The notes under the pieces were generated by a model, which did no database searches, was not told the origin of the DNA, and saw only the letters and a list, made by a program, of their open reading frames with translations. Shown here in pieces: positions 1 to 64,000 of a stretch of DNA of 64,000 nucleotides. The DNA comes from Gammaproteobacteria bacterium HGW-Gammaproteobacteria-11. Its GTDB lineage: Bacteria; Pseudomonadota; Gammaproteobacteria; Pseudomonadales; Pseudomonadaceae. A program made the translations under genes and the position numbers. Numbering within the stretch: position 1 is the first letter of the stretch; the number at the start of each line of letters is the position of its first letter. The stretch is taken from assembly GCA_002840055.1 (NCBI GenBank), contig PGZJ01000001.1, positions 62,001 through 126,000 of the forward strand. The letters are read 5' to 3'.

Positions 1-633
1 CTTTGCCACCAGAGAGAGATTGGGCATCAGCTCGTCACCCGTGTACTTCAGTCTGAATGCATCCTTGGCACTACTGCGCTCAAGACTGACCGGGAGCATT
101 ATCAATGGAGCTTTGCGCAGCTTTTCGGAACTGTCCGCTTCGTACCAATGCATGAACCCCAAGGCCAGGTAAAGGGTATTAACGCCCTGCTCCTCAATAA
201 AACCTTTAGCCTCGGTATGAATCTTCAACAGCTGCAGGAATAGATGCTCGTCATCAATTGCGGTCTGTAAACGCGTATTTGGATGGCGACGGGTCTTTCC
301 AGCGTCCTCCGCAACCCCTTCATCAGAGCTGCTGGACCATCCCAGGCTATCCAACTCATGCAGGAGCTCGGCTTCACTGGCTGATTCAGAGTCAGTCTCA
401 GCGTCCTCCAGGTTTTCAGACGTTTCAAACTGAGCTAGTTTGTTGTGCGCCAAGGGCGCAAAAGTCACAGCCTTTTCTTGGCGATAGAGGACGTTGAATA
501 CATCCTCGGATTGCTCATCAACAATCATCAAGGTCTTCTTTGTCTTGCGGAAGTTGAGCATGCTGTTGCGAAGTCCGATATCGAGCAGCTCTTTACGACT
601 GGCCTGAAGTTTCTGACTGATCACTGTATTCAT
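1..633 (-). CDS. DUF4011 helicase-type protein, N-terminal part (runs off the left edge)
   Basis: The frame is open from an ATG at 633 to the window edge, giving 211 codons. The N-terminus reads KLQASRKELLDIGLRNSMLNF followed by a KKTLMIVDE stretch and a later LPVSLERSS segment. This is the signature start of DUF4011 proteins, which are large superfamily I helicases often ending in a Vsr-like nuclease or DUF3320 and found in defence islands (family knowledge; the helicase part lies outside the window). It is the last visible gene of the hsdM-hsdS-mcrB-mcrC operon, 72 bp after the membrane-protein gene. Residues 70-110 are rich in Glu, Asp and Ser and may be a linker. The family call rests on the N-terminus only. 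Confidence 0.75.
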   Translation of the reverse strand, partial: MNTVISQKLQASRKELLDIGLRNSMLNFRKTKKTLMIVDEQSEDVFNVLYRQEKAVTFAPLAHNKLAQFETSENLEDAETDSESASEAELLHELDSLGWSSSSDEGVAEDAGKTRRHPNTRLQTAIDDEHLFLQLLKIHTEAKGFIEEQGVNTLYLALGFMHWYEADSSEKLRKAPLIMLPVSLERSSAKDAFRLKYTGDELMPNLSLVAK

Positions 634-705
634 TGCAGTCTCACTAACCAAAAAATGAAATTCTCGCTCACGAACCGTACGCACACAGAATGGTGGATAA
701 ACACC

Positions 706-1869
706 TCAACGCACTACTCTGAATATGTCTGATCGCTCTGCAAATGACATGGAGTCGCTTGCACCTTCGATAACCGCCCCATATGAGCCAAACATAGACA
801 GCGCATGAGCCATACCATCAAAGCAGCCCTTTTTCGATCCGAAGAGCTTCAAGTCGAGACCGTCAGGCGTTGAAACGCTAAACATGTTAAAAACGCACAC
901 GGGGAGTTCATGGTTATTCTTGAATCTCAAGTCAGGCCAGCCATTGTTTCTGACGAAGCGCCATGTACGATCCACAACTGTTGCGTCAGATGCGAGCCTA
1001 TTGTCCTCGACAAAGCGAACCGGCGAGCTGACAGCAGAAAGCTTCGCATATTCAATGCTGCCAACAGCCTTATTCTGAAAAGCAAGTACACGGTCGGGAT
1101 AAAACGCCAAAGTAGTCGCGCCGTTGGAAAGCAAAGGAACCTGAATGTTGGCTACTATCGACGGACCGTTGCCAAGCTGAAGTTTGGCACCGTTCAGCTG
1201 AATTGCTCTGCCAGCACCTGCCGAGTATCTGGTGTCACGAAAAACGGAAGTACTCGCTAACGATCTGAGCCGTTGAGCGCTAGCTGCAAACCGCAGTGCA
1301 TCAGATAATTTCTCGCACAACTCAGTCGTCTCGTCGTCAGTCTCGTAGAAAAGGACCGTCAGCTTACTCAACTGATCCTGCCAAAACATCCATCCTGTCG
1401 TTGCGGCCAGACTGACGAAAACGGCGACATAGACCCAGGCCGGCAAAGATGTCCCGAACAGCAGGAGCAAAAAAGCTATGAGCAGCCCAGTTGCCACGAA
1501 TGGCCACTTAGGTATTTTAGACATTTGCTCATTCATCGACTTCAACAATGCATCTGAAGTCGAGTCCTCTAGCTCAAGAATGCTTTTGGTATCGTGCTCT
1601 TCGGTACTGAACACGTTCGGGCTTTCGAGCACGCTTAAGGCATCACGTGTCGTCCCAGGCTCAGCTGCCGGGCTCTCACGCTGATCAGATGAAACCTTGC
1701 TTCTCTGATATTCAAATTTTCGAACGCCACCTCTAATGTGCGCCCCTCGCATATTTATCCAAGTTGGCAGCTTCGGTATTACAGTGGCTACATCAATGTC
1801 CTGCTCAGACAGAACGAACTTTACGACCCCAAAACTGATTATTCGAACGCCATCCTTTGCCATATTCAT
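706..1869 (-). CDS. Two-helix membrane protein of the McrBC operon, unknown function
   Basis: 387 aa if started at the ATG at 1869, which has AAGGA 4 bp upstream and lies 7 bp after the mcrC stop. The longer frame to 1914 would overlap mcrC, and an ATG at 1863 is an alternative. An N-terminal ~110 aa soluble part is followed by a transmembrane hairpin (about residues 120-160: WPFVATGLLIAFLLLLF, then AWVYVAVFVSLAATTGWMFW). A ~230 aa C-terminal part follows, with a beta-rich look (FYPDRVLAFQ, TWRFVRNNGWPDLRFKNNHELPV). That segment resembles the tails of some DUF4236-type bacterial membrane proteins, but I cannot assign a family firmly. Its position suggests a membrane-bound partner or effector of the restriction operon; that is inference. 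Confidence 0.8.
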   Translation of the reverse strand: MNMAKDGVRIISFGVVKFVLSEQDIDVATVIPKLPTWINMRGAHIRGGVRKFEYQRSKVSSDQRESPAAEPGTTRDALSVLESPNVFSTEEHDTKSILELEDSTSDALLKSMNEQMSKIPKWPFVATGLLIAFLLLLFGTSLPAWVYVAVFVSLAATTGWMFWQDQLSKLTVLFYETDDETTELCEKLSDALRFAASAQRLRSLASTSVFRDTRYSAGAGRAIQLNGAKLQLGNGPSIVANIQVPLLSNGATTLAFYPDRVLAFQNKAVGSIEYAKLSAVSSPVRFVEDNRLASDATVVDRTWRFVRNNGWPDLRFKNNHELPVCVFNMFSVSTPDGLDLKLFGSKKGCFDGMAHALSMFGSYGAVIEGASDSMSFAERSDIFRVVR

Positions 1870-1876
1870 TTTGTCC

Positions 1877-3232
1877 TTAACTGGCGTCGCGTTCACGGAA
1901 CATTCCCAAATCAAACGGCTGCATTGCCTTTAGCGGCGCCACTACAAGTGCGCAATTATTGATGCAGCCGCGCACCGCCACATCCTCCGTTACTAACAGC
2001 ACATCAGCATCCAAATCAAAAGGTAATACCCAGAGCCGCAGCTCGTGACTGAAATCAAAGGGCGGAAGCGGCCGATCAAACCGGCGGGTTCGCGGGTAGA
2101 TAAGCGCCAGCTCCCCCCTGCCGGCAAGGTATTTTTTTCCGTAAGCAAACAACTGGTAGAAATCGCTCTGGCTCAGACCATACTTATTTGCCCGGTCGCC
2201 CACATCCAGCTTTTTCCACTTGGTATCCAGCACCCAGGCCTGAGTGCCCTTCTCCAGCAGCAAGTCTGGCTGCAGTTGGAACATGTCGCTGCCGGCGTGC
2301 TTACACAAACTTTGTAATGATGCCTGCGCCTTTAATTCAGCCCCCGGTTCAAGCCGTCCGCGCAACCACCCTTCCACATAGCCCTCAAACAACCTTTCCA
2401 TCGGGAACAGCAGACTCATCCCTCGCCATTCACCGCTGACGGCTATCGGCATCTGCTGATTGAGGATCAGTTCGCACCAGGGTTTGATTGGCTGGTAATG
2501 CGCCATCAATCGGTCACGGCTCCAGGCCCGCAGGTCCTCCTCGATCTGACGGCTTGCAGGTATCCCGGCCAGCAGGGAACGCAACTCATTGGCCAAGCGC
2601 CAGTTGGTCGCCTGCTGCGTGGCTTTGGCTACGTGCTCCAGCGCCAGCTTGAGCAAGCGGTTTTCGGGGCGGTCCGGCAGAAACACATCGTGGCGGATCT
2701 GGAAGTGATGCTGCCGCCCCGGTGGCTGACGCATCTGCGCCACCACGTTGAGCTGGCCGCGCAGGAACCGCTGTTCCTCCTCGATACGCTGATAGTCGAA
2801 GCGCACCCCACGTTTCACCAGCAGATCCAGCTCCGTCAGAAACTGCCCCATCACCCACTCACTGAGCGGAGCATCAAACAACTCGAGGCTTGTCACCGAC
2901 GCCTCGCGCGGTTTGAGTTGCAAGGCGTGCTGAATCAGCTTGCGCAGCAAACGCCGGCTTTTCAGCACGCAATCATCCTGCTCGTGATGCTTGGGCAGAA
3001 TCTCCAGACGCGTACCGCAGGGTGTTTCCAGCACACCCACGTAGGAGTCCCACCTTAACGAACGGCGTCCTTCCAGCTGCAGCAGCGTGGCGCCGTTACG
3101 ATTGAAGCTGGCGCTCAGCTCACATAACCACTCGAAGGCACTTTCGGTAATTTGCACGCAATCAAGGTTGCCGGGCGCGACAGCGGCCGTTGTCAGGCGG
3201 GCATATTCACGAATGGTAACGAGTGCGCTCAC
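1877..3232 (-). CDS. mcrC: McrC, nuclease subunit of a McrBC-type modification-dependent restriction system
   Basis: 451 aa. McrC pairs with the McrB ring and supplies the PD-(D/E)XK endonuclease that cleaves modified DNA. The N-terminal region carries the typical GTRLEILPKH segment. The C-terminal nuclease core is visible as QPDLLLEKG, then VLDTKWK (the D...(D/E)xK motif, about residues 320-345), then a YQLFAYGKKY helix. The start codon overlaps the mcrB stop (ATGA, 3229-3232), showing translational coupling. Length is longer than E. coli McrC (about 350 aa) but usual for the wider family. Confidence 0.92.
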   Translation of the reverse strand: MSALVTIREYARLTTAAVAPGNLDCVQITESAFEWLCELSASFNRNGATLLQLEGRRSLRWDSYVGVLETPCGTRLEILPKHHEQDDCVLKSRRLLRKLIQHALQLKPREASVTSLELFDAPLSEWVMGQFLTELDLLVKRGVRFDYQRIEEEQRFLRGQLNVVAQMRQPPGRQHHFQIRHDVFLPDRPENRLLKLALEHVAKATQQATNWRLANELRSLLAGIPASRQIEEDLRAWSRDRLMAHYQPIKPWCELILNQQMPIAVSGEWRGMSLLFPMERLFEGYVEGWLRGRLEPGAELKAQASLQSLCKHAGSDMFQLQPDLLLEKGTQAWVLDTKWKKLDVGDRANKYGLSQSDFYQLFAYGKKYLAGRGELALIYPRTRRFDRPLPPFDFSHELRLWVLPFDLDADVLLVTEDVAVRGCINNCALVVAPLKAMQPFDLGMFRERDAS

Positions 3233-5724
3233 GCACCCGTCTCCTCGATCTCAGCCGGAATCTCGGCTGAAGACTGCACGCCGATAACCCCGCTGTACGC
3301 AGAAATCCGTTTGAACGCCGCATCATTGATACGCCATACCCCTCCCTGCGCAGGCACGCTGATATCACCGAACAATCCCGCCAGATCCTGGGTATCCTGT
3401 TGCACGAAACGATCAATCACTGGCTTACGGTGATCATTGAGAACCCACTGAATGCGCTGCCAGTCGTCAAAGAAATATTCCTGCAACAGCGGCAAAATCT
3501 CGTTGCGCAAGATACCCTCCAGACGCGCCAGCGAGGCGTCCTCTTTCAACGGCATGAAGTAGGCGTGCCCCAGACAATGCTCTCGATCAAATAGCACCTC
3601 AATGCGCTGATTCATCACCCGCAACAGCTGGCCGATGTTGAGCCCCTGCACCTCCACGCTATCCAGCAACTCTGGCTTTGGCGGCATTTCACGGAATACG
3701 AAGCGCCGGCGCAGGGCAATATCCAGCCCTGCCAGCGAACGGTCGGCGGTGTTCATGGTACCAATGAGATAGACATTGTCTGGCACACTGAACCGCTCCT
3801 TGGAATACGGCAGCACCACCGACAACGCTTCATCAGCACCCGCCCGCTTGGACGGCTCGATCAGCGTGATCAGCTCGCCGAAGATGCGGGAAATATTGCC
3901 GCGGTTGATTTCATCGATGATAAGCACGCGCGAATCAGGCGCAGTACTGACTGCCTCAGTTCCAGCGGCCAACAGCGCTTGCAGCTTGTCCTTGTTCAAG
4001 GTTGGGCTGCGCAGCTCATACAAGGTCATCTGACTGAACTGGGCATTGAGCAATTCAGTATGGGGCAACGACGGTCGATATTGGCGCAACCACTTGACCG
4101 GTCGCAGTTGAGCGTAACCATCTTCAAATTCAGCGTGGGGCTTGAACTGGTAATTACCCATCACCTCGCCAATGGCGCGAAACTTGAAGTTGCCATCGGA
4201 CACTACAATCAGATCGCCCACCCTCATCTTCGCGACGAAGGCCGTCACGCTAGTAATGCCGTAATCCGTAGCAGGGTTCTCCGGCACCACGCCAGCATCA
4301 GCAAAGCGCGCCTGTACCTGCTGGCGATTGGTGCAACCGGCGAAATCGACGCTTCCACCATAACCCAACAAAACATAACCACCGGCCACACATTCCTGGT
4401 AAATGCTGGCATCCTCGCCCAGAGTATTACCCAGCGACATTTTCCAGACGCGGCGCTGGCCCAGCTCGTTTGGCGCGTCGGCCTGCTGTGTAACCTTGGC
4501 CGCAGCAGCATCACACAACGACTTGAAAACCCCATCCACCACTTCATAACGCAGCTGTCCGCTGGCGTCGTCAGTGGTCGCGCGTAGCCCCTCGACAAAG
4601 TCTTCGTAACTGAAGCTCTGGTGAAAGGTCACGAAGCGGATGCGGTCCTGTTGTACCAACTCATCGAAGCGCTGCTTCAACTCGCTGCGGTGACGCAACG
4701 GCTCGCGGAGATAATCGGGATCGAGTACTTCAAGCGCCGCCTCGACAGTGGCATAGGTCTTACCCGTGCCGGGCGGGCCAAACAGAATCTGATTAAGCGG
4801 CACGAGAGAACTGTCCATGCTCGGACTCTCCTTGAGTGGTTTTACTGTATGCGCCTTCATCGCCAGCCGCTCCAGACCGGCAGCAAACGTCAGCACGTCC
4901 CGCTCGCCACGTTGACTTAACAAACGCTCCTGTAACGCCAGAGGGCTACCTGATGCATCAGCACCCGCAACCCACTTCAACCGCTTGACTGTGTAGAACG
5001 GCAGAACCTGTGGGCGGGCCTCGTCCTGATAAAGAAACATCAACTTCCAGACCAACGCGCCCGGTGCAGTCTTGCGCCCAACTATCGAACTCAACTCGCC
5101 ACTGCGCACAGCCTCTACAGCTATCAACAATTCCTGCTTGAGGTGCTCAAAAGCTTCTTGCGCGCTATTGCCCAGAATGGTGTACCAGATATACCGCTCA
5201 TCGGCCTGCATCCCTGCCCCCGGCTCGCCAATGGCATTGCGGCCACGCGGGCGCACACCAGCACTCAAAATACCCTCCTTGAAGTGCCCCAGCTTGGCCG
5301 TATGGTCACGAAGCCAGCTATAAAAACTATCATCGCCTTCGGCGCCGTAGTATTGGTCCAGCGTCAAAGCCCGCAGCTGGTCCACGGGCCAGCGCGCAAG
5401 AAAAGCCTGCCACTGCTGGCGGCCCTCCACCGGGTCAATACTGGGGTCTTCTTCGGCTTGCCACAGTCGCTGATATTCCAGCCACTGCTTGAGCCCGCTG
5501 TGCACATTGCCGCTGTTGCTGGTGCCGATCTCTGCATGTTCGCCCTTCGGGCCATACTGTCGGTAGAGTCGCTCCAGTTCATGAAGATCTTCAATCTGGA
5601 ACACATCACGCCCGCAATGCTTCGAGACAATATTCACCCCGGTAAAGTAGTTGCTGGCGGTGTTTTTGGATTTGCCCGTAGCAATCATCCAGTCCTTGAA
5701 TAATTGGCTGATGGTGTCGCTCAC
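3229..5724 (-). CDS. mcrB: McrB-type AAA+ GTPase with an EVE-like domain inserted in the motor
   Basis: 831 aa. An N-terminal ~85 aa region (SKNTASNYFTGVNIVSKH) looks like a helical DNA-binding or core-binding fold. The motor begins with Walker A GPPGTGKT near residue 313. Residues about 425-550 hold an EVE-like reader domain (RVWKMSLG, GYVLLGYGG, MRVGDLIVVSDGNFKFRAIGEV). The motor then resumes with Walker B VLIIDEINRGNISR near 600 and the McrB signature GTMNTADRSLAGLD with the arginine finger stretch ALRRRF. EVE domains bind modified cytosines or adenines in DNA (established). The gene overlaps hsdS by 4 bp upstream and mcrC by 4 bp downstream. It probably forms the nucleotide-driven ring that recruits McrC. 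Confidence 0.93.
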   Translation of the reverse strand: MSDTISQLFKDWMIATGKSKNTASNYFTGVNIVSKHCGRDVFQIEDLHELERLYRQYGPKGEHAEIGTSNSGNVHSGLKQWLEYQRLWQAEEDPSIDPVEGRQQWQAFLARWPVDQLRALTLDQYYGAEGDDSFYSWLRDHTAKLGHFKEGILSAGVRPRGRNAIGEPGAGMQADERYIWYTILGNSAQEAFEHLKQELLIAVEAVRSGELSSIVGRKTAPGALVWKLMFLYQDEARPQVLPFYTVKRLKWVAGADASGSPLALQERLLSQRGERDVLTFAAGLERLAMKAHTVKPLKESPSMDSSLVPLNQILFGPPGTGKTYATVEAALEVLDPDYLREPLRHRSELKQRFDELVQQDRIRFVTFHQSFSYEDFVEGLRATTDDASGQLRYEVVDGVFKSLCDAAAAKVTQQADAPNELGQRRVWKMSLGNTLGEDASIYQECVAGGYVLLGYGGSVDFAGCTNRQQVQARFADAGVVPENPATDYGITSVTAFVAKMRVGDLIVVSDGNFKFRAIGEVMGNYQFKPHAEFEDGYAQLRPVKWLRQYRPSLPHTELLNAQFSQMTLYELRSPTLNKDKLQALLAAGTEAVSTAPDSRVLIIDEINRGNISRIFGELITLIEPSKRAGADEALSVVLPYSKERFSVPDNVYLIGTMNTADRSLAGLDIALRRRFVFREMPPKPELLDSVEVQGLNIGQLLRVMNQRIEVLFDREHCLGHAYFMPLKEDASLARLEGILRNEILPLLQEYFFDDWQRIQWVLNDHRKPVIDRFVQQDTQDLAGLFGDISVPAQGGVWRINDAAFKRISAYSGVIGVQSSAEIPAEIEETGA

Positions 5725-7052
5725 AGGGCTTTCTCCAATATGGTTTCGGCTTCCGGCAGGCGCAGCTTGCCGGAGATCAGGCGGGGCAGGAGGGTGTCGC
5801 GGAGTTGGGTTAGGGTTTGGGCTTGCTGCAGGTTTTCTTTAATTCGGAGCATGAAGGGACGCAAATAATCTTCAAACGCTTCAATAACATTCGCATCCGG
5901 GTAGATGACCTGAACGCCCCTCATTGTCTCGGTAGTAATGGTGTCAAACACCGAGCCGTGGCTGCGCCGTTTAAGGGCTTCAACCAAACGATACGTACTG
6001 AAATAGGTGAAATAGGCATCCCCTGCTTTGCCTTGCAGGCCATAGCAGGACTGATTCATCGCCATGTCTTTGCCGACCAAAGCCAGACGCCCCACTGTCC
6101 CACGTGCCGAAATAATCGTTGTTCCTTCAGGCAACAGTTTGGTCGATGAACCGTTTAGCCCTGCCAACGAAATGTGCTTAACGGTGTCGATCACAAACAC
6201 ATCAGTAACCGCCGGGGCGTCCACGACCGAGAACCAAGGGATATCGCCATCCCAGTACTCCGGCACTGAAGTCTTAGGTGTACCCCCGCCAATAACTTTT
6301 ACGGTTTCGGTGAACGCAAGCCTCTGCCACCCCTTCGGCACCAAGCCCAGTTCGGACTCTTCGAAGCTGTCGGGGAACAGGGCGGCGGTGGTGGCGTCCA
6401 TGCCTTCCGTCTGGCGGCCTTCGGCCTTGGCGCGCACGGGGTCGAAATCGACGAACCAAGATTTGAACAACGCCTGAGCGATGGCTTCCAGGGTGGCGTT
6501 GGTTTCGCGTAGCAGGGTGATGCGGTCGTCGAGGGTGGCGAGCGTCTCGCCAATTTCTCTCTGCTCCGCTAACGATGGCAGTAGAAACTCATAAGAAAGA
6601 ATACGATCAGGCGAAGTGTGCTTAACCGTTGAGCCAGTTGCCGTAGATACAACCCAGCGCCTGTAATCCGGACTGCGCATGAGGTAGTGGATATACCCCA
6701 TATGGACTTTGACGCCCTCTTGAGGTCGAACAAGTCCCACACGCTGATTGTGGAGCCAGGTTGTCCCTGTGCCATTGGGAACAACTGCGGCATAACCCAA
6801 CGTATCAGCTGCCTTACTCAGGTCAGTCATCGTGACGATTAAATCGCCTGTTTGTAGAACGTAGTCCGATGGTACGGGCCCCGCGTAGTACTTCCCTTTC
6901 CCGTATTGGAATCCTCCCCCGATAGCAAAGTTACCTGGCGTGGTCAGTTGGAGAGGCGTTTCCTCATCAACGAAAAACTCACCTTTAAAAGCAAAACCGT
7001 GCTTGATACTAACCAGATCCCGCAGCCTGGTGGCCGACCATTCAGAACTCAT
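5721..7052 (-). CDS. hsdS: Type I restriction-modification specificity subunit HsdS
   Basis: 443 aa with two target-recognition domains. The first opens with WSATRLRDLVSIKHGFAFKG; the second follows the central conserved helix (LATLDDRITLLRETNATLEAIAQALFKSWFVDFDPV, about residues 170-205) and starts at LVPKGWQRLAFTETVKVIGGGTPKTS. A second helix (QAQTLTQLRDTLLPRLISGKLRL) closes the protein. Each recognition domain reads one half of a bipartite site, and the helices set the spacing. The start overlaps the hsdM stop by 11 bp; the stop overlaps mcrB by 4 bp. It is full length. Confidence 0.95.
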   Translation of the reverse strand: MSSEWSATRLRDLVSIKHGFAFKGEFFVDEETPLQLTTPGNFAIGGGFQYGKGKYYAGPVPSDYVLQTGDLIVTMTDLSKAADTLGYAAVVPNGTGTTWLHNQRVGLVRPQEGVKVHMGYIHYLMRSPDYRRWVVSTATGSTVKHTSPDRILSYEFLLPSLAEQREIGETLATLDDRITLLRETNATLEAIAQALFKSWFVDFDPVRAKAEGRQTEGMDATTAALFPDSFEESELGLVPKGWQRLAFTETVKVIGGGTPKTSVPEYWDGDIPWFSVVDAPAVTDVFVIDTVKHISLAGLNGSSTKLLPEGTTIISARGTVGRLALVGKDMAMNQSCYGLQGKAGDAYFTYFSTYRLVEALKRRSHGSVFDTITTETMRGVQVIYPDANVIEAFEDYLRPFMLRIKENLQQAQTLTQLRDTLLPRLISGKLRLPEAETILEKAL

Positions 7053-8967
7053 ACCCCAGCCCCCCCAGCTTCTGCCGGATCAACTGATCGAGTTCCGCGC
7101 CCTTTTGCATCTGCTCACCCAGCTGCTGGGTCAGGCGCTGCATTTTTTCGGCAAAGGCTTCGTCGTCGTCTTCCACCTCTTCGGCACCGACATAGCGGCC
7201 CGGCGTCAGCACATGGCCGTGCTCGGCGATTTCCACCAGTTTGACGCTGCGGCAGAAGCCGGCGATGTCCTGGTAGTCGGCTATCTCGCCGCCCACATCC
7301 AGCGGTTCACCGCGCCAGTTGGCCACGGTTTGCGCGATGCGTTCGATATCGGTATCGGTCAGTTCGATCTGCACGCGGCTCACGCTAGTGCCGAGTTTGC
7401 GGGCGTCGATAAACAGTACTTCGCCGGGGCGGGCGGTTTTCTGTCTGGTCAGGAACCACAGGCAGGCTGGAATCTGGGTATTGAAGAACAACTGGCCGGG
7501 CAGCGCGACCATCACCTCCACCACGTCGGCCTCGACCATCGCCTTGCGGATATCACCTTCGCTGTTCTGGCTGGAGCTCATGGAGCCGTTGGCCAGCACA
7601 ATGCCGGCGCGGCCATTGGGCTTGAGGTGGTAGAGCATGTGTTGCAGCCAGGCATAGTTGGCGTTGCCCTGTGGCGGTGTGCCATAGACCCAGCGCGGGT
7701 CCCCTTCCAGGCTGCCGTGCCACCAGTCGCTGATATTGAACGGCGGGTTGGCCAGCACAAAGTCGGCGCGCAGGTCGGAATGCTGGTTGCGGATAAAGGT
7801 ATCGGCCGGCTCTTTGCCCAGGTTGAAGTCGATACCGCGAATCGCCAGGTTCATCGCCGCCAGCCGCCAGGTGGTGGGGTTGGCTTCCTGACCGTAAATG
7901 GACACATCGCCCAGCTTGCCGCCGTGGGCTTCGATAAATTTCTCGGATTGCACAAACATGCCACCCGAACCACAGCACGGGTCATACACCTTGCCATGGT
8001 GCGGGTTCAGAACGGCGACAAGGGTTTTAACGATGCTGGCGGGCGTGTAGAACTGCCCGCCGCGCTTGCCTTCGGCGCTGGCAAACTGACCGAGGAAGTA
8101 TTCATACACTTCACCCAGCAGATCACGGGCCTTGCTGATATCGTCACCAAAGCCGATGGTGGAGATAAGGTCCACCAGTTCGCCCAGCTTGCCATCCGGC
8201 AATTGGGCGCGGGCGTAGCGCTTGTCGAGGATGTTCTTCAAACGTGGGTTTTCTGCCTCGATGGCGGCCAGGGCGTCGTCGATGCGCTTGCCGATATCCA
8301 CCTGCTTGGCGGCGGCGCGGATCGACTCCCAACGCGCTACCTCCGGCACCCAGAACACGTTCACTTCGCGGTAATAGTCGCGGTCTTCCAGCTCGGCATT
8401 GAGCACTTCCGGATCATCGTCGCCCAGATAGTAGTCGTCGTTCTCATCCAGCAGCTTGCCTTTCAGCTCGGTGCGACGGCCGGCGAAGCTGTCGGAAATG
8501 TATTTGAGGAAGATCAGCCCGAGCACAATGTGCTTGTACTCGGCGGCGTCCATGTTGGCGCGCAACTTGTCGGCGGTGGCCCAGAGGGTTTTCTCCATGG
8601 CCTCGATGCTGGTGGCCTGCTGCTTGGGCGCTTTGGCCTTTTTCACCGCGCTGGCGGCGTCTGCTATGTAGGCAGCTGAGACTTCAGCGGCCTTCAAGCC
8701 CGGATGACGTGCAAGGTCTGTATCGAGGTGCAGATCTGCGGTTGGGCTGGTGGCTGTCTGCACGCGCAAAACCGAACCTCCCCGCCCCCGCCCCTTGACC
8801 AGCAGGCCTTGAGCAATCAGGCCATCACGCACGGCCCACAGCTGAGCTTCAGTCAGATCTGGGAACTGCGAGTGAAGGCGTTCAAACAGTGATTGATTGC
8901 CAATGCTGCTGCCATCGGCTGGCACGGCGGCCAGTAAAGCCGCTTCAATGTGGTTTAACCCGGTCAT
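7042..8967 (-). CDS. hsdM: Type I DNA methyltransferase subunit HsdM with an N-terminal winged-helix extension
   Basis: 641 aa, about 120-150 aa longer than usual HsdM. The core has the four-helix N-terminal bundle (MEKTLWATADKLRANMDAAEYKHIVLGLIFLKYISD), the FYTPASIV and DPCCGSGGM SAM-binding segments, and catalytic NPPFNISDWW for adenine-N6 methylation. The first ~70 residues (QSLFERLHSQFPDLTEAQLWAV then GLIAQGLLVKGRGRGGSV) look like a separate winged helix, as in R/S-rich regulator folds. The start has GGGGAG 6 bp upstream. It is first in the operon, and a CGAC-N7-GTCG operator lies 337 bp upstream with a TATGAT -10-like element between. Confidence 0.95.
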   Translation of the reverse strand: MTGLNHIEAALLAAVPADGSSIGNQSLFERLHSQFPDLTEAQLWAVRDGLIAQGLLVKGRGRGGSVLRVQTATSPTADLHLDTDLARHPGLKAAEVSAAYIADAASAVKKAKAPKQQATSIEAMEKTLWATADKLRANMDAAEYKHIVLGLIFLKYISDSFAGRRTELKGKLLDENDDYYLGDDDPEVLNAELEDRDYYREVNVFWVPEVARWESIRAAAKQVDIGKRIDDALAAIEAENPRLKNILDKRYARAQLPDGKLGELVDLISTIGFGDDISKARDLLGEVYEYFLGQFASAEGKRGGQFYTPASIVKTLVAVLNPHHGKVYDPCCGSGGMFVQSEKFIEAHGGKLGDVSIYGQEANPTTWRLAAMNLAIRGIDFNLGKEPADTFIRNQHSDLRADFVLANPPFNISDWWHGSLEGDPRWVYGTPPQGNANYAWLQHMLYHLKPNGRAGIVLANGSMSSSQNSEGDIRKAMVEADVVEVMVALPGQLFFNTQIPACLWFLTRQKTARPGEVLFIDARKLGTSVSRVQIELTDTDIERIAQTVANWRGEPLDVGGEIADYQDIAGFCRSVKLVEIAEHGHVLTPGRYVGAEEVEDDDEAFAEKMQRLTQQLGEQMQKGAELDQLIRQKLGGLGYEF

Positions 8968-9303
8968 GCAAAACTCCCCGTGCAGGCTGCATGCATACCC
9001 CAGCAGCGCTGCTTGAATCGAATGCGACGGTGGCCTGTGGGTGTCGGGAGGGCTGTGCTGTGCCTACTTGCAGCAACGCAAGTAAGGTTGGAGAGCCATC
9101 CGTGGGGTGCCGCGGCCTGCCATGTTGTGATGTTGGTCACATTATCCATTGGTCTGGCGGGAGTAAAGCCTAACGCTCTGGCTAGTTTCTGCGCAGATAC
9201 AATTTGTGCTGCATGGCTGGTTATTTTATGAACAACACCCGCCGACTCGCCCAACCCAAAGCCACCTGTTTTTTTTATTGATCACGGATCATATCAGGCC
9301 ACA

Positions 9304-9318
9304 CGACAGAATCTGTCG
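9304..9318. promoter_or_regulatory. CGAC-N7-GTCG operator upstream of the hsdM operon (site 1 of 6)
   Basis: CGACAGA-A-TCTGTCG is a perfect 15-bp palindrome. On the minus strand it is followed 10 bp later by TATGAT (9288-9293), a good -10 match, so the site would sit over the -35 region. It shares exact geometry with five other sites in the window, one of which lies in front of the WYL regulator at 36884. Binding by that regulator is inferred. Confidence 0.6.
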
Positions 9319-9510
9319 CTCAGGGTCGGTAGATAAGGTTAAGGCTTAAAAATCAGGTCGAAGGGGACAGCCGAGGACTGTTGCGGCCTGTTGTAGAGCT
9401 GGGAGTGAGGACAGACTGATGAGCTAATGTGGTCGGCGCTTGAATGGGCAAGCAACCCTTGCATCTTCAATGAAGCTGGTAGCCAGCGGCACTCAAATTA
9501 CCCCCCATTT

Positions 9511-9720
9511 GCAATATATATTGCAAACCGCCCCCCCCTGATTGCAATAAGAGAGATCAGCAAAAAACGGCATTAAGTGCGCAATTTTTTCACCCCCGAC
9601 TTGCAATATATATTGCCGAGAGGGGGGCTGTTTGCAATATAAACAACTTTCTGTCGAGAGCCCCCTCTACTGCGAGCCCTTTTTGCACACGAAAATCGAG
9701 CCGGTGTTTTCCCTACAAAG
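9511..9720. repeat. Repeat array 1: GCAATATATATTGC units with poly-C/G tracts
   Basis: Two perfect copies of the 14-bp palindrome GCAATATATATTGC lie at 9511-9524 and 9603-9616 (92 bp apart). A half copy at 9633 continues as GCAATATAAACAACTTT. Each is joined to C-runs and GCAATAAGAGA. The stretch 9633-9710 is repeated at 10839-10915 with few changes. A hairpin AGAGGGGGGCT/AGCCCCCTCT spans 9619-9668. No coding potential is apparent. Confidence 0.85.
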
Positions 9721-9729
9721 GGGGGCTGA

Positions 9730-10560
9730 TTACAAAGCAACGAAAGTCACGAAAAAGAGCCCCCGCTTTACGGTGCAGCAACGCCACACGGAGCCCGATA
9801 TCGGAGCACCCCGCGATGACGCAAAAATCATACGGCATGCCCAAACGCTTCAGAGGTATCCACGACCCATTCAAAAGATGGTTGGGCTAGTCAGTGACAT
9901 GGGCAAGATGCGGTTATCAGGCAATCAACATGGACCGCCAAAGACAGAGAGAACATCAGCAACAAAAGGGCCTCGATCTCATTGATCCGGACTGCTCCCC
10001 AGAAAATCGGGGACCCTAAATCAAAAACCAGCCCCTCAGGCTCAAAACGCTTTTCATACGGACTGAACTCTCATACACCTTCGTAATCTTGGACCACTAC
10101 AACTTCACATGGATGCATCCAGGTTTGAGGCATTGCGGCGTGATACCGCCAGTCCGATCCAGAAGGCGTGAAAAACCGTCATACGCCATGATGGCAAAAA
10201 TCCGGGCGGTCATACGAGAGTAGGAACCCCCCATTCTGCTCCAACAGCCTCGCAGAGCGACTTTTTTGCTTTTTAGATACATTCGGACCTTGAACCTGAT
10301 TTAAGCGCTGTGAAGCGCTTCTGAGCAGAGCAAAAAACTGTGGTTCTCGAGTATCGACTGATCTGCGTGTCACACGCATAGATCGAGAGCCTGCATTTGG
10401 ACATTTCACTCAACCCGGCTCTTCGCCACGCCAATTGCCAGGGCACAGGTTCGAAGGAAAGCTGGCCCCAAGAGTTGGGCATTGCCTGACAAGTCAAATC
10501 AAGATGAGGTTCTGAGCGTTATTGCGCTTGAACTGGCATACAGCGAAAAGACAAAAGATT
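9730..10560. other. Gene-free stretch between the repeat arrays
   Basis: I see no convincing gene in either strand; open frames are short and low in protein-like composition. It contains several short TTCATACGGACTG-like words (for example 10053, and again at 11029 and 11131 beyond array 2), and a segment ATTCGGACCTTGA (10280) that recurs at 11308 with related flanks. It therefore looks like a diverged duplicate of the 10.9-11.4 kb region. Confidence 0.5.
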
Positions 10561-10578
10561 CAAATTGACCCCCTGTTA

Positions 10579-10915
10579 GCAATATATATTGCCGAGAGGC
10601 CCCCCTCTGGGCAATAAGAGAGAATCGGTGCAAAACTTGATTGTTTTACAGAGATTTACCCCCCCCCTATTTGCAATATATATTGCCGAGAGCCCCCCCT
10701 CCTGGCAATAAGAGAAAATCGGTGCAAAACATGATTTTTTTTACAGAGATTTACCCCCCCTCTCGGCAATATATATTGCCAGGACCCTCCCCTTCCGGCA
10801 ATAAGATCTGCCCTTATTGCCGAGAGGGGGGCCTCTCGGCAATATAAACAACTTTGTGTCGAGAGCCCCCTCATCCACAAGACCTTTTTACACACGAAAA
10901 TGTGGGCGGGTTTAC
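10579..10915. repeat. Repeat array 2: three ~93-bp GCAATATATATTGC units plus terminal unit
   Basis: The palindrome occurs at 10579-10592, 10673-10686 and 10766-10779 (spacing 94 and 93 bp). Units 1 and 2 are nearly identical: palindrome, CGAGAG, a C-run, GGCAATAAGAGA, AATCGGTGCAAAAC, TTTTACAGAGATTTA, another C-run. Unit 3 is shortened and includes the hairpin GCCGAGAGG-GGGG-CCTCTCGGC near 10819-10841. The array ends, like array 1, in GCAATATAAACAACTTT followed by GTCGAGAGCCCCCTC. Function unknown. Confidence 0.9.
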
Positions 10916-11473
10916 CCCGTCAACGCGGACACCTGAGGCAGCACCAGGCATAGCGGACGCATATCAGGCGAGCAAAGCCATACGGGGCGGTATCTGAGGG
11001 CCACTCAAACTCCCGCATTCATACGGACAGTTCCCAGATACGTGCGATCATGTCGAATACCAATACGAACTGAACCACAAAGACAATCCCTGAGTAATAG
11101 CCAATAAATCTCAGGCAACACCCCCCGGTGTTCACACGGACTGAGATGTCATTCGCCCCGGGAGGTGTCTACGAAACTAGGGGGCGATTCAAGGTTCAGT
11201 TACCCTGATGTGACCGGATCGAATTAAACGACAGCGATCACCTTCAACCATGACACCTCTCAGTCTGCTCAAATGGCCCCCAGGAAAGACTTTCTCACTC
11301 GCAAGGTGCATTCGGACCTTGAGAGCGATTTATGCGTTATACGGCGCTTTCTGACGTTAGTTAGGCATTGAGGATGAATCGTTATCATCCGGAGCTATGC
11401 AAATTGCCATCACTGGCGAGATTCTGTATCTATGTGAGCCTGCATCGAGACACGACACCATCAGGAGAGGCAC
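10916..11473. other. Gene-free stretch between repeat array 2 and the esterase gene
   Basis: No convincing gene is seen. It holds further CATACGG words (10978, 11030), the solo IS3-type end at 11161-11191, and ATTCGGACCTTGA at 11308. The last 80 bp should carry the promoter of the esterase gene, but I cannot name clear -35 and -10 boxes. Confidence 0.5.
11161..11191 (-). mobile_element. Solo IS3-family terminal inverted repeat
   Basis: Read on the minus strand it is TGAATCGCCCCC followed by TAGTTTCGTAGACACCTCC, the typical end of Pseudomonas IS3-family elements. An almost identical end is at 42501-42530 and a diverged one at 13864-13890, all in the same orientation. No transposase or partner end adjoins it, so it is a deletion scar. 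Confidence 0.55.
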
Positions 11474-13285
11474 ATGGACGTTTTTACCCCACGTAGTACT
11501 GTTACCCCTTTGAGGATGCTATCCCTCAGCATCGCGGGGATATTATTGGCGGGTTGCCTAGGCGGAGGTGGCGGTGGCTCCAGCAGCGCTCCGCCCTCGC
11601 CGCCTGAAGTCACAGAACCCAGCGATCCGCTAATCGCGATTACAACACTGGGCGCGTTCAAGGGTTTAAGTGAAAACGGCATGCGCGTTTTCAAAGGCAT
11701 CCGGTATGGTGAGGCGCAGCGCTTTTCTGCGCCGACCCTGGCAACGGCTCATGAGGGGGTGATTGAACTCGACGATTTTGCCGATGCCTGCGCGCAACCG
11801 GACACTACCTTTGGCAATGCCAGCGCAACCGAGAATTGTCTTTTCCTGAACGTGTATGCCCCCGAACAACCTGCGGACTACCCGGTGATGCTCTGGATCC
11901 ACGGAGGCGCTCTGCTCGGCGGTGATGGCGGCGCAGACTGGCAGCCTGACCGTTTGGTGGACCAAGGGGTGGTTGTTGTCACGATCAATTACCGGCTTGG
12001 CAGTTTGGGCTTCCTGCCACACAGTGAGCTTGGTGATAGCAACTTTGGCTTTCAGGACCAACAACTGGCCATGCGCTGGGTGCAGGAGAACATCGCTGCG
12101 TTTGGTGGCGACCCTGATAACGTCACGCTGTTTGGCGAGTCCGCTGGTGGACACAGTGTCATGAGCCACATTGTGTCACCCAGTGCTGCGGGCTTGTTTC
12201 ACCGGGCGATTGTCCAAAGCGGGTCATATAACGGCAACCAGATTCCTCTGAAGCTGTTGGCTCCGGTCACTCCCGAGGACAACGGCGGTCCCGCCTTTGA
12301 TGGCGAAACCCGCATAGGGCAGCCGATTGCGCAGCGTGTTCGTGAAAAAAGCCCCGCATTATGTGGCGAGGCCGTAGCCCTGCTTGATTGTTTGCAGGCG
12401 GTAGATCTGGACACCATTCTGACCGCGCAAACGGAAGTTCTGGCTGAGCGTCAGATTGAAAGCATATTGCCCGCCTTTGATCCCGACAGCACACTGCTGC
12501 CGAGATCAATCAACAACGGCCTGGCGTCAGGTGACTTTAACAAGGTGCCTGTATTGATCGGCAGTAACCTTGATGAAGGCGATCTGTTTATGCTCATTTC
12601 ATCGGCGAGTGGCTGGACATCAGGCGTCCCGGGTACCTATCGCAATGTGATTGCCAATCTGATCAAAGAAAACAGCCAGCTGGATAGCGTCGCCATTGCA
12701 GATGCTTACCTGCAGCGAGCCCGGGATCTGATTGCCGCGGATCCGGTTCGTCAGGCTGATCTATCAACAAGATCTTTCGGCATACAGTTTGTCTATCCCT
12801 ACGCTTATGCCTATTCGCTGATCGTGACCGACTGGCGATTTAACTGCCCCAACAATAGCCAATGGTCGCTGCTGCAGGATGAAGTAGATACCTATGGCTA
12901 TTGGTTCTCGGACCGCGACTCAGTCAATATTTACCGTGCCATTCGCCTGGATGCGGGTGTGGATATTCCTGATGTATTCCCGCTGGGGGCGTCACACGCC
13001 TTTGAACTGCCCTATTTGCTCAACCGACAAGACAGTTTTGACCTGGGCGAACCCAGCGAGGCTCAACAAACACTATCGGAGCAGATGCTTGGCTATTGGG
13101 CGAACTTCGCCAAGTACGGCGATCCGAACAGCACCGATGGCAACACCGAAACGGCTGAGTGGCCCCGCTATAGCGAAGGCGGCAGTATCATGCGGCTGGA
13201 TACACCCAATGCCTCCGCAGTGCCTGTTGCAGACTTCCGGGTGCAACATAACTGCGGTTTCTGGGAAGCGCCTCCGCTGCTTTAA
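11474..13285 (+). CDS. Type B carboxylesterase lipoprotein
   Basis: 603 aa alpha/beta hydrolase of the carboxylesterase/cholinesterase family, which cleaves carboxylic esters. A lipoprotein signal peptide ends in the lipobox LAGC (Cys at about residue 28), followed by a Gly/Ser/Pro linker, so it is likely anchored to the outer membrane or exported. The oxyanion-hole segment WIHGGALLGG and the nucleophile elbow GESAGG (Ser near residue 222) are present, and GASHAFELPY carries the catalytic His. AGGAGAGG stands 5 bp before the ATG. It stands alone, on the opposite strand to the restriction operon. The substrate is unknown. Confidence 0.92.
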   Translation: MDVFTPRSTVTPLRMLSLSIAGILLAGCLGGGGGGSSSAPPSPPEVTEPSDPLIAITTLGAFKGLSENGMRVFKGIRYGEAQRFSAPTLATAHEGVIELDDFADACAQPDTTFGNASATENCLFLNVYAPEQPADYPVMLWIHGGALLGGDGGADWQPDRLVDQGVVVVTINYRLGSLGFLPHSELGDSNFGFQDQQLAMRWVQENIAAFGGDPDNVTLFGESAGGHSVMSHIVSPSAAGLFHRAIVQSGSYNGNQIPLKLLAPVTPEDNGGPAFDGETRIGQPIAQRVREKSPALCGEAVALLDCLQAVDLDTILTAQTEVLAERQIESILPAFDPDSTLLPRSINNGLASGDFNKVPVLIGSNLDEGDLFMLISSASGWTSGVPGTYRNVIANLIKENSQLDSVAIADAYLQRARDLIAADPVRQADLSTRSFGIQFVYPYAYAYSLIVTDWRFNCPNNSQWSLLQDEVDTYGYWFSDRDSVNIYRAIRLDAGVDIPDVFPLGASHAFELPYLLNRQDSFDLGEPSEAQQTLSEQMLGYWANFAKYGDPNSTDGNTETAEWPRYSEGGSIMRLDTPNASAVPVADFRVQHNCGFWEAPPLL

Positions 13286-13662
13286 GTGCTGAGACTGGCG
13301 TTCTGACCTGTGATTGGGGGGGACGGTCTAACTGCTCCACCAATCGCAGGCGCCAGCGAAAAAGGCCTGTTGTACATGAGATTATTCTTTGCGCTTTGAG
13401 GGCTGCCGGTCAACTTTTTTGACAGACTGGCTGATCAAACCCTTGGGAAGCACAGAACCAAGACCAAGTAGCACTGGCATGCCAATGTTGATCCAGCTGT
13501 TTTTCTTGGTCTGACACAGGTATTGCTTCTGCCAGTCTGATTATCTTGGGTGCATTCATGCTCCCAAACGTGCCGGCTTGAGCAATTAGCCCTCTGTAGA
13601 CATGCCCTTTCCTTTCCTGATTTGGTCGCCTTTGATCAGTCGAATGCCGCCTTTCGCCACAA

Positions 13663-13787
13663 TCAACCTCATTCAAACCAGCCAAGCAAGGCCCACTCTC
13701 GATCTGCGCCCTGTTGCATCGGGTTGAAATCGAAACTCGATTTACGGCTTTTGTACACCCGATTACCCATTGCGGTTTGTTCTCCAG
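13663..13787. repeat. 125-bp dispersed repeat, copy 1
   Basis: This stretch recurs with about 90% identity at 14849-14975 in the same orientation. Shared words include ATTCAAACCAGCCAAGCAA, TTGAAATCGAAACTCGATTT and ACGGCTTTTGTACACC. The minus strand reads KPQWVIGCTKAVNRVSIST, a short frame seen in many pseudomonad relics. It is best explained as a mobile-element or duplication remnant. The surrounding 13286-13898 has no other gene I can support. Confidence 0.75.
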
Positions 13788-13863
13788 AACCATGCGCATA
13801 GCACGTTAAGGATTTAAGAGGTGCAACTTTAGAATTCTCATACGTCATCCGCTAAAGAGTTGT

Positions 13864-13890
13864 GAGCTCTACGAAACCCGGGGCGGTTCA
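13864..13890 (-). mobile_element. Solo IS3-family end, diverged copy
   Basis: Read on the minus strand it begins TGAACCGCCCCGGG then TTTCGTAGAGC, a common terminal inverted repeat of pseudomonad IS3 elements. It directly follows the stop side of the membrane-protein gene at 13899. There is no matching opposite end, so it is a remnant. Confidence 0.5.
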
Positions 13891-13898
13891 GTTTCGGA

Positions 13899-14483
13899 TT
13901 AGTAGTTATGCACCCAGATTTTCGCTTCGAAGTCGTACTCATAGTTCGCGAAGGCATCTCCTATGGCTGAGGGGATGACTAAACGAGGCCGTCCGTCTCT
14001 AACCGTATATGAGATCGCTGGCTGGATAAGCGCAGCCCTAATTGCAGGCATGTTAGCGAGGTAAATAGGTCTTAGGACAGTTAGTGCGTCCGGGTACTTC
14101 CGGGTGTCAGTTTTGTACTGCGCGATTGCATCGGCGATAGGCGTAGCCATACCTGGTGTCAGTTTGTCCGTCTGGCTCACGGCGGTGTTTGTAATAATCG
14201 CGACTGCACCCAGCACGACCAGTCGGCGCCACAGAAGACTACTCCATGTTTTGTTCTTGAGCAGCAGAACGCCTAGTCCTGTGGGAACCCCAAAAATGAC
14301 TACGGTAAGCAGAAGGAAACCTGCCGGGAAAGATGCGCCATAAATGACTGCAGGCACAACACAGATCAGAATTGCAACTGCCCACGTGTAGCAAATCTCG
14401 CCACCCCATTTATTTACAGCACGAGCATCTGATCCCTGTTCGAGTTGATCATTGCTACCAACCGAAATTTCTGCATCTGACAT
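13899..14483 (-). CDS. Membrane protein with a pilin-like C-terminal segment, unknown
   Basis: 194 aa. Three predicted membrane helices (about residues 30-50 WAVAILICVVPAVIYGA, 52-75 AGFLLLTVVIFGVPTGLGVLLL, 85-103 RRLVVLGAVAIITNTAV) precede a soluble tail. The tail carries AIAQYKTDTRKYPDALTVL, a motif like that after the helix of type II secretion or type IV pilin-like proteins, and ends in YEYDFEAKIWVHNY. I do not recognise the family. It lies between two IS relics and the two 125-bp repeats, so it was probably brought in with mobile DNA. Confidence 0.7.
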   Translation of the reverse strand: MSDAEISVGSNDQLEQGSDARAVNKWGGEICYTWAVAILICVVPAVIYGASFPAGFLLLTVVIFGVPTGLGVLLLKNKTWSSLLWRRLVVLGAVAIITNTAVSQTDKLTPGMATPIADAIAQYKTDTRKYPDALTVLRPIYLANMPAIRAALIQPAISYTVRDGRPRLVIPSAIGDAFANYEYDFEAKIWVHNY

Positions 14484-14602
14484 TGTTTTAAGCTCAATTC
14501 AAAGTTTTTAACCGTCCCCGCAACTGGGGGTATGCCCCCCAGCTTCTGGCCGATTACTGTGGACACTCTTCAAAAGAGTCACAATGTGCCAAAGGAGTGT
14601 TG

Positions 14603-14827
14603 ATGTCAAAACGCAGAAAATAAAGCCCTGAATTCAAGCGCGAACTGGCACGGGTAAAAAGGGAACGCGATTTATTGATGCTATACGGCAACCACCCACT
14701 CTGGCAGGACACCCTTCGGGAGTTCACCAGTGTTTTATCGCAATTGTCGGATTACCTGAGCGCGCTAACCGAGCAAAAGCGCCAATCAAGCCTGGCGCTC
14801 GAACAAAAGGCCGTCTGGCTGAGCTAA
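14603..14827 (+). pseudogene. IS3-family transposase orfA relic
   Basis: The start reads MSKRRK, a stop codon, then SPEFKRELARVKRERDLL. These are the N-terminus and the ELxRVKRERDxL motif of IS3-family OrfA (helix-turn-helix subunit), joined after an internal deletion. The rest (LYGNHPLWQDTLREF and so on) is unrelated. The in-frame TAA and the deletion show it is dead. The upstream TGTGGACACTCTT words near 14560 may be part of the element's end. Confidence 0.65.
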
Positions 14828-14848
14828 CACAATCGCCTTCTTCCATTC

Positions 14849-14975
14849 ACCTCAATCAATCCGATTCAAACCAGCCAAGCAATGTCCACTCTCGATCTGC
14901 GCTCTGCTGTATTGCGTTGAAATCGAAACTCGATTTACGGCTTTTGTACACCCCATTACCCATTGCGGTTTGGTA
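14849..14975. repeat. 125-bp dispersed repeat, copy 2
   Basis: Second copy of the repeat at 13663-13787, same orientation. Together they bracket the membrane-protein gene and the IS relic as long direct repeats. Confidence 0.75.
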
Positions 14976-15077
14976 ACCCTGCTCTCACCGGACATGTCGA
15001 GAAGCTCTGACAATCGCTTTTGCCTCTCTGTGGGTGGGCGCTTCTGACAGGAGATCACAATTCTCTTGCCAAGCATT

Positions 15078-15101
15078 TAGTGACAGCTTATTGTGACACT
15101 A
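15078..15101. promoter_or_regulatory. Possible MerR-regulator operator
   Basis: TAGTG-N14-CACTA with inner TGACA and TGTGACA words forms an imperfect dyad just before the MerR-family gene. MerR proteins bind dyads between -35 and -10. This placement argues for the downstream start codon at 15126 for the regulator. Confidence 0.4.
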
Positions 15102-15125
15102 ATGCTGTTCGTATATGAGAAGCCC

Positions 15126-15557
15126 ATGCCTCCTGACAATACATCTGACGTCAATGTCCACAGCTTTACCCTTGACGATATCTGCACCATTACCAACCTG
15201 CCACGCAGGACAGTGCGCTATTACATTCAGCTGGGTCTGGTTGACCGGCCCCAGGGTGAAACACGGGCGGCACGTTATACGCAAACACACCTTGAACAGT
15301 TGCTGCTGGTAAAACGCTGGGCGCAGGAGGGGTTATCGCTGGAGCGTATACGGGAATTGCAGGAAGCCGAACGGCAACCACAGTTGCCGATCAGTACACG
15401 CAGACCGGGCTCGATCGAGGTGTGGTCTCACCTGCTTCTGGATCAGGGTATTGAACTGAAGGTGGAACCCCAGACCGCCGGGCTGAGCCCTGAACAACTC
15501 CGTGAACTACTCAAGCGCTGCATGGCAGCCTTGGCTGACATCAGAAAGGAAGATTGA
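15126..15557 (+). CDS. MerR-family transcriptional regulator
   Basis: 143 aa from the ATG at 15126, preceded by GAGAAG. A longer frame from 15093 would start within the likely operator. The N-terminal winged helix is clear: FTLDDICTITNLPRRTVRYYIQLGLVDRPQG, then RYTQTHLEQLLLVKRWAQEGLSLERIRELQ. There is no cysteine cluster for metal binding. The ~60 aa C-terminal part ends in a helix (LSPEQLRELLKRCMAALADI). It is 1 bp from the next gene, so it probably regulates the VIT/VWA protein of its own operon. The signal it senses is unknown. Confidence 0.88.
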   Translation: MPPDNTSDVNVHSFTLDDICTITNLPRRTVRYYIQLGLVDRPQGETRAARYTQTHLEQLLLVKRWAQEGLSLERIRELQEAERQPQLPISTRRPGSIEVWSHLLLDQGIELKVEPQTAGLSPEQLRELLKRCMAALADIRKED

Positions 15558-15558
15558 T

Positions 15559-17850
15559 ATGCAATCCACTCTTGAGCAGAGCACTATGCGCACCGCAAGC
15601 GGCCAAACACTGCCGCTGGTCGATATGAGTCTGGACGTTGAGCTGCGCGACACCCTCGCACTGGTTGAGCAAACCCAGGTGTGGCGCAACGCTGAGCCTG
15701 TGAATATCGAAGCCATCTACACCTTCCCGCTGCCGCTTAAAGCCACCTTGCTGGAAGTCAGGGTAGAACTGAACGAGCGCACGATTCAGGCGGAGGTGGT
15801 AGAGCGCCAAAAGGCCGAGCAACAATATGAAGAAGCGCTACTGGATGGCAATACAGCCATGCTTCTGGAGCGTTCTGACAGCGGGCTTTACACCCTTAAC
15901 TTGGGCAACTTGCTGGCTGAGGATTGCGCCAGTGTGCATATTCGCTATGCCCTGCCCTTGCAGTGGGAGGAGCGTCTGCTGCGACTGGCGCTGCCTACTA
16001 CGGTTGCACCCCGCTATGGCAGCTCCTCTGCCGCAGGTCTCAAGGCACATCAGACGCCGAGGTCAGATATCCTTGTGGAGAACCGCTACCGACTTGAGAT
16101 GCGCATTGGCGGCGCGCTTTGCCACGCCGGCATAAGCTCCCCTTCTCATGCTATTCAGGTTTCACAGCATGATCAGGAGACCTTGGTCTGTTTTGCTGAG
16201 GGCAGCGCACCAGCAGACCGCGACCTGGTCATTTGCCTCACCACCCTTGATACCCAGATTGCCAGTGCAAGCCTTGCCAGCGGAAAGGACGTAACCCTGC
16301 TGCACGCGGCATTTCCGATTCCGCTCGGTAAAAATGACGGCCCTCTGGCAATCAAGATCCTGATAGACGGATCCGGCTCCATGGCGGGCGACTCGATGAC
16401 TCTCGCCCGTCGAGCCGCCCATCATGCATTGGCTGCTTTAAAACAGGGTGACAGCTACGCCATATCAGCATTTGGTAGTGTCGTAGTTCACGCCAAGTCC
16501 AACCCCCAACGTATGCTGCTTTTGAATGATCGAGGAGTTGAACCGCAAGCATCGCTTTTTGCGCGGCAGGTCGACGCGAATCTAGGGGGTACTGAGATGC
16601 TCGACGCCCTTGAAGCTATGTTTGCCCTGGAAGGGACGGATGAGTCTCGCAGGCCTGCGGATTTGCTGCTTATCACCGATGGGGAAACCTGGGCGCGTGA
16701 TGACATTGTGCGGCTCTGTCGCGACAGCAAACACCGGGTCTTTGTGATCGGCTGCGGTGCCTGTCCAGCTGAATCGGTTGTTCGGGATATTGCCGAAGCG
16801 ACCGGAGGCGCTGCGGTCTTTGCCAGCCCCGGGGAAGACGTCAAGGCCATCGTTGAACGCCATATGCAACGCATGCGCCAGCCACGCGTTACCAGTGCCT
16901 CGTTGAACCTTCAAGACAGTCTATGGCAGTCACCATCCAAGTTGGCTCGTTGCGCCTTTGTTGGCACGACCTTGCATGTATTCTCTGCGTTGCGCACGCC
17001 CCTTTCTGATCGAGTGGAGCTGCTGCTGACCTTCGATGACGGTCGTCAGCAGGCTATCAGAGCAACCGTCCAGCGGACACCTGAAGCCATGGCAGCTGAT
17101 GTTGTCCGTGTTGGATTTGATGCCTATCTGCGGGAACAATTGCTGGAGTTAAAGCCTGCACACAACAAGGAAATGACTGCATTGGCTGTGCAACATCAAT
17201 TGATCTCGCCTTTCACACATTATCTGATGGTTGAACAACGCGGGCATAACGCAGCCAGTGCAGACCCGGCGTTACGCCAGGTGCCGGGCATGTTGGCGGC
17301 AGGATGGGGTGGTAGCGGACAGGCGCAGCAATATCTCGACCTGCCGACGTTCATGCGCAGGGGTTCAGATAGCACGGATATGTGTATGAAGCTTTCAATT
17401 ACCGACTATTCGTTAATCCGCAATGACCATTCTATTTTGAGCGGCACCGGCAGAACGAATACTCCCATTGAGTTGATTGAAGCACTGAATGAATCTGTCA
17501 GTCTGTTCGGACTGCTTGGCAAGCCACCCTACTCAGTATCAAAGCTGGTTGAGCTGACCAGGGCCGACGGTGGCAGTATCCCCTCAGAAATAATTGATGA
17601 CCTTGAAAGCCTTATTGATAACGGATGGCCAGAGGACCAGGTAGTGTCAGCCTTTCTGCATGCCTTACTGGATCACCACGAACTGAGCGCCAGCTTCTAC
17701 CGCAGCTGTCGCCGCGCCATCCTGCGGGCGGCTCGTGACCTGCCTCCCACCCTGACAGAGGCTATGCAACGCGCCCTCGCTGACACTGAAACCTTCGAGT
17801 GGGGGTGGTCTACAAACAGCCAGTGGCCTGAGGCACATGATCGGGCTTAA
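15559..17850 (+). CDS. VIT and von Willebrand A domain protein
   Basis: 763 aa. An N-terminal VIT domain (MSLDVELRDTLALVEQTQVWRN, IYTFPLPLKATLLEVRVEL, about residues 15-130) is followed by a VWA domain near 260-440. Its metal site is intact: DGSGS, the GGTEM threonine loop and LLITDGE. The C-terminal ~200 aa is helical and unassigned. No signal peptide is seen, so it is probably cytoplasmic, like bacterial relatives of inter-alpha-trypsin inhibitor and PARP4 domains. AGGAAG stands before the ATG at 15559; an upstream ATG at 15502 would overlap the MerR gene by 56 bp. It forms a two-gene operon with the MerR regulator. Role unknown, presumably metal-dependent protein binding. Confidence 0.9.
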   Translation: MQSTLEQSTMRTASGQTLPLVDMSLDVELRDTLALVEQTQVWRNAEPVNIEAIYTFPLPLKATLLEVRVELNERTIQAEVVERQKAEQQYEEALLDGNTAMLLERSDSGLYTLNLGNLLAEDCASVHIRYALPLQWEERLLRLALPTTVAPRYGSSSAAGLKAHQTPRSDILVENRYRLEMRIGGALCHAGISSPSHAIQVSQHDQETLVCFAEGSAPADRDLVICLTTLDTQIASASLASGKDVTLLHAAFPIPLGKNDGPLAIKILIDGSGSMAGDSMTLARRAAHHALAALKQGDSYAISAFGSVVVHAKSNPQRMLLLNDRGVEPQASLFARQVDANLGGTEMLDALEAMFALEGTDESRRPADLLLITDGETWARDDIVRLCRDSKHRVFVIGCGACPAESVVRDIAEATGGAAVFASPGEDVKAIVERHMQRMRQPRVTSASLNLQDSLWQSPSKLARCAFVGTTLHVFSALRTPLSDRVELLLTFDDGRQQAIRATVQRTPEAMAADVVRVGFDAYLREQLLELKPAHNKEMTALAVQHQLISPFTHYLMVEQRGHNAASADPALRQVPGMLAAGWGGSGQAQQYLDLPTFMRRGSDSTDMCMKLSITDYSLIRNDHSILSGTGRTNTPIELIEALNESVSLFGLLGKPPYSVSKLVELTRADGGSIPSEIIDDLESLIDNGWPEDQVVSAFLHALLDHHELSASFYRSCRRAILRAARDLPPTLTEAMQRALADTETFEWGWSTNSQWPEAHDRA

Positions 17851-18011
17851 CACACTCATGACATCAAGCCATCAGCAAACGGGGCAATATCGATCGGCTA
17901 CATAGTGGTCTGCGAAAGCTCAGGCGTTTCATTCAAGACATTTTGAAAGACCTGAGCCACAGGGTAATTCTCCCATTTTTGGCGGGGCCTCCATTGAATA
18001 CTTTTTAAACA

Positions 18012-18548
18012 TCAAATTTTCCCATTCACATCCTTATCAAAACAGTAAAGCTGCTCATCCATTTCCTTTAACGGCCTGTCTTTATTTTTTGCATCCCGAT
18101 GCAGCTCTTGCGTATAGGATTTGTATTTCTGGTAGTCGTAGGTTGAGTAATACGGCTTGAGGCCCGTAAAAGCCCTGTAAGCGCGAACGTCAATTATTGG
18201 AAAGACATCCGGTCGCAAGAATTTCAGGAAAGCGCTGGCCATAGGAAACCCGATACCATCTGAAGACACCAACTCATCTATGACCTCCCTTACTCTTTCA
18301 TCATCAATTTTTAAGTCTTCCTGACCTGCAAGATGCCTAAGCTTTTCAATCGTTTCATCAGAGACGCGTAGCACTCTGTTGATTTTCCACAACGCAATAC
18401 GTCGTAGATCATCAATACCTATCTGGGTATTGTTATTAACCAGCCGATGTAAATCCTCTGTTTCTTCATCATTGTAGTGAAATGCATAGTTCAGCGTATC
18501 GGTAACCGAGTCATACTTTCTATAGACCTTCTTGCTGTTTTCCGTCAC
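18012..18548 (-). CDS. Helix-hairpin-helix-like hypothetical protein
   Basis: 178 aa, soluble. The segment GIGFPMASAFLKFLRPDVFPIIDVRAYRAFTG (about residues 95-127) resembles the helix-hairpin-helix region of DNA-glycosylase-like proteins, where the hairpin glycine loop contacts DNA and a following Asp is conserved. The N-terminal part is helical. No catalytic Lys/Asp pair can be assigned with certainty. It lies 132 bp downstream of the AddA-like gene on the same strand, so it may share the transcript. A role with the helicase-nuclease is inference only. Confidence 0.7.
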   Translation of the reverse strand: MTENSKKVYRKYDSVTDTLNYAFHYNDEETEDLHRLVNNNTQIGIDDLRRIALWKINRVLRVSDETIEKLRHLAGQEDLKIDDERVREVIDELVSSDGIGFPMASAFLKFLRPDVFPIIDVRAYRAFTGLKPYYSTYDYQKYKSYTQELHRDAKNKDRPLKEMDEQLYCFDKDVNGKI

Positions 18549-18680
18549 TTAGATGTATCCGATTCTGGTTATCAGGGAAGTGCTGCAATACTCAATCATC
18601 CGCCCGAGTGAGTTGCCCCAAGTAATATAAGTCGATAAAGCCGATACCTGGCCAGCTTCACACTCATTCGACGGCTGCTT

Positions 18681-21600
18681 TTAAACCGCAGCCCAAGGCA
18701 AAAATACTATCTCACCACGTCGAATCCAGTTGATACCAACCCCCTGGACCATATGCCCCATGCTTGCAAGCAAGCTGGCATAACCTTCAAGTTGTGGCCG
18801 GTACCGATCGAACGCCCTATTCGGGTTCTCAATCAGGTCTGATTTGTGGTCGATGATCCACATGCCAGCATCCGTTTGTAGTACCAGATCGGCGGTTCCG
18901 GATATCACTGAGCCGCTATCATCAATGCCCAACAGCGGAAGCTCTCGGTGTGTGGCTTTTATCGCAAAACGCTCTGCAATGCAGCGTTCAAAATTGCTGA
19001 TACTGGCAACGATAAGTTCCGTTACCTCATCTGGCATATCGATCCCGGTAATCGCCGACAGACGCCTCGCGTGACTGGGACGAGCGCCTAGTATTTCGAA
19101 ACACCGATGCAATACGGTTCCCAGTTCGCTACCAGTGAGTTCGATTTCCAGCTCCAACCCGCAGTGATACTTGATGGATTCCAGCGACTGACTATCTGTC
19201 TGTGCGACCTGGTAAGCCTCCATGCCTGACGGCGTAATGCTGTCTGGGACCAATTGCTCAGGAACACGGCCACGCTTAATCGCTCTACGACCGAGGGCAA
19301 GCAAAATCTCACTGTCCCCAAAGTCCTGAGCGGTAGCTGCCTGCGGTAACTCTGCGGCGCCCGGAAAAATTGGACAAGGGTAGTCTGTCCCGCCTATGGC
19401 AAGGGTCATCGTCTCGCATGACGGCTTGATGGCTGAAGCAAGCAGCGACCAATAGGTGAGCTTGTCGTTGCCCGCCAGATAGCTGGGCCACTCAATTACT
19501 AGCTTTTCCCGTGCGCGGGTCATAGCCACATAGACCAAGCGTCGCGCTTCCTGTTCGGTAGCCCTATCAAGTGTCACAAGGAACTTGCCGTCAGATTCCG
19601 GCGCTGCGAATTTGGGGGAATACTCGATCTGCGCCAGCTCAATCAGCTTAGCAAGATCATCAAAGGAGCGATATCCCAAGGCGAGATTAGGCAGGTCTGA
19701 CTTAAGTTCGCGATCCAGACCACACATGAAAACCACCGGCCACTCTCGCCCCTTGGCGCTGTGCCAGGTCACCAGTTGGATAGCGGCTTCATCAACAACA
19801 TGGGGGTCGGGCTGGTTGTCCTTGTCTTTCTGCTGAACACTGGCTTGCAGCCAGGCCAAAAAACTCGGAATACCGGAACCAAAGTAGCCACCACTGGCCA
19901 GTGCCTCCTGCTTGGTCTCCATAAAATCGCTGGCTTCGGCCTGCAGGCGAAGCAGATTTGCCCTACTCTGGTCAGCGTTTGGCCAGCCGGCAACTTCATC
20001 GAAAAGGTTGAGTGCCCGCAGCGTATCAGCTAACAGGTCAAAGATCGTGCGATCCTGCTCAGCCGCGGTCACACCCTCCAACCGCGTCAATAACGGATCG
20101 ACAATACGGCCATTGTCCATCAATTGTTCAAGGGCGGTTCTCAGCTCAAGACTTCCCAGCTCGGTAACGGCCAGGTATAGAGCGGCGTGACGGTCTGCTG
20201 GGTTGGCTACATAGGTCAGTGCCTGACAGGCCAACTTGACGGCCCGTGAGCTATACCAGCCTTCCTCTTGCAAGCGAACACGCAGACCTTGTGCCCGCAA
20301 AACAGCTGCGTACTCCGCCAACATCTTATGGGTCGGACAGAGTATCGCGATATCACCGCCGAGTAGCCGGCGTTGCTGCCCGCTGCGCCGGTCAACAATG
20401 GTCTGTGAGCTATCGCTCAGCATGGTCTTGATGCGCCCGGCCAGGGAAAAAGCACGCACGGCATGCTGGCCATTTTTGGCTTTGGTGCCAAATTCAATCA
20501 GCTCAATCGGTGCCTGACTGCTTTCGGCTCCTTGCGGCTGCAAAGGGGTGTATTCATCGCCGAACAAGGCATGCCCTGTCGCGTTGATAAAGTGCATCAG
20601 GTCTGGCTGGGAACGCCAGTTTCGGGTTAAAGGCTGGCTGACCGCTTCATTTTGGCTGATCAAGGCAGCGAGCAAACGCGGATCTGCCCCCTGGAATCCC
20701 ATTATGGCCTGTTTCAGATCGCCCACAACCACCGTCGGCACGCCGGCACTTTTCAGCTGCCAAAGCAGGTCAAACTGCAACGGGTTGGTATCCTGAAACT
20801 CATCCACGACTAAACAGTCGACCCGCTCCACCAAGGTTTTCAGCACGCTTGGGCTGCGGCGGAGCAGGTCTGCCGCCATGGCAATCATGTCGCTGTAATC
20901 GACCAGCCCGGCCTCACGCTTGGCCTGTGCATAATGCAACAGTACGTCCTGACCGGCGGCTATCAGTGTTTCCACCTGCACTGAGGCCTGGTCACGCGGG
21001 CCGGGATGGGCAGGTAGCGCCTCCGCAGCCTGAATAACAGCAGTGGCCAAGGCATCATAGTCTTTGGGCAGTTGGCACCCTTGCTTTGATTGGCGCAAGG
21101 CGCGCAACCCTTTCCATAGCGACCAGTCACTGCTCAAGAGTGTCTTGTCTGAGGCGGCTTTGAGGTTGCGAAAATCATTCTGGAAAGCTTTTTTCGCCGT
21201 CTCATTGTTACCAAAGCTCGGAGCCAGACTTTCCGGGTAAGCCGCAAGCAGCCGGGTCACTGCGCGGTGAAGCTGCAGAGTTAACGCCTCACCATCACCC
21301 GTCACTCCATAGCGCTCCTTGATCCAGTTGACCGAAGCAGCTGCATAGGCATCGCTCTCTGTTGACCAACCTGCCGAGCGCAGCAAGCTGACCATCCTCA
21401 ACAGATCGTCCCTGAAGCCGTCTTCGGCACTTTTCTGGCTGTTGTGGTCAAAGCTGTAACCGTATCGAGCCAGATTCGAGGTGATCTCGTCCGCTTTGGT
21501 GGTACGCGCCAAGGCCACGCGGATCAGTGTGTTTTCTTCGTCTTCGTTGAGCAGGCGCGGCCTAGGGGAAAGCCCCGCATCAAAGGCAAATTCCTTCAGT

Positions 21601-21857
21601 ACACGCAAACCAAAACTGTGGATTGTAGAAATGTACGCCTGATCCAGCTTTATCGCGTCTTCCAGGCGCCCTAAGCTCAACAGCCTTGCTCGTATACGCT
21701 CACGAAGCTCTGCCGCAGCCGCTTCGGTGAATGTCACAGCCACAATACGCTCAGGGGCAATCAACCCACTTTCAACCCATTCACCCAGCTGCTGTTGAAG
21801 ACTATAGGTTTTACCCGATCCAGCACCAGCTGGAATGATCATTAGTGCTGGCAACAT
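18681..21857 (-). CDS. AddA-like UvrD/RecB-family helicase-nuclease
   Basis: 1058 aa superfamily 1A helicase. Visible motifs in order: Walker A PAGAGSGKT (residues 8-16), VTFTEAAAAELRERI, the DEFQDTN box, VVGDLKQAIMGFQGAD, TRNWRS, VTWHSAKGREWPVV and YVAMTRAREKL. The C-terminus has a RecB-type nuclease domain: GTADLVL, WIIDHKSD, then the QLEGYASLL helix. The ATG overlaps the stop of the upstream AddB-like gene by 1 bp (TAATG). AddAB enzymes process broken DNA ends. Because pseudomonads normally use RecBCD and this pair sits in an island, it is more likely an accessory end-processing or defence machine. I keep the gene symbol blank for that reason. Confidence 0.92.
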   Translation of the reverse strand: MLPALMIIPAGAGSGKTYSLQQQLGEWVESGLIAPERIVAVTFTEAAAAELRERIRARLLSLGRLEDAIKLDQAYISTIHSFGLRVLKEFAFDAGLSPRPRLLNEDEENTLIRVALARTTKADEITSNLARYGYSFDHNSQKSAEDGFRDDLLRMVSLLRSAGWSTESDAYAAASVNWIKERYGVTGDGEALTLQLHRAVTRLLAAYPESLAPSFGNNETAKKAFQNDFRNLKAASDKTLLSSDWSLWKGLRALRQSKQGCQLPKDYDALATAVIQAAEALPAHPGPRDQASVQVETLIAAGQDVLLHYAQAKREAGLVDYSDMIAMAADLLRRSPSVLKTLVERVDCLVVDEFQDTNPLQFDLLWQLKSAGVPTVVVGDLKQAIMGFQGADPRLLAALISQNEAVSQPLTRNWRSQPDLMHFINATGHALFGDEYTPLQPQGAESSQAPIELIEFGTKAKNGQHAVRAFSLAGRIKTMLSDSSQTIVDRRSGQQRRLLGGDIAILCPTHKMLAEYAAVLRAQGLRVRLQEEGWYSSRAVKLACQALTYVANPADRHAALYLAVTELGSLELRTALEQLMDNGRIVDPLLTRLEGVTAAEQDRTIFDLLADTLRALNLFDEVAGWPNADQSRANLLRLQAEASDFMETKQEALASGGYFGSGIPSFLAWLQASVQQKDKDNQPDPHVVDEAAIQLVTWHSAKGREWPVVFMCGLDRELKSDLPNLALGYRSFDDLAKLIELAQIEYSPKFAAPESDGKFLVTLDRATEQEARRLVYVAMTRAREKLVIEWPSYLAGNDKLTYWSLLASAIKPSCETMTLAIGGTDYPCPIFPGAAELPQAATAQDFGDSEILLALGRRAIKRGRVPEQLVPDSITPSGMEAYQVAQTDSQSLESIKYHCGLELEIELTGSELGTVLHRCFEILGARPSHARRLSAITGIDMPDEVTELIVASISNFERCIAERFAIKATHRELPLLGIDDSGSVISGTADLVLQTDAGMWIIDHKSDLIENPNRAFDRYRPQLEGYASLLASMGHMVQGVGINWIRRGEIVFLPWAAV

Positions 21858-24592
21858 TACTCTGCCTCCTTGGCTTCGCCCGGTAATGTGAATAGCGGGA
21901 TCAACGGGCTAGTGTCCAGTGCATAGGGTTTAACGCCGGCCTTTTTGTCGAAGAACTCGGCATCGCCCAGACGGTTCAAGCGCAACTGCCCACTTCTTAG
22001 CTCCCGCAAGGACTGCCGAATCAGCGCCATTGCCTGCTCAGCGATATCACCTTCTATTACATCCCAACCCGGAATGACGCCAGACTCGATAATCCGAGCA
22101 TCCGTCAGTGAGACCTGATCGCTGGTCATGAAGTAAAGCACGGCTGTGCTGACGCCAGCCTTCAGACACCCCAGCAACTCGGTGTTGTCCTTGCACTTGG
22201 GGCCGCCAGTTTGCAGCATGGTGCGATACAGGTTGGCCTGACTGTCGTAGCCTTTTTGCATGCGGGGCTTGCGACTCTTGGCACCGGAACGCTTATAATC
22301 AACAACCAGTAATCGCCCATCAGGCAGGCCCAGCACTGCATCGGCCTGTCCATGGATAGGCAGCCCGTCCAGATTGCCTTCCAGCCATACCTCCGTTGCG
22401 AGAATGTTAGCCTTAAGGGTGACCAACACCGTCTGCCAGGCTAACGCGGCCTTGCGGATACCAGAAGCCAGATAGGTGCGCTCGACCTGCCAAGGTCCGG
22501 CCAGCAGGAAAGGCGCAAGTGAACTGAGGGCAGCGAACAGCAGCGGCTCAACGCTGTCATTGATGAACGCTGCCGTTGGTATCGGCTGCGCAGCCTGAAA
22601 CAGCTCCTCAAATACACGGTGGGTAAGCGTACCCAATAACATGACGGTCGGCCGCTCAGGCTCCCAGCTCTTTGGCTCGGCATCGACACGCCGCAGTAAC
22701 CAGGCCAGGCGAGATATCATAAGATTCTCTAGGCTACTCGGCGATTCGGGTCGCGGATTACCCTCAGCATCCGTGCGCAGAGCCAAAAGGTCGCGCCCGA
22801 ATTGGATATCCTCAACCACTGGCGCCCGTGGTGAGCGGGGCGGCACGCTAACAGCCTGCGGCAAGAACCGGATCCGCGCCCTGTCAGCAGCCACATCCAG
22901 TTCAAGTATCACGGATTCTGCGTTATCAACACCGCTGAACAGCTTGCCCATGAAGACCATCGACTCAGACACCTGCAGGGCTTTACCGGTGGCCGCCTTT
23001 CGAGGAACCATAAAACAGACAAACTCAGAGACAGCGGACAGTTGGCGCTTGAACCGATCCCGTTGCTCTTGCTGTTTTTCTGCGGCAGTTACCAGAGGTA
23101 AGCCCAAACTAGAGCAAAGCGAGCGCAAGTCCTCGTCAACAAAAACAGCAGACTCGCCTCCAGGTACTGGATAATGACCATCGGTAAAGCCCAGAACGAC
23201 CAGACAACGCACGGAGCGCCAGACTTCATGCGTCTCTCGCCAAATGGCAATCCCTTCCCGGTTGTAGGTTGTCGACTCGGCAAGGTGGGCATACTGCGGA
23301 CTGGATAATCGCCGCAATGCGCCCCAGTCAATATCATCCATCTCAATTATCGCCGTGCATAATTCCTCGGCAGTTGTCTTTGCCTGGTGAAGATGGGGTT
23401 TGAGCGCCGCACCGGCATCCAGCAGTTCAACAAACGCATGAATCGCTGTCATCAGCGATTGCGGCGTCTGATCACCCTCGCGCAGAAGCTCCAGCATGCT
23501 TTCGGCAGCAGAGGTTGCGCCACGAAAGGGTGTCAAGCCGTAATCGCCGTCCATCACTTTCTGGGCCAAAATCGTCCCTCGGTATTTGGGCCAGGGCATC
23601 AACGGCGAAGACAAACACGCGGCCAGCGCCATAGCCGGTGCAGGCTGCTGCCTGCAATGAAGGAACAGAAACAGGGCTTCCCGCCCAAGATCACGCTGCC
23701 TGGGGCGCAAAGGCAAGCCAGACAGTGGCAAGCCTGCCAGAGAAAACGCATCGTTGACGGCCAGCGTGTACTCCGGGGCCTCAGGTAGCAAGAGCCCGAT
23801 ATCGGCAGGCTTCAGGCCAGGCGTTTGCACCAACATCTGCTGAACGAGGCTGGCAGCAACTTCGGCTTCTTCCAGAAAGTCCCTGACACCAACCCACTGT
23901 ACCGTGCTATCCAATGGCATCTTTTCTGAAGACACTGCATAGAGGTGCCGTTGTAAGGCCTGAAGACTAGACTGCGGCTCAACTCTGAGGGTATCGGGCA
24001 ACATGGCGCTCAAGACGCTCGTCAAGGCCGGATCAGCGTCGAGACCTACGTCCGCATTGAGTTTATTGATCAGCTTGATCTGGAAAGCTGTCAAAGCAGG
24101 ATAATCGTCGAGGTAATGCACATGAATGTGGCGCACTGCATCAACTGGGCTACATGCCATAAGTTGCTGCATAGACTGGAATTCAATTGGTAACCAACCA
24201 TCCAGCGCCTGAACCAGGCGTACCAGATCCTGAAAATGTTTGTGCTGGCGCAGCGAAAGCCCGACTGCATCGCACTCGATAAGGTCGCTGGTCGAACCTG
24301 ATGCATTCAGCAGCAGGCATAATGCTGATTCAACCTCAGCCGCCGTTTCTTCTGCTGCCACCGCCAGACTTTCACGCCAAAAGGCATCAGGCACTTTCTC
24401 CAGTGCGTCAAGGAAGTGCGCGGACCAGTCGCCAGATGCTGGCGCAAGCAAGTACCCGGCGCTGGCCTGATCCAGCAGTTCTGGCCAGGTGCCGACAACA
24501 ACCCCCATACGAGGCGATTGGGCCGCTAAAAGGCGGCGAAGCCGGCGTGCAGCGCTGCTGTCGGGAACCAAAAGAAACTGTATAACCTGCAT
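21857..24592 (-). CDS. AddB-like PD-(D/E)XK nuclease protein
   Basis: 911 aa. The N-terminal ~600 residues are helicase-like but lack a Walker A motif. The C-terminal nuclease is clear: IHGQADAVL, LLVVDYKRSG and the QANLYRTML helix (about residues 745-800). I do not see the four-cysteine iron-sulphur arrangement of Bacillus AddB. The gene is translationally coupled to the AddA-like helicase and follows the Sel1-repeat gene by 166 bp. Together they form a three-gene operon with a CGAC-N7-GTCG operator in front. It is probably the partner nuclease that cuts the strand opposite to the AddA-like subunit. Confidence 0.88.
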   Translation of the reverse strand: MQVIQFLLVPDSSAARRLRRLLAAQSPRMGVVVGTWPELLDQASAGYLLAPASGDWSAHFLDALEKVPDAFWRESLAVAAEETAAEVESALCLLLNASGSTSDLIECDAVGLSLRQHKHFQDLVRLVQALDGWLPIEFQSMQQLMACSPVDAVRHIHVHYLDDYPALTAFQIKLINKLNADVGLDADPALTSVLSAMLPDTLRVEPQSSLQALQRHLYAVSSEKMPLDSTVQWVGVRDFLEEAEVAASLVQQMLVQTPGLKPADIGLLLPEAPEYTLAVNDAFSLAGLPLSGLPLRPRQRDLGREALFLFLHCRQQPAPAMALAACLSSPLMPWPKYRGTILAQKVMDGDYGLTPFRGATSAAESMLELLREGDQTPQSLMTAIHAFVELLDAGAALKPHLHQAKTTAEELCTAIIEMDDIDWGALRRLSSPQYAHLAESTTYNREGIAIWRETHEVWRSVRCLVVLGFTDGHYPVPGGESAVFVDEDLRSLCSSLGLPLVTAAEKQQEQRDRFKRQLSAVSEFVCFMVPRKAATGKALQVSESMVFMGKLFSGVDNAESVILELDVAADRARIRFLPQAVSVPPRSPRAPVVEDIQFGRDLLALRTDAEGNPRPESPSSLENLMISRLAWLLRRVDAEPKSWEPERPTVMLLGTLTHRVFEELFQAAQPIPTAAFINDSVEPLLFAALSSLAPFLLAGPWQVERTYLASGIRKAALAWQTVLVTLKANILATEVWLEGNLDGLPIHGQADAVLGLPDGRLLVVDYKRSGAKSRKPRMQKGYDSQANLYRTMLQTGGPKCKDNTELLGCLKAGVSTAVLYFMTSDQVSLTDARIIESGVIPGWDVIEGDIAEQAMALIRQSLRELRSGQLRLNRLGDAEFFDKKAGVKPYALDTSPLIPLFTLPGEAKEAE

Positions 24593-24758
24593 CGACTAAC
24601 TGTCCTTGTATGAATTGCCCTTTGAAACCGAAGGGGTTGGCATTGTTCCTGTTGGGCTTCTGCACACCTTCCAACTGAAAGATACCAGCTTCCCCACTCA
24701 GCGTCTCCTCACTCATCAGGAATTGTGAGGGTCAACCCTGCTAAAAAAGTTTGTGGTG

Positions 24759-25631
24759 TTAATGGAAAACGTCCATAGGGATTGCCAATGCCTCCTGATC
24801 ATCACCCAGTTTGCGCCAGAAGCGCTGCATGTGCCCTTCAGGATCATTGGGGTATTCCATATCAGGGACATTGCCGCCATAAAGGTCCGCAAGGAAATAG
24901 CTGGCTTCCGACACACCTGCCAACGCGGCTGCCTGTAATTCATAAATCGCGCTTGCCACGTCCTGACAAGGCGAGTAAACATCCAGCCTGAGCTTGCTCT
25001 GATCGACCACGGCACCTTTGTCACCGAGGTTTATTGCACACTGATACCAGTCAATGGCTGCCTCTGGGTCAGGCTCTATGTCCATTTCACCAGTCGCAAA
25101 GATACGTGCAAGGGCACACGCTGCCCCAGCACGCAAAGCAGGCACCTTGCCATGCTTGAAAATATCGGTATAACGCTCGATCGCCTGCGGCACATTCACG
25201 GGGCAGCCCCTGCCGTAATAAGCTCGCGCTGCCAGATTGAATGCTGCTTCCACTGAGCCTTCAGCGGCCGCAAGTTCCAACAGATGCTCGGCCAGCGTTT
25301 GATTGCATACTAGATGGGTCCCCGTCATCCACATCCAGCCCAGATCATTGAGCGCATCGGGATCCAGATGGACTGCCTGCGAGCGCAGCTCGCTGTACAT
25401 CTCAGCGATTTCAGTTTCGCTCAAACAACGTCGAATGCGCAGCTTAGCCGTCAGCTCATGGACTTTGCCATGTTGATCATGGAGATCTTGACGCATCGAC
25501 GGTGTACCTATCGAGGTGTAGCGGCTCCGGGGAGAGCCATAGATCACAGGGTCAAAAACCAGCAGATCTGGAAGCAATGCCTCCAATAAGGTAACTGTAT
25601 GCATACCCATAATCGCTAAATCCTTTTTCAT
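24759..25631 (-). CDS. Sel1-like repeat protein
   Basis: 290 aa from the first ATG. In-frame ATGs at 25610 and 25604 lie 46-52 bp from the operator and follow AAGGA, so the real start may be there. Sel1-type helical repeats are visible at about residues 90-270: ALNDLGWMWMTG, AAFNLAARAYYGRGCPVNVPQAIERY, ALARIFATGEMDIEPDPEAAIDWYQCAINLG and ASYFLADLYGG. Sel1 repeats are protein-binding scaffolds. First gene of the operon with the AddB- and AddA-like genes. It may be an adaptor or sensor for the nuclease pair; that is inference. Confidence 0.85.
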   Translation of the reverse strand: MKKDLAIMGMHTVTLLEALLPDLLVFDPVIYGSPRSRYTSIGTPSMRQDLHDQHGKVHELTAKLRIRRCLSETEIAEMYSELRSQAVHLDPDALNDLGWMWMTGTHLVCNQTLAEHLLELAAAEGSVEAAFNLAARAYYGRGCPVNVPQAIERYTDIFKHGKVPALRAGAACALARIFATGEMDIEPDPEAAIDWYQCAINLGDKGAVVDQSKLRLDVYSPCQDVASAIYELQAAALAGVSEASYFLADLYGGNVPDMEYPNDPEGHMQRFWRKLGDDQEALAIPMDVFH

Positions 25632-25655
25632 CCAACCAAGGTTACACGCTTACAG

Positions 25656-25670
25656 CGACAGCTAGTGTCG
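25656..25670. promoter_or_regulatory. CGAC-N7-GTCG operator upstream of the Sel1-AddB-AddA operon (site 2 of 6)
   Basis: CGACAGCTAGTGTCG lies inside a longer perfect dyad with 9-bp arms ACAGCGACA and TGTCGCTGT (25652-25674). It lies 25-52 bp before the candidate start codons of the Sel1 gene. Same spacing and half-sites as the other five sites. Confidence 0.65.
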
Positions 25671-25674
25671 CTGT

Positions 25675-25980
25675 TGTGACCACCCGTCTTACAGACAAGA
25701 GAGATCGTCCTGAGCAAGCGATAGACGTAGCACTTTTCAGCAATTGGAATTGCCAATTACAACGGTGTGAATACATAAGCTTTCGCATAATCCCTGGTTG
25801 TAATGTGCCCAGACACCTCTTGACTAAATACTTGATGGGCGCAGCCGTCTCGAGGGTTGGTAATACGAAACCTCCCTGATTAATACGTACAGCACTTTTT
25901 CTATCGGCCTAGTCGCATCGCACAGGGTATTGAAAGAAGTATCGAGCAATCCCACCAAGTAAATCCTGAAGATCGCCAAT
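25675..25980. other. Intergenic stretch with no supported gene
   Basis: About 300 bp between the Sel1 operator and the terminator of the neighbouring operon. A 67-codon plus-strand frame (25676-25879) has no domain, no ribosome-binding site and no protein-like pattern. I see nothing else in it. Confidence 0.5.
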
Positions 25981-26007
25981 AAAAAAGGCTAAGCCTGGGC
26001 CAAGGCT
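25981..26007 (-). terminator. Rho-independent terminator of the 27607-26040 operon
   Basis: On the minus strand a hairpin AGCCT-TGGCCC-AGGCT is followed shortly by six T residues. It lies 33 bp past the stop of the 207-aa gene. Confidence 0.55.
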
Positions 26008-26039
26008 GGCCGGGGCATTACGTTCATAAACCTACAAGG

Positions 26040-26663
26040 TTATACGGCCTCAAGCTGATAAGTGTCCGAATCAGATTTCAGCTCAAAAAACAGCTCTCCA
26101 TTCGATGGCTGGGGCGTTGAAGATGCAGAGGCCCAGAACGTCGAGTGTTGCCTGACATAAGTACACAGCTCCGCTGCCCAGGCATGCTCGCGCCAAAGAC
26201 TGGTCATTTCTGCGCGGTCAAGCCCCGGTATAAATAGCGGAGCAATCTTCTGCCTAAGCCCCTGTGACAATTCCATGAGCTCCTGGGCGTGGCGGGATAT
26301 CCATTTACTGATTAAAATTATGTCGCTGTGATAACGGGCATCAGTTACTTCCAGATGCGCAACCCGGACTCTCGCTTGATCAACCAAAACGCGGCACGCG
26401 ACATACTCGTCACCCTCTTCCAGCGGCGCGCTAGCATTCTGCAATGCCAGCTCAGCTGAGGGACTTGCATAGACAGCGTGTCGGCGAGATGGCATGGTCT
26501 TTGGTCTTAACGACTCCCAAAGATTGTCAACGACGTAGGGGACATTCGTGGGGATCCGAACGCTCGATTGTCGACGGAACTCAACTGACCCATTCAACAG
26601 ACGACTGGCTGGTACTGCTCTGAATAATTGCACTAGTATTCTCCAAAGATCATTTGCTAACAA
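26040..26663 (-). CDS. Hypothetical protein, possible ADP-ribosyl/RES-like fold; third gene of an unknown operon
   Basis: 207 aa, soluble, no signal peptide. The middle part, VPYVVDNLWESLRP, then PSRRHAVYASPSAELAL and EYVACRVLVD, has the spacing of an Arg...Tyr-Ala-Ser pattern. That is reminiscent of ADP-ribosyltransferase-fold or RES-type proteins, but this is a weak resemblance. The C-terminal half is helical with a Trp-rich segment. It lies 42 bp after the 244-aa gene on the same strand and precedes a terminator. It is part of an operon that has the CGAC-N7-GTCG operator and is therefore linked to the island regulon. Confidence 0.65.
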   Translation of the reverse strand: MLANDLWRILVQLFRAVPASRLLNGSVEFRRQSSVRIPTNVPYVVDNLWESLRPKTMPSRRHAVYASPSAELALQNASAPLEEGDEYVACRVLVDQARVRVAHLEVTDARYHSDIILISKWISRHAQELMELSQGLRQKIAPLFIPGLDRAEMTSLWREHAWAAELCTYVRQHSTFWASASSTPQPSNGELFFELKSDSDTYQLEAV

Positions 26664-26705
26664 TCAGAGTCGATGAATTGCCGGCCACATCTGCTCAGTT
26701 TTAAT

Positions 26706-27440
26706 TCAGCTGGCACAACGGTAACCCATCCAAGTCATAGCACAGCCGCTGAAGTTTCCAGACAGAACGAGATACACCTCCGGCTCAAGACCCAACTGCT
26801 TGTAGAGTCGCATTTTTATGAAGGCCAGTGCACTACCAGTAAAGTCTTTTCCAGCCAGAATAATCAACTGGGTGTGCAGTAAACAACCCTGGCTCTCTTG
26901 CGGGATATTCCTCAGCAATACTGACAGTGCGTCGGTAATGGAACGCTCTTGAACCTCAACAGCGCAGCCTGCCAATTCGACACCGAACCAATTCAACTCA
27001 TCGCTGCGGTCAACCAAAAGTATCGATTGCTCACGGGCCACGTAGAGTCTTGCCAAAAAATGCGCAGCCGCCTCAAGTGAATTCCATTGGTAATGCGTGG
27101 CGCCGGAACCCGCGACAGAAAATCTGGAGCCAATGTGATGAACATTAAGAACGCAGGCGTTATCCATCACATGATCTAACAAAGCAATATCGTCTGATGC
27201 CGTAAGCAAAATATGCAACTCATCATATTTTTTTCCCGGCAAGCTCGAGCCGGATATAAATGAATAGATATGATGCCAGCCCTGCTCTGCCTTCAGCATC
27301 ATCCTCAAATTGCAGCAGTGCCAATCCAGATGATTGAGAAACATAGCCCCAAATTCCGGGTCCTTCGACAGAACACCCACCGAGAAATGTGGTATTGAAA
27401 GGATGGCATCGGCCTGATTATGAAGAGTCTTCGCACTCAT
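26706..27440 (-). CDS. Hypothetical protein, second gene of an unknown operon
   Basis: 244 aa from the ATG at 27440, which follows the upstream 54-codon gene by only 2 bp. A longer frame starting at 27473 would overlap it. Sequence features: alpha/beta pattern with hydrophobic strands (ELHILLTASDDIALLDHVM, QSILLVDRSDELNWFGVEL, TQLIILAGKDF), no membrane helix, no recognisable catalytic motif. I do not recognise the family. Coupled position and shared operator suggest it works with the two flanking unknown genes. Confidence 0.7.
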   Translation of the reverse strand: MSAKTLHNQADAILSIPHFSVGVLSKDPEFGAMFLNHLDWHCCNLRMMLKAEQGWHHIYSFISGSSLPGKKYDELHILLTASDDIALLDHVMDNACVLNVHHIGSRFSVAGSGATHYQWNSLEAAAHFLARLYVAREQSILLVDRSDELNWFGVELAGCAVEVQERSITDALSVLLRNIPQESQGCLLHTQLIILAGKDFTGSALAFIKMRLYKQLGLEPEVYLVLSGNFSGCAMTWMGYRCAS

Positions 27441-27442
27441 GA

Positions 27443-27607
27443 TCAGACAACCCGCACGGGAGAGTTTATACATCGATAGCCAGGATATTGTGCTTCGGCG
27501 GTCAGCTTTGCCATATCAGCAGTAACCGCTTGGACATGGAAACTAAAGTTGGCTCGTGGACCTGCATTTGACTGTACACGCTGCATAAACACTTTATATG
27601 TGTTCAT
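27443..27607 (-). CDS. 54-aa small protein, first gene of an unknown operon
   Basis: Open frame of 54 codons starting MNTYKVFMQRVQSNAGPRAN and ending INSPVRVV. AAGGA stands 8 bp before the ATG. The amino-acid makeup is protein-like with a short alpha/beta pattern. It ends 2 bp before the next ATG, so the two are probably translationally coupled. The CGAC-N7-GTCG operator lies 48 bp upstream, the same distance as for the other regulated genes. The frame is too short for common gene callers. No family recognised; small first genes in such operons can be regulators or antitoxins, but nothing here proves that. Confidence 0.65.
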   Translation of the reverse strand: MNTYKVFMQRVQSNAGPRANFSFHVQAVTADMAKLTAEAQYPGYRCINSPVRVV

Positions 27608-27654
27608 TCGCTAATTTCCTTCGTTGATGACGAAGAAAGCGTACTGCACCCTTG

Positions 27655-27669
27655 CGACAAGATCTGTCG
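27655..27669. promoter_or_regulatory. CGAC-N7-GTCG operator upstream of the 27607-26040 operon (site 3 of 6)
   Basis: CGACAAGATCTGTCG has arms CGACA/TGTCG with a 5-bp centre, identical geometry to the sites at 9304 and 25656. It lies 48 bp before the ATG of the 54-aa gene. Confidence 0.65.
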
Positions 27670-27985
27670 TAGCTGTAGCTTTCAGTGCCAATTGCTAAGA
27701 CAGACATCCAACCCGAGGTAGACCCACTCAGCGAGCTTTATGTCAAAACCAATCAACATATGTGCGCCACTTTTATTTGCCAGAATGCTTAGCTTAATCA
27801 GCGCACAGCATAAATGGATACTAATTGGCACAATCGGAATTATTTTTATTTTTGAAATTCAATGAAATATCCAGCCTCAAGCCATTCAAGACCAATTTAC
27901 TCAAAAATCAGTCTGATTAAAGTGATTATATTTTTCCCCTCCCTGGGCAATCCGTCATGCAGAGGCACAGACTGGCGCTAACGCG
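27670..27985. other. AT-rich intergenic stretch
   Basis: About 315 bp between the operator at 27655 and the convergent-side end of the small HTH gene. It is AT-rich with T-runs around 27843-27850. I see no gene or clear signal. Confidence 0.5.
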
Positions 27986-28234
27986 CTATTTTGCCCTCGG
28001 CGCGAACGCATCCGAGTCAGGTATATAGGTCACAAGCTTCTCTACCTTGCAGTCAAAATAGGCACAGAGCCTGTCGATCGTATCCGTGACGGTGCTGTAG
28101 CCCCTGTGATTGATGATCTTGGATAAAGTCATCCGGTTGATACCGGTTTCATCCGCAATTTCAATCAGCGTTATCCGTCTGTTCTCCTGGAATTCCTTTT
28201 CAGCAATCAGTTCTTTTAGATGAAACCTCAGCAT
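27986..28234 (-). CDS. Small Cro/C1-type HTH regulator
   Basis: 82 aa, essentially one helix-turn-helix domain: RITLIEIADETGINRMTLSKIINHRGYSTVTDTIDRLCAYFDCKVEKLVTY. The pattern is that of the XRE HTH_26 group, as in YozG/YdcN-like repressors. It is divergent from the LAGLIDADG endonuclease gene, and the AT-rich region between them holds two dyads, likely its operators. It probably represses itself and the endonuclease gene. Confidence 0.85.
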   Translation of the reverse strand: MLRFHLKELIAEKEFQENRRITLIEIADETGINRMTLSKIINHRGYSTVTDTIDRLCAYFDCKVEKLVTYIPDSDAFAPRAK

Positions 28235-28275
28235 GGCGCACCTTGATCAAATAGATAATCCGTTAAATTTCTTGC

Positions 28276-28317
28276 TTATCATTCGATATGATAATTTGAT
28301 TTTGCAGTGATCAAATT
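28276..28317. promoter_or_regulatory. Two dyads in the HTH/LAGLIDADG divergent promoter
   Basis: TTATCAT-N5-ATGATAA (28276-28294) overlaps AATTTGAT-N9-ATCAAATT (28293-28317). A further TGATCAAAT word lies at 28243. These are suitable operators for the small HTH protein. Confidence 0.5.
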
Positions 28318-28349
28318 AAATATCAAATCGTTTATCAAGAGAGCATCAT

Positions 28350-29339
28350 ATGACAAATATCATCAAGAAGTCTTGGAATGCAGCAGAAGTAACGATTATC
28401 AAGCATGACTACCTGTGCGGGGTTCCGGTAGCCATGATTGCCGCAAAACTGGGTCGGAGCCGGAGCTCCGTCCGAGGAAAGGCAACCTGCCTGCAGCTTC
28501 AGCACGATGCCCATGGCAGCCAGTGGTTTTCGGCTGAAGAAGATGCCTTTATCCAGGCCAATGCCATGAGCATGACACGCGCCAACATCGCTCAGTCCCT
28601 GGGTCGCACTGAAGGCTCCATCACACAACGTGGCCGCCGGCTCAACATCTCCTTCGATAACCCAATCAAGAAAGCGCGCTACGAAAAAAATCATACCTTC
28701 TTTGAAGTGCCTACCCTTGAGAACTCCTATCTGGCTGGGTTACTTGCAGCTGATGGTTGGATTCGTCCATGCAATGGGGACAAGACCATTAACCAGGTCG
28801 GTATTTCACTCAAGGCAGAAGACGCCCACCTGCTCGACCATATGCGTCAAGCAACAGGGTATACCGGAGTCATTCGTGAATACTGTGTAGATGCGTACCC
28901 GCAGGCCGAACTGCGCATTTCCGGGGTGGAGCAGTGGCTTATCGATCTGAAGAAACACTGGGGCCTGATACCGGCCAAGACCTTCACTCTGCTCCCGCCA
29001 GATGAAAAGACCCTGACCCCCGACCAGGTGAAGGCGTTTCTTGTCGGTTTTATCGAAGGAGATGGCTACATAGCCATCAGCGGCGGCACACTCAAAGTAT
29101 CGGTAGTGACTGCCTCACCCGAGTTTGCTGACTGGCTTGAGCAGATCTTTATGCGACTCGGGCAAGCAAAACCAACTCGCAGCCTGCATGTAAACGGCAC
29201 AGCGCATTATCTCGATTTTTACGGCGCAAACGCCCGTCGCTTGTGCGCCAGTCTTATGGAGGTGGGCGTTCACAAGCTGATGAGGAAGTGGGATATCGCA
29301 CAAGCCGAAATCGCAAAACATGACCTGAAAGGTCATTAA
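28350..29339 (+). CDS. Free-standing LAGLIDADG endonuclease with N-terminal HTH/Myb-like repeats
   Basis: 329 aa. Residues about 1-105 hold two similar DNA-binding repeats (WNAAEVTIIKHDYLCGVPVAMIAAKLGRS and WFSAEEDAFIQANAMSMTRANIAQSLGRT). The homing-endonuclease core has two LAGLIDADG helices, YLAGLLAADGWI (about 128) and FLVGFIEGDGYI (about 230), each with its catalytic acid, so a single chain could form both half-sites. There is no intein or intron around it. It is divergent from a small repressor. It could be a free-standing mobile gene or a repurposed sequence-specific nuclease. Confidence 0.88.
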   Translation: MTNIIKKSWNAAEVTIIKHDYLCGVPVAMIAAKLGRSRSSVRGKATCLQLQHDAHGSQWFSAEEDAFIQANAMSMTRANIAQSLGRTEGSITQRGRRLNISFDNPIKKARYEKNHTFFEVPTLENSYLAGLLAADGWIRPCNGDKTINQVGISLKAEDAHLLDHMRQATGYTGVIREYCVDAYPQAELRISGVEQWLIDLKKHWGLIPAKTFTLLPPDEKTLTPDQVKAFLVGFIEGDGYIAISGGTLKVSVVTASPEFADWLEQIFMRLGQAKPTRSLHVNGTAHYLDFYGANARRLCASLMEVGVHKLMRKWDIAQAEIAKHDLKGH

Positions 29340-29436
29340 GACAACCCAATGGCAGGCTGCTGCGGCTGGATTGCCGGCAGCCGCCTTGATTCAAGCAATG
29401 CGCGTATAGCGATTAACCACAAAGATGAGAACCGCA

Positions 29437-29739
29437 ATGACACAGATGAATCTTGTACCCAAAGACCTTGCCAGCAATATCGAAGCAGGCATCCTGAAAG
29501 CGATTGAAGACATTATCACCCTGGGCGAGCTGAGCGATGCGTTTTCCGAAATCGAGGTCAATGTCAATCTGCTCCGTGATAACAGCAAAACGGAGATTAT
29601 CAAAAGCCTGGTTGCCGCCAGAGATGGTAGTACCAGGGAAGAGCTGAGGTGGATCAAGACGCCATTCACTCAGCCAGCGCCTGCCTTGCACGCGCCAGCT
29701 GCAGGCTCGAGCTGGGGACCTGTAACAGTGTGGTTTTGA
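29437..29739 (+). CDS. Hypothetical protein, 100 aa
   Basis: Starts MTQMNLVPKDLASNIEAGILKAIEDIITLGELSDAFSEIEVNVN. The first 70 residues are a confident-looking helical domain. The Pro/Ala-rich tail (TQPAPALHAPAAGS) is less protein-like. An in-frame ATG at 29425 is an alternative start. It is followed by a strong terminator. Family not recognised. Confidence 0.5.
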   Translation: MTQMNLVPKDLASNIEAGILKAIEDIITLGELSDAFSEIEVNVNLLRDNSKTEIIKSLVAARDGSTREELRWIKTPFTQPAPALHAPAAGSSWGPVTVWF

Positions 29740-29760
29740 GCCACATGCTAGTCAACCATG

Positions 29761-29791
29761 CGAAGGGGCCTGATTCAGGCCCCTTCGTTTT
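29761..29791 (+). terminator. Rho-independent terminator
   Basis: Perfect 12-bp stem CGAAGGGGCCTG with loop ATT, followed by TTTT. It ends the transcript of the 100-aa gene. Confidence 0.8.
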
Positions 29792-29949
29792 GAAAGGGAA
29801 GGTATGCGGTTATGACCTACAATTCGACGAGCGCGCTTTTAAAGCGACGCTGTAAGGGTTTTGTGCAATTTTGACCAGTCACCCCTGCCGGAATGACTTT
29901 GATAAAGTGAGACCTTGATTCTGCTTACCTTGCCCCCATCGGAGGAAGT

Positions 29950-30075
29950 ATGACCTCACAAGCCCTTTTCGCCTTGGCAGCCTTCGGCACCCTCTTCTGC
30001 GTTCTGGTCATCGCAGGGATTGGTCTGGTTGTTGCGCGTAAACTCGACCGCAAATACGGCACCGAAAACGAGTAA
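29950..30075 (+). CDS. 41-aa single-pass membrane protein
   Basis: Open frame MTSQALFALAAFGTLFCVLV continuing IAGIGLVVARKLDRKYGTENE. There is one membrane helix (residues 4-27) and a short charged cytoplasmic tail. GGAGGA stands 4 bp before the ATG. It lies just before umuDC. Typical of unannotated small inner-membrane proteins; function unknown. Confidence 0.6.
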   Translation: MTSQALFALAAFGTLFCVLVIAGIGLVVARKLDRKYGTENE

Positions 30076-30192
30076 TCGAACCTCAACCCAGCGCCGCGTC
30101 CCAAGGCATATCACCTGCGGCCTTGTTCTGACCTACAGGCTACCCCCCTTTTGCAACATGTTCAGGCTTGCCTACTGAAACCAAGAAGAATA

Positions 30193-30208
30193 CTGTATAT
30201 GCAACCAG
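30193..30208 (+). promoter_or_regulatory. LexA (SOS) box of umuDC
   Basis: CTGTATATGCAACCAG matches the CTG-N10-CAG LexA operator. It ends 15 bp before the umuD ATG, so it should cover the transcription start region. Confidence 0.8.
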
Positions 30209-30223
30209 CATTACGAGGTTGCC

Positions 30224-30664
30224 ATGTCAAATGCAGTCTTTATCGGCACGGTGACGCCATCCGGCACGCTCATCAGTTGCTTTGATACCCGCGTTCCTGC
30301 GGGCTTTCCCAGTCCGGCGCTCGACCATATGGAGCAGAAGATCTCTCTGGATACCCTGCTCGATGTTCATGCGCCCCACACTTACCTGGTCAGGGTATCC
30401 GGTGAGAGCATGACCGGAGCCGGTATCCATGATGGGGATATCCTGGTCGTCAGCCGCGCCGCTAACGCCAAACACCGCGATATCGTCGTGGCTGCCGTCA
30501 ATGGCGAGGTATTGGTCAAGCGCCTGATCCGTCGGGGCAAGCAAATCATTCTCCAGCCTGAAAACCCGGCCTTTTCTCCCCTGCATATCCTGGAAGGGGA
30601 TGAGCTGCAGATCTGGGGCGTCGTTCGCAACAGCATCCGCTGGCATGACACCGGTGAGAAATGA
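30224..30664 (+). CDS. umuD: UmuD, self-cleaving DNA polymerase V subunit
   Basis: 146 aa S24-family (LexA-like) protein. RecA filaments trigger self-cleavage at a small-residue pair near the N-terminus; PAGFPSPA (about residue 25) is the likely site. The catalytic Ser is in [11 protein letters not shown] and the Lys in [10 protein letters not shown]. The shortened product joins UmuC in Pol V. It overlaps umuC by 4 bp and is controlled by the LexA box. Complete. Confidence 0.95.
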
Positions 30665-31935
30665 CCAGTTCAACCAAGAGCTTTGCCCTGATCGACTGCA
30701 ACAGTTTCTATGCGTCCTGTGAGCGGGTCTTTCGACCTGATCTGGCCAAGATCCCGATCGTGGTACTCAGCAATAACGATGGTTGTGTGATTGCCCGCAG
30801 TGCCGAGGCCAAGCCTTTCATCAAGATGGGCGAGCCCTACTTCAAAATTAAGGATCAGTTGCGTCGCCACAACATCTTGGCGTTCAGCAGTAACTATGCA
30901 CTCTATGGAGACATGAGCGAGCGGGTCATGATGACCCTTGAAAGCCGCCTACCCTCAGTCGAGGTCTATTCCATTGATGAAGCCTTTGCCGACCTGACCG
31001 GCCTGCCTGAGCCACTGGATCAGCTCGGTTATTCCCTGCGCGCAGATGTGCTGCAAATTACCGGCATCCCGGTCGGTGTGGGTATCGCCAGCACCAAGAC
31101 ACTCGCCAAACTGGCCAACGCGGCCGCCAAACGCTGGCAACGCCAGACTGGTGGCGTAGTCGACATACGGGATCCGGAGCGACGGGACAAGCTGCTAAAG
31201 GCTATGCCGGTCGAGGATGTCTGGGGTGTTGGCCGGCGTATGACCGAACACTTGAAAGCAATGAACATCAAAACCGCCTGGGATATGTCGAATGCCGACA
31301 CAGCGACTCTCCGTAAAAGGTTCAGTGTGCTCGTTGAGAAAACCGCACGCGAACTTCGCGGAATCAGCTGTCTGGATATGGAACCAACAGCCCCGGCCAA
31401 GAAAGAGATATGCAGCAGCCGTGCATTCGGGCAACGGGTCTACGATCTCAAGGGCCTGCAGGAGGCCGTAGCCAGTTACACCACCCGAGCAGCAGAGAAG
31501 CTGCGCAAGCAGCAATCACTGTGCAAGGTCATTCAGGTTGGTGTCCGAACCGGACTGTTCAATCCGGATGAAAAACACTACGCACGCAGTCTGCAGTGCC
31601 ATCTACCCTACCCCACTGACGACACCCGACTTTTGATCCAGGCGGCCATGCAGGGACTGGATCATATCTACAAGGAAGGTCCCGCCTACGCCAAGGCCTC
31701 GATCATGCTGCTGGATTTATGCCAGCGCAATGAATACACACCCGACCTGTTTGCACCCAGTCAGCCGGGAGGCACCGATCACCTGATGCAAACCCTGGAT
31801 CAGATCAATCAGCGCTGGGGCAGAAACACCATCAAGCCCGCCCGCGTTCCTGCCTCGCCTGGATGGGGCATGCAGCGCCAGTTGCTGAGTCCGAGTTATA
31901 CGACGCGGTTAGATCAGTTATGGGTGGCAAGATAA
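30661..31935 (+). CDS. umuC: UmuC, Y-family translesion DNA polymerase
   Basis: 424 aa, full length. The palm motifs are intact: [31 protein letters not shown] and [12 protein letters not shown] with the catalytic DE pair. The little-finger region and a C-terminal tail follow. It is the catalytic part of Pol V and is coupled to umuD. UmuDC cassettes are common on mobile islands and plasmids of pseudomonads. Confidence 0.95.
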
Positions 31936-32100
31936 ACCGTACTGGTCTGTTTCTCTGGGCTTTCATGCCGGATTTTAATTTTGCATCTGGTTGCTATCAG
32001 GGGTATGTGGGCATGCGCCAGCACGCCCACTATGAAGTTTTGCCCTTTGCTTAAACAGCAAAACGCTGGACTTGCCCCAAATACGCTAATACTGCCTGGA

Positions 32101-32127
32101 CAACTACCGAGCGTTGCTCGGTAGTTG
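32101..32127 (+). terminator. Hairpin downstream of umuC
   Basis: CAACTACCGAGC-GTT-GCTCGGTAGTTG is a perfect 12-bp stem followed by a weak T-tract (GCCGTTTT). Confidence 0.6.
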
Positions 32128-32200
32128 CTGCCGTTTTAAGCACCTGCGAAACGGTGTTGTCTTTGGACCGTTAAACACTGCTGATATTGCTGCGTAAATG

Positions 32201-32220
32201 AAAGCCGCCGAAGCGGCTTT
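32201..32220. terminator. Bidirectional hairpin between umuC and the convergent gene
   Basis: AAAGCCGC-CGAA-GCGGCTTT lies 10 bp past the stop of the minus-strand gene; A/T ends serve both strands. Confidence 0.6.
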
Positions 32221-32229
32221 ACAGAATGT

Positions 32230-32502
32230 TTAATAATCCTGGCCGTATGGCCTGTGCCCGTAACCGTCACGCTGCTGGCGAATGTCCCTGTGTACCTCGA
32301 ACGACCGCTGCTGTTGCTGCTGCCTCAACTGTTCCTGTTGGAACATCTCATTCGCCGAGCGATCCCGGTCGGCGTTGATCCGGTTCATTTCGTTCTGGTA
32401 ACGCTCTGCATTTCGCTGATACGCCTCGCGATGTTCCTGCTGCCAATCGGCCCATGCCGGTAACGCAAGCACTACGACAAAAGTCCCTAGCCATTTTTTC
32501 AT
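32230..32502 (-). CDS. Small Gln/Arg-rich secreted protein
   Basis: 90 aa from the ATG at 32502; the longer frame to 32637 has no reason to be translated. A signal peptide MKKWLGTFVVVLALPAWA precedes the predicted mature start DWQQ. The mature part is a charged helix rich in Gln, Arg and Glu (QQEQLRQQQQQRSFEV) ending in a Gly/Tyr/His tail. Likely periplasmic, possibly coiled coil. Function unknown. Confidence 0.65.
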   Translation of the reverse strand: MKKWLGTFVVVLALPAWADWQQEHREAYQRNAERYQNEMNRINADRDRSANEMFQQEQLRQQQQQRSFEVHRDIRQQRDGYGHRPYGQDY

Positions 32503-32698
32503 AGAAAAAAATTCCGATTTCGTTTTTGAAAGGTGGCCGTACGCCACGTATTGATAGTAGCAGGACAGTTTTCGAATAACGAGATTACCGGAGGTCCTCA
32601 ATCCATCCTGCACTTGCAGCCTTAAGGCTTTACTCAAGCTTTTTTCATCGTTTTATTTGAACCTTAAGACCGCCGATTACTGGTTACTTCAACAGCTC

Positions 32699-32913
32699 TT
32701 ACTCAGCCGGCACACACTCATCCGACATTGGAATCTTTGCCACAGCGCCACTGCCGGTGCAGACCAGCGTGACCCGCATGCCTTCCGACAGACGTGCAGC
32801 GTAGTTGGTTTGATTACGATCCAACTCGAACTGTGGCTGCGTGAAGCGATTGGTCGAACCACGCAAGGTGATGTAAGGACGACCCAGGAAGTTGGTGTTG
32901 ATCACCGAATTAT
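32699..32913 (-). pseudogene. Duplicated C-terminal fragment of the zinc-ribbon/OB-fold gene
   Basis: The minus strand encodes INTNFLGRPYITLRGSTNRF through KIPMSDECVPAE, about 93% identical to the last 72 residues of the gene at 34754-35473. There is no start, zinc ribbon or membrane part. The identity breaks at 32913. With the intact copy it forms direct repeats flanking the RDD gene. Confidence 0.85.
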
Positions 32914-32964
32914 TTTTTGTAACTACCACATAATGCTCGCCGCATTATATATTTCCTGAAGAAT

Positions 32965-34407
32965 CTAATTAATCATCAATACTGACTTTTCCACTAGCCC
33001 CTGTAATTTTTCTTTATTTTGTTCATTTGCTATTCTCGAAGCAGTTACGACCAACAAAAAAATTAATATAGCCGTTATAACTGAGAAAACTATCCGAGCA
33101 AAACCTACTGGGCTTTGGTAAACCCGTGTCTTTGCAGACATATCCCATGGTTGCTTGTCATCCCCTCGCCGCCAAGCAATAAATGCAGATGCAAACTGAA
33201 AAAAAGGAAAAGCCAAACAAAAATAAAGCCCGGAACGGATGAAAACCCAGGCACGTAATCTAGCACTTGCTTTTGAGGGCAAGCTGAGATCAGAGCATTT
33301 CACTGACAATCCAAACATCAATTTACCAAGAGTTTTACCAAAAAAAACAACTAAGATATATTCGTATATAAAAATCGTGGCACATAGACTGAAGAAACTC
33401 GCTCCATATAAAATAAACAAATCAGCGACAGACTGCGGATCTTCTAATGAAAAAGGAAGCGCGAAATATATTAGACTGTCAGCAATGATACACAAACTCA
33501 AATCAATACAGCGAGCAAATGCTCGAGGCCAATATTTTGCAAATTTAACTTGAGAGACATCAGCACCCTCATTCTTTCCAGGAAAGTTCTTAGAGTTATA
33601 ATTAATTATATTTTTATTATCTCCCTCTAAATATTCGACAGCACAGTCTTCTGAAAATAAACTCTTTTTTGCCGCATTTTTATTAGTTAAAAACCCATCT
33701 AAAACCCAGAAGAAAGTTTTTTTAAGATAAATTAAAGCAATGCCCGCAAAAAACGAACCAATGATAAACGCTTTCACTGCACTCCAATAATCATAGCCAA
33801 TACTGTGATACCACCACCAGGAAAAAAACAAACCGACAATCACTGAAAGAACAAGCATCAGCCGCTTCCAGCCTATATTCTCATCTCTATAAATTGTTTT
33901 TATCGCATCTGAAATTAAAACAAGCAAGCAGACCACCATCAAATGATAAATAAAAATTGAAAATGGTCCATCGGTGTAACGGTTTAATGTGTAAATATAT
34001 AAATTACCAGGATCAGGTATATTTCCAAGCTTGGGAAGATCAGAGCGCGAAGTATGCTGCACCGAAGAAAAAGGACACTTACTCAAATAAACGCCTTGAA
34101 TAATTGCGTCCCTACTCAATCGCTGACGATCTATACAGCTAAAGTAAACCTCACCTCCATCTGCAATATTACATCTACTCTGATCAATTTCTTCAATATC
34201 AAACTCTGCCTGAGAGATTAAATTACTACAGAATTGCTGTTGACTTGTTTTCCAGTAATTAAATTCTGACTTCCTCAACTCCCAAGAACTTACTGCAAGA
34301 CCAATAGCAATAGCATACCATATAGAAAAAAACACAATAGAAAAAAAAGAAAACAAAAGGAATTTCTTTTTTAAAGAAAAAAATAGAATTTTTATTATCA
34401 TAAACAA
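32965..34407 (-). CDS. AT-rich RDD-family membrane protein
   Basis: 480 aa. An N-terminal helix and ~110 aa exported-like loop are followed by several helices, then an RDD domain at about residues 290-430 (YWPRAFARCIDLSLC, GKTLGKLMFGLSV, SARLRAWVFIRSGLYFCLAF). RDD proteins are membrane proteins of uncertain, sometimes transport-related, role. The gene is far richer in A and T than its neighbours, which points to recent transfer. It sits between the truncated and intact copies of the zinc-ribbon gene. No operator of the island regulon is seen in front. Confidence 0.8.
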   Translation of the reverse strand: MFMIIKILFFSLKKKFLLFSFFSIVFFSIWYAIAIGLAVSSWELRKSEFNYWKTSQQQFCSNLISQAEFDIEEIDQSRCNIADGGEVYFSCIDRQRLSRDAIIQGVYLSKCPFSSVQHTSRSDLPKLGNIPDPGNLYIYTLNRYTDGPFSIFIYHLMVVCLLVLISDAIKTIYRDENIGWKRLMLVLSVIVGLFFSWWWYHSIGYDYWSAVKAFIIGSFFAGIALIYLKKTFFWVLDGFLTNKNAAKKSLFSEDCAVEYLEGDNKNIINYNSKNFPGKNEGADVSQVKFAKYWPRAFARCIDLSLCIIADSLIYFALPFSLEDPQSVADLFILYGASFFSLCATIFIYEYILVVFFGKTLGKLMFGLSVKCSDLSLPSKASARLRAWVFIRSGLYFCLAFPFFQFASAFIAWRRGDDKQPWDMSAKTRVYQSPVGFARIVFSVITAILIFLLVVTASRIANEQNKEKLQGLVEKSVLMIN

Positions 34408-34753
34408 CTATCCATAGTTAGACCCTTATCAAACCCTCAAACCTGCCGTTACTTTATTAAAAAAGATCGTTCCATATCACCTTTGAAAAAAACCGGTCAA
34501 ACCTAAATTGACTATTCATAAATTCACTATCGCAGACGCACAGAATAAAAAATAACTCCAACTAGAAACTATAGTTAACCCGCCTTTATCAGGCGAACTA
34601 AATGATAAAAATTTAACTAAACCGATTTAGAGGAAAGCTCAATTCTCTACATAGCGTGACTATCTATCAATTCTGCAGTATAGACATTTCCTGATCTTTT
34701 CATATTTTTATTTGTGACTAAAGACCACCGATTATTTGCTACTTCAACCCCTC
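34408..34753. other. AT-rich intergenic stretch upstream of the RDD gene
   Basis: About 345 bp, as AT-rich as the RDD gene. It probably holds its promoter on the minus strand. No gene or repeat is seen until homology with 32645-32913 begins near 34725. Confidence 0.5.
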
Positions 34754-35473
34754 TTATATAGCCGGCACACACTCATCCGACATTGGAATCTTTGCCACAT
34801 CGCCACTGCCGGTGCAGGCCAGCGTGACCCGCATGCCTTCCGACAGACGTGCAGCGTAGCTGGTTTGATTACGCTCCAACTCGAACTGTGGCTGCATGAA
34901 GCGATTGGTCGAACCACGCAAGGTAATGTAAGGACGGCCTAGGAAGTTGGTGTTGATTGAATCAACCACGCCCGTCACCTTAAAGCGCTTCCCCTTGAAC
35001 TGCTGATCAGCTGCTACCGTATTGCGCTCATACGCTGCAGCCAGTTGTTGTGCTGTGACCTCTCGTAAAACCACAGGCTCGGCAGGCGCTGCTGGGGTGG
35101 CAATCTGGGACAACCGTGAGGATTCCCGCTGTGAGGCTGCACTGCTTGTGCTGTTACTCGTGCTTGTGCTCTGGGTCCGATCCTGATCACCCCCCATGGC
35201 GATCAAAACGGCAAGACCAAACCAGCCAAAGCCCACTATTCGCGCTAATGGGGTGTGGCCATTGCGCAGCAAGAACCAGACGAAGATGAAAGGCACAATG
35301 AAAATACCCAACCCCAGCAAAATGCCGACCTTGCGTTCCTCGGTCTTGGGCGCATTGTATGCCATGGCTGTTTGAGCCTTCAGACCTTGGCTAATAGGCG
35401 CACCACAACCGGGACAGGACACGGCCTGATCGCTGATCTGGTTACCACATTCACTGCAATTTATGAGTGCCAT
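34754..35473 (-). CDS. Zinc-ribbon membrane protein with an OB-fold (tRNA_anti-like) domain
   Basis: 239 aa. The N-terminal zinc ribbon has CSECGNQISDQAVSCPGCG (residues 6-24). Two helices follow (about 49-68 and 74-93). After a Ser/Thr-rich linker, the C-terminal OB fold reads VTAQQLAAAYERNTVAADQQFKGKRFKVTGVVDSI then the FLGRPYITLRG strand region. This is the tRNA_anti-like pattern (PF12869 type), which binds ligands or nucleic acid in other families. The OB domain would face one side of the membrane. A CGAC-N7-GTCG operator lies 50 bp upstream. Its last 72 codons are duplicated at 32699. Confidence 0.85.
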   Translation of the reverse strand: MALINCSECGNQISDQAVSCPGCGAPISQGLKAQTAMAYNAPKTEERKVGILLGLGIFIVPFIFVWFLLRNGHTPLARIVGFGWFGLAVLIAMGGDQDRTQSTSTSNSTSSAASQRESSRLSQIATPAAPAEPVVLREVTAQQLAAAYERNTVAADQQFKGKRFKVTGVVDSINTNFLGRPYITLRGSTNRFMQPQFELERNQTSYAARLSEGMRVTLACTGSGDVAKIPMSDECVPAI

Positions 35474-35522
35474 GCTTTTTGTTCCTTGTGATGAATGCCT
35501 GCGCGAAGATAAGCCTGCAATA

Positions 35523-35537
35523 CGACAAATCAGGTCG
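35523..35537. promoter_or_regulatory. CGAC-N7-GTCG operator upstream of the zinc-ribbon gene (site 4 of 6)
   Basis: CGACAAATCAGGTCG lies exactly 50 bp before the ATG at 35473. The inner base pair differs (A/G), but CGAC and GTCG and the 7-bp spacing are kept. Confidence 0.6.
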
Positions 35538-35542
35538 CATGA

Positions 35543-36799
35543 TCACCACCCCGGATAGCGAAGCCAGATTGCTGAGCCCGCATCGGTACTGTCATCCGGG
35601 TCATAGCAGTGAGGTACAAAGGTTATGTCGGCGGCTATCTGGGTGATGACCTGCCGAAGTTCAAGTTGACTCAACCAGTCGCCAGGAATGGCACTTGGTC
35701 CATGGATCAAGCCCAGCAGATTGCCCGCTATAAGACCGGTGCTGTCGCTATCACCACTGTGATTTACGGCCAGGACAACACCCTCTTCGAGATTCTCAGC
35801 GCTCAACGCGCACCACAGCCCAATCGCCAAAGCTTCCTCGGCTATCCAGCCGCCACCCAAGCGCTCAATGGCTGATGGCGTTGGTCTGATTCCCTGGGCA
35901 TGCAGTTCCAATACGCTCTCGACCAGCTGACGAGTTTCTTCCATGCCAGGGAGATCGCCATGGCGTGCGAGAGACTCAACGCAGGCCTTATGCAACGACA
36001 GATCCTCTCGCCAGATAAGCTTGAGAATGTCGGCGAATAACCCTGCTGCGAGATAGCCGGTGGGGTGGCCATGGGAGAGTCGGGCTGTCTCGGAGCCCAG
36101 TTCAAAGGGATTGGCGAAAAAGGCACAAGCGGCAACACGCATGACACCGCCACAGCCTTTGCTGGCGTTGACGGCAAATTCGCCGAAACGGCTGCTTTGA
36201 CTCAGGGCAGAAAGGCAGGTGTTACCTGGTGCGCGCCGGGACCACAGTTCAGATTCGGTGATCAGCCAGCCGTCCATGCCCACCTTGGTAGAGGCTGGAA
36301 CATGCTGTGTGGCAAGCCAGCGCAGTAGAGCGTGATGAACCACCGATGCCATATCACAGATCCCTCTGGCTTCGCCTCGTACGGTCGCACGAATCAAGCC
36401 CTCGGCGGTAAACAGCATCATTTGCGTGTCATCGGTGATGGCACCCACGCGGCCATAAGCCGGTACCATCTGACGGATGCCGGCCGGACCGAATTGCTTT
36501 TGAATAGTTGCCCAGTCACTGAACTCTACTGCTGCGCCTAATGCATCACCCACTGCGCCCCCTAGCAAACAGCCCAGGATGCGTGCTGGGTCACTCACAG
36601 CTAATTCATGCCGGTCATCTGGTTGCCATTCAGTATCAAAACTGTCTGTAAGTGGAATCCGGAAAATCCGTCCATCATCACGCCGGCCCCAGATCAAAGG
36701 ACGCGGGTCTGTGTAGTCAGTGTGAATGACTCGGAGACTGTCACCGCTAGCGGGGGCTGTAATGCGGTCAAAAAGCTCAGGCCTGAAGGTTCCATTCAT
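35543..36799 (-). CDS. ADP-ribosylglycohydrolase family protein
   Basis: 418 aa from the ATG at 36799, which has AGGAG 8 bp upstream; the frame extends to 36841 through the operator. Family metal-site motifs are all present: GAVGDALGAAVE, ITDDTQM and NHSGDSDSTG, which bind two Mg ions. These enzymes remove ADP-ribose from proteins or nucleic acid, as DraG and ARH3 do. The N-terminal ~75 residues (ELFDRITAPASGDSLRVIHTDYTDPRPLIWGRRDDGRIFRIPL) are an extra unassigned domain. The gene is divergent from the WYL regulator and shares its operator. It could reverse an ADP-ribosylating toxin or a defence-related ADP-ribosyl mark; no transferase partner is proven here. Confidence 0.9.
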   Translation of the reverse strand: MNGTFRPELFDRITAPASGDSLRVIHTDYTDPRPLIWGRRDDGRIFRIPLTDSFDTEWQPDDRHELAVSDPARILGCLLGGAVGDALGAAVEFSDWATIQKQFGPAGIRQMVPAYGRVGAITDDTQMMLFTAEGLIRATVRGEARGICDMASVVHHALLRWLATQHVPASTKVGMDGWLITESELWSRRAPGNTCLSALSQSSRFGEFAVNASKGCGGVMRVAACAFFANPFELGSETARLSHGHPTGYLAAGLFADILKLIWREDLSLHKACVESLARHGDLPGMEETRQLVESVLELHAQGIRPTPSAIERLGGGWIAEEALAIGLWCALSAENLEEGVVLAVNHSGDSDSTGLIAGNLLGLIHGPSAIPGDWLSQLELRQVITQIAADITFVPHCYDPDDSTDAGSAIWLRYPGW

Positions 36800-36846
36800 A
36801 GGCGTACTCCTGCTGTGTTTGAAGGTGACAGCCTGCACCACCTATG

Positions 36847-36861
36847 CGACTATTTCTGTCG
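36847..36861. promoter_or_regulatory. CGAC-N7-GTCG operator in the WYL/ADP-ribosylglycohydrolase divergent promoter (site 5 of 6)
   Basis: CGACTATTTCTGTCG is the core of a perfect dyad with 9-bp arms CTATGCGAC and GTCGCATAG (36842-36866). It lies 23 bp before the WYL start and 48 bp before the glycohydrolase start, so one dimer could control both. Confidence 0.75.
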
Positions 36862-36883
36862 CATAGCCCAACAAGGAGCCGTT

Positions 36884-37882
36884 ATGAGCCAGCGCGATAC
36901 CCTGTTCCGTCACTTGGCCATCCTGCAGATGTTGCCCAGATCTCCGCACAGTCTCAGCACCACCACCATTGAAATGCGCCTGGTGGAACAGGGTTACACC
37001 ATGACGTCGCGTTCTATCCAGCGTGATCTTGAAAAGCTGGCAGATCACTTCCCGCTTGAGTGCAACAAGGGCGGCAAACCGTTCAAATGGTGCTTTGTCG
37101 CCAACTACAACAGTGATCTCCCCGCATTGGATACGGTTACCGCCTTGACGCTGGTGCTGGCAGAAGAAGCTGTTCGCGGCTTGTTGCCCAAGGTCGCCAT
37201 GGACAAGATCAGCTACAAGTTCCAGAGCGCGCGTAAACACCTGGACGGACTGCAAGGCAACGATTTTTCGCAATGGAGTCGCAAGGTACGTGCCATTCCG
37301 AATGGCAAGTCACTGATACCAGCCGAGATCAAGGCGACAATTTGGGAGGGGCTGACCGACGCCCTGCTCAATCATTACGCTGTGGATGTCGACTATCTGA
37401 GTCGACTTAAAGGCGAACTCAAGCGCTATACACTGCATCCTCTTGGGCTGGTAACCCGAGACAGCAGCTCCTATTTGCTGGCTACTGTGAATGACCATGA
37501 TGATGTCCGCCAATTCGCCCTGCACCGCTTCCGCTCGGTCACAGAAAGCGTCAGCCTGTATCGGGCTCAGCCAGACTTTGATGTGCAGCGCTACATTGAC
37601 CAGGGTGCGTTCGGCTTTCCGATGGAAGATGAGCCTATAAGGCTGGTTGCGCGCATTGACTCAACCGTGGCCTGGTTACTCTCGGAAACACCCCTGAGTA
37701 AAGATCAAAGCCTGTCCGAGCCCGACACGCAGGGCTGGGTACAGCTTGAAGCGACGGTGCCAAATGACCAGCAAACCCGCTGGTGGGTCATGGGCTTTGG
37801 CGCAAACATTGATGTGATTGAGCCGTTGGCCTGGCGTGAACATATTCTTGAGCAGGCCAGATCTATTGTTGGCCGCGCCTGA
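36884..37882 (+). CDS. WYL-domain transcriptional regulator (BrxR/CapW-like), putative master regulator of the island
   Basis: 332 aa from the ATG at 36884 (AAGGAG 5 bp upstream); an upstream in-frame extension covers the divergent gene. The N-terminal winged helix reads RDTLFRHLAILQMLPRSPHSLSTTTIEMRLVEQGYTMTSRSIQRDLEKLADHFPLE. A WYL-type domain follows at about 150-230 (VDVDYLSRL, RYTLHPLGLVTRDSSSYLLATV, FALHRFRSVT). A C-terminal extension domain follows. This layout is that of BrxR and CapW, dimeric repressors of BREX and CBASS operons that bind inverted repeats. A perfect dyad of that kind is in its own promoter and recurs at five other promoters in the window. Confidence 0.92.
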   Translation: MSQRDTLFRHLAILQMLPRSPHSLSTTTIEMRLVEQGYTMTSRSIQRDLEKLADHFPLECNKGGKPFKWCFVANYNSDLPALDTVTALTLVLAEEAVRGLLPKVAMDKISYKFQSARKHLDGLQGNDFSQWSRKVRAIPNGKSLIPAEIKATIWEGLTDALLNHYAVDVDYLSRLKGELKRYTLHPLGLVTRDSSSYLLATVNDHDDVRQFALHRFRSVTESVSLYRAQPDFDVQRYIDQGAFGFPMEDEPIRLVARIDSTVAWLLSETPLSKDQSLSEPDTQGWVQLEATVPNDQQTRWWVMGFGANIDVIEPLAWREHILEQARSIVGRA

Positions 37883-38009
37883 GAAATAGACTTTAAAGAC
37901 ACACTTAATGCTTCCAACCCACCACTGTTGATTTTAAGACAGTCTTGGGGTCGAGTTCGGACATAGAATCAATCCACGTAACACATTCTTAAAAGAATAA
38001 GGAAATCAG

Positions 38010-39272
38010 ATGGACAAGCTCCAAAACTACTTCGATCTCAAGGAAGGCAGGGTCAAACTGTTTTTCAGCCTGACCATCATTGCGCTGGTTTTACTTTCCT
38101 GGCTTGGCCTGATCGACGATATTTCAACCGACTACATCGACAGTGCCCTGATTCAGGCGACGGTCGCCTTTGGCACAGCGCGCATGCTCAATGCGTTGAT
38201 TTCAGTGATGCAGTCCACCAGCGTCGAGTTCAGTTTCTTCGTCACCGGCGGATCCATTGGTATTGGCCAGCTGCTGGACCCGATCAATGATCTGGTCGAG
38301 CAATATTCGTCTTTGATGAAGCTATCTATTGGCTCGCTGGTCATTCAAAAAGTCTTGCTGTTAATCGTTTCTGACACACTCTTCAAAGTCCTCATCACAC
38401 TCTCCGGCCTTGCACTTCTCATCAGTATTCACCGGGAAACGCAGGGAGCCGTAAATCTGTTGATGAAGACCTTTGTTTTCATGTGTTTTCTTCGCTTTGC
38501 ACTGGTGCTGGTCGTGGCTCTGAATGGACTGGTGGATAACCATTTTCTTTTCGATCAGACCCGTCAGGACATGGCTAGCCTGGAAGCTCTGCCGGTTGAG
38601 GTTGAGTCAATGAAACTCGAGGGCCTCTCCTCAGAGGAAATTGAAGCGGCTGCGCAGGAGGCAACCGCCATGCTTGATGAGCGCAGTGCAGCTCTAGATG
38701 TGGCTCGAGCTGAAGCTGAGACCAGCCTTTCTGAAGTCAACAAAACGCTAGCTGAAGCCGAAGAAAACCTGGCCACGCTTGAAGCCGAACTGACACAGAT
38801 TCAGCGTCTGAATCCCTTTGCACGAGAAGAACAGCATACTGCAGCCCTGGATAGGGTTTCAAACCTCCGCACTGAGCATCGCGATCTGTCTCGAGTCCTG
38901 ACGACACTGCAAGCAGATAGCGAGAAGATTGAGAAAGAACGTCTTGCCCTGGCCGAAGCAGGTATGGGTGAGCGTACCGGTTTATGGGACTCCATCAGCG
39001 GCGGTGTAAGTGGTATTGGCAGTTCCTTAGCCAAATACGGCAACCCCGCTACCTACATGGATATGCAAGTCAGATTTGAAGCGGCCATAGATACCATGGT
39101 GCGGGTCATGTCCTTGTTTGTCTTGCGCACACTGATACTGCCGCTGCTTTTCTTTTTCATGTTGCTTAAGGGCTTCAGGCTGATCTGGGGTATTGATGCC
39201 CGTGAGCTGCTCAGCAAAGGAAAAAGGGATAAAACGACTGAACCAAGTCCCCTGCCCCAGGCCCAGGGTTAA
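38010..39272 (+). CDS. Polytopic membrane protein with a long coiled coil, unknown
   Basis: 420 aa. About five N-terminal helices (VKLFFSLTIIALVLLSWLGL near 15 to FVFMCFLRFALVLVVALNG near 165) are followed by a ~110 aa coiled coil (residues 195-310, rich in Ala, Glu and Leu: EEIEAAAQEATAMLDERSAAL, LAEAEENLATLEAELTQIQ). A final helix follows (LFVLRTLILPLLFFFMLLKGFRLIWG near 375). AAGGAA precedes the ATG. It lies 127 bp after the WYL gene on the same strand. The form recalls membrane-anchored sensor or scaffold proteins of defence modules, but no family is assigned. Confidence 0.8.
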   Translation: MDKLQNYFDLKEGRVKLFFSLTIIALVLLSWLGLIDDISTDYIDSALIQATVAFGTARMLNALISVMQSTSVEFSFFVTGGSIGIGQLLDPINDLVEQYSSLMKLSIGSLVIQKVLLLIVSDTLFKVLITLSGLALLISIHRETQGAVNLLMKTFVFMCFLRFALVLVVALNGLVDNHFLFDQTRQDMASLEALPVEVESMKLEGLSSEEIEAAAQEATAMLDERSAALDVARAEAETSLSEVNKTLAEAEENLATLEAELTQIQRLNPFAREEQHTAALDRVSNLRTEHRDLSRVLTTLQADSEKIEKERLALAEAGMGERTGLWDSISGGVSGIGSSLAKYGNPATYMDMQVRFEAAIDTMVRVMSLFVLRTLILPLLFFFMLLKGFRLIWGIDARELLSKGKRDKTTEPSPLPQAQG

Positions 39273-39383
39273 GCAAGTATTCCGGCTCTGACCGTAACCG
39301 TGGATACAGCGGAAACGGTCAGATCGTGGACAGTGGGATCACTGGCAATATCGGGCGCATCTGGTCTGAGGTGCAAAAGCTAA

Positions 39384-39761
39384 TCAACCAGGCCAGGCAC
39401 CCCGACGAATTGCTGGCATGTCATCTACGGCATGGGCATAGAGATAAATCCAGGCCTCGCCAAAGCGGGTGCTTAAACGAGTTCGGCGGTAGAAGGACAA
39501 TTCCGGCTGGCCGGGTATGAACCCTTCCAGCCGATCCAGTCGTTGCAGGGTGACCTGGTTGACCGTGTAGACTTCTACAACAATCCCCTGAGATTCCTCA
39601 AGCTTTGCCCCCGGGAAAAAACCCAGATCATAAAGCGTTACCTGCGCCAGCGTATCCTCACCCAAAAATATCGCATTGCTCAGATAGCCGTGATTCGGCA
39701 TGCCCTGTTTCAGGCTACCATACACAATCACCTTATGCATGGCTGGGCCATCCATGCTCAT
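39384..39761 (-). CDS. Gamma-glutamylcyclotransferase-fold (AIG2-like) protein
   Basis: 125 aa. The fold signature is clear: KVIVYGSLKQGMPNHGYL (the YGSL loop), LYDLGFFPGAK, VVEVYTVNQVTLQRLDRLEGF and FYRRTRL. The conserved acid is in DRLEGF. Family members cyclise gamma-glutamyl amines or related adducts. Its start overlaps the AAA-ATPase stop (ATGA), so the two are translationally coupled and may act together. Confidence 0.85.
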   Translation of the reverse strand: MSMDGPAMHKVIVYGSLKQGMPNHGYLSNAIFLGEDTLAQVTLYDLGFFPGAKLEESQGIVVEVYTVNQVTLQRLDRLEGFIPGQPELSFYRRTRLSTRFGEAWIYLYAHAVDDMPAIRRGAWPG

Positions 39762-41803
39762 AGCCAGGCACCCTGCTCTACAGCGTCATGCTGGTTACGA
39801 AGTTGATGCTCCTCGCGCAGTGCAGCCAGGACATTAAAGGCATTACAGGCTGATCCCATGATCCGCATACGCCGCTGTACACAGGCAAAGTCGCCGGGTG
39901 TCAGGCTCAATGCAGCAAGGCTGGCCTGTAAGCCCTTGGCCTCATCCTCGCTGTCGGGGCCAATCAACTGACAGAAAAACGCCCAGGCCTGGGCAGGCTG
40001 CAAGAAATTGAAGGCCACCTTGAGGTCCAAACGCCGCAACACCGCCCCATCCATGGCTGGAAGGCGGTTGGTGGTCAGTACAACCACGCCGGAAAAGCGC
40101 TCAAGCTGCTGTAGAAACTCATTCACTTGGCTTTTCTGCCAATGCGGACCAGCCGCCATCCGCGATGGCAACCAGGTATCGGCCTCATCAAACAGCAGTA
40201 CTGCCTTGCGTTTTTCTGCATCTGCAAAAGCCGCGGCAATCGCTTGCTCGGTAAAGCCAACCCAGGGCTGTAACAAGTCCGATCCGGACACAGCAATCAA
40301 AGGGCATTCCAGGCTTGCGGCAAGGTAACGGGCATACTCACTTTTGCCGGTGCCAGAGGGGCCGTAGAGACAGATTCGCCCCTCAGCGCTTCTTCGCAAA
40401 CCTTCAGCCAAACGTGTCAGATCTCTATCAGCGTTGGCCAGATGGGGCTCAAAACAGCTTTTTTGAATTGGCACGGTTGGCAGCCATGGCAGTCCCTGGG
40501 CACGCAGACTTTCATCCAGCAAAAGCTTGAGACGCTGTTCGTTCGTCTGGGCATCGGCATCACCCAATATGCCAACCACTTTCGCGGCCTGGTGAAAGTG
40601 CCCCGGTTGCACAGCAGGTTGCCTGCTCACCTCATCCAGCCAGGTCTCGGATAAGGTCACATCGCTGAAAAAAACCTTTGCCAACTTCCCGCGCTGCGAA
40701 TCATCCAACTCAGGCATTTCCAGCACCAGGTCAAACCGGCGGATAAAGGCCGGGTCGAGGCAATTAACGGAGTTGGTTAACCAGAAGGCAGGTAACGGGT
40801 TATTTTCCAGCAGATGATTCACCCAGGCCTTTTGACCACGGCTGCCATCAAAGCCAAACACGTCCTCAATTTCATCAAACAGAATCAGGGTGTCTGTTTT
40901 GTCCTTGAGCATGCGCTGGCAATAGCGATAAGCCGAAAAACGCTTTTGCTGAGAAATCGGCATGTCGTCAAGGTCGTTGCAACGCACCTCCTGAAGCTCC
41001 GCTCCCAGGGTCATGGCAAGAAGCCTGACCAGCTGAGTCTTACCGGTTCCAGGCGCACCATGCAGAAGGACATTGACACCTGTCTGGCGCTGCCTGCAAG
41101 CATTGTGCAGATAGTCGTGAATCAGATCCCGCTGCTCTGCCCAATAATCAAAATCATGCCATTGGACCAAGGCAGCGGGAGCGCGGTATGAATAGCGCTG
41201 CAATAAACCTTCGACAACCTCGTCGTCATACAACAACTGGTCAGTTAATCCGTCGTCCAGCTCGAGCGCATCACCAAACAGACCGCCAGGCGTTACAAAT
41301 CCGGCTTGAAAGAGCATGCCGCTTGGGGCTAGTGCTTTGCGAACATCGCTGTAAGACATTCTGAGCGCGGTGGAGATACTACGTTGTAGCTGGCAACGGG
41401 AAACACGATTACTGGTACACACCATATCTGCGAAGATTTGCGAACTCTCGCGTAGCACCAAGAAAGCCAGAACTGCCTGCTCCTGTTCGTTGAGTGCAAA
41501 AACACGATGCAACTCATCCAGATTGCCCCTCAAAGGCTGCCCAAGCTCAGGGGGAGACTGTTCAAGCTCACGACGACGGCGAACAAGGAGTTGATAACGC
41601 GCATCATCGTCCAGATCCCCGAGCTCATCATTATCAATACCCAACAATGCCCAGGTCTCATCACCGGCAAAGCGATGCTGGCCAAGCAGAGTCCGCCACA
41701 GGTCTCCTTCCAGCAACAAACGCAGGCTCCACAGAGCCATCATGCCTGAGCCGTTAGTGACTGAAGGGGGCGTGGGAGACATTAGAGAGGCAATAGTCGG
41801 CAT
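39758..41803 (-). CDS. Double-AAA+ ATPase
   Basis: 681 aa with two complete AAA modules. The first has Walker A HGAPGTGKTQ (near residue 247) and Walker B TLILFDEIEDVFG; the second has YGPSGTGKSEY (near 482) and AVLLFDEADTW. The ~200 aa N-terminal region is helical. The first module resembles chaperone-like ATPases of the SpoVK/FtsH side of the family. A CGAC-N7-GTCG operator lies 50 bp upstream. The coupled downstream gene is a gamma-glutamylcyclotransferase-fold protein, perhaps its effector or substrate; that is inference. Confidence 0.85.
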   Translation of the reverse strand: MPTIASLMSPTPPSVTNGSGMMALWSLRLLLEGDLWRTLLGQHRFAGDETWALLGIDNDELGDLDDDARYQLLVRRRRELEQSPPELGQPLRGNLDELHRVFALNEQEQAVLAFLVLRESSQIFADMVCTSNRVSRCQLQRSISTALRMSYSDVRKALAPSGMLFQAGFVTPGGLFGDALELDDGLTDQLLYDDEVVEGLLQRYSYRAPAALVQWHDFDYWAEQRDLIHDYLHNACRQRQTGVNVLLHGAPGTGKTQLVRLLAMTLGAELQEVRCNDLDDMPISQQKRFSAYRYCQRMLKDKTDTLILFDEIEDVFGFDGSRGQKAWVNHLLENNPLPAFWLTNSVNCLDPAFIRRFDLVLEMPELDDSQRGKLAKVFFSDVTLSETWLDEVSRQPAVQPGHFHQAAKVVGILGDADAQTNEQRLKLLLDESLRAQGLPWLPTVPIQKSCFEPHLANADRDLTRLAEGLRRSAEGRICLYGPSGTGKSEYARYLAASLECPLIAVSGSDLLQPWVGFTEQAIAAAFADAEKRKAVLLFDEADTWLPSRMAAGPHWQKSQVNEFLQQLERFSGVVVLTTNRLPAMDGAVLRRLDLKVAFNFLQPAQAWAFFCQLIGPDSEDEAKGLQASLAALSLTPGDFACVQRRMRIMGSACNAFNVLAALREEHQLRNQHDAVEQGAWL

Positions 41804-41852
41804 GGTCAGTTACTCCTTGGCTGAAAGAGTGACTTATTCTGACCATGTTGTG

Positions 41853-41867
41853 CGACGTATTTGGTCG
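41853..41867. promoter_or_regulatory. CGAC-N7-GTCG operator upstream of the AAA-ATPase operon (site 6 of 6)
   Basis: CGACGTATTTGGTCG sits in a dyad with 6-bp arms TGCGAC and GTCGCA (41851-41869), exactly 50 bp before the ATG at 41803. Confidence 0.65.
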
Positions 41868-41911
41868 CAGCGACCAGATTCTGGCCTAGGTAGCCTGACC
41901 ATCTTGATTAT

Positions 41912-41981
41912 CGTTCCGGCCGGAACGGTAACATTAAGCAAATGCCCACCTGTGAACAAAGCAATCGTTCCAGCCGGAACG
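41912..41981. promoter_or_regulatory. Twin palindromes CGTTCC-N4-GGAACG
   Basis: A perfect 16-bp palindrome CGTTCCGGCCGGAACG (41912-41927) and CGTTCCAGCCGGAACG (41966-41981, 8-bp arms ATCGTTCC/GGAACGAT) lie 54 bp apart, about five helical turns. No gene that would use them is evident, apart from the leftward AAA operon or a 63-codon frame at 41942-42133 of doubtful reality. Confidence 0.5.
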
Positions 41982-42122
41982 ATCTTGAGACGACCCGAAC
42001 GCTTGTGTCACAGAGAACGAGGATGGTGGAAGAAATCGCTCAACGACAAACCAATTTGAGTTTTTTTGCTGCTGCCATATCACTTGCTGAGCAAAATACC
42101 GGAGCAGCTTTCTTCTGCAAAT

Positions 42123-42500
42123 TTAGGCTTTGACTTCAAGCAGTTTTTGCATCTCTTCGACTTTAAGTGGTTTGGAATAGAAATACCCTTGTGCAATATC
42201 GCACCCTGCGCTGACTAGGAAGCACCTCTGCGCATCAGTTTCTACACCTTCGGCTACAACCTGCATCCCCAGAGAATGGCCGAGGGCGATCACCGCTTCG
42301 ATAACGGGTTCATTGACGGTTTCAGGGATGATCTTGCTAACAAAAGCACGATCAATCTTGAGTGTGCTAGCCGGTAGCGTCGACAATTGACTGAGGGAAG
42401 AGTAACCGGTTCCAAAGTCGTCAATGGCGATGCTAAATCCAAGCACGCGCAACTCATTGATCAATGCCATTTGCTCCTGGGTGCCTCGATTATAAGGCCT
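42123..42500 (-). pseudogene. EAL-domain fragment (C-terminal half of a broken signalling gene)
   Basis: The minus strand reads RPYNRGTQEQMALINELRVLGFSIAIDDFGTGYSSLSQL, then LKIDRAFVSK and EGVETDAQ. These are the second half of an EAL (cyclic-di-GMP phosphodiesterase) domain. The catalytic EAL motif itself is missing because the solo IS end at 42501 has replaced everything upstream. It ends in a normal stop at 42123. No start is credible, so it is non-functional. Confidence 0.8.
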
Positions 42501-42530
42501 GGAGGTGTCTACGAAACTAGGGGCGATTCA
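42501..42530 (-). mobile_element. Solo IS3-family end inside the GAF/EAL gene
   Basis: On the minus strand it starts TGAATCGCCCCTAG then TTTCGTAGACACCTCC, nearly identical to 11161-11191. It separates the GAF and EAL halves, with the GGDEF part lost, so an IS-linked deletion made the junction. Confidence 0.6.
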
Positions 42531-42892
42531 GGCTCATGAAGCTGGGCACCTGCATAAAAGCGAATATGGGGCTCACCGGTTACCAGAGGGTTATCGGCAA
42601 AGCGCGGGTCATTGAACGTATCCTGGATGACCAGCGAATGACTTTGCAAAATGGCATGACCGCAAAAGGACACGTCCCGTCCAAGCTGGTCGACATCCAG
42701 GCCGACACGCGACTTGAACCATTGCCTATCGGTATCGACCAATGACAACAGGCAGGTTGGGACGTCAAAAAAACGGGCGGCTAAACGGGTTATGCGGTCA
42801 AAGCGTTCTTCCGGTAAGGAATCCAGTAGGCCCGTAGCCTTGAGCGCACGGATGCGGTCAGCTTCGTCAGGGGGATATGCGGGTGCTTTCAA
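42531..42892 (-). pseudogene. GAF-domain fragment (N-terminal half of the broken signalling gene)
   Basis: Starts MKAPAYPPDEADRIRALKATGLLDSLPEERFDRITRLAARFFDVPTCLLSLVDTDRQWFKS, the classical start of GAF-GGDEF-EAL proteins. The GAF domain continues to RFYAGAQL and is then interrupted at the IS end; the frame runs a few codons into it and stops near 42509. It would have sensed a ligand and controlled cyclic-di-GMP turnover. Confidence 0.8.
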
Positions 42893-43428
42893 GATAACTC
42901 CACACGGTGGGATATCCCCTAACGTCGGGATCGATCTGGTTGGGTGAGTATAATGTAGTGGTTAGAAGTTGCTTGCCGTCAGGTAAGTACAATCAAATCT
43001 GTGTTTTTATGTTACTGGCAAACCGCTGATATCCACGCGATGCGGGTACAGGGCATTGTCTGACGATCTGGTTACACCTTCGAATGCCAAACACAGGCGT
43101 GGCGTAACATAAGCCGAGACTCGACGCGGGGAATGCACGCTTATCCCGTCCAGATATCAACACTTAGATGCGGCCAGCGAGCTGTGATGGAGCTGATTAC
43201 CAGTGAGTGCACAACAGCCGTAGATTCGCTGCCTTGAAACGGGGGGCATCTCTCTCACTTTAGTGGTGAAAAAGAAAAATATTTTGGCTTGGTACTTGCC
43301 TTGATTTCTGTGACATTAGTCGGGTGTGCGCGGGGTTCGAATCCACAAAATCCAGCATGCAACTTCTTGTATGGTGACTTGTATGGTGAGACCAAAAAAC
43401 ACTGCTAAAGCCAAATAAATAAGGCTAG
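42893..43428. other. Gene-poor stretch with a lipoprotein relic, left of the prophage
   Basis: No intact gene. From about 43265 to 43408 one frame reads KEKYFGLVLALISVTLVGCA and ends GETKKHC with a stop, which looks like a small lipoprotein with lipobox LVGC. It has no start codon in frame; a GTG-GTG-AAA-AAG start lies one base out of frame, so an A-run slip has probably killed it. Confidence 0.4.
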
Positions 43429-43451
43429 TTCGACTCCCTTCACCCGCTCCA
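43429..43451 (+). other. Prophage left attachment site (tRNA-Gly 3' end)
   Basis: A 23-bp sequence, TTCGACTCCCTTCACC followed by CGCTCCA, is repeated with one change at 55198-55220. It matches the T-loop and acceptor 3' end of a tRNA-Gly, the usual target of Pf phages. It lies 26 bp from the integrase stop. The rest of the tRNA is absent here. Confidence 0.75.
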
Positions 43452-43476
43452 CCAAGTAATTGTTTTATATAGACTT

Positions 43477-44487
43477 CTATTTAATTCCCTCCCCTTGTGT
43501 CGAAAGTCTGTCGAAAAGCGGATTAAGACGCACAGCTTCAGACAAATGATCCGGCGACAAATGCGCATAACGCAGGGTCATTGTCAGCGATGAGTGGCCA
43601 AGCACTTTCTGCAGAGTAACGATATTACCTCCGTTCATTATGAAGTGACTCGCGAAGGTATGACGCAAGACATGCGATGCCTGCCCCCTTGGCAACTTGA
43701 ACGAAACCAACTCCAAAGCTTTGCGGAAACCATTCATGCAGTTGGTGAAGGGTCCGTAGCGCTTCCAGTGCTGAACCAGCTGGTTGAGAAGAGCCGGAGC
43801 AATAGGGACGGTTCGAACACGCTTTGATTTGGTATTGGCAAAGACTATAGAGCCTTGATTGATACGATCCGGGGTCAGAGCTTGAGCTTCACCCCACCGG
43901 GCACCTGTTGCTAAACAGATACGCGCAATCATTGACGGATGAGGTGACAAGGGGCGAGAGTCTAGAGCGGACAAGAGCTCTTCGATCTGATCAAGCGTCA
44001 AATAAGACAGTGTTTTTTCCTGTAGCTTGATTGGCCGGAGCTTGATAGGAGACGGGTAATCGATAACGCCCATTTCATGAAGCTGGTTGTAAACAGCCTT
44101 AAGATAACCAAGTCGGTTATTGGCTGTTTTAGGTGCCAGGCCCGCTTTGAGCTGTGCAGACCTCAAGCGCGCCACAGCAGAGCCATCAAGGTTACGAGCA
44201 ATCGGGTTTCCGAGGGATTTGGCATACTCGACAAGAATTGCATGGCGCTGGGTCCCATTGGATAGGGTGAGGCCATGGAGCTGATACCAATGCTCGATCA
44301 GCTCGGAAAGCCTACGCTTGTCCTTTGGTTTAGGAGACCAATCCGGCTCATGTGAAACCTTAGTCCGGCAGGTAGCCTCAAAGCGCTGGGCTTCACCCTT
44401 GGTCTTAAAGGTTTTGCGGAAACGCTTACCTTTGATGGGTTCAACATCCGCCTTCCAGCGGCCATCAGGGAGCTTGGTTATAGCCAT
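43477..44487 (-). CDS. Tyrosine recombinase, Pf-type phage integrase
   Basis: 336 aa from the ATG at 44487, which overlaps the replication gene stop by 1 bp (TGATG). The catalytic set is present: Arg in CLATGARWGEAQAL, HVLRHTFASH (His-x-x-Arg-His) and Tyr in LRYAHL. The N-terminal arm-binding part (ITKLPDGRWKADVEPIKGKRFRKTFKTKGEA) is as in Pf-like integrases. It sits next to attL, and would catalyse tRNA-Gly integration and excision with the small HTH protein at 52055. Confidence 0.93.
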   Translation of the reverse strand: MAITKLPDGRWKADVEPIKGKRFRKTFKTKGEAQRFEATCRTKVSHEPDWSPKPKDKRRLSELIEHWYQLHGLTLSNGTQRHAILVEYAKSLGNPIARNLDGSAVARLRSAQLKAGLAPKTANNRLGYLKAVYNQLHEMGVIDYPSPIKLRPIKLQEKTLSYLTLDQIEELLSALDSRPLSPHPSMIARICLATGARWGEAQALTPDRINQGSIVFANTKSKRVRTVPIAPALLNQLVQHWKRYGPFTNCMNGFRKALELVSFKLPRGQASHVLRHTFASHFIMNGGNIVTLQKVLGHSSLTMTLRYAHLSPDHLSEAVRLNPLFDRLSTQGEGIK

Positions 44488-45785
44488 CAGACAGCCCTGC
44501 CCCACCTGACGTGCCGCTCTTCAAGAAGGCTTTTGATATGGCGGTAAATGTCCTTTTCAGTCATGTCCTTGGATGCGTAATGATCGCGGATGACAGGCCA
44601 GCAATCCCATTCCTTTAAACACTCAAAGGCTCTGGTTGCGCCTACTCGCTCCCGTGCCAGCAGGCTTATGAAGTTTCCCAGGAATAGCTCAACGTTCTTG
44701 CCACTGAAGCCTTTGGAGGTCTTGTAATAGCGCTTGTACTCGGTTTCATCGATCAGGGAGTCAACGGGGATATCAATCCGAACATCATCACGGATCAGGG
44801 TCCAGAAGGGATCATAGTAGCCGGGACGTGAAAGCAGCTTGAAAGACTGCATACCATAACGCCACAGGCCGTCTAGATGCGCGCAGAAGCCTGCAAAGGT
44901 CTGCGTGTCGATCGGCGCGCCGGTATGCACATCGACTGAGCCGCTGGCGAACTGCTGAATCACGGAGTGGTGATAGCGTAGCTCGATACGCCAGACAGTC
45001 TGGTCAGGGTCATAGTTGTCAGGGCATTCAGCGTCAAAGGGGTCATCCGTGCGACGCCAGACGCCTTGCCAGTAATCGAGCTTATCAGCGGCCTTGGCCT
45101 GTTCGGTCTTGTTGTAGATACACAGCTGAATGCCGCTGGCAGAGCCGAACATGGAGGTTTCACCTCGCCCGTAAACGCTGGACTTGGTAGCCCATTCAAG
45201 ACTGTTGATGCCGGAGATATCGCGGTGATTGCGTGCACGGCAATGCATGCGGGCGACCAGATCGGCTGGTGGTTGCCAGCCCTGCAGGTCAAGTGCCAGG
45301 TGAACGGCACACTGGTTGACCTCGACATGGCTCAGGACGTGGGAGGCGTAATAGTCCATGCGCTCCTGTAGGCGTTCGGGCGACAGGTTGTCGATGGCAT
45401 GGGGTGACACTTCAATTTTCAGGTGAGGCCCGAGGGTATCGACCTTGGCATTGAAATTCTTGATCAAGAGGATGAAGCCAAGGTCAGCGTTTTGCAGCTT
45501 GTACTGATAACCAGAGTCGCGGCCTACACGGCCTGCATGCCAGCGCTGGCCTGCAAATTCAACAATGGTGCCGGGCTTCTCAAACAGGGCAAGGGCTTCA
45601 ATACGGATCAAGCCACGGTAAAGCTGACGAACCGTATCGACACCACAGCGGAGAATACGGACGCCTGAGAGGTCGGTAAATTTCAGAGTCGTGGGATCAA
45701 GAAAAAGACGACCAGCATTATCTTCATCAGCGGTCAGGTTGTTCAGTCTTTTCTGATCAAGTGGCTTAGACATTCCATGCTCCAA
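44487..45785 (-). CDS. Inovirus replication initiation protein
   Basis: 432 aa (427 from an in-frame ATG at 45773). It matches the large replication proteins of Pf1-like phages, which nick the double-stranded form and start rolling-circle synthesis. Visible features are a FILLIKNF strand, the YYASHVLSHVEVNQCAVHLALDLQGW region with the His/Asp metal-binding look, and a later YKRYYKTSKGFSGKNVELFLGNF stretch. Upstream of the integrase in the same operon. Catalytic tyrosines are not assigned with certainty. Confidence 0.85.
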   Translation of the reverse strand: MEHGMSKPLDQKRLNNLTADEDNAGRLFLDPTTLKFTDLSGVRILRCGVDTVRQLYRGLIRIEALALFEKPGTIVEFAGQRWHAGRVGRDSGYQYKLQNADLGFILLIKNFNAKVDTLGPHLKIEVSPHAIDNLSPERLQERMDYYASHVLSHVEVNQCAVHLALDLQGWQPPADLVARMHCRARNHRDISGINSLEWATKSSVYGRGETSMFGSASGIQLCIYNKTEQAKAADKLDYWQGVWRRTDDPFDAECPDNYDPDQTVWRIELRYHHSVIQQFASGSVDVHTGAPIDTQTFAGFCAHLDGLWRYGMQSFKLLSRPGYYDPFWTLIRDDVRIDIPVDSLIDETEYKRYYKTSKGFSGKNVELFLGNFISLLARERVGATRAFECLKEWDCWPVIRDHYASKDMTEKDIYRHIKSLLEERHVRWGRAV

Positions 45786-45826
45786 TGCAGATTATTGCGA
45801 AATGTTAGTTCTGTTTATCTGACGTG

Positions 45827-47209
45827 TTACAGGGACGTCAGCGGCGCCGCGCCACTGGTGAGCGCATCGGCTGCGCCGAAACCCTCACCAGTGGCATCGG
45901 GCGCGGTGAGGTCATATTGGTTCATCAGCTCAGTGGCTTTGTGATCGGTGCCGGTGTGGATGCGGGCACTGATCAGCACAACCAGATTGGTTGTTCGGGT
46001 ACGTTCTGAGGTGCGCTGAAAAATACCGCCTACCAGTGGGAGGTCAGAGAGGATCGGGACGCGGGAGACGGACTTATCACTTTGCTCGGAGCGTAAGCCA
46101 CCAAGAAGAACCCCTTCGCCATTTTGCAGCTGAACCCGCGTCATCACCTTTCGGGTATTGGTGATGATGTCTGCAGCGGTGGTGTCATCCGATACGGAGG
46201 AAGCGGATTGCATGACCTGGAGTTCGATAGCATCAGCCGGGGTGATAAAGGGGGTGACCTCAAGGGTGACGCCTACATCCTGCCGGACGATGGTCTGAAA
46301 GGGATCACTGGCCGGTGTAGAAGCGCTAGTGGTCTGGCCGGTAACAAAAGGAACGTTCTGGCCGACCACAATGGAGGCTTGCTGGCGGTTCAGGGTCAGT
46401 AGCTGGGGTGTGGAGAGTATGCGATTTCGTCCGGTGGATTTGACCGCCTGCAGGAAGGCCGAGAGTGTTGGACCGGAGAAGATGACACTAAAGCCGAGAT
46501 CGGATCGGTCGGAGGGTCTAACCGCGGTTCCAGACACGGACAGGCGATCACTATCAAGACCGACGTTCAGGCCAAGGGCTTCGAAGTCATCATCGGCCAG
46601 CTCGGCCACCACAGCGGTGATAAGGACTTGCCGCCGGGGTCGGTCTATTTCTTCCAGTACTGCAGAGACGACATCAAGTTGACTGTCTGTGCCAGAGACA
46701 ATGACGGCATTTGACGTGGGAGACGGGGTAACCGTGGATCGGCTGGGTGAGGCGCTTTCATCGGTTCTGGACAGCAGGACATCGCGCACGGCCTGATAAG
46801 CAAAGTCCGATTGCAGGTGCTGCAACTGAAACACGCGGGTAGTGAGGTCGGGTGATTCGACTATAGGGGCAGCACTGATGCGAAGAGTGGAGCTGGTGGA
46901 CGAGAAGTACAAGCCAGAGGAAATGACAGAGTCAGCCAGTAAGCGCTCAAGCTGCTGGGGTGACTCATAGATGGCGAAAACTGAAATGGGGGTTTGACCA
47001 ATATCGGCCCCGACCACAATGGATTTGTTTAGCTGGGTTGAGGCGAAGTCTACGAAATCTTGCAGGGTGGCGTCATAGAATTCGATTCGCTCAGCGGCGA
47101 TTGAGGCCCGAGGACAGAACAGCAGGGACAAAGTGACAACAATGGCGGTGATAAAGACAAGGTAAGAGAACAGGACCTGACACAAGCGAATATGTTTATC
47201 TCTCAGCAT
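45827..47209 (-). CDS. Phage secretin (pIV-like outer-membrane channel)
   Basis: 460 aa. A signal/membrane helix (LFSYLVFITAIVVTLSLLF) is followed by N-domains (FYDATLQDFVDFASTQLNKSIVVG; SNAVIVSGTDSQLDVVSAVLEEIDRPRRQVLITAVVAEL). The secretin pore domain follows (LLTLNRQQASIVVGQNVPFV and LLGGLRSEQSDKSVSRVPILSDLPLVGGIF). It lets the filament leave through the outer membrane. Some Pf phages lack their own secretin and use the host's; this one carries it. It follows zot by 9 bp. Confidence 0.92.
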   Translation of the reverse strand: MLRDKHIRLCQVLFSYLVFITAIVVTLSLLFCPRASIAAERIEFYDATLQDFVDFASTQLNKSIVVGADIGQTPISVFAIYESPQQLERLLADSVISSGLYFSSTSSTLRISAAPIVESPDLTTRVFQLQHLQSDFAYQAVRDVLLSRTDESASPSRSTVTPSPTSNAVIVSGTDSQLDVVSAVLEEIDRPRRQVLITAVVAELADDDFEALGLNVGLDSDRLSVSGTAVRPSDRSDLGFSVIFSGPTLSAFLQAVKSTGRNRILSTPQLLTLNRQQASIVVGQNVPFVTGQTTSASTPASDPFQTIVRQDVGVTLEVTPFITPADAIELQVMQSASSVSDDTTAADIITNTRKVMTRVQLQNGEGVLLGGLRSEQSDKSVSRVPILSDLPLVGGIFQRTSERTRTTNLVVLISARIHTGTDHKATELMNQYDLTAPDATGEGFGAADALTSGAAPLTSL

Positions 47210-47218
47210 GATCGGCGC

Positions 47219-48313
47219 TCAACGGTAGACGGTGATGGAGTGAGTGCCATGGACTAGAACGGCCTGTTTGGGGCCGTGGTCGATGACGTCTATTGACTGG
47301 CTTGTAAGGTCTGAATCAGGGATTCGGCGTCCGTCAGCATCTGTAAAAGCGTAAGACACCCCATCAGGAGTACGGATATAAGCAACAATGCGCAGAGAGC
47401 CCAGATCATCAAGGGGCGTGGTGCTAACCTCGGATATCGGCTGAGCAGGAGCGCTAACTGCAGCCGGCTGATTAACCAGAGCGATAGCAGCGAAGACAGG
47501 CACACAGAGAAGAGCAGCACAGGCACCCCCTAGAAAGAATGCATTGATGATGCGGAAGCGGCGGAAAAAGATTTTGGTGGTACGCATATAGAACCCCAGA
47601 TTGCGTGAGGCACGAGGAAGCGCCCGATACCAGTAACCGGGCGGCAACATGGAATAGGAGCCTTTGTCGTAATCCTTGTTGTATTCCTGCGTGGTGTCGT
47701 AATAGGAATAGAACTCTTCGCCCCGGTAATACCAGTCATCGACCTTGGGGCTGTTGAACTTGGCCCCGTATTTGACGATGGCCTGATGCATTTTCGGGAG
47801 CCGCCCTTTCCAGAATCCGAGCGACAGCAAGCGGCCGAGAAAGCCAAAGGGAAAGGGAACCTTGATCTTGTCCCAGCGGTTGATATAGACGACATGCTCG
47901 GCAATGGACTCGCGGACCTGCTTGTCGATCACGCCGACATTCTGGACACAGAGCCAGAGGTCCCAACGGCGCTTACGCAGGAACAGAAAGAACTTCAACA
48001 GATCGGTGCGCCCGCCTTGGTTCCAGTCACGGGAGTTGAGCCAGACCCCGGCTTCATCAAGGAAGATGCCGCCGAACATTTCTTCATCGTAGGTCTCATA
48101 ACCCACACCAAGGCCGAGCAGGTCATCAGCGGTCGGCAGATCAGGCAGGCGAACAAGGTTAGAGTGTCTATTGCCGCGCTTGCACAGCTTGTTCATGAAC
48201 ACATCGACATTGACGGCCACACGGCGGCGCTGTTTCAGATACTCGATGATCTTGATGATGCACAGCAGGGTTTTACCTGCTCCGAGCTTGCCGGTAACGA
48301 TATAGACGGCCAT
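47219..48313 (-). CDS. Zot-family phage assembly ATPase (pI-like)
   Basis: 364 aa. Walker A GKLGAGKT is at residues 7-14 and GGIFLDEAGVWLNSRDW holds the Walker B region. A membrane helix near residues 255-278 (FFLGGACAALLCVPVFAAIALV) anchors it, leaving a ~85 aa periplasmic tail. It drives extrusion of the virion together with the secretin. The ATG overlaps the stop of the pVI-like gene. Confidence 0.93.
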   Translation of the reverse strand: MAVYIVTGKLGAGKTLLCIIKIIEYLKQRRRVAVNVDVFMNKLCKRGNRHSNLVRLPDLPTADDLLGLGVGYETYDEEMFGGIFLDEAGVWLNSRDWNQGGRTDLLKFFLFLRKRRWDLWLCVQNVGVIDKQVRESIAEHVVYINRWDKIKVPFPFGFLGRLLSLGFWKGRLPKMHQAIVKYGAKFNSPKVDDWYYRGEEFYSYYDTTQEYNKDYDKGSYSMLPPGYWYRALPRASRNLGFYMRTTKIFFRRFRIINAFFLGGACAALLCVPVFAAIALVNQPAAVSAPAQPISEVSTTPLDDLGSLRIVAYIRTPDGVSYAFTDADGRRIPDSDLTSQSIDVIDHGPKQAVLVHGTHSITVYR

Positions 48314-48717
48314 CAGGCTCTGGCCATCCCTTCAGAGATTCGGGAGACCCAGAAGAAGATCAGGGACTTGATGCGGGCAATAATGAGTACGGTGATACAG
48401 CCAGAAATATTGGAGGGCATGAACATAGCACCGACATACACGATGTCTGCAGGCACCAGAAAAATCAGCCCCTTGAGCAACTGATTGATGATGAGCATAA
48501 AGGCACCAACAGCCACAAAGACGGCGACCATGCCCAACATATAACGGGCAAGCTTGGAAAAGAGGGTGACCAGTGCCAGGACAGCAGAAGGCAGAATCGC
48601 GCCCAGAAAGCCGTTAAGCCATATGGTCAATTTGCCGAAGAACGCTGGGAAAAGACCCGCCAGCCATTTATAAATGGCACGCAGAAAGGAGAGGATATTG
48701 CGTAGCAGAGCAAACAT
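48313..48717 (-). CDS. DUF2523-type minor coat protein (pVI-like)
   Basis: 134 aa with four or so hydrophobic helices (LLRNILSFLRAIYKWLAGLF, LNGFLGAILPSAVLALV, YMLGMVAVFVAVGAFMLII, FLVPADIVYVGAMFMPSNISGCITVLIIARI). This matches the DUF2523 proteins between pIII and Zot in inoviruses, which cap the virion end with pIII. Start and stop overlap both neighbours. Confidence 0.85.
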   Translation of the reverse strand: MFALLRNILSFLRAIYKWLAGLFPAFFGKLTIWLNGFLGAILPSAVLALVTLFSKLARYMLGMVAVFVAVGAFMLIINQLLKGLIFLVPADIVYVGAMFMPSNISGCITVLIIARIKSLIFFWVSRISEGMARA

Positions 48718-50060
48718 TAGAAACCTCCCTTGGCCGCTTTGACATCTTCAAAGCGCAAGCCAGCGTAGAAAATCTTCCAGAGACCCACAGCGGTGATCAC
48801 CCAGATGATCCACTCAAGCAGGGCCTTGAAGCGTGACAGGACACAAAAGTCGATAGTCAGCACGAAGTTGTACCGGCTGATATTCACCGGCACTAAAACA
48901 GGAGAACAGCCAGAGGCACGGGGTAACAGGCTGTCCAGCGACCACATGACCTGATTGAAGTTGTCGTCGCCTTCGAAGAGCTGTTCTATCTCGTCTGGCA
49001 CGGCCTCAAGGGCTTCGGACAGTTCGCTAAGCTCTTCGTCAACGGCAGACTGCACGGACTCATTCAGTTCATCACCCAAGGATTGGCCAAGCTCTTCACC
49101 CTGTCCAAAGGCATCACCGTCGTCATAATCGCCATAGGCATTACCGGAGTCGGCATCACCGGGGGTGCTGTTATCACCCTCCCCGAGTTCACCAAAGAGA
49201 CCGTCCTTGATATCGGTCAGGGTCTGGGTCAGGGACTCGATGCCATCCCGGATAGTGGACAGCAGGGAATTGGAGGTCTCGACACCATCAGCAATACGTT
49301 CGAGCTGACCTTCTGAATCGCCTTCACCGTCTGTATCGCCGTCGTTATCTTCGTCCGGATCGGGTTCAGGATCGGGGTCTGGGTCTGGGTCTGGGTCTGG
49401 GTCTGGATCAGGGTCCGGGTCCGGGTCTGGATCGGGGTCAGGATTACCGTCACCGGGATCGCCGGAGCCTGAACCGACAGAGGGGTCACTCACTGTGCAG
49501 GTGGCACCCGTGAAGGAGCCGACACCAGAGCAAAAGCCAGCATCTGAACCATCGGAGGCGGCATCACAAGAGAATGAGCCAAGGTCGATACGACAGCTGG
49601 AAAAGCAAGCATGTTCAACAAGTCCATGACTGCCGCCCGAGGACACGTAACCCGGTACAGTCAAGTTCCATGAAAAAACGTCATCTTGCTTGGTGCTGCA
49701 GTCAACCTCACAGCTGCCGGTTAGCGGGTTATAAACAGCATCAGGATTATCACAGCCGTTACCATGTCTAAGAAGCTGGAGAGTGTTTTGAATAGGACCT
49801 GAATTGCATGAAGCATTAAGACAATATTGGTAATCACAAGTAGCCGTTGACTCAGAGGTGATTGAGACACTAAAGCCTTGAGGTCCGGGGTTCACTACAG
49901 ATGAAAAAAAACTAGCACAACTTGCTTGAGGCGAAGATGCGACATGCGAGCCGTTGGACAAGCTCCAATAATACGATTGAGCAAAAGCAAGATTGGAGAT
50001 GAATAACGATGGCAGAAAACACAGAATGAGCCGGAAATAAACGCGCATCGAAATTCGCAT
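48717..50060 (-). CDS. Minor coat/attachment protein (pIII-like) with an Asp-Pro repeat
   Basis: 447 aa from the ATG at 50060 (AGGGG upstream). The longer frame to 50231 overlaps the coat gene. A signal peptide MRISMRVYFRLILCFLPSLF continues to an LAFAQ cleavage site. A Cys-rich N-terminal region follows, then a (Asp-Pro)n and Asp/Glu/Gly-rich linker (about residues 205-245) and a helical domain. The C-terminal membrane helix is LLEWIIWVITAVGLWKIFYAGLRF. By position it is the receptor-binding tip protein. It precedes the pVI- and Zot-like genes in the usual order. Confidence 0.85.
   Translation of the reverse strand: MRISMRVYFRLILCFLPSLFISNLAFAQSYYWSLSNGSHVASSPQASCASFFSSVVNPGPQGFSVSITSESTATCDYQYCLNASCNSGPIQNTLQLLRHGNGCDNPDAVYNPLTGSCEVDCSTKQDDVFSWNLTVPGYVSSGGSHGLVEHACFSSCRIDLGSFSCDAASDGSDAGFCSGVGSFTGATCTVSDPSVGSGSGDPGDGNPDPDPDPDPDPDPDPDPDPDPDPDPEPDPDEDNDGDTDGEGDSEGQLERIADGVETSNSLLSTIRDGIESLTQTLTDIKDGLFGELGEGDNSTPGDADSGNAYGDYDDGDAFGQGEELGQSLGDELNESVQSAVDEELSELSEALEAVPDEIEQLFEGDDNFNQVMWSLDSLLPRASGCSPVLVPVNISRYNFVLTIDFCVLSRFKALLEWIIWVITAVGLWKIFYAGLRFEDVKAAKGGF
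49372..49445 (-). repeat. Hexamer repeat (Asp-Pro codons) in the pIII-like gene
   Basis: About a dozen near-tandem GGGTCT/GGATCG-type hexamers read as alternating Asp-Pro on the minus strand. Such repeats can change in number by slippage and alter the linker length. Confidence 0.85.
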
Positions 50061-50117
50061 AATTATAGCCCCTAAATGAAATTCCCCCGGCTGAACGCTC
50101 CAGGGGAACCAATGAAA

Positions 50118-50141
50118 CGGGCAGATAGACTCATCTGCCCG
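50118..50141 (-). terminator. Hairpin between the coat gene and the pIII-like gene
   Basis: CGGGCAGAT-AGACTC-ATCTGCCCG forms a 9-bp stem 8 bp after the coat gene stop, with TTTCATT following on the minus strand. Filamentous phages usually place a terminator or attenuator here so that coat protein is made in excess. Confidence 0.6.
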
Positions 50142-50148
50142 CCACCCC

Positions 50149-50460
50149 TTACGCGCCTGCAGCCGAGAAGATCCGGCCAGCGATCTTGAACAGCGCAACG
50201 CCACCACGGATAACGCCGAACAGCACGGCACCCGCAGCCATCAGGACACCGAAGGCGGTGGCCAGATCGACAAACACGTCGAGCATTTCAGTAGGAACAG
50301 TGATATCCGCGCTGGCGAAGCCAGAAGCCAACATCACAGCGGTTGAAACAGCAGTGACCAATGCGCCTTTAGCGCCCAGTGCTTTACCGACACTGGTGTG
50401 TTGCTGCCCGTTTACAGAGCCGAGCTGTACAGCTTCGGCAAGTTGGGTTTTACGATGCAT
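50149..50460 (-). CDS. Major coat protein precursor (pVIII-like)
   Basis: 103 aa from the ATG at 50460 (GGAG 9 bp upstream). A long leader (residues ~1-50, ending VSTAVMLASGFASA) precedes a mature ~50-residue protein. This has the coat layout: acidic start (DITVPTEMLDVFVDL), hydrophobic middle (ATAFGVLMAAGAVLFGVI) and basic end (RGGVALFKIAGRIFSAAGA). Thousands of copies would coat the filament. Confidence 0.88.
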   Translation of the reverse strand: MHRKTQLAEAVQLGSVNGQQHTSVGKALGAKGALVTAVSTAVMLASGFASADITVPTEMLDVFVDLATAFGVLMAAGAVLFGVIRGGVALFKIAGRIFSAAGA

Positions 50461-50556
50461 AATCGTGTCTCCGATAAAGGGTGCCTTGAGTGACGACTTC
50501 GGGCGGCACCTGAAACCCGAAGCGCTCTGGTGCACATGCACCAAGAGACCGGACGC

Positions 50557-50679
50557 TTACACAGAAGCGTCGATAATTTCTTTCCAGCCGAGTCGGAACT
50601 GACCCCATGAGATACCGAGGCCCAGACACCCAAGGGATGCACCGGCGATGAACAGATAAGTAGTCCAGGTGAAGGCCAT
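50557..50679 (-). CDS. 40-aa minor coat-like membrane peptide
   Basis: Frame MAFTWTTYLFIAGASLGCLG then LGISWGQFRLGWKEIIDASV. One hydrophobic helix with a basic tail. The position between coat and ssDNA-binding genes matches the small virion-tip proteins (pVII/pIX class). The start has AGGTAAACGCT upstream. Confidence 0.65.
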   Translation of the reverse strand: MAFTWTTYLFIAGASLGCLGLGISWGQFRLGWKEIIDASV

Positions 50680-50684
50680 AGCGT

Positions 50685-50795
50685 TTACCTTTGGTGTCCG
50701 TGAACCAGCCCGAGGGCGATGGTGATTATTGAGTTCTGGATAAACAGCAGGGCCCAGATATCACCGAGGGTCACTTGTGTTAGATAAGCGTCCAT
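50685..50795 (-). CDS. 36-aa minor coat-like membrane peptide
   Basis: Frame MDAYLTQVTLGDIWALLFIQ then NSIITIALGLVHGHQR. One hydrophobic helix and a short basic end. It lies 5 bp before the 40-aa gene, as a pVII/pIX-like pair. Confidence 0.6.
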   Translation of the reverse strand: MDAYLTQVTLGDIWALLFIQNSIITIALGLVHGHQR

Positions 50796-50813
50796 GGTCT
50801 GGGCCCTCCCCTG

Positions 50814-51155
50814 TTACGGCTTGGCGGTTGGGGTTGAGGCTGGGCCAGATGGCGCTGCAGACTTGTCAGTCCGTGGCTTGGCCGACTCGATATGCAGAGC
50901 CAGATTCTTGCCCTTGTTCTGGCCGCCACGGGCTACATCAAAGCTGATGCGGACGGTTTCCAGTGGGGCGAACTGTGAGCCAGCGGCAAAGACTTCGTCC
51001 GCTACCTCCTCGGCAACGGCCATGCCGATGATTGAGAGGCCATGCTCGGTTTTGCCGTCGGGCTGGTCGCCATAGAAAATCTTGACGTACTTGGCCCCTT
51101 CCATTTCGGTTTTCTGAGTGCCGAGAAATGCGACTTCCATTGTTGAACGTGCCAT
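50814..51155 (-). CDS. Phage single-stranded DNA-binding protein (pV-like)
   Basis: 113 aa. It starts MARSTMEVAFLGTQKTEMEGAKYVKIFYGDQ and continues with GLSIIGMAVAEEVADEVFAAGSQFAPLETVRISFDVARGGQNK, the Pf-type gene 5 protein pattern (OB-like beta barrel). It coats the new single strands and stops second-strand synthesis. A Pro/Ala/Ser tail ends the protein. Confidence 0.88.
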   Translation of the reverse strand: MARSTMEVAFLGTQKTEMEGAKYVKIFYGDQPDGKTEHGLSIIGMAVAEEVADEVFAAGSQFAPLETVRISFDVARGGQNKGKNLALHIESAKPRTDKSAAPSGPASTPTAKP

Positions 51156-51308
51156 GGGTATTACCTCACTTGTGATGCGCTTGATTGCGCGTTTTGCCTT
51201 TCAGCAGGCCGAGCGAATCCACACAGGCGAATGTCATTTTTTCGCCCGAGGGTTGTTCTCGGTGATGCTGGGGTTTTACGTTTCAGCCATTACGCAGGCT
51301 GACATGCG

Positions 51309-51605
51309 TTAAAGCGTGGGTGGCGGGTGCGTGACTAACGCGCCCGGTGGGCTTGTTGGCCCCCGAGCCGGAGGAAACAGACTTCGCTTCGCTCCGCTAA
51401 TTTCCACCGGCCCGGGAGCTTCGGTTGTGCAGGTGGCGACAAACCGTTGAATGGCACCATCCAGCGACTGATCCACCAGTTCCAGACTGGACTGGATGCC
51501 ATACAGGGCGATGAAAGCAGAACACACCGCGCCCAGGGTAAAGGGTAAGGACCAATGCCAGAGCAAGGTGATCAGGTAGCGGGACAGACTGAAAGATAAG
51601 GTCAT
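51309..51605 (-). CDS. Small phage membrane protein, unknown
   Basis: 98 aa from the ATG at 51605. An N-terminal helix (YLITLLWHWSLPFTLGAVCSAFIALYGI) is followed by a helical segment and a Pro-rich tail. No family assigned. It is placed between the zinc-binding small gene and the ssDNA-binding protein. Confidence 0.55.
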   Translation of the reverse strand: MTLSFSLSRYLITLLWHWSLPFTLGAVCSAFIALYGIQSSLELVDQSLDGAIQRFVATCTTEAPGPVEISGAKRSLFPPARGPTSPPGALVTHPPPTL

Positions 51606-51609
51606 GGTC

Positions 51610-51816
51610 TCAGGTCTCTGACTGGTCGGATTGCTTGAGCTGCAATTGGATGGTGATGCGGCCCGTTTCGGAGCAGCAGTTACAGCCGCAGTATTCGCCA
51701 CCACATTGGGTGCAACGCTCTTGGCCTTGATGACGTGCAAGGGTGTAGGTGTCTACGTGCCCGCAGTCCTGGCAAACAACGTATCCATCAGTCAGTTCAA
51801 GGCGTTTGGCGCTCAT
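51610..51816 (-). CDS. Small zinc-ribbon-like phage protein
   Basis: 68 aa from the ATG at 51816 (AGGAG 9 bp upstream). Cysteine pairs CQDCGH and CTQCGGEYCGCNCC could bind one or two zinc ions. Such short Cys-rich proteins are common in Pf-like early regions. Role unknown. Confidence 0.7.
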   Translation of the reverse strand: MSAKRLELTDGYVVCQDCGHVDTYTLARHQGQERCTQCGGEYCGCNCCSETGRITIQLQLKQSDQSET

Positions 51817-51827
51817 GGCTTGCACTC

Positions 51828-52058
51828 CTATTCAAAGTCTTCATACAGAGGAATGAAGGGAGTGCCCTTTTCACGGCGAATGGTTTTCCACTCGCTGGGT
51901 GGGCGGCGATGGCCAAAGGGATTGTTCAGGATTTCATGCATACGTTTTTCACGGGCGTCATTACGGGCGTGCATGGTTTCAATCAGTTCAGCTGTGGTGC
52001 AGACGGCACAGTCACAGTTGGGTTCGTGCTTTGGCTTGTAGCGGGTTTGGATGCTCAT
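51828..52058 (-). CDS. Small phage protein with a CxC-xx-C motif, unknown
   Basis: 76 aa, MSIQTRYKPKHEPNCDCAVC at its start, then a charged helix (ARNDAREKRMHEIL) and an FGHRRPPSEWKTI segment. Start overlaps the excisionase-like gene stop (ATGA), with GGAG upstream. Confidence 0.65.
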   Translation of the reverse strand: MSIQTRYKPKHEPNCDCAVCTTAELIETMHARNDAREKRMHEILNNPFGHRRPPSEWKTIRREKGTPFIPLYEDFE

Positions 52059-52273
52059 AAGGCCCACTCCTGTTCCATTAGCTGGCGGGTAAGCAAGGCG
52101 ACATTGACCATCACACGCTTGCCGACTTTAAGGCTGGGGAGATAGCCCCGATCAATCCATGTACGAACCACAATGGGTTCATCTGCCATGCCGATCCACT
52201 CGGCGAATTTTTGCCACGGCATCAGTGGGGGGCATCCAATAAGCTTTTGAGGGTCCAGACCTTCCATATCCAT
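52055..52273 (-). CDS. Excisionase/MerR-type small DNA-binding protein
   Basis: 72 aa. Core: PLMPWQKFAEWIGMADEPIVVRTWIDRGYLPSLKVGKRVMVNVALLTRQL, a winged helix of the excisionase (helix-turn-helix_17) kind. In Pf4 the comparable protein acts as excisionase and switches on replication. It starts the leftward phage operon and is divergent from the repressor-like gene. Confidence 0.8.
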   Translation of the reverse strand: MDMEGLDPQKLIGCPPLMPWQKFAEWIGMADEPIVVRTWIDRGYLPSLKVGKRVMVNVALLTRQLMEQEWAL

Positions 52274-52284
52274 TCGCTTTGTTC

Positions 52285-52390
52285 CACTATGTTTAGCAAT
52301 AATTAATGACCCTTTTGGGTAATTAATACTCTGGAGTGATTGTTACTCACGACAGACAATAGAGCAATAGTTACTCGGGAAATTATTTCT
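52285..52390. promoter_or_regulatory. Prophage divergent control region
   Basis: AT-rich region with the dyad TAATTA-atgACCC-tttt-GGGTaa-TTAATA (about 52301-52329) and two direct words ATTGTTACTC and ATAGTTACTC (about 52339 and 52367). It lies between the excisionase-like and repressor-like genes, so it is the likely lysogeny switch. Confidence 0.55.
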
Positions 52391-52392
52391 AT

Positions 52393-52659
52393 ATGAAAAG
52401 CTCTTCTGATAGGGCACGTTTATTGATAAAGCTTGTAGGGCCAAAGAAAGCCAGCGAAGCAGGCGGCGACTATGAGAGATGGAGAAACGTAAGCAAGGGC
52501 GCAGTAAGGGTCAGTGGTGAGGAAATTGACGTACTAGTAAAGCTATATCCTCATTACGCATTGTGGCTTGCAAGTGGCGAGATAGCGCCGGAGTGCGGAC
52601 AGACAAGCCCTGATTACGACGAAGCCAACAGAAACTTGCACAATCAAAACGCGGGATAG
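52393..52659 (+). CDS. Prophage repressor-like HTH protein
   Basis: 88 aa. ARLLIKLVGPKKASEAGGDYERWRNVSKGAVRVSGEEIDVLVKLYPHYALWLASGEIAPECGQTSP follows the C-repressor pattern of Pf-like phages (a short helical DNA-binding domain with the LWLASGE segment). It is divergent from the lytic operon. Confidence 0.75.
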   Translation: MKSSSDRARLLIKLVGPKKASEAGGDYERWRNVSKGAVRVSGEEIDVLVKLYPHYALWLASGEIAPECGQTSPDYDEANRNLHNQNAG

Positions 52660-52733
52660 CGATCACAAAGGAATTGTCTAGGCGCTGGTATGCCCGACGC
52701 GGACGCAAGGAGAGCGAAGCATGATGTTTGACA

Positions 52734-52904
52734 ATGAAGCCGGCAGTAGAGGCATACATTCACTACGTAGAAAAGGGCTTGATTCAGAAGTTAGCAGATA
52801 AGGATTTCGTAATGGGACAAGATGAGCAAAATCTTTTGGAAGCAAAAAGTAAGCGCAGATATGGTAAAAAAGATGTTACGCAAGGTAAGTTAAAGACTGC
52901 ATAA
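52734..52904 (+). CDS. 56-aa small protein, unknown
   Basis: Frame MKPAVEAYIHYVEKGLIQKL then ADKDFVMGQDEQNLLEAKSK, RRYGKKDVTQGKLKTA. It looks like a compact helical, basic-tailed protein. It lies 74 bp after the repressor-like gene on the same strand, so it may be co-transcribed in the lysogen. The ribosome-binding site is weak. No family recognised. Confidence 0.5.
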   Translation: MKPAVEAYIHYVEKGLIQKLADKDFVMGQDEQNLLEAKSKRRYGKKDVTQGKLKTA

Positions 52905-52991
52905 AGCCTGGGATCGTAATTGATGAAAATGTGGAAGAATGCGCGTTAAAATTATAATAAAAAAATGGTAAAACTGAGAGCAACAAAAAAT

Positions 52992-53633
52992 TTAAATGCT
53001 AAGCAAGCTGGAATCAAGATCTTTGAGCCCTTGCAGAATACGATTAACAGTTTCAAGTTCATTACTGGGATCAATCTGACCATGTGTACTGGTTGAATTA
53101 TGAGCAACTTCACCTCTCAATGAACCAAAACTATCTAAGCTGGCAAGCCAGACTTGATCGAGTTCAGCAAAATCTATACCTGTCGGTATAATCAAGGTTT
53201 TAATATTTTTTTCTTTTACACCATGATTGCCTTTAAGCTTTTGCATAAACTGCTGTTGAGCCCTATTAACAACTTCAAAAACAAAAGAGTTTGGCCCTGA
53301 ACGCCATTTCGCAAGCTCCATTATTTCATGGTTTTCAGCATCATTGTTAGAGTTCCAGCTAGAATGGTAAGAAGCAAGAAAAGCAATGAGTGTTTTAGAT
53401 GGGGTTCCTGAATCTTTCCATTTAGTTATAGCATCAATTACAACCTTCTTAGCTATATCCTCTAGGTAAGACTCTATCTCAGCATGAGCAAGAAGACGAT
53501 AGCCGCGAGCACGATCAAGTTGTCGATCACTATAATATCCAACAGGAGAGAATTCTGAGGGAAGCATATGCTTCCTAAGTTCTGAAAGTCTCTTTTTAAG
53601 CTGCCTGAATCGATTTGAAGTTGCCACTACCAA
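52992..53633 (-). CDS. HEPN-domain protein (RiboL-PSP-HEPN type), DUF262 partner
   Basis: 213 aa. Features are the helix RGYRLLAHAEIESYLEDIAKKVV and a C-terminal RGEVAHNS, which is the R-x4-H catalytic motif of HEPN ribonucleases. This arrangement is that of the RiboL-PSP-HEPN group, predicted RNases in defence contexts. It follows the DUF262 gene by 3 bp, so the two form one unit. It is AT-richer than the phage backbone. Confidence 0.78.
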   Translation of the reverse strand: MVVATSNRFRQLKKRLSELRKHMLPSEFSPVGYYSDRQLDRARGYRLLAHAEIESYLEDIAKKVVIDAITKWKDSGTPSKTLIAFLASYHSSWNSNNDAENHEIMELAKWRSGPNSFVFEVVNRAQQQFMQKLKGNHGVKEKNIKTLIIPTGIDFAELDQVWLASLDSFGSLRGEVAHNSTSTHGQIDPSNELETVNRILQGLKDLDSSLLSI

Positions 53634-53636
53634 TCC

Positions 53637-54842
53637 TTAGCGTGGGCGATATCCAGCGATAAGAGGGACAGGAATTTCGGTGCCCAATACAAAGTTAACA
53701 GCCTCGGTCCACTTGGAAATTCTTGAATAAGTGGAAAAAAGACTTTTTGTTGTAGACTGAAGAGAATCAGCAAAATCACGATCGTTTTCGCACAAATCTC
53801 TATATGCATTCAATAACTCAATTTCGTGGCCATAAGAAGCAGCTCTGACAGCTGGATAGCTGAATGTCAGCATCATCACATCAAAAACAGCTCGATTGAA
53901 GCGATTCTCAAAATAAGTACCATTCCAACGCCTATATTGATTACCTTCAAAAATTTCAACAATAGCAGCATGAGCAAGCTCAAAGTCTTGAAGCTGCTCC
54001 GACAACAAGACTGCCATTTGATCCCAGCGAGCGTTAGTAGTCCTACAAACTTCATCAAGAAAGGGTTTAAGCGAACCTGTATATCTGAAAAGATAATTTT
54101 TAAAAGAAAAGTAACGAAGGAGTAACTCTGCATCTCTCATTCTAAAATCAGGCTTAGAAAGATTCAAAATATCACGCAACGCAATACTTTTTGAAGATTC
54201 AATATCTAAAAACTGAAGAAACGGTCCTGGATGAAGAGCTTGCCTAAGCTCTTGGGGTGAAAGAGGGACGCTTCCGGTATTTAACCTAAGAAATATGTGA
54301 TAAAGAACGTCCTCATTATCCCAATTTTTAATGACAACTGTACGTATTGGCTGATTCTCAAAAGAAGAAAGATCATCATACAAAGTCAAGTCTTCTCGAA
54401 GATCAGAGAATGTCTTGCCATTAAGATCGTCGCGTATTTCAAGCCCTTGCAGTTTAAGAGGATCGTACTCGGGATCGCCTTGATTGGAAACGAACTGCCT
54501 AATGGTTAACAAACGCTGCTTCCCATCCAGAACAATAAAAGAACCTCTACGTTCTTTTGACTCTGCAAGAACAACTTGAGGAACCGGAAGGCCTAAAATA
54601 AGTGACTCAACAAATCTACTTTTCCGACTACGATCCCATGCATCACGACGTTGGAAGTCTGGATTTAATTGAATGTTACCCTTATTTATTTGGTTTAGGA
54701 GTGTTTCTGTAGTCCAGTCGTTACCGCTAACGACAGAACTAGAAAAAGCATCCTTGTGAAGCCTGGCAATATCTTCTGAACCTTCGAGCTGGTGCTCATC
54801 TTCATAAAATAAAGGTGATTGAGTAACCAAAAGAACCTCCAT
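53637..54842 (-). CDS. DUF262 (GmrS-like/ParB-fold) protein, prophage cargo
   Basis: 401 aa. The DUF262 core reads WTTETLLNQINKGNIQLNPDFQRRDAWDRSRKSRFVESLILGLPVPQVVL and FIVLDGKQRLLTIRQFV, where DGKQR replaces the usual DGQQR. Proteins of this domain include the GmrSD restriction enzymes against modified phage DNA. No DUF1559/GmrD-like HNH domain is fused here; the partner is HEPN. The start ATG itself overlaps the GGAGG, so a TTG at 54830 (5 bp after GGAGG) may be the true start. It lies just inside attR. Confidence 0.88.
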   Translation of the reverse strand: MEVLLVTQSPLFYEDEHQLEGSEDIARLHKDAFSSSVVSGNDWTTETLLNQINKGNIQLNPDFQRRDAWDRSRKSRFVESLILGLPVPQVVLAESKERRGSFIVLDGKQRLLTIRQFVSNQGDPEYDPLKLQGLEIRDDLNGKTFSDLREDLTLYDDLSSFENQPIRTVVIKNWDNEDVLYHIFLRLNTGSVPLSPQELRQALHPGPFLQFLDIESSKSIALRDILNLSKPDFRMRDAELLLRYFSFKNYLFRYTGSLKPFLDEVCRTTNARWDQMAVLLSEQLQDFELAHAAIVEIFEGNQYRRWNGTYFENRFNRAVFDVMMLTFSYPAVRAASYGHEIELLNAYRDLCENDRDFADSLQSTTKSLFSTYSRISKWTEAVNFVLGTEIPVPLIAGYRPR

Positions 54843-55197
54843 AAATAATGCATTTTACGTTCAAAAGCACCATAATAAATTAGTCCATGTCTGCAGGGAT
54901 TATGCATGCGAGAACAAGACCTGTCGACAAGAAGTCATTCCAGGAATTTGGGGGGGGGGCAGATGAAAATCAGCCCGCAGACTAGGTCGGTTTTCCTGCT
55001 TTTTCGCGGTAATGGTCTTGTGGCAAGGATTAACTGCAGTATTGATATATTGGGTAGCAGTGTGGGGGTTGGTGTCGATAAAGTGTCACAAGCTATGCAA
55101 AGATATGATGAGAATTGCGGGCAACCGTATCTGACAAGCTTCTGATTTTAAAAGGAAAGCACAAATAAGCTGTTTATTGTGCAGAGCTTGAAACGGG
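54843..55197. other. Intergenic stretch between the DUF262 gene and attR
   Basis: About 355 bp holding the promoter region of the DUF262 gene and a run of ten G at 54950-54960. A 79-codon plus-strand frame here (54906-55145) has no family or ribosome-binding site support. No tRNA body is found before attR. Confidence 0.45.
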
Positions 55198-55220
55198 TTC
55201 GATTCCCTTCACCCGCTCCA
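55198..55220 (+). other. Prophage right attachment site (tRNA-Gly 3' end)
   Basis: TTCGATTCCCTTCACC then CGCTCCA; GGG precedes it, as in the T-stem of tRNA-Gly. It pairs with 43429-43451 to bound an 11.8-kb element. Confidence 0.75.
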
Positions 55221-55443
55221 ACGTCTATTCCGTTTTTTACTTCACCCCTTGCTTTGCCCACCCACTTGATAGTCTGAGCCCACCTGCGACCGGCTGTTAG
55301 CGCTCAAGCGCTCCTACTCCCCTTGTGCACCGCAGGATCGGCCAAGCGCTTCTCTCTGCTGTCAAACTGCGTCGCCAATATCATTTCATCATGGAGCATG
55401 TGAACGTCCTTGTGGCAGGGCTGGTAGGGCCAGAGCTCTGACC

Positions 55444-57009
55444 TCAGTGATTGAACCTGTCGGTCAGGTGCTGCAAGTCCACCGCCGTGCGCTCCAGTGA
55501 GGCGCCCTGGGAGTTGGCCGACTGGGCCATCTCCAGACTCTGATCCGCGGATTCAGCAATACGGCTGATCTGTCGGGAAATATCCTCTGCCACACTGTTC
55601 TGTTGTTCCGCAGCTGCTGCCATCTGCTGGGTCATTTGCGAGATACGCTCCATAACCGCATCAATACTTTGCAGCGCCTCCTGGGTCAAGGTGACCTGCT
55701 GGACACCCTTCTCGGCTTCCACATCACCACTGCGCGCCACATCTACAGCCTCCTGGGCACGCTGACGCAGATTATCAATGACCGATTTGATTGACTCGGT
55801 GGAGTCACGGGTTTTCTGCGCCAGGGAGCGCACTTCATCCGCTACCACGGCAAAGCCTCGACCCTGATCGCCAGCACGCGCCGCCTCGATAGCAGCATTC
55901 AGGGCCAGCAGGTTGGTCTGGTCGGCAATCGACTGAATCAGACTGGCGGCCTTGTTGATGTGTTCAGCCTCGCTGGCCACACTGGCAGCGGCCTGATTGA
56001 TGCGCTCGACGGTCTCGGCCAGCGCCGATATGACGGCCATGGTCGTACTGGCAATCTGTGTACTTTCGCTGACCAGTTTGCGCGCATGCTGTGCCTCGTT
56101 AGCGGTCTCTTGGACGTGCTTGGCGACCTCATGAATTGATGCTGCCATCTCGGTCATGGCGGTGGCGGCCTGATCCGCCTCCAGACGCTGGGCTTCCAGC
56201 GCAGTAGTGGTGCGTGTAGCCAGGCCCCTGGCCTGCGAGGCGCCGCTACTGGTCTGGGTAGCGTAATCAGACAACCGGGTCAGCGCCGTGCGGATGCGCG
56301 CGGCCTCACTGATCAAGACCATTTTAAGGCGACCAATCATGCCATCGTCATTGGCAAATGCCAGGGATGCCACCTCGTTATCAAAGGCATTCGGCAATGT
56401 GCGCAGGGCATTCGCGACTGAGTGTTCGGCCATCCACAGGGTGAAATAGCTACCGAGCAGCACGCTCAAGGCAGCCAATGTTGCCGCGACCAGACCAAAC
56501 AACCACCAGAGCACCAGAAAGCAGCCCAGCGCCATACACAAGGCTGCCAGCAATTTCTGAAACAGATGCTGGCCTTCGAGAATATGGCTGTGGGCTGGCT
56601 TGCCACTGCTGATACGTTTGTACAGCGCAGCGGCACGTTGCACACGATCACGGTCCGGCAGGGTTCGAACAGATTCGTAGCCGACAATTCGGTCATGCTC
56701 GAGAATCGGCGTGACGTAGGCCTCGACCCAGTAAAAATCGCCCTGCTTGGTGCGGTTCTTGACGATGCCCATCCAACTGCGACCAGACTTTAGGTAGCCC
56801 CACATGCTTTCATAGACCGCCGAAGGCATATCCGGATGACGCACGATATTGTGTGGGCTGCCGATCAGTTCTTCGCGGCTGAAGCCACTAACGGCAACAA
56901 ACTCATCATTGCAATAGACAATCTTGCCAACAGCATCGGTGGCTGAAATCAGCCGTTGCTGTGGATCAAAGCTCCTTTCCCTGTCGGTAACCGGCTGGTT
57001 GTTGCGCAT
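55444..57009 (-). CDS. Aer-like PAS methyl-accepting chemotaxis protein
   Basis: 521 aa. An N-terminal PAS domain ([42 protein letters not shown], then [11 protein letters not shown]) of the Aer kind, which binds FAD and senses redox state. It is followed by two membrane helices (about residues 150-195) and the cytoplasmic signalling domain with the conserved hairpin tip ([41 protein letters not shown]). It would guide energy taxis through CheA/CheW. It is the first core gene right of the prophage. Confidence 0.93.
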
Positions 57010-57140
57010 ATTCGTCCCTCAGTCCCTTGGCATCCTTCAAAATGAATGCTCGCCTGTTCAGCTTAGAGGCTGGAGGGAAAAGTGCCAGATCAGTTAATTG
57101 ACCGGCACTCAATGCTGGCGATGGGATTGAGTTCGAAAGG

Positions 57141-58523
57141 TCAGATAATGCGCGAAAAGCGCTGGGAATTGTCAGGGTTCTGGTAGGCATCAAAGACCAT
57201 ACAGACCGAGCGCACCAGCAGACGACCAGCTGGCAAAATAGCGATACCACGATCGCTCAGAACCAGCAGACCATCCCGATGCATCTGCATCAGCATGGGC
57301 CAGCAGCCGGCAAAATACGCCTTGAAGACAAGCCCGAAGCGCTGCTCGATGTCGGCAAACTGCAGCTCGAAATGGCATATAAGCTGTCCGATCACAGCTC
57401 GGCGCAAGCGGTCATCTTCGTTACAGATCAGGCCGCGACGGGTAGCCAGCAGATCCTGATCAAGGCAGTGCTGATAAATCTTGATATCGGTGGTGTTCTG
57501 GCTGAACAGGTCGCCCACCTGGCTGATGGACGACACGCCCATGCCTATCAGGTCACAGTGTCCGTGGGTGGTGTAGCCCTGAAAGTTGCGTTGCAGCTCG
57601 CCGCTTTCCTGGGCGATGCTCAGGCTGTCATCCGGCAGGGCAAAGTGGTCCATGCCGATGTAGCGGTAACCCGCCTCGGTCAGTTGGCGAATGCTGTTTT
57701 CCAGCATCTGCAGTTTCTGCGCCGGGCTTGGCAGATCCGCAGCCTGAATTCGCCGTTGCGGCAGGAAACGTTCAGGCAGATGGGCATAGTTGAACACCGA
57801 GAGGCGATCGGGCTTGAGCTCGATAATTGCCTCGACGGTTTTACTGAAGCTGTCGGGGTTCTGCTTGGGCAGACCGTAGATCAGGTCAATATTGATCGAG
57901 CGGTATTCCAACGCACGTGCCGCTTCCATGATCGCCTGGGTCTGTTCAAGACTCTGTAGGCGATTAACGGCACGCTGTACCTCCGGATCAATATCCTGAA
58001 CACCAAAACTGACCCGATTGAAGCCGATTTCCCGCAACATGCCCATGGTCGACCAGTCGGCCTCACGCGGATCAATCTCGATACTGTAGTCGCCAATATC
58101 GTCATCATGCAGCGTGAAGTGCTGGCGCAGCTTGCCCAGCAGGCCGCGCAATTGATCATGACTTAGGAACGTTGGTGTGCCGCCACCAAAATGCAGCTGC
58201 TCCACCCTCTGCTCAGGCCCAACATGTGCACTGAGCAGTTCGAGTTCCCGGTACAGGCTGTGCAAGTAAGGTTCGGCGCGGCTGCGATCCTTGGTGATCA
58301 CCTTGTTGCAGGCGCAGTAGTAGCAGATATTGGCGCAGAACGGGATATGTACATACAGCGACAGTGGCCGCTCGGCCTGGCGGCTGGCATCCAGCGCCCG
58401 CAGCAGGTCGGGCGGGTTGATCCCGTCATGAAACTGCACCGCCGTAGGGTAGGAGGTGTAACGCGGCCCGGCGGTATCATATCGACGGATCAGGTCGATA
58501 TCCCAGCGAGGGGTATTGAACAT
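57141..58523 (-). CDS. hemN: Oxygen-independent coproporphyrinogen III oxidase
   Basis: 460 aa from the ATG at 58523 (GGAG upstream), which aligns best with E. coli HemN; an in-frame ATG at 58553 would add 10 residues. Radical-SAM enzyme that decarboxylates coproporphyrinogen III in anaerobic haem synthesis. The iron-sulphur motif is PFCANICYYCACNKV (CxxxCxxC then C), and SAM-binding HFGGGTPTFL is present. It is divergent from nnrS with an Anr/Dnr box between, so it is likely induced without oxygen. Confidence 0.95.
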   Translation of the reverse strand: MFNTPRWDIDLIRRYDTAGPRYTSYPTAVQFHDGINPPDLLRALDASRQAERPLSLYVHIPFCANICYYCACNKVITKDRSRAEPYLHSLYRELELLSAHVGPEQRVEQLHFGGGTPTFLSHDQLRGLLGKLRQHFTLHDDDIGDYSIEIDPREADWSTMGMLREIGFNRVSFGVQDIDPEVQRAVNRLQSLEQTQAIMEAARALEYRSINIDLIYGLPKQNPDSFSKTVEAIIELKPDRLSVFNYAHLPERFLPQRRIQAADLPSPAQKLQMLENSIRQLTEAGYRYIGMDHFALPDDSLSIAQESGELQRNFQGYTTHGHCDLIGMGVSSISQVGDLFSQNTTDIKIYQHCLDQDLLATRRGLICNEDDRLRRAVIGQLICHFELQFADIEQRFGLVFKAYFAGCWPMLMQMHRDGLLVLSDRGIAILPAGRLLVRSVCMVFDAYQNPDNSQRFSRII

Positions 58524-58588
58524 GGGAGCTGTCTCCGGCTCGTGGACTGTCATGTTGCACAGGCTAAACCCACGACTCCATCGGCTCT

Positions 58589-58602
58589 TTGATACAGGTC
58601 AA
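58589..58602. promoter_or_regulatory. Anr/Dnr box between hemN and nnrS
   Basis: TTGATACAGGTCAA matches the TTGAT-N4-ATCAA consensus with one change. It is 66 bp before the hemN start and 84 bp before nnrS. Confidence 0.75.
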
Positions 58603-58685
58603 TAGGCCGTCAACTCTACGTACCCATTAGGATATATTGCCGCTGCTGCCGATGCCCCTCAGGATAACCGCAAAGGGGATCCTCC

Positions 58686-59855
58686 ATGTTCAAAGCATCA
58701 TCTGCACTTTTCAGCCTGGGTTTCAGACCATTCTTCCTGCTCGGCAGTGGCTTTGCCGCGATTGCCATTGTGCTGTGGATTGCCGGACTCGGTGGTCATC
58801 TGTCCGGCTGGCAACCAGTCGGTGGCTGGCTGGCCTGGCATCAGCATGAAATGCTGTTCGGCTTTGCTGGCGCCATCATCGCTGGTTTTGTGCTGACGGC
58901 CGCCCAGAACTGGACCAATCAACCCGGCCCAAGCGGCTGGCCGATCTTGCTGCTGGCTCTGCTGTGGCTGACAGCCCGGCTGGCCTGGTTGCTGAACGCC
59001 CCACTCTGGCTTTTATTCCCACTGGAGCTGGCCTTTCTGCCGCTGGTCGCGGTGCTGCTGGGGCGCATGCTCTGGGCTGTGCGCCAGCAGCGCAATTACC
59101 CGATTATGCTGGTCCTGCTCCTGCTGGCCCTGACCAACCTGTTCAGCCTGCTGGGCATGCAACAGGAGCAGTTCGCCTGGCAACGCCAAGCGTCTCAGGG
59201 TGCGCTATGGCTGATTGCCGCCTTGATGGGGCTGATTGGCGGGCGGGTCATACCCTTTTTCACCCAACGCGGACTGGGACTGCCAAGCGCTGCAGCCGCC
59301 CTGCCATGGCTGGATAATCTGCTGCTGGTCGGCAGCCTGTTGGTCGCCCTGTTGATGGCCAGCGGTCTGGGCCTGCGGCCGCAGCTATGGATTGCCCTGC
59401 TGTTCATGGTACTGGGCGCAGGGCATCTGCTGCGGCTGATGCGCTGGCATCATCCGCGAATCTGGGGCGTGCCGCTGTTATGGTCGCTGCACCTGGCCTA
59501 CGCCTGGCTGGTCATGGCGCTGTTCAGCATGGCGCTGTGGCATGCAGGCTGGATGAACAGTGCCAGCGCCGCCATCCACATGCTCGCCATCGGTAGCCTG
59601 GGTGGGCTGATTCTGGCCATGATCGCGCGCGTCAGCCTCGGGCATACCGGACGCCCGCTGGAACCGGTGCGGGCCATGTCACTGGCCTTTATCCTGCTGA
59701 ATCTGGCGGTACCCCTGCGCATCTGGCTGACGCTCTGGTTGCCCATGACCGGTTACTGGCTTGCCGCACTGTGCTGGTTCCTGGCCTTTGCGCTGTTCGT
59801 CTGGCATTACGCCGGCATGCTGTCTCGCCCGCGACCCGATGGACGCCCCGGCTAG
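58686..59855 (+). CDS. nnrS: NnrS family haem-copper membrane protein
   Basis: 389 aa with about 12 membrane helices. The family hallmarks are GFRPFFLLGSGFAAIAIVLW at the start, WHQHEMLFGFAGAIIAGFVLTAAQNWT, RVIPFFTQRG and the C-terminal HMLAIGSLGGLILAMIARVSLGHTGRPL. NnrS proteins bind haem and copper and help cells withstand nitric oxide during denitrification. AGGGGATCC lies before the ATG. It is followed 30 bp later by the Dnr-like gene. Confidence 0.93.
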   Translation: MFKASSALFSLGFRPFFLLGSGFAAIAIVLWIAGLGGHLSGWQPVGGWLAWHQHEMLFGFAGAIIAGFVLTAAQNWTNQPGPSGWPILLLALLWLTARLAWLLNAPLWLLFPLELAFLPLVAVLLGRMLWAVRQQRNYPIMLVLLLLALTNLFSLLGMQQEQFAWQRQASQGALWLIAALMGLIGGRVIPFFTQRGLGLPSAAAALPWLDNLLLVGSLLVALLMASGLGLRPQLWIALLFMVLGAGHLLRLMRWHHPRIWGVPLLWSLHLAYAWLVMALFSMALWHAGWMNSASAAIHMLAIGSLGGLILAMIARVSLGHTGRPLEPVRAMSLAFILLNLAVPLRIWLTLWLPMTGYWLAALCWFLAFALFVWHYAGMLSRPRPDGRPG

Positions 59856-59885
59856 GCCACCATCACGAACCGGGGAACATAACCC

Positions 59886-60581
59886 ATGCATCTGCTATCG
59901 ACTCACCGCGAACAGCTTGCCCGCCACCCGCTACTGGCCCATTTGAGTGATGAGATGCGCACAGCCATGCTGACTGAAGCCTGGTGCCGTGAATACCCGG
60001 CACAGGCACAGATTCTCCGGCAGGGTGACCCGGCTGAACGTTTCTTTCTGGTGTTGACTGGCAAGGTCAAGCTCTACCGGATCTCCGCAGACGGCAAGGA
60101 AAAGGTGGTGGAGATCATCCAGAGCGGCCAGTCCTTTGCCGAGGCGGTGATGTTTCTGCAAAAACCGGTCTACCCGGTCTGCGCCGAAACGCTTGAGGCG
60201 GTGCTACTGGTGGGTTTTTCCAATCGGCTGATGTTGCAGGCGCTGGAAACCAACCCGAGCACCTGCCTGCATCTGCTCGGACATATGAGTATCCGTCTGC
60301 ATCAGCGCCTGGACGAGCTGGAAAACCTGACCCTGCAGAATGCTACCCAACGCCTGGCGCTCTATCTGATTGGCCAGGTGCGTGATCGCCAGGGCGATGA
60401 TGTCGAGCTGGACCTGGTATTGCCCAAGGGCTTGATCGCCGCCCGCCTGTCAATCAAACCCGAGACCCTGTCACGGGCCATGGCCACGCTGCGCGATCAG
60501 GGCCTGATCGAGAGCCGTAGTCGACATATCCGCATTCCCAGTATCAGCCGCCTGCTGGATACCTTCACCCTGAGTGCCTGA
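59886..60581 (+). CDS. dnr: Dnr-type Crp/Fnr regulator (NO sensor)
   Basis: 231 aa. The N-terminal cyclic-nucleotide-like beta barrel carries RQGDPAERFFLVLTGKVKLYRISADGKEKVVEIIQSGQSFAEAVMFL. The C-terminal winged helix is LPKGLIAARLSIKPETLSRAMATLRDQGLIE, whose recognition helix is that of Dnr rather than Anr. It lacks the N-terminal cysteine set of Fnr/Anr, so it does not use an iron-sulphur cluster; Dnr binds haem and NO. It activates nir, nor and nar genes. Its position after nnrS fits. Confidence 0.88.
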   Translation: MHLLSTHREQLARHPLLAHLSDEMRTAMLTEAWCREYPAQAQILRQGDPAERFFLVLTGKVKLYRISADGKEKVVEIIQSGQSFAEAVMFLQKPVYPVCAETLEAVLLVGFSNRLMLQALETNPSTCLHLLGHMSIRLHQRLDELENLTLQNATQRLALYLIGQVRDRQGDDVELDLVLPKGLIAARLSIKPETLSRAMATLRDQGLIESRSRHIRIPSISRLLDTFTLSA

Positions 60582-60606
60582 GTGCCTGAGTGCCTGAGTG
60601 CCTGAG
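60571..60606 (+). repeat. 8-bp tandem repeat at the dnr stop codon
   Basis: TGAGTGCC is repeated four and a half times. The dnr TGA stop lies in the second unit, so changes in unit number would leave the protein unchanged because the stop comes before the extra copies. Confidence 0.85.
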
Positions 60607-60699
60607 ACAAGCATGGCTTCGGAAGTGAAAAACCATACAGGATTGAGCAAAAAAGGGCTGCACAGGCAGCCCAAAGGGAGGTAAAGCGGTTAGCCAGCC

Positions 60700-61707
60700 T
60701 CAACCGCCGCTGGCATTCATGAAGCGCAGAATCTGCACATCACCGTCAGATGAAAAATCATGGTGCGCCGGCTTGCCTTGCAGCGCCTTCTGCAGGGCCG
60801 CCAGCAGCGGCGCGTCGGTGGTCGGGTGGCGGCGCAGCAGCGCGCGCATATCGATGGAGTTTTCCTGTCCCAGGCACAGCAGCAGCCGTCCTTCGGCGGT
60901 CATGCGCACGCGGTTGCAGGTACTGCAGAAGTTGTGCGAATGCGGCGAGATAAAGCCGATACGGCTCTGCGGAAAACCCTCGACCCGCACATAACGGGCG
61001 GGGCCACCACTGCTCTCGGTGCTGTCGATCAACTGATGCGACTGGCTGATCAGGGCGCGAACCTCGTCACTGGAACAGAAGGCCTCGCCCCGTGAGCGAC
61101 CAACCTGACCGAGCGGCATTTCCTCGATAAAACTGATATCCAGCCCGCGCGCCAGTGCATAGTCCACCAGCGCAGGTACCTCCTGATCATTGCGGCCCTT
61201 CATCACCACCACATTCAGCTTGATGCGCTGAAAGCCGGCGGACACGGCGGCATCAATACCGGCCAGTACCTGGTACAGATCGCCGGTACGGGTAATGGCG
61301 CGGAATTTGTCCGCATCCAGACTGTCGAGACTGATATTCAGACGTTTGACCCCGGCATCAGCCAGCGGCTGGGCCAGTTTGACCAACTGCGAGCCATTGC
61401 TGGTCATTACCAGCTCGCGCAGGCCCGGCAACGCTGCAATGCGCTCACAGAGACCGACAATACCGCGACGCACCAGCGGCTCGCCGCCGGTCAGGCGGAT
61501 TTTCTTCACGCCCTGGCTGACAAACAGGGCCGCCAGGCGTTCGATTTCTTCCAGACTCAGTACCTGCTGGCGCGGCAGAAAGGTCATGTCTTCGGCCATG
61601 CAATAGACACAGCGGAAGTCACACCTGTCAGTTACCGACATGCGCACATAGTCGATACGTCGGCCCAGGCCGTCGATCAGTCCTTCATGCTGTCCTGTAT
61701 CCACCAT
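60700..61707 (-). CDS. moaA: GTP 3',8-cyclase MoaA
   Basis: 335 aa radical-SAM enzyme of molybdenum cofactor synthesis; it rearranges GTP in the first step. The N-terminal cluster motif is CDFRCVYC, the second cluster [18 protein letters not shown] and the C-terminal GG tail (FMNASGG) is needed for activity. In Pseudomonas a moaA copy closes the nar operon, as here, where it follows the PPIase by 10 bp and serves nitrate reductase. Confidence 0.96.
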
Positions 61708-61717
61708 CGGATGCTCC

Positions 61718-62536
61718 CTACTGCAGCAGCGGTGAGGTTGCTGCGCGCAATGCTATACCTTCAATTCGGGCCTGGCCTACCAAGGTTTCCAGATACTGTA
61801 CCACGGCCTTGTTCCAGACCCGCCCGTCGAGCTCTTCACGAATCGACTCGCGCACCGCACTAAAGGGCAATTGCCGCCCCTCGACCCGCTGCTGTACCTC
61901 AACAATATGGAAGCCATAGCGGCTTTCCACTGGCTGTCCGGCCAGGCCGAGCGGCAGACGCAGCAGTTGCCGTTCAAATTCCGGCACCGTTTGCCCCAGA
62001 CTCAACTGCCCCAGATCGCCGCCCTGCTCCCTGGATGGGCAACCGGAGTGCAAGGTGGCCAATTCAACAAATCGCGCGGGATTGTTCCGCAGTTCGGCGA
62101 TCAGTGCAATCGCCTGTTCGCGCAGCCGGCTGCGTTCCGGGGTGTCATCCGGGGCTACCGCCAGAAGAATATGCCGCGCCTGTACCAACGGAGCACTGCA
62201 GAAACGCGACACATTGCTCCGATAGACTTGTTCAAGACTCTCATCATCGGTGACCGGCACCTTGACTTCGTGCTCGAGCAGTACGCGGATCAGGGCCTCA
62301 TCCTCGGTTTCCTCAGCCTCGGGCTGGGCCTTGAGGCCCAACTCGGAGGCACGCTGGATCAGCAGCGTGCGAATTACCAACGCCTGGGCGGCCATGAACA
62401 TGGCCTCGTCCTGGCTTTCAGCCGGGTGATACTGCATTTCCATACCCAGCATGTCGCGATCCAGCTCTACGCCGTTGACCCGAATAAGCGGCCAGGCCTG
62501 CGTGTGACTGGACGCAATAATAGCGCTGTTGTTCAT
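61718..62536 (-). CDS. Parvulin-type peptidyl-prolyl isomerase of the nar operon
   Basis: 272 aa from the ATG at 62536 (GAGGA 7 bp upstream); the frame's TTG two codons earlier is less likely. The PpiC domain is at about residues 120-225: [47 protein letters not shown] and [12 protein letters not shown]. The N-terminal helix region resembles the NifM/SurA sort. No signal peptide, so it is cytoplasmic. Pseudomonas nar operons carry such a gene between narI and moaA, probably to help mature the nitrate reductase. Confidence 0.9.
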
Positions 62537-62620
62537 ATGCAAATCCTCAAGGAGCGTTTTCCTGCTGTTCAGCCTTGCAGTTCATCGGGTGCAGCCAAGT
62601 GGCAGCACCCGATGCCCACA

Positions 62621-63301
62621 TCAGCCCTTCTGCCTGACGATCTGGTAACGCCGACCGAGGTACCAGACCGGCGCACTGATCATGTGTACCAGGCGGGTAA
62701 AGGGGAACAGCACGAACAGGCTCAGACCAAGGAACACATGCAGCTTGTAAACCAGCCCGACCGGTTCGATCGAGGCAGCGGCCAGCATCGGCTGCAGGGT
62801 CACGGTGTATTGCGCCCAATTGGCCAGCATGACCATCACCGAGCCGTCCAGATGCTGCAGCGAGAAGAAAATGCTGCTGAGCCCCAGCAGCAACTGCGCC
62901 AGCAGGACCCAGAGGATCATGATGTCGGAGAAGCTGGACTGCGCCCGTACCCGCGGATTGGTCATGCGCCGGTGAATCAGCATCAGCAGGCCGATCAGGC
63001 ACAGGGTGCCAAAGAAGCCGCCGGAGATCATCGCCAGCATCTGCTTGCCGGACGTACTGATCACATGGTGATAGATGGACTCCGGAATCAGCAGCCCGAC
63101 AAAATGCCCGGCAAAAATGAACAGGATACCGACATGGAACAGATTGCTCGCCAGGCGCATGCCCTTGCTGCTCATAAGCTGACTGGAGTGGGCCTTCCAG
63201 GTGTACTGGGACAGATCGAAGCGTGCCCAGCTACCGATGATAAATACCGCCAGGGCAACGTAGGGATAAACCCCGAACAACAGTAAATTCAAGTTGGACA
63301 T
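62621..63301 (-). CDS. narI: Respiratory nitrate reductase gamma subunit
   Basis: 226 aa with five membrane helices (first: LLLFGVYPYVALAVFIIGSWARF). Haem-ligand histidines are in the FHVGILFIFAGHFVGLL and LYKLHVFLGLSLFVLFPFTRLVH segments. It takes electrons from quinol and passes them through two b haems to NarH. AGGAG precedes the ATG, 9 bp after the narJ stop. Confidence 0.96.
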   Translation of the reverse strand: MSNLNLLLFGVYPYVALAVFIIGSWARFDLSQYTWKAHSSQLMSSKGMRLASNLFHVGILFIFAGHFVGLLIPESIYHHVISTSGKQMLAMISGGFFGTLCLIGLLMLIHRRMTNPRVRAQSSFSDIMILWVLLAQLLLGLSSIFFSLQHLDGSVMVMLANWAQYTVTLQPMLAAASIEPVGLVYKLHVFLGLSLFVLFPFTRLVHMISAPVWYLGRRYQIVRQKG

Positions 63302-63310
63302 GTCTGTCTC

Positions 63311-64000
63311 CTACGCCCGGCCAGCCGGCAGGGCCTTGTCATTGAAATCCACCCAGTGGACCGGGACCGCCACCGCATCCTTGGCTCGACCGGCCGCCGG
63401 ACGAGTGCCACAGGCATCCTTCTGGTCGCCATTGAGGAAGGTCACCTGCTCCTCCTCCCAGATCTTGTCGAGGGCTTCCAGGCTGGTATCGGACTCCTCG
63501 GCCGCGACCTGATTGCGCACGGCGTCAATCGCTTCCTGCGGCTCATGCCCGGCCATCTGCAACAGCGCGGTAAAACAGGCGGCGTAATCGGACTGACGCT
63601 CCTGCAAACGCGCCGCCAGCAGCGCCAGCAAATGCTCGACATCCGCCAGCCCTTCACGCGCAACAATCGGATCGCAGCTGGACTGGAACTCCAGGTAAAG
63701 CGGGATATAGTCCGGCAGCTCCTTGACGCCTATGGCAAAACCGGCGGCCTCGTACTGCGCCATCAGATCGACCATGGCCTGACCCCGATCGCGGGACTCG
63801 CCATGCACGTGTTCGAACAGCAGCAGGGAGAGAAAGCGGCCGCGCTCGAACATCTCGTTGTAGCCTTCCTGAATATCCATCAGGTCGCTGTCGGCCAGCC
63901 GAGCCAGCAGACCCGACAACGCGGCACGCTGCTCCCGGCTGATCTCGCGACTGGCATCAATGGCCTGCTGCAGTTCGTCACGGGCCAGTTGCAACTCGGC
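63311..64000 (-). CDS. narJ: Nitrate reductase chaperone NarJ, N-terminus cut by the window edge
   Basis: 229 codons are visible; the start lies beyond position 64000. The TorD-like helical core shows GYNEMFERGRFLSLLLFEHVHGESRDRGQAMVDLMAQYEAAGF and ELPDYIPLYLEF, close to NarJ of E. coli and Pseudomonas. NarJ binds the NarG signal-like N-terminus and helps insert the molybdenum cofactor. narH and narG should follow outside the window. Confidence 0.95.
   Translation of the reverse strand, partial: AELQLARDELQQAIDASREISREQRAALSGLLARLADSDLMDIQEGYNEMFERGRFLSLLLFEHVHGESRDRGQAMVDLMAQYEAAGFAIGVKELPDYIPLYLEFQSSCDPIVAREGLADVEHLLALLAARLQERQSDYAACFTALLQMAGHEPQEAIDAVRNQVAAEESDTSLEALDKIWEEEQVTFLNGDQKDACGTRPAAGRAKDAVAVPVHWVDFNDKALPAGRA

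Follow-up and report, generated by a model that had tools for sequence, protein, structure and literature searches.

Computation on the window, by which we mean the whole 64-kb stretch of DNA analysed (G000:C56:62001-126000), reveals a repeated operator element with a fixed -10 hexamer, conserved in relatives, associated with the WYL regulator family and laid out before multiple targets. We read the operators of these composite promoters as sites of the WYL-WCX protein encoded at 36884-37882, which would activate the genes behind them as one regulon (probability about 0.7). Binding of this protein to the operator is very likely, activation rather than repression is likely, and a ligand that is ssDNA or a related molecule, as in its relatives, is about an even bet.

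The core of the operator, CGAC-N7-GTCG, shows eight matches in the window against 0.81 expected, this being the mean of 100 dinucleotide shuffles, in which the largest count is five and none reaches eight; the repetition is thus beyond chance, as the original prediction held. The six sites of that prediction are all where it had placed them and all in front of genes, but it had omitted two further matches, at 37390 and 58483, both within coding sequence. Alignment of the window sites extends the core to a 19-bp palindrome, TGCGAC-N7-GTCGCA, of which 12 of 12 positions are matched at 41851 and 36845, 11 at 27653 and 35521, 10 at 25654 and nine at 9302. By their -10, the window operators point toward minus-strand genes. 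The sites and the genes around them are the following.

1877-3232, minus strand: McrC-like protein (Pfam McrBC, 2e-106)
3229-5724, minus strand: McrB-like AAA protein (Pfam AAA_5)
5721-7052, minus strand: HsdS specificity subunit (Pfam Methylase_S, 4e-23)
7042-8967, minus strand: HsdM, type I DNA methylase (Pfam N6_Mtase, 2e-109)
8964-9254, minus strand: possible 96-aa ORF with a TTG start, unproven as a gene, its stop overlapping the hsdM start (ATGA)
9302-9320, minus strand: operator AGCGACAGATTCTGTCGTG (9 of 12), with TATGAT at 9288-9293, 1 bp closer than elsewhere
18681-21857, minus strand: AddA-like UvrD helicase-nuclease (Pfam UvrD-helicase, PDDEXK_1)
21857-24592, minus strand: AddB-like PD-(D/E)XK protein (Pfam PDDEXK_1)
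24759-25610, minus strand: Sel1-repeat protein (Pfam Sel1)
25654-25672, minus strand: operator AGCGACACTAGCTGTCGCT, with -10 TAACCT at 25639-25644
26706-27473, minus strand: 255-aa protein without a Pfam family, with homologues near the operator in two relatives
27443-27607, minus strand: 54-aa ORF behind the 27653 operator, with small proteins similar to it by eye downstream of the operator in L365 and L377
27653-27671, minus strand: operator TACGACAGATCTTGTCGCA, with -10 TACGCT at 27638-27643
34754-35473, minus strand: zinc-ribbon / tRNA_anti-like protein (Pfam)
35521-35539, minus strand: operator TGCGACCTGATTTGTCGTA, with -10 TATCTT at 35506-35511
35543-36799, minus strand: ADP-ribosylglycohydrolase (Pfam ADP_ribosyl_GH, 2e-65)
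36845-36863, no strand assigned: perfect operator between the ADP-ribosylglycohydrolase and WYL genes, with -10 CAGGCT at 36830-36835
36884-37882, plus strand: WYL-WCX regulator of 332 aa, ATG at 36884 (Pfam WYL, WCX; N-terminal helix-turn-helix-like part)
37388-37406, no strand assigned: core match not of the operator kind, inside the WYL coding sequence, without flanking G/C and without -10
39384-39761, minus strand: gamma-glutamylcyclotransferase-like (GGACT) protein (Pfam GGACT)
39758-41803, minus strand: AAA protein with two AAA stretches (Pfam AAA, 3e-37)
41851-41869, minus strand: perfect operator, with -10 CAGAAT at 41836-41841
58481-58499, no strand assigned: core match not of the operator kind, inside ORF 57141-58553, without flanking G/C and without -10

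The distance from operator to start codon at the window sites is 43-47 bp: 43 bp from 25654 to the ATG at 25610, 45 bp from 27653 to the ATG of the 54-aa ORF at 27607 and likewise at 36845, and 47 bp at 35521 and 41851. The 9302 operator is 47 bp from the TTG ORF and 334 bp from hsdM itself, and the shorter distance holds only if the 96-aa TTG ORF overlapping the hsdM start is real. The -10 of the 36845 operator, CAGGCT, faces the ADP-ribosylglycohydrolase gene, and behind the 27653 operator the 54-aa protein is followed by proteins without a Pfam family. Homologues of the Sel1 protein in two relatives (L056 and L061) are also downstream of the operator or of a variant of it. Left of the McrC gene, the same strand encodes a large helicase-nuclease (Pfam AAA_11, MTES_1575) and HsdR (L049:12675-15776). 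A seventh island copy of the operator is 7.4 kb left of the window (L049:12569) and precedes, with a leader of about 200 bases, genes encoding a 529-aa protein and a 1345-aa AAA protein. The seven sites span about 49 kb, and a spread over the island had indeed been predicted.

In the own assembly (3.24 Mb in 82 contigs, about 76% complete) the short core has 71 copies and a reversed-pattern control 226, and the perfect 19-mer only three, all on contig C56 within 50 kb, namely the left copy outside the window and those of the ADP-ribosylglycohydrolase/WYL promoter and of the AAA operon. The window has five core matches followed by a -10, whereas first-order Markov resamples, 100 in all, average 0.07. 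As for equally placed copies before housekeeping genes, which would have counted against the original prediction, the five composite promoters of this genome with at most one mismatch are all inside the island, and with two mismatches there is one locus outside it, C55:4315. The window shows no tRNA and no Rfam family at the gathering score. An RNA hairpin was set aside as a reading of the operator, its arms, judged by eye, conserving sequence instead of covarying; so was a LexA box, which we take not to fit.

PADLOC, run on submitted proteins that left out HsdM and HsdS, recognises HsdR, the WYL domain and stretches of helicase or AAA type, finds a weak resemblance to LeoB in the 529-aa protein, and has no match for the ADP-ribosylglycohydrolase, Sel1, AddB-like, zinc-ribbon and McrC proteins. 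To call every target a defence gene would be an overstatement.

Among 101 non-redundant operator-ATG pairs, xAxxxT is found at offset 28 from the first base of the operator in 80, at 34 other offsets tested (19 to 53) in 0-14, and at the same offset on the opposite side of the operator in 24; the remaining 21 pairs lack a -10 at the fixed place. These pairs have an ATG 30-59 bp behind the site, at least two of four flank bases and an open frame; they remained from 123 after near-identical operator-gene pairs were dropped, and some of them are chance ORFs that are still counted, genes and start codons in the loci of relatives being taken from a simple longest-ORF script, not from annotation. 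With one vote per target family, the -10 is at offset 28 in 17 of 29 families and in at most three at any other offset. The composite promoter of 34 bp is TGCGAC-N7-GTCGCA-N9 followed by the -10 hexamer, yAnncT. No -35 consensus is found in the 80 operator-gene pairs that have a Shine-Dalgarno-like stretch. When the last T of the hexamer is taken as -7, the operator covers about -40 to -22, its arms flank the -35 position, and its right arm, GTCGC, is at about -27 to -23. In the own island the -10 spacing is exact at five of the six window operators and at the left site, and is off by 1 bp at 9302. The hexamer is absent from the three WYL genes of the target-family vote set when read toward the WYL start, so the operator near WYL seems to serve the divergent gene.

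Comparison with solved structures places the WYL protein, by profile and predicted fold, closer to PafC/DriD than to CapW/BrxR. A profile search of the PDB gives 1.7e-5 for PafC, 3.9e-5 to 1.5e-4 for DriD chains, 0.055 for CapW and 0.29 for BrxR. The AlphaFold model (pLDDT 79, pTM 0.47, domain placement uncertain) matches DriD in Foldseek at 2e-15, PafBC at 4e-14, and CapW and BrxR at about 2e-8, with low TM-scores over the query, about 0.3-0.4. The N-terminus of the model shows three helices and two strands, giving the HTH-WYL-WCX architecture of the DriD/PafBC type, and no Pfam HTH hit is found in the protein at 0.001. With the protein alone, phmmer finds no PDB chain at 1e-3, BrxR 7qfz included; by the BrxR-family homology threshold (BLASTP E<1e-5), judged from phmmer and the profile value of 0.29 rather than from BLASTP itself, the protein falls outside that family.

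According to PMC12340889, DriD is a WYL activator of Caulobacter crescentus whose site overlaps the -35 and keeps a fixed distance to a weak -10, whose targets include the nuclease genes recJ and bapE, whose ligand is ssDNA, and whose site near driD activates the divergent operon and not driD. DriD and PafBC, the closest solved relatives, both bind ssDNA and activate, according to PMC12340889 and PMC11804915. The protein studied here resembles DriD in its HTH-WYL-WCX architecture and best fold match, in a palindrome over the -35 at a fixed distance from the -10, and, by what PMC12340889 describes for DriD, in having several targets that include nuclease genes and a site in the divergent promoter beside its own gene. 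It differs in the length of the site, the pseudo-palindrome of DriD having 20 bp (PMC12340889) and the operator here 19 bp, in that the targets here are mostly restriction, CRISPR, RecBCD/AddAB-like and ADP-ribose genes, and in an identity of about 16% over the fold alignment. PafBC is a mycobacterial DNA-damage activator in which a -26 motif replaces the usual -35 contact (PMC11804915); the right arm GTCGC has a comparable position here. PafBC also shares the WYL-WCX architecture, with PafC the best profile match, and sigma adaptation is its mode. We take TGTC and TAnnnT in the RecA-NDp motif to be spaced as in the element here. Unlike the PafBC heterodimer on a non-palindromic motif (PMC6789036), the present system shows a palindrome and a single gene. 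If the operator is the WYL site, its position over a poor -35, at a fixed distance from the -10, is of the kind expected for DriD/PafBC-type activators.

The original prediction had likened the protein to BrxR and CapW, in which case it would block RNA polymerase at these promoters until released by a ligand, a reading that the aligned -10 makes the less likely one. CapW is a repressor, as that prediction had it; the operator overlaps the promoter, and in the Halopseudomonas clade the site is about 20 bp from the WYL start, which permits self-repression. BrxR, also a WYL protein, acts as repressor for a defence island and has two boxes on pEFER; its homologues are associated with defence systems (Picton et al., 2022; PMC9122601). 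A WYL regulator in a defence island and an inverted-repeat operator are features in common with BrxR and CapW. However, the boxes of BrxR consist of 11-bp repeats separated by 5 bp, and PMC9122601 reports no further boxes on pEFER. A repressor does not require that 17 unrelated target families keep one exact -10 spacing, or that their promoters lack a -35 consensus, and both BrxR and CapW match the protein more weakly in profile and fold than PafC/DriD. The fixed -10, the missing -35 consensus, the PafC/DriD match and the divergent layout resemble activators, and the BrxR/CapW analogy is probably wrong; an operator this close to the -10 could also be compatible with repression, a reading that we consider unlikely. 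RptR, which represses the promoter of a type I RM island, is similar in that one regulator with a conserved palindrome serves restriction islands, and dissimilar in being a small repressor with a 6-bp TAGCTA site (PMC12255303). Activation is preferred because of the fixed -10, the operator over the -35 region, the profile and the fold.

The operator is conserved around homologues of the WYL protein. At E <=1e-30 the protein has relatives in 80 genomes of the 398 in the family, a count that takes in the own genome; in genome contigs a single-protein query found none and an alignment query found the loci. Fifteen of 30 WYL loci examined, with flanks of about 1.5 kb, hold a site with at most one mismatch. 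Of 79 named WYL-homologue loci, to which several genomes contribute more than one, 58 have GCGAC-N7-GTCGC, with 76 sites in all; when its arms are spaced 3-6 or 8-13 apart the counts are one to six, and 29 other arm orders at spacing 7 have at most 18. These loci belong to Halopseudomonas, Halomonas-type genera, Marinobacter, Ectothiorhodospira, Azotobacter, Pseudomonas and others. The inner bases of the operator vary among them, as is expected for a dimer site. GCGAC-N7-GTCGC is absent from 21 loci, 12 of them of the full 21 kb and nine shorter; Zobellella taiwanensis, Hydrogenovibrio, two Marinomonas and several of the Halomonas type are among these 21. One operator at many promoters, linked to the WYL gene, is therefore what is seen: it is conserved around WYL homologues and also stands before other genes.

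In relatives the operator precedes many unrelated genes at similar distances, and the targets with operator and -10, when clustered, form 40 clusters of 135 distinct targets, named by the Pfam matches of their members. The largest cluster contains 26 copies of one gene, 23 of them 663-818 bp before the WYL start, with Pfam DUF2201_N in one member. Further clusters contain 21 AAA proteins, 18 RecC, 12 ADP-ribosylglycohydrolases, six of a 139-aa protein and four zinc-ribbon-like proteins; clusters of three are a second AAA type, metallophosphatases and the Sel1 protein, clusters of two include Sir2 and an inositol-phosphatase-like protein, and among the singles are Cas3 and a protein that we interpret as SbcD-like from its Metallophos match. 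The regulon part of the predicted defence regulon is supported by these targets, and the word defence is too narrow, recC (exodeoxyribonuclease V) being a recurrent target. The same operator before several transcription units in one genome, as expected of a regulon, is found in the own genome, G398 and G098. The Halomonas MAG G398 has five perfect sites, all on a single contig, where they spread over 67 kb and precede recC (Pfam Exonuc_V_gamma), AAA-GGACT, an AAA gene, the WYL operon and Sir2, and a one-mismatch site is between ADP-ribosylglycohydrolase and metallophosphatase genes. In G098 the WYL site is at 3.79 Mb and a type I-E cas3 site at 1.15 Mb of the same 4.04-Mb contig. Among 11 I-E-like cas3 loci read, perfect sites are found in G098 and G074, whose WYL proteins are 82 and 75% identical, and a one-mismatch site in G111; no site with the core is found at I-E cas3 of G149, G143 and G010, which have a more distant WYL, or at I-E-like cas3 of G198, G244, G043, G068 and G193, which have no WYL at the cut.

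Perfect composite promoters are present in 36 of 80 WYL-positive and 21 of 318 WYL-negative family genomes (Fisher 5e-15, a test that ignores genome relatedness and is only partly independent because the pattern came from loci overlapping the tested genomes), and the reversed composite pattern, counted by eye, matches in 19 of 398, the genome lists and this control having been copied by hand. WYL-positive means E <=1e-30, and G222, with two WYL genes by profile, is scored negative. After removal of ten genus genomes with matches at recC only, the counts are 33 of 80 and 14 of 318; of the remaining WYL-negative composites, at least those of G129, G148, G152 and G089 are also at recC, and those of G006, G078 and G182 lie inside ORFs. 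Within the genus, 14 WYL-positive genomes have between them 17 perfect sites that are neither at recC nor in an ORF and 23 WYL-negative genomes have none, by a hand count that leaves out seven in-ORF perfect sites (three WYL-positive, four WYL-negative), which include a phage-baseplate/VgrG-type protein (two copies, G082) and a PALP-family enzyme (G165; Pfam). That the recurrent perfect genus sites of, for instance, G157, G125 and G035 are coding sequence was rejected, the recC search showing them to be recC promoters. The 44 WYL-positive genomes without a perfect composite promoter contain many WYL proteins that are only 29-45% identical and may prefer other letters.

The recC promoters speak for a different reading, in which a non-WYL factor reads the composite promoter, with recC as its core target and WYL as one more regulated gene. 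Among the 30 recC loci read, out of 37, a perfect operator is present in nine of 12 WYL-positive and seven of 18 WYL-negative loci (Fisher 0.07, again ignoring relatedness). Five of these seven WYL-negative genomes, G125, G082 and G165 (99% complete), G190 (93%) and G193 (91%), have no PF13280 hit at E 0.001, G082 being a single contig, and a profile search of the recC flanks retrieved found no WYL. The association with WYL that had been predicted is supported, and the claim of one WYL regulator is weakened by these five genomes with no detected WYL, because of which this WYL may not be the sole reader of the site. Their intact sites need another explanation, be it recent loss, a WYL gene missed by the search or another factor, and the composite recC promoters of G129, G148, G152 and G089, without WYL at the cut, fit the last of these. 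However, promoter sites other than recC track WYL, both in the genus and in the family after removal of the recC-only genomes; the recBCD loci of G192 and G222 carry their own WYL genes beside the sites; and in four further WYL-negative genomes the recC sites have one or two mismatches, which looks like decay after loss of WYL. A non-WYL reader in place of the WYL protein is thus improbable. The recC of the own genome is without a site. In G192, a second WYL-like copy in two ORF pieces is found beside recBCD, with an operator copy inside (L365:19043-19672).

That the repetition of CGAC/GTCG arose by chance or from the composition of a GC-rich genome has practically no probability left: the 71 core matches in the assembly, against 226 of the reversed pattern, show the short core alone not to be specific, but for the 19-mer plus -10 the spacing, arm-order, reversed-pattern and -10-offset controls and the shuffles refute it.

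Under the preferred reading, activation by the WYL protein, a homodimer would, by analogy with DriD, bind the palindrome at about -40 to -22 and recruit the housekeeping RNA polymerase where a promoter has a -10 and lacks a -35. The WYL domain probably senses ssDNA or some other nucleic acid that arises when DNA is damaged or phage DNA is broken down, and would switch on the type I restriction/McrBC, Sel1-AddAB-like, ADP-ribosylglycohydrolase and AAA-GGACT operons and others as one regulon, which in relatives would also take in recC(BD), type I-E cas genes, an SbcD-like gene and Sir2. RecBCD and AddAB enzymes produce ssDNA and fragments, and ssDNA made by them would, speculatively, close a feed-forward loop. 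More tentatively, many Gammaproteobacteria may have an SOS-independent, ssDNA-triggered regulon in which a DriD-like WYL activator brings together DNA-end processing (RecBCD, AddAB-like, SbcCD-like), restriction, CRISPR-Cas and ADP-ribose/NAD enzymes.

The reading predicts activation by a WYL protein, whereas CapW and BrxR repress, and would link the transcription of RecBCD genes with that of restriction and CRISPR genes; if it is true, DNA breakdown during infection raises the whole immune set, and new defence genes join by gaining the 34-bp composite promoter. Operator and fixed -10 together form a signature sharp enough that candidate members of the regulon can be listed from a genome, and the ADP-ribosylglycohydrolase, AAA-GGACT, 54-aa and 139-aa proteins behind the promoter become defence or repair candidates. 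Full-text literature searches, in a collection that leaves out most subscription papers and bioRxiv preprints, found no description of the operator or of a gammaproteobacterial WYL regulon with recBCD.

Several further features are found in the relatives. In Halomonas-type genomes the operator and WYL are separated by a gene for a protein of about 210 aa (L306:17515-18144 and relatives), with DUF2201_N, a putative metallopeptidase, in one tested member, and a Halomonas island shows an MmeI-like restriction-modification protein about 2 kb behind the AAA-GGACT genes (L305:12121-14859). Two operators in tandem are found at L111, L116 and L120. G046 and G105 have four WYL hits each (G046:C15; G105:C18, C34, C35), with three WYL-family genes within about 11 kb in G046; these paralogues have 31-56% identity, and several have operator copies nearby. 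G338 contains four near-identical perfect composite sites on C13, C58, C82 and C271, possibly a repeat element. A small-protein family of about 54 aa (MNTYKVFMQRV...), recognised by eye and without a Pfam family over the cut-off, is found behind the operator or beside recD (27443-27607, L365:6036-6248 and L377:16872-17075).

In the window itself, a RiboL-PSP-HEPN protein adjoins a GmrSD_N restriction protein (52992-54842), a possible defence pair at which no operator core is found. Right of the 9302 site, at 9500-9650, there are two TTGCAATATATATTGC inverted repeats and related TTGCAATA pieces. Between operator sites, at 28350-31935, a gene encoding a LAGLIDADG_3 protein comes before genes for a UmuD-like protein (Peptidase_S24) and a UmuC-like polymerase. 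Consecutive integrase, secretin and Zot-like genes at 43477-50231, to the right of the AAA operon and an EAL fragment, resemble an integrated filamentous phage.
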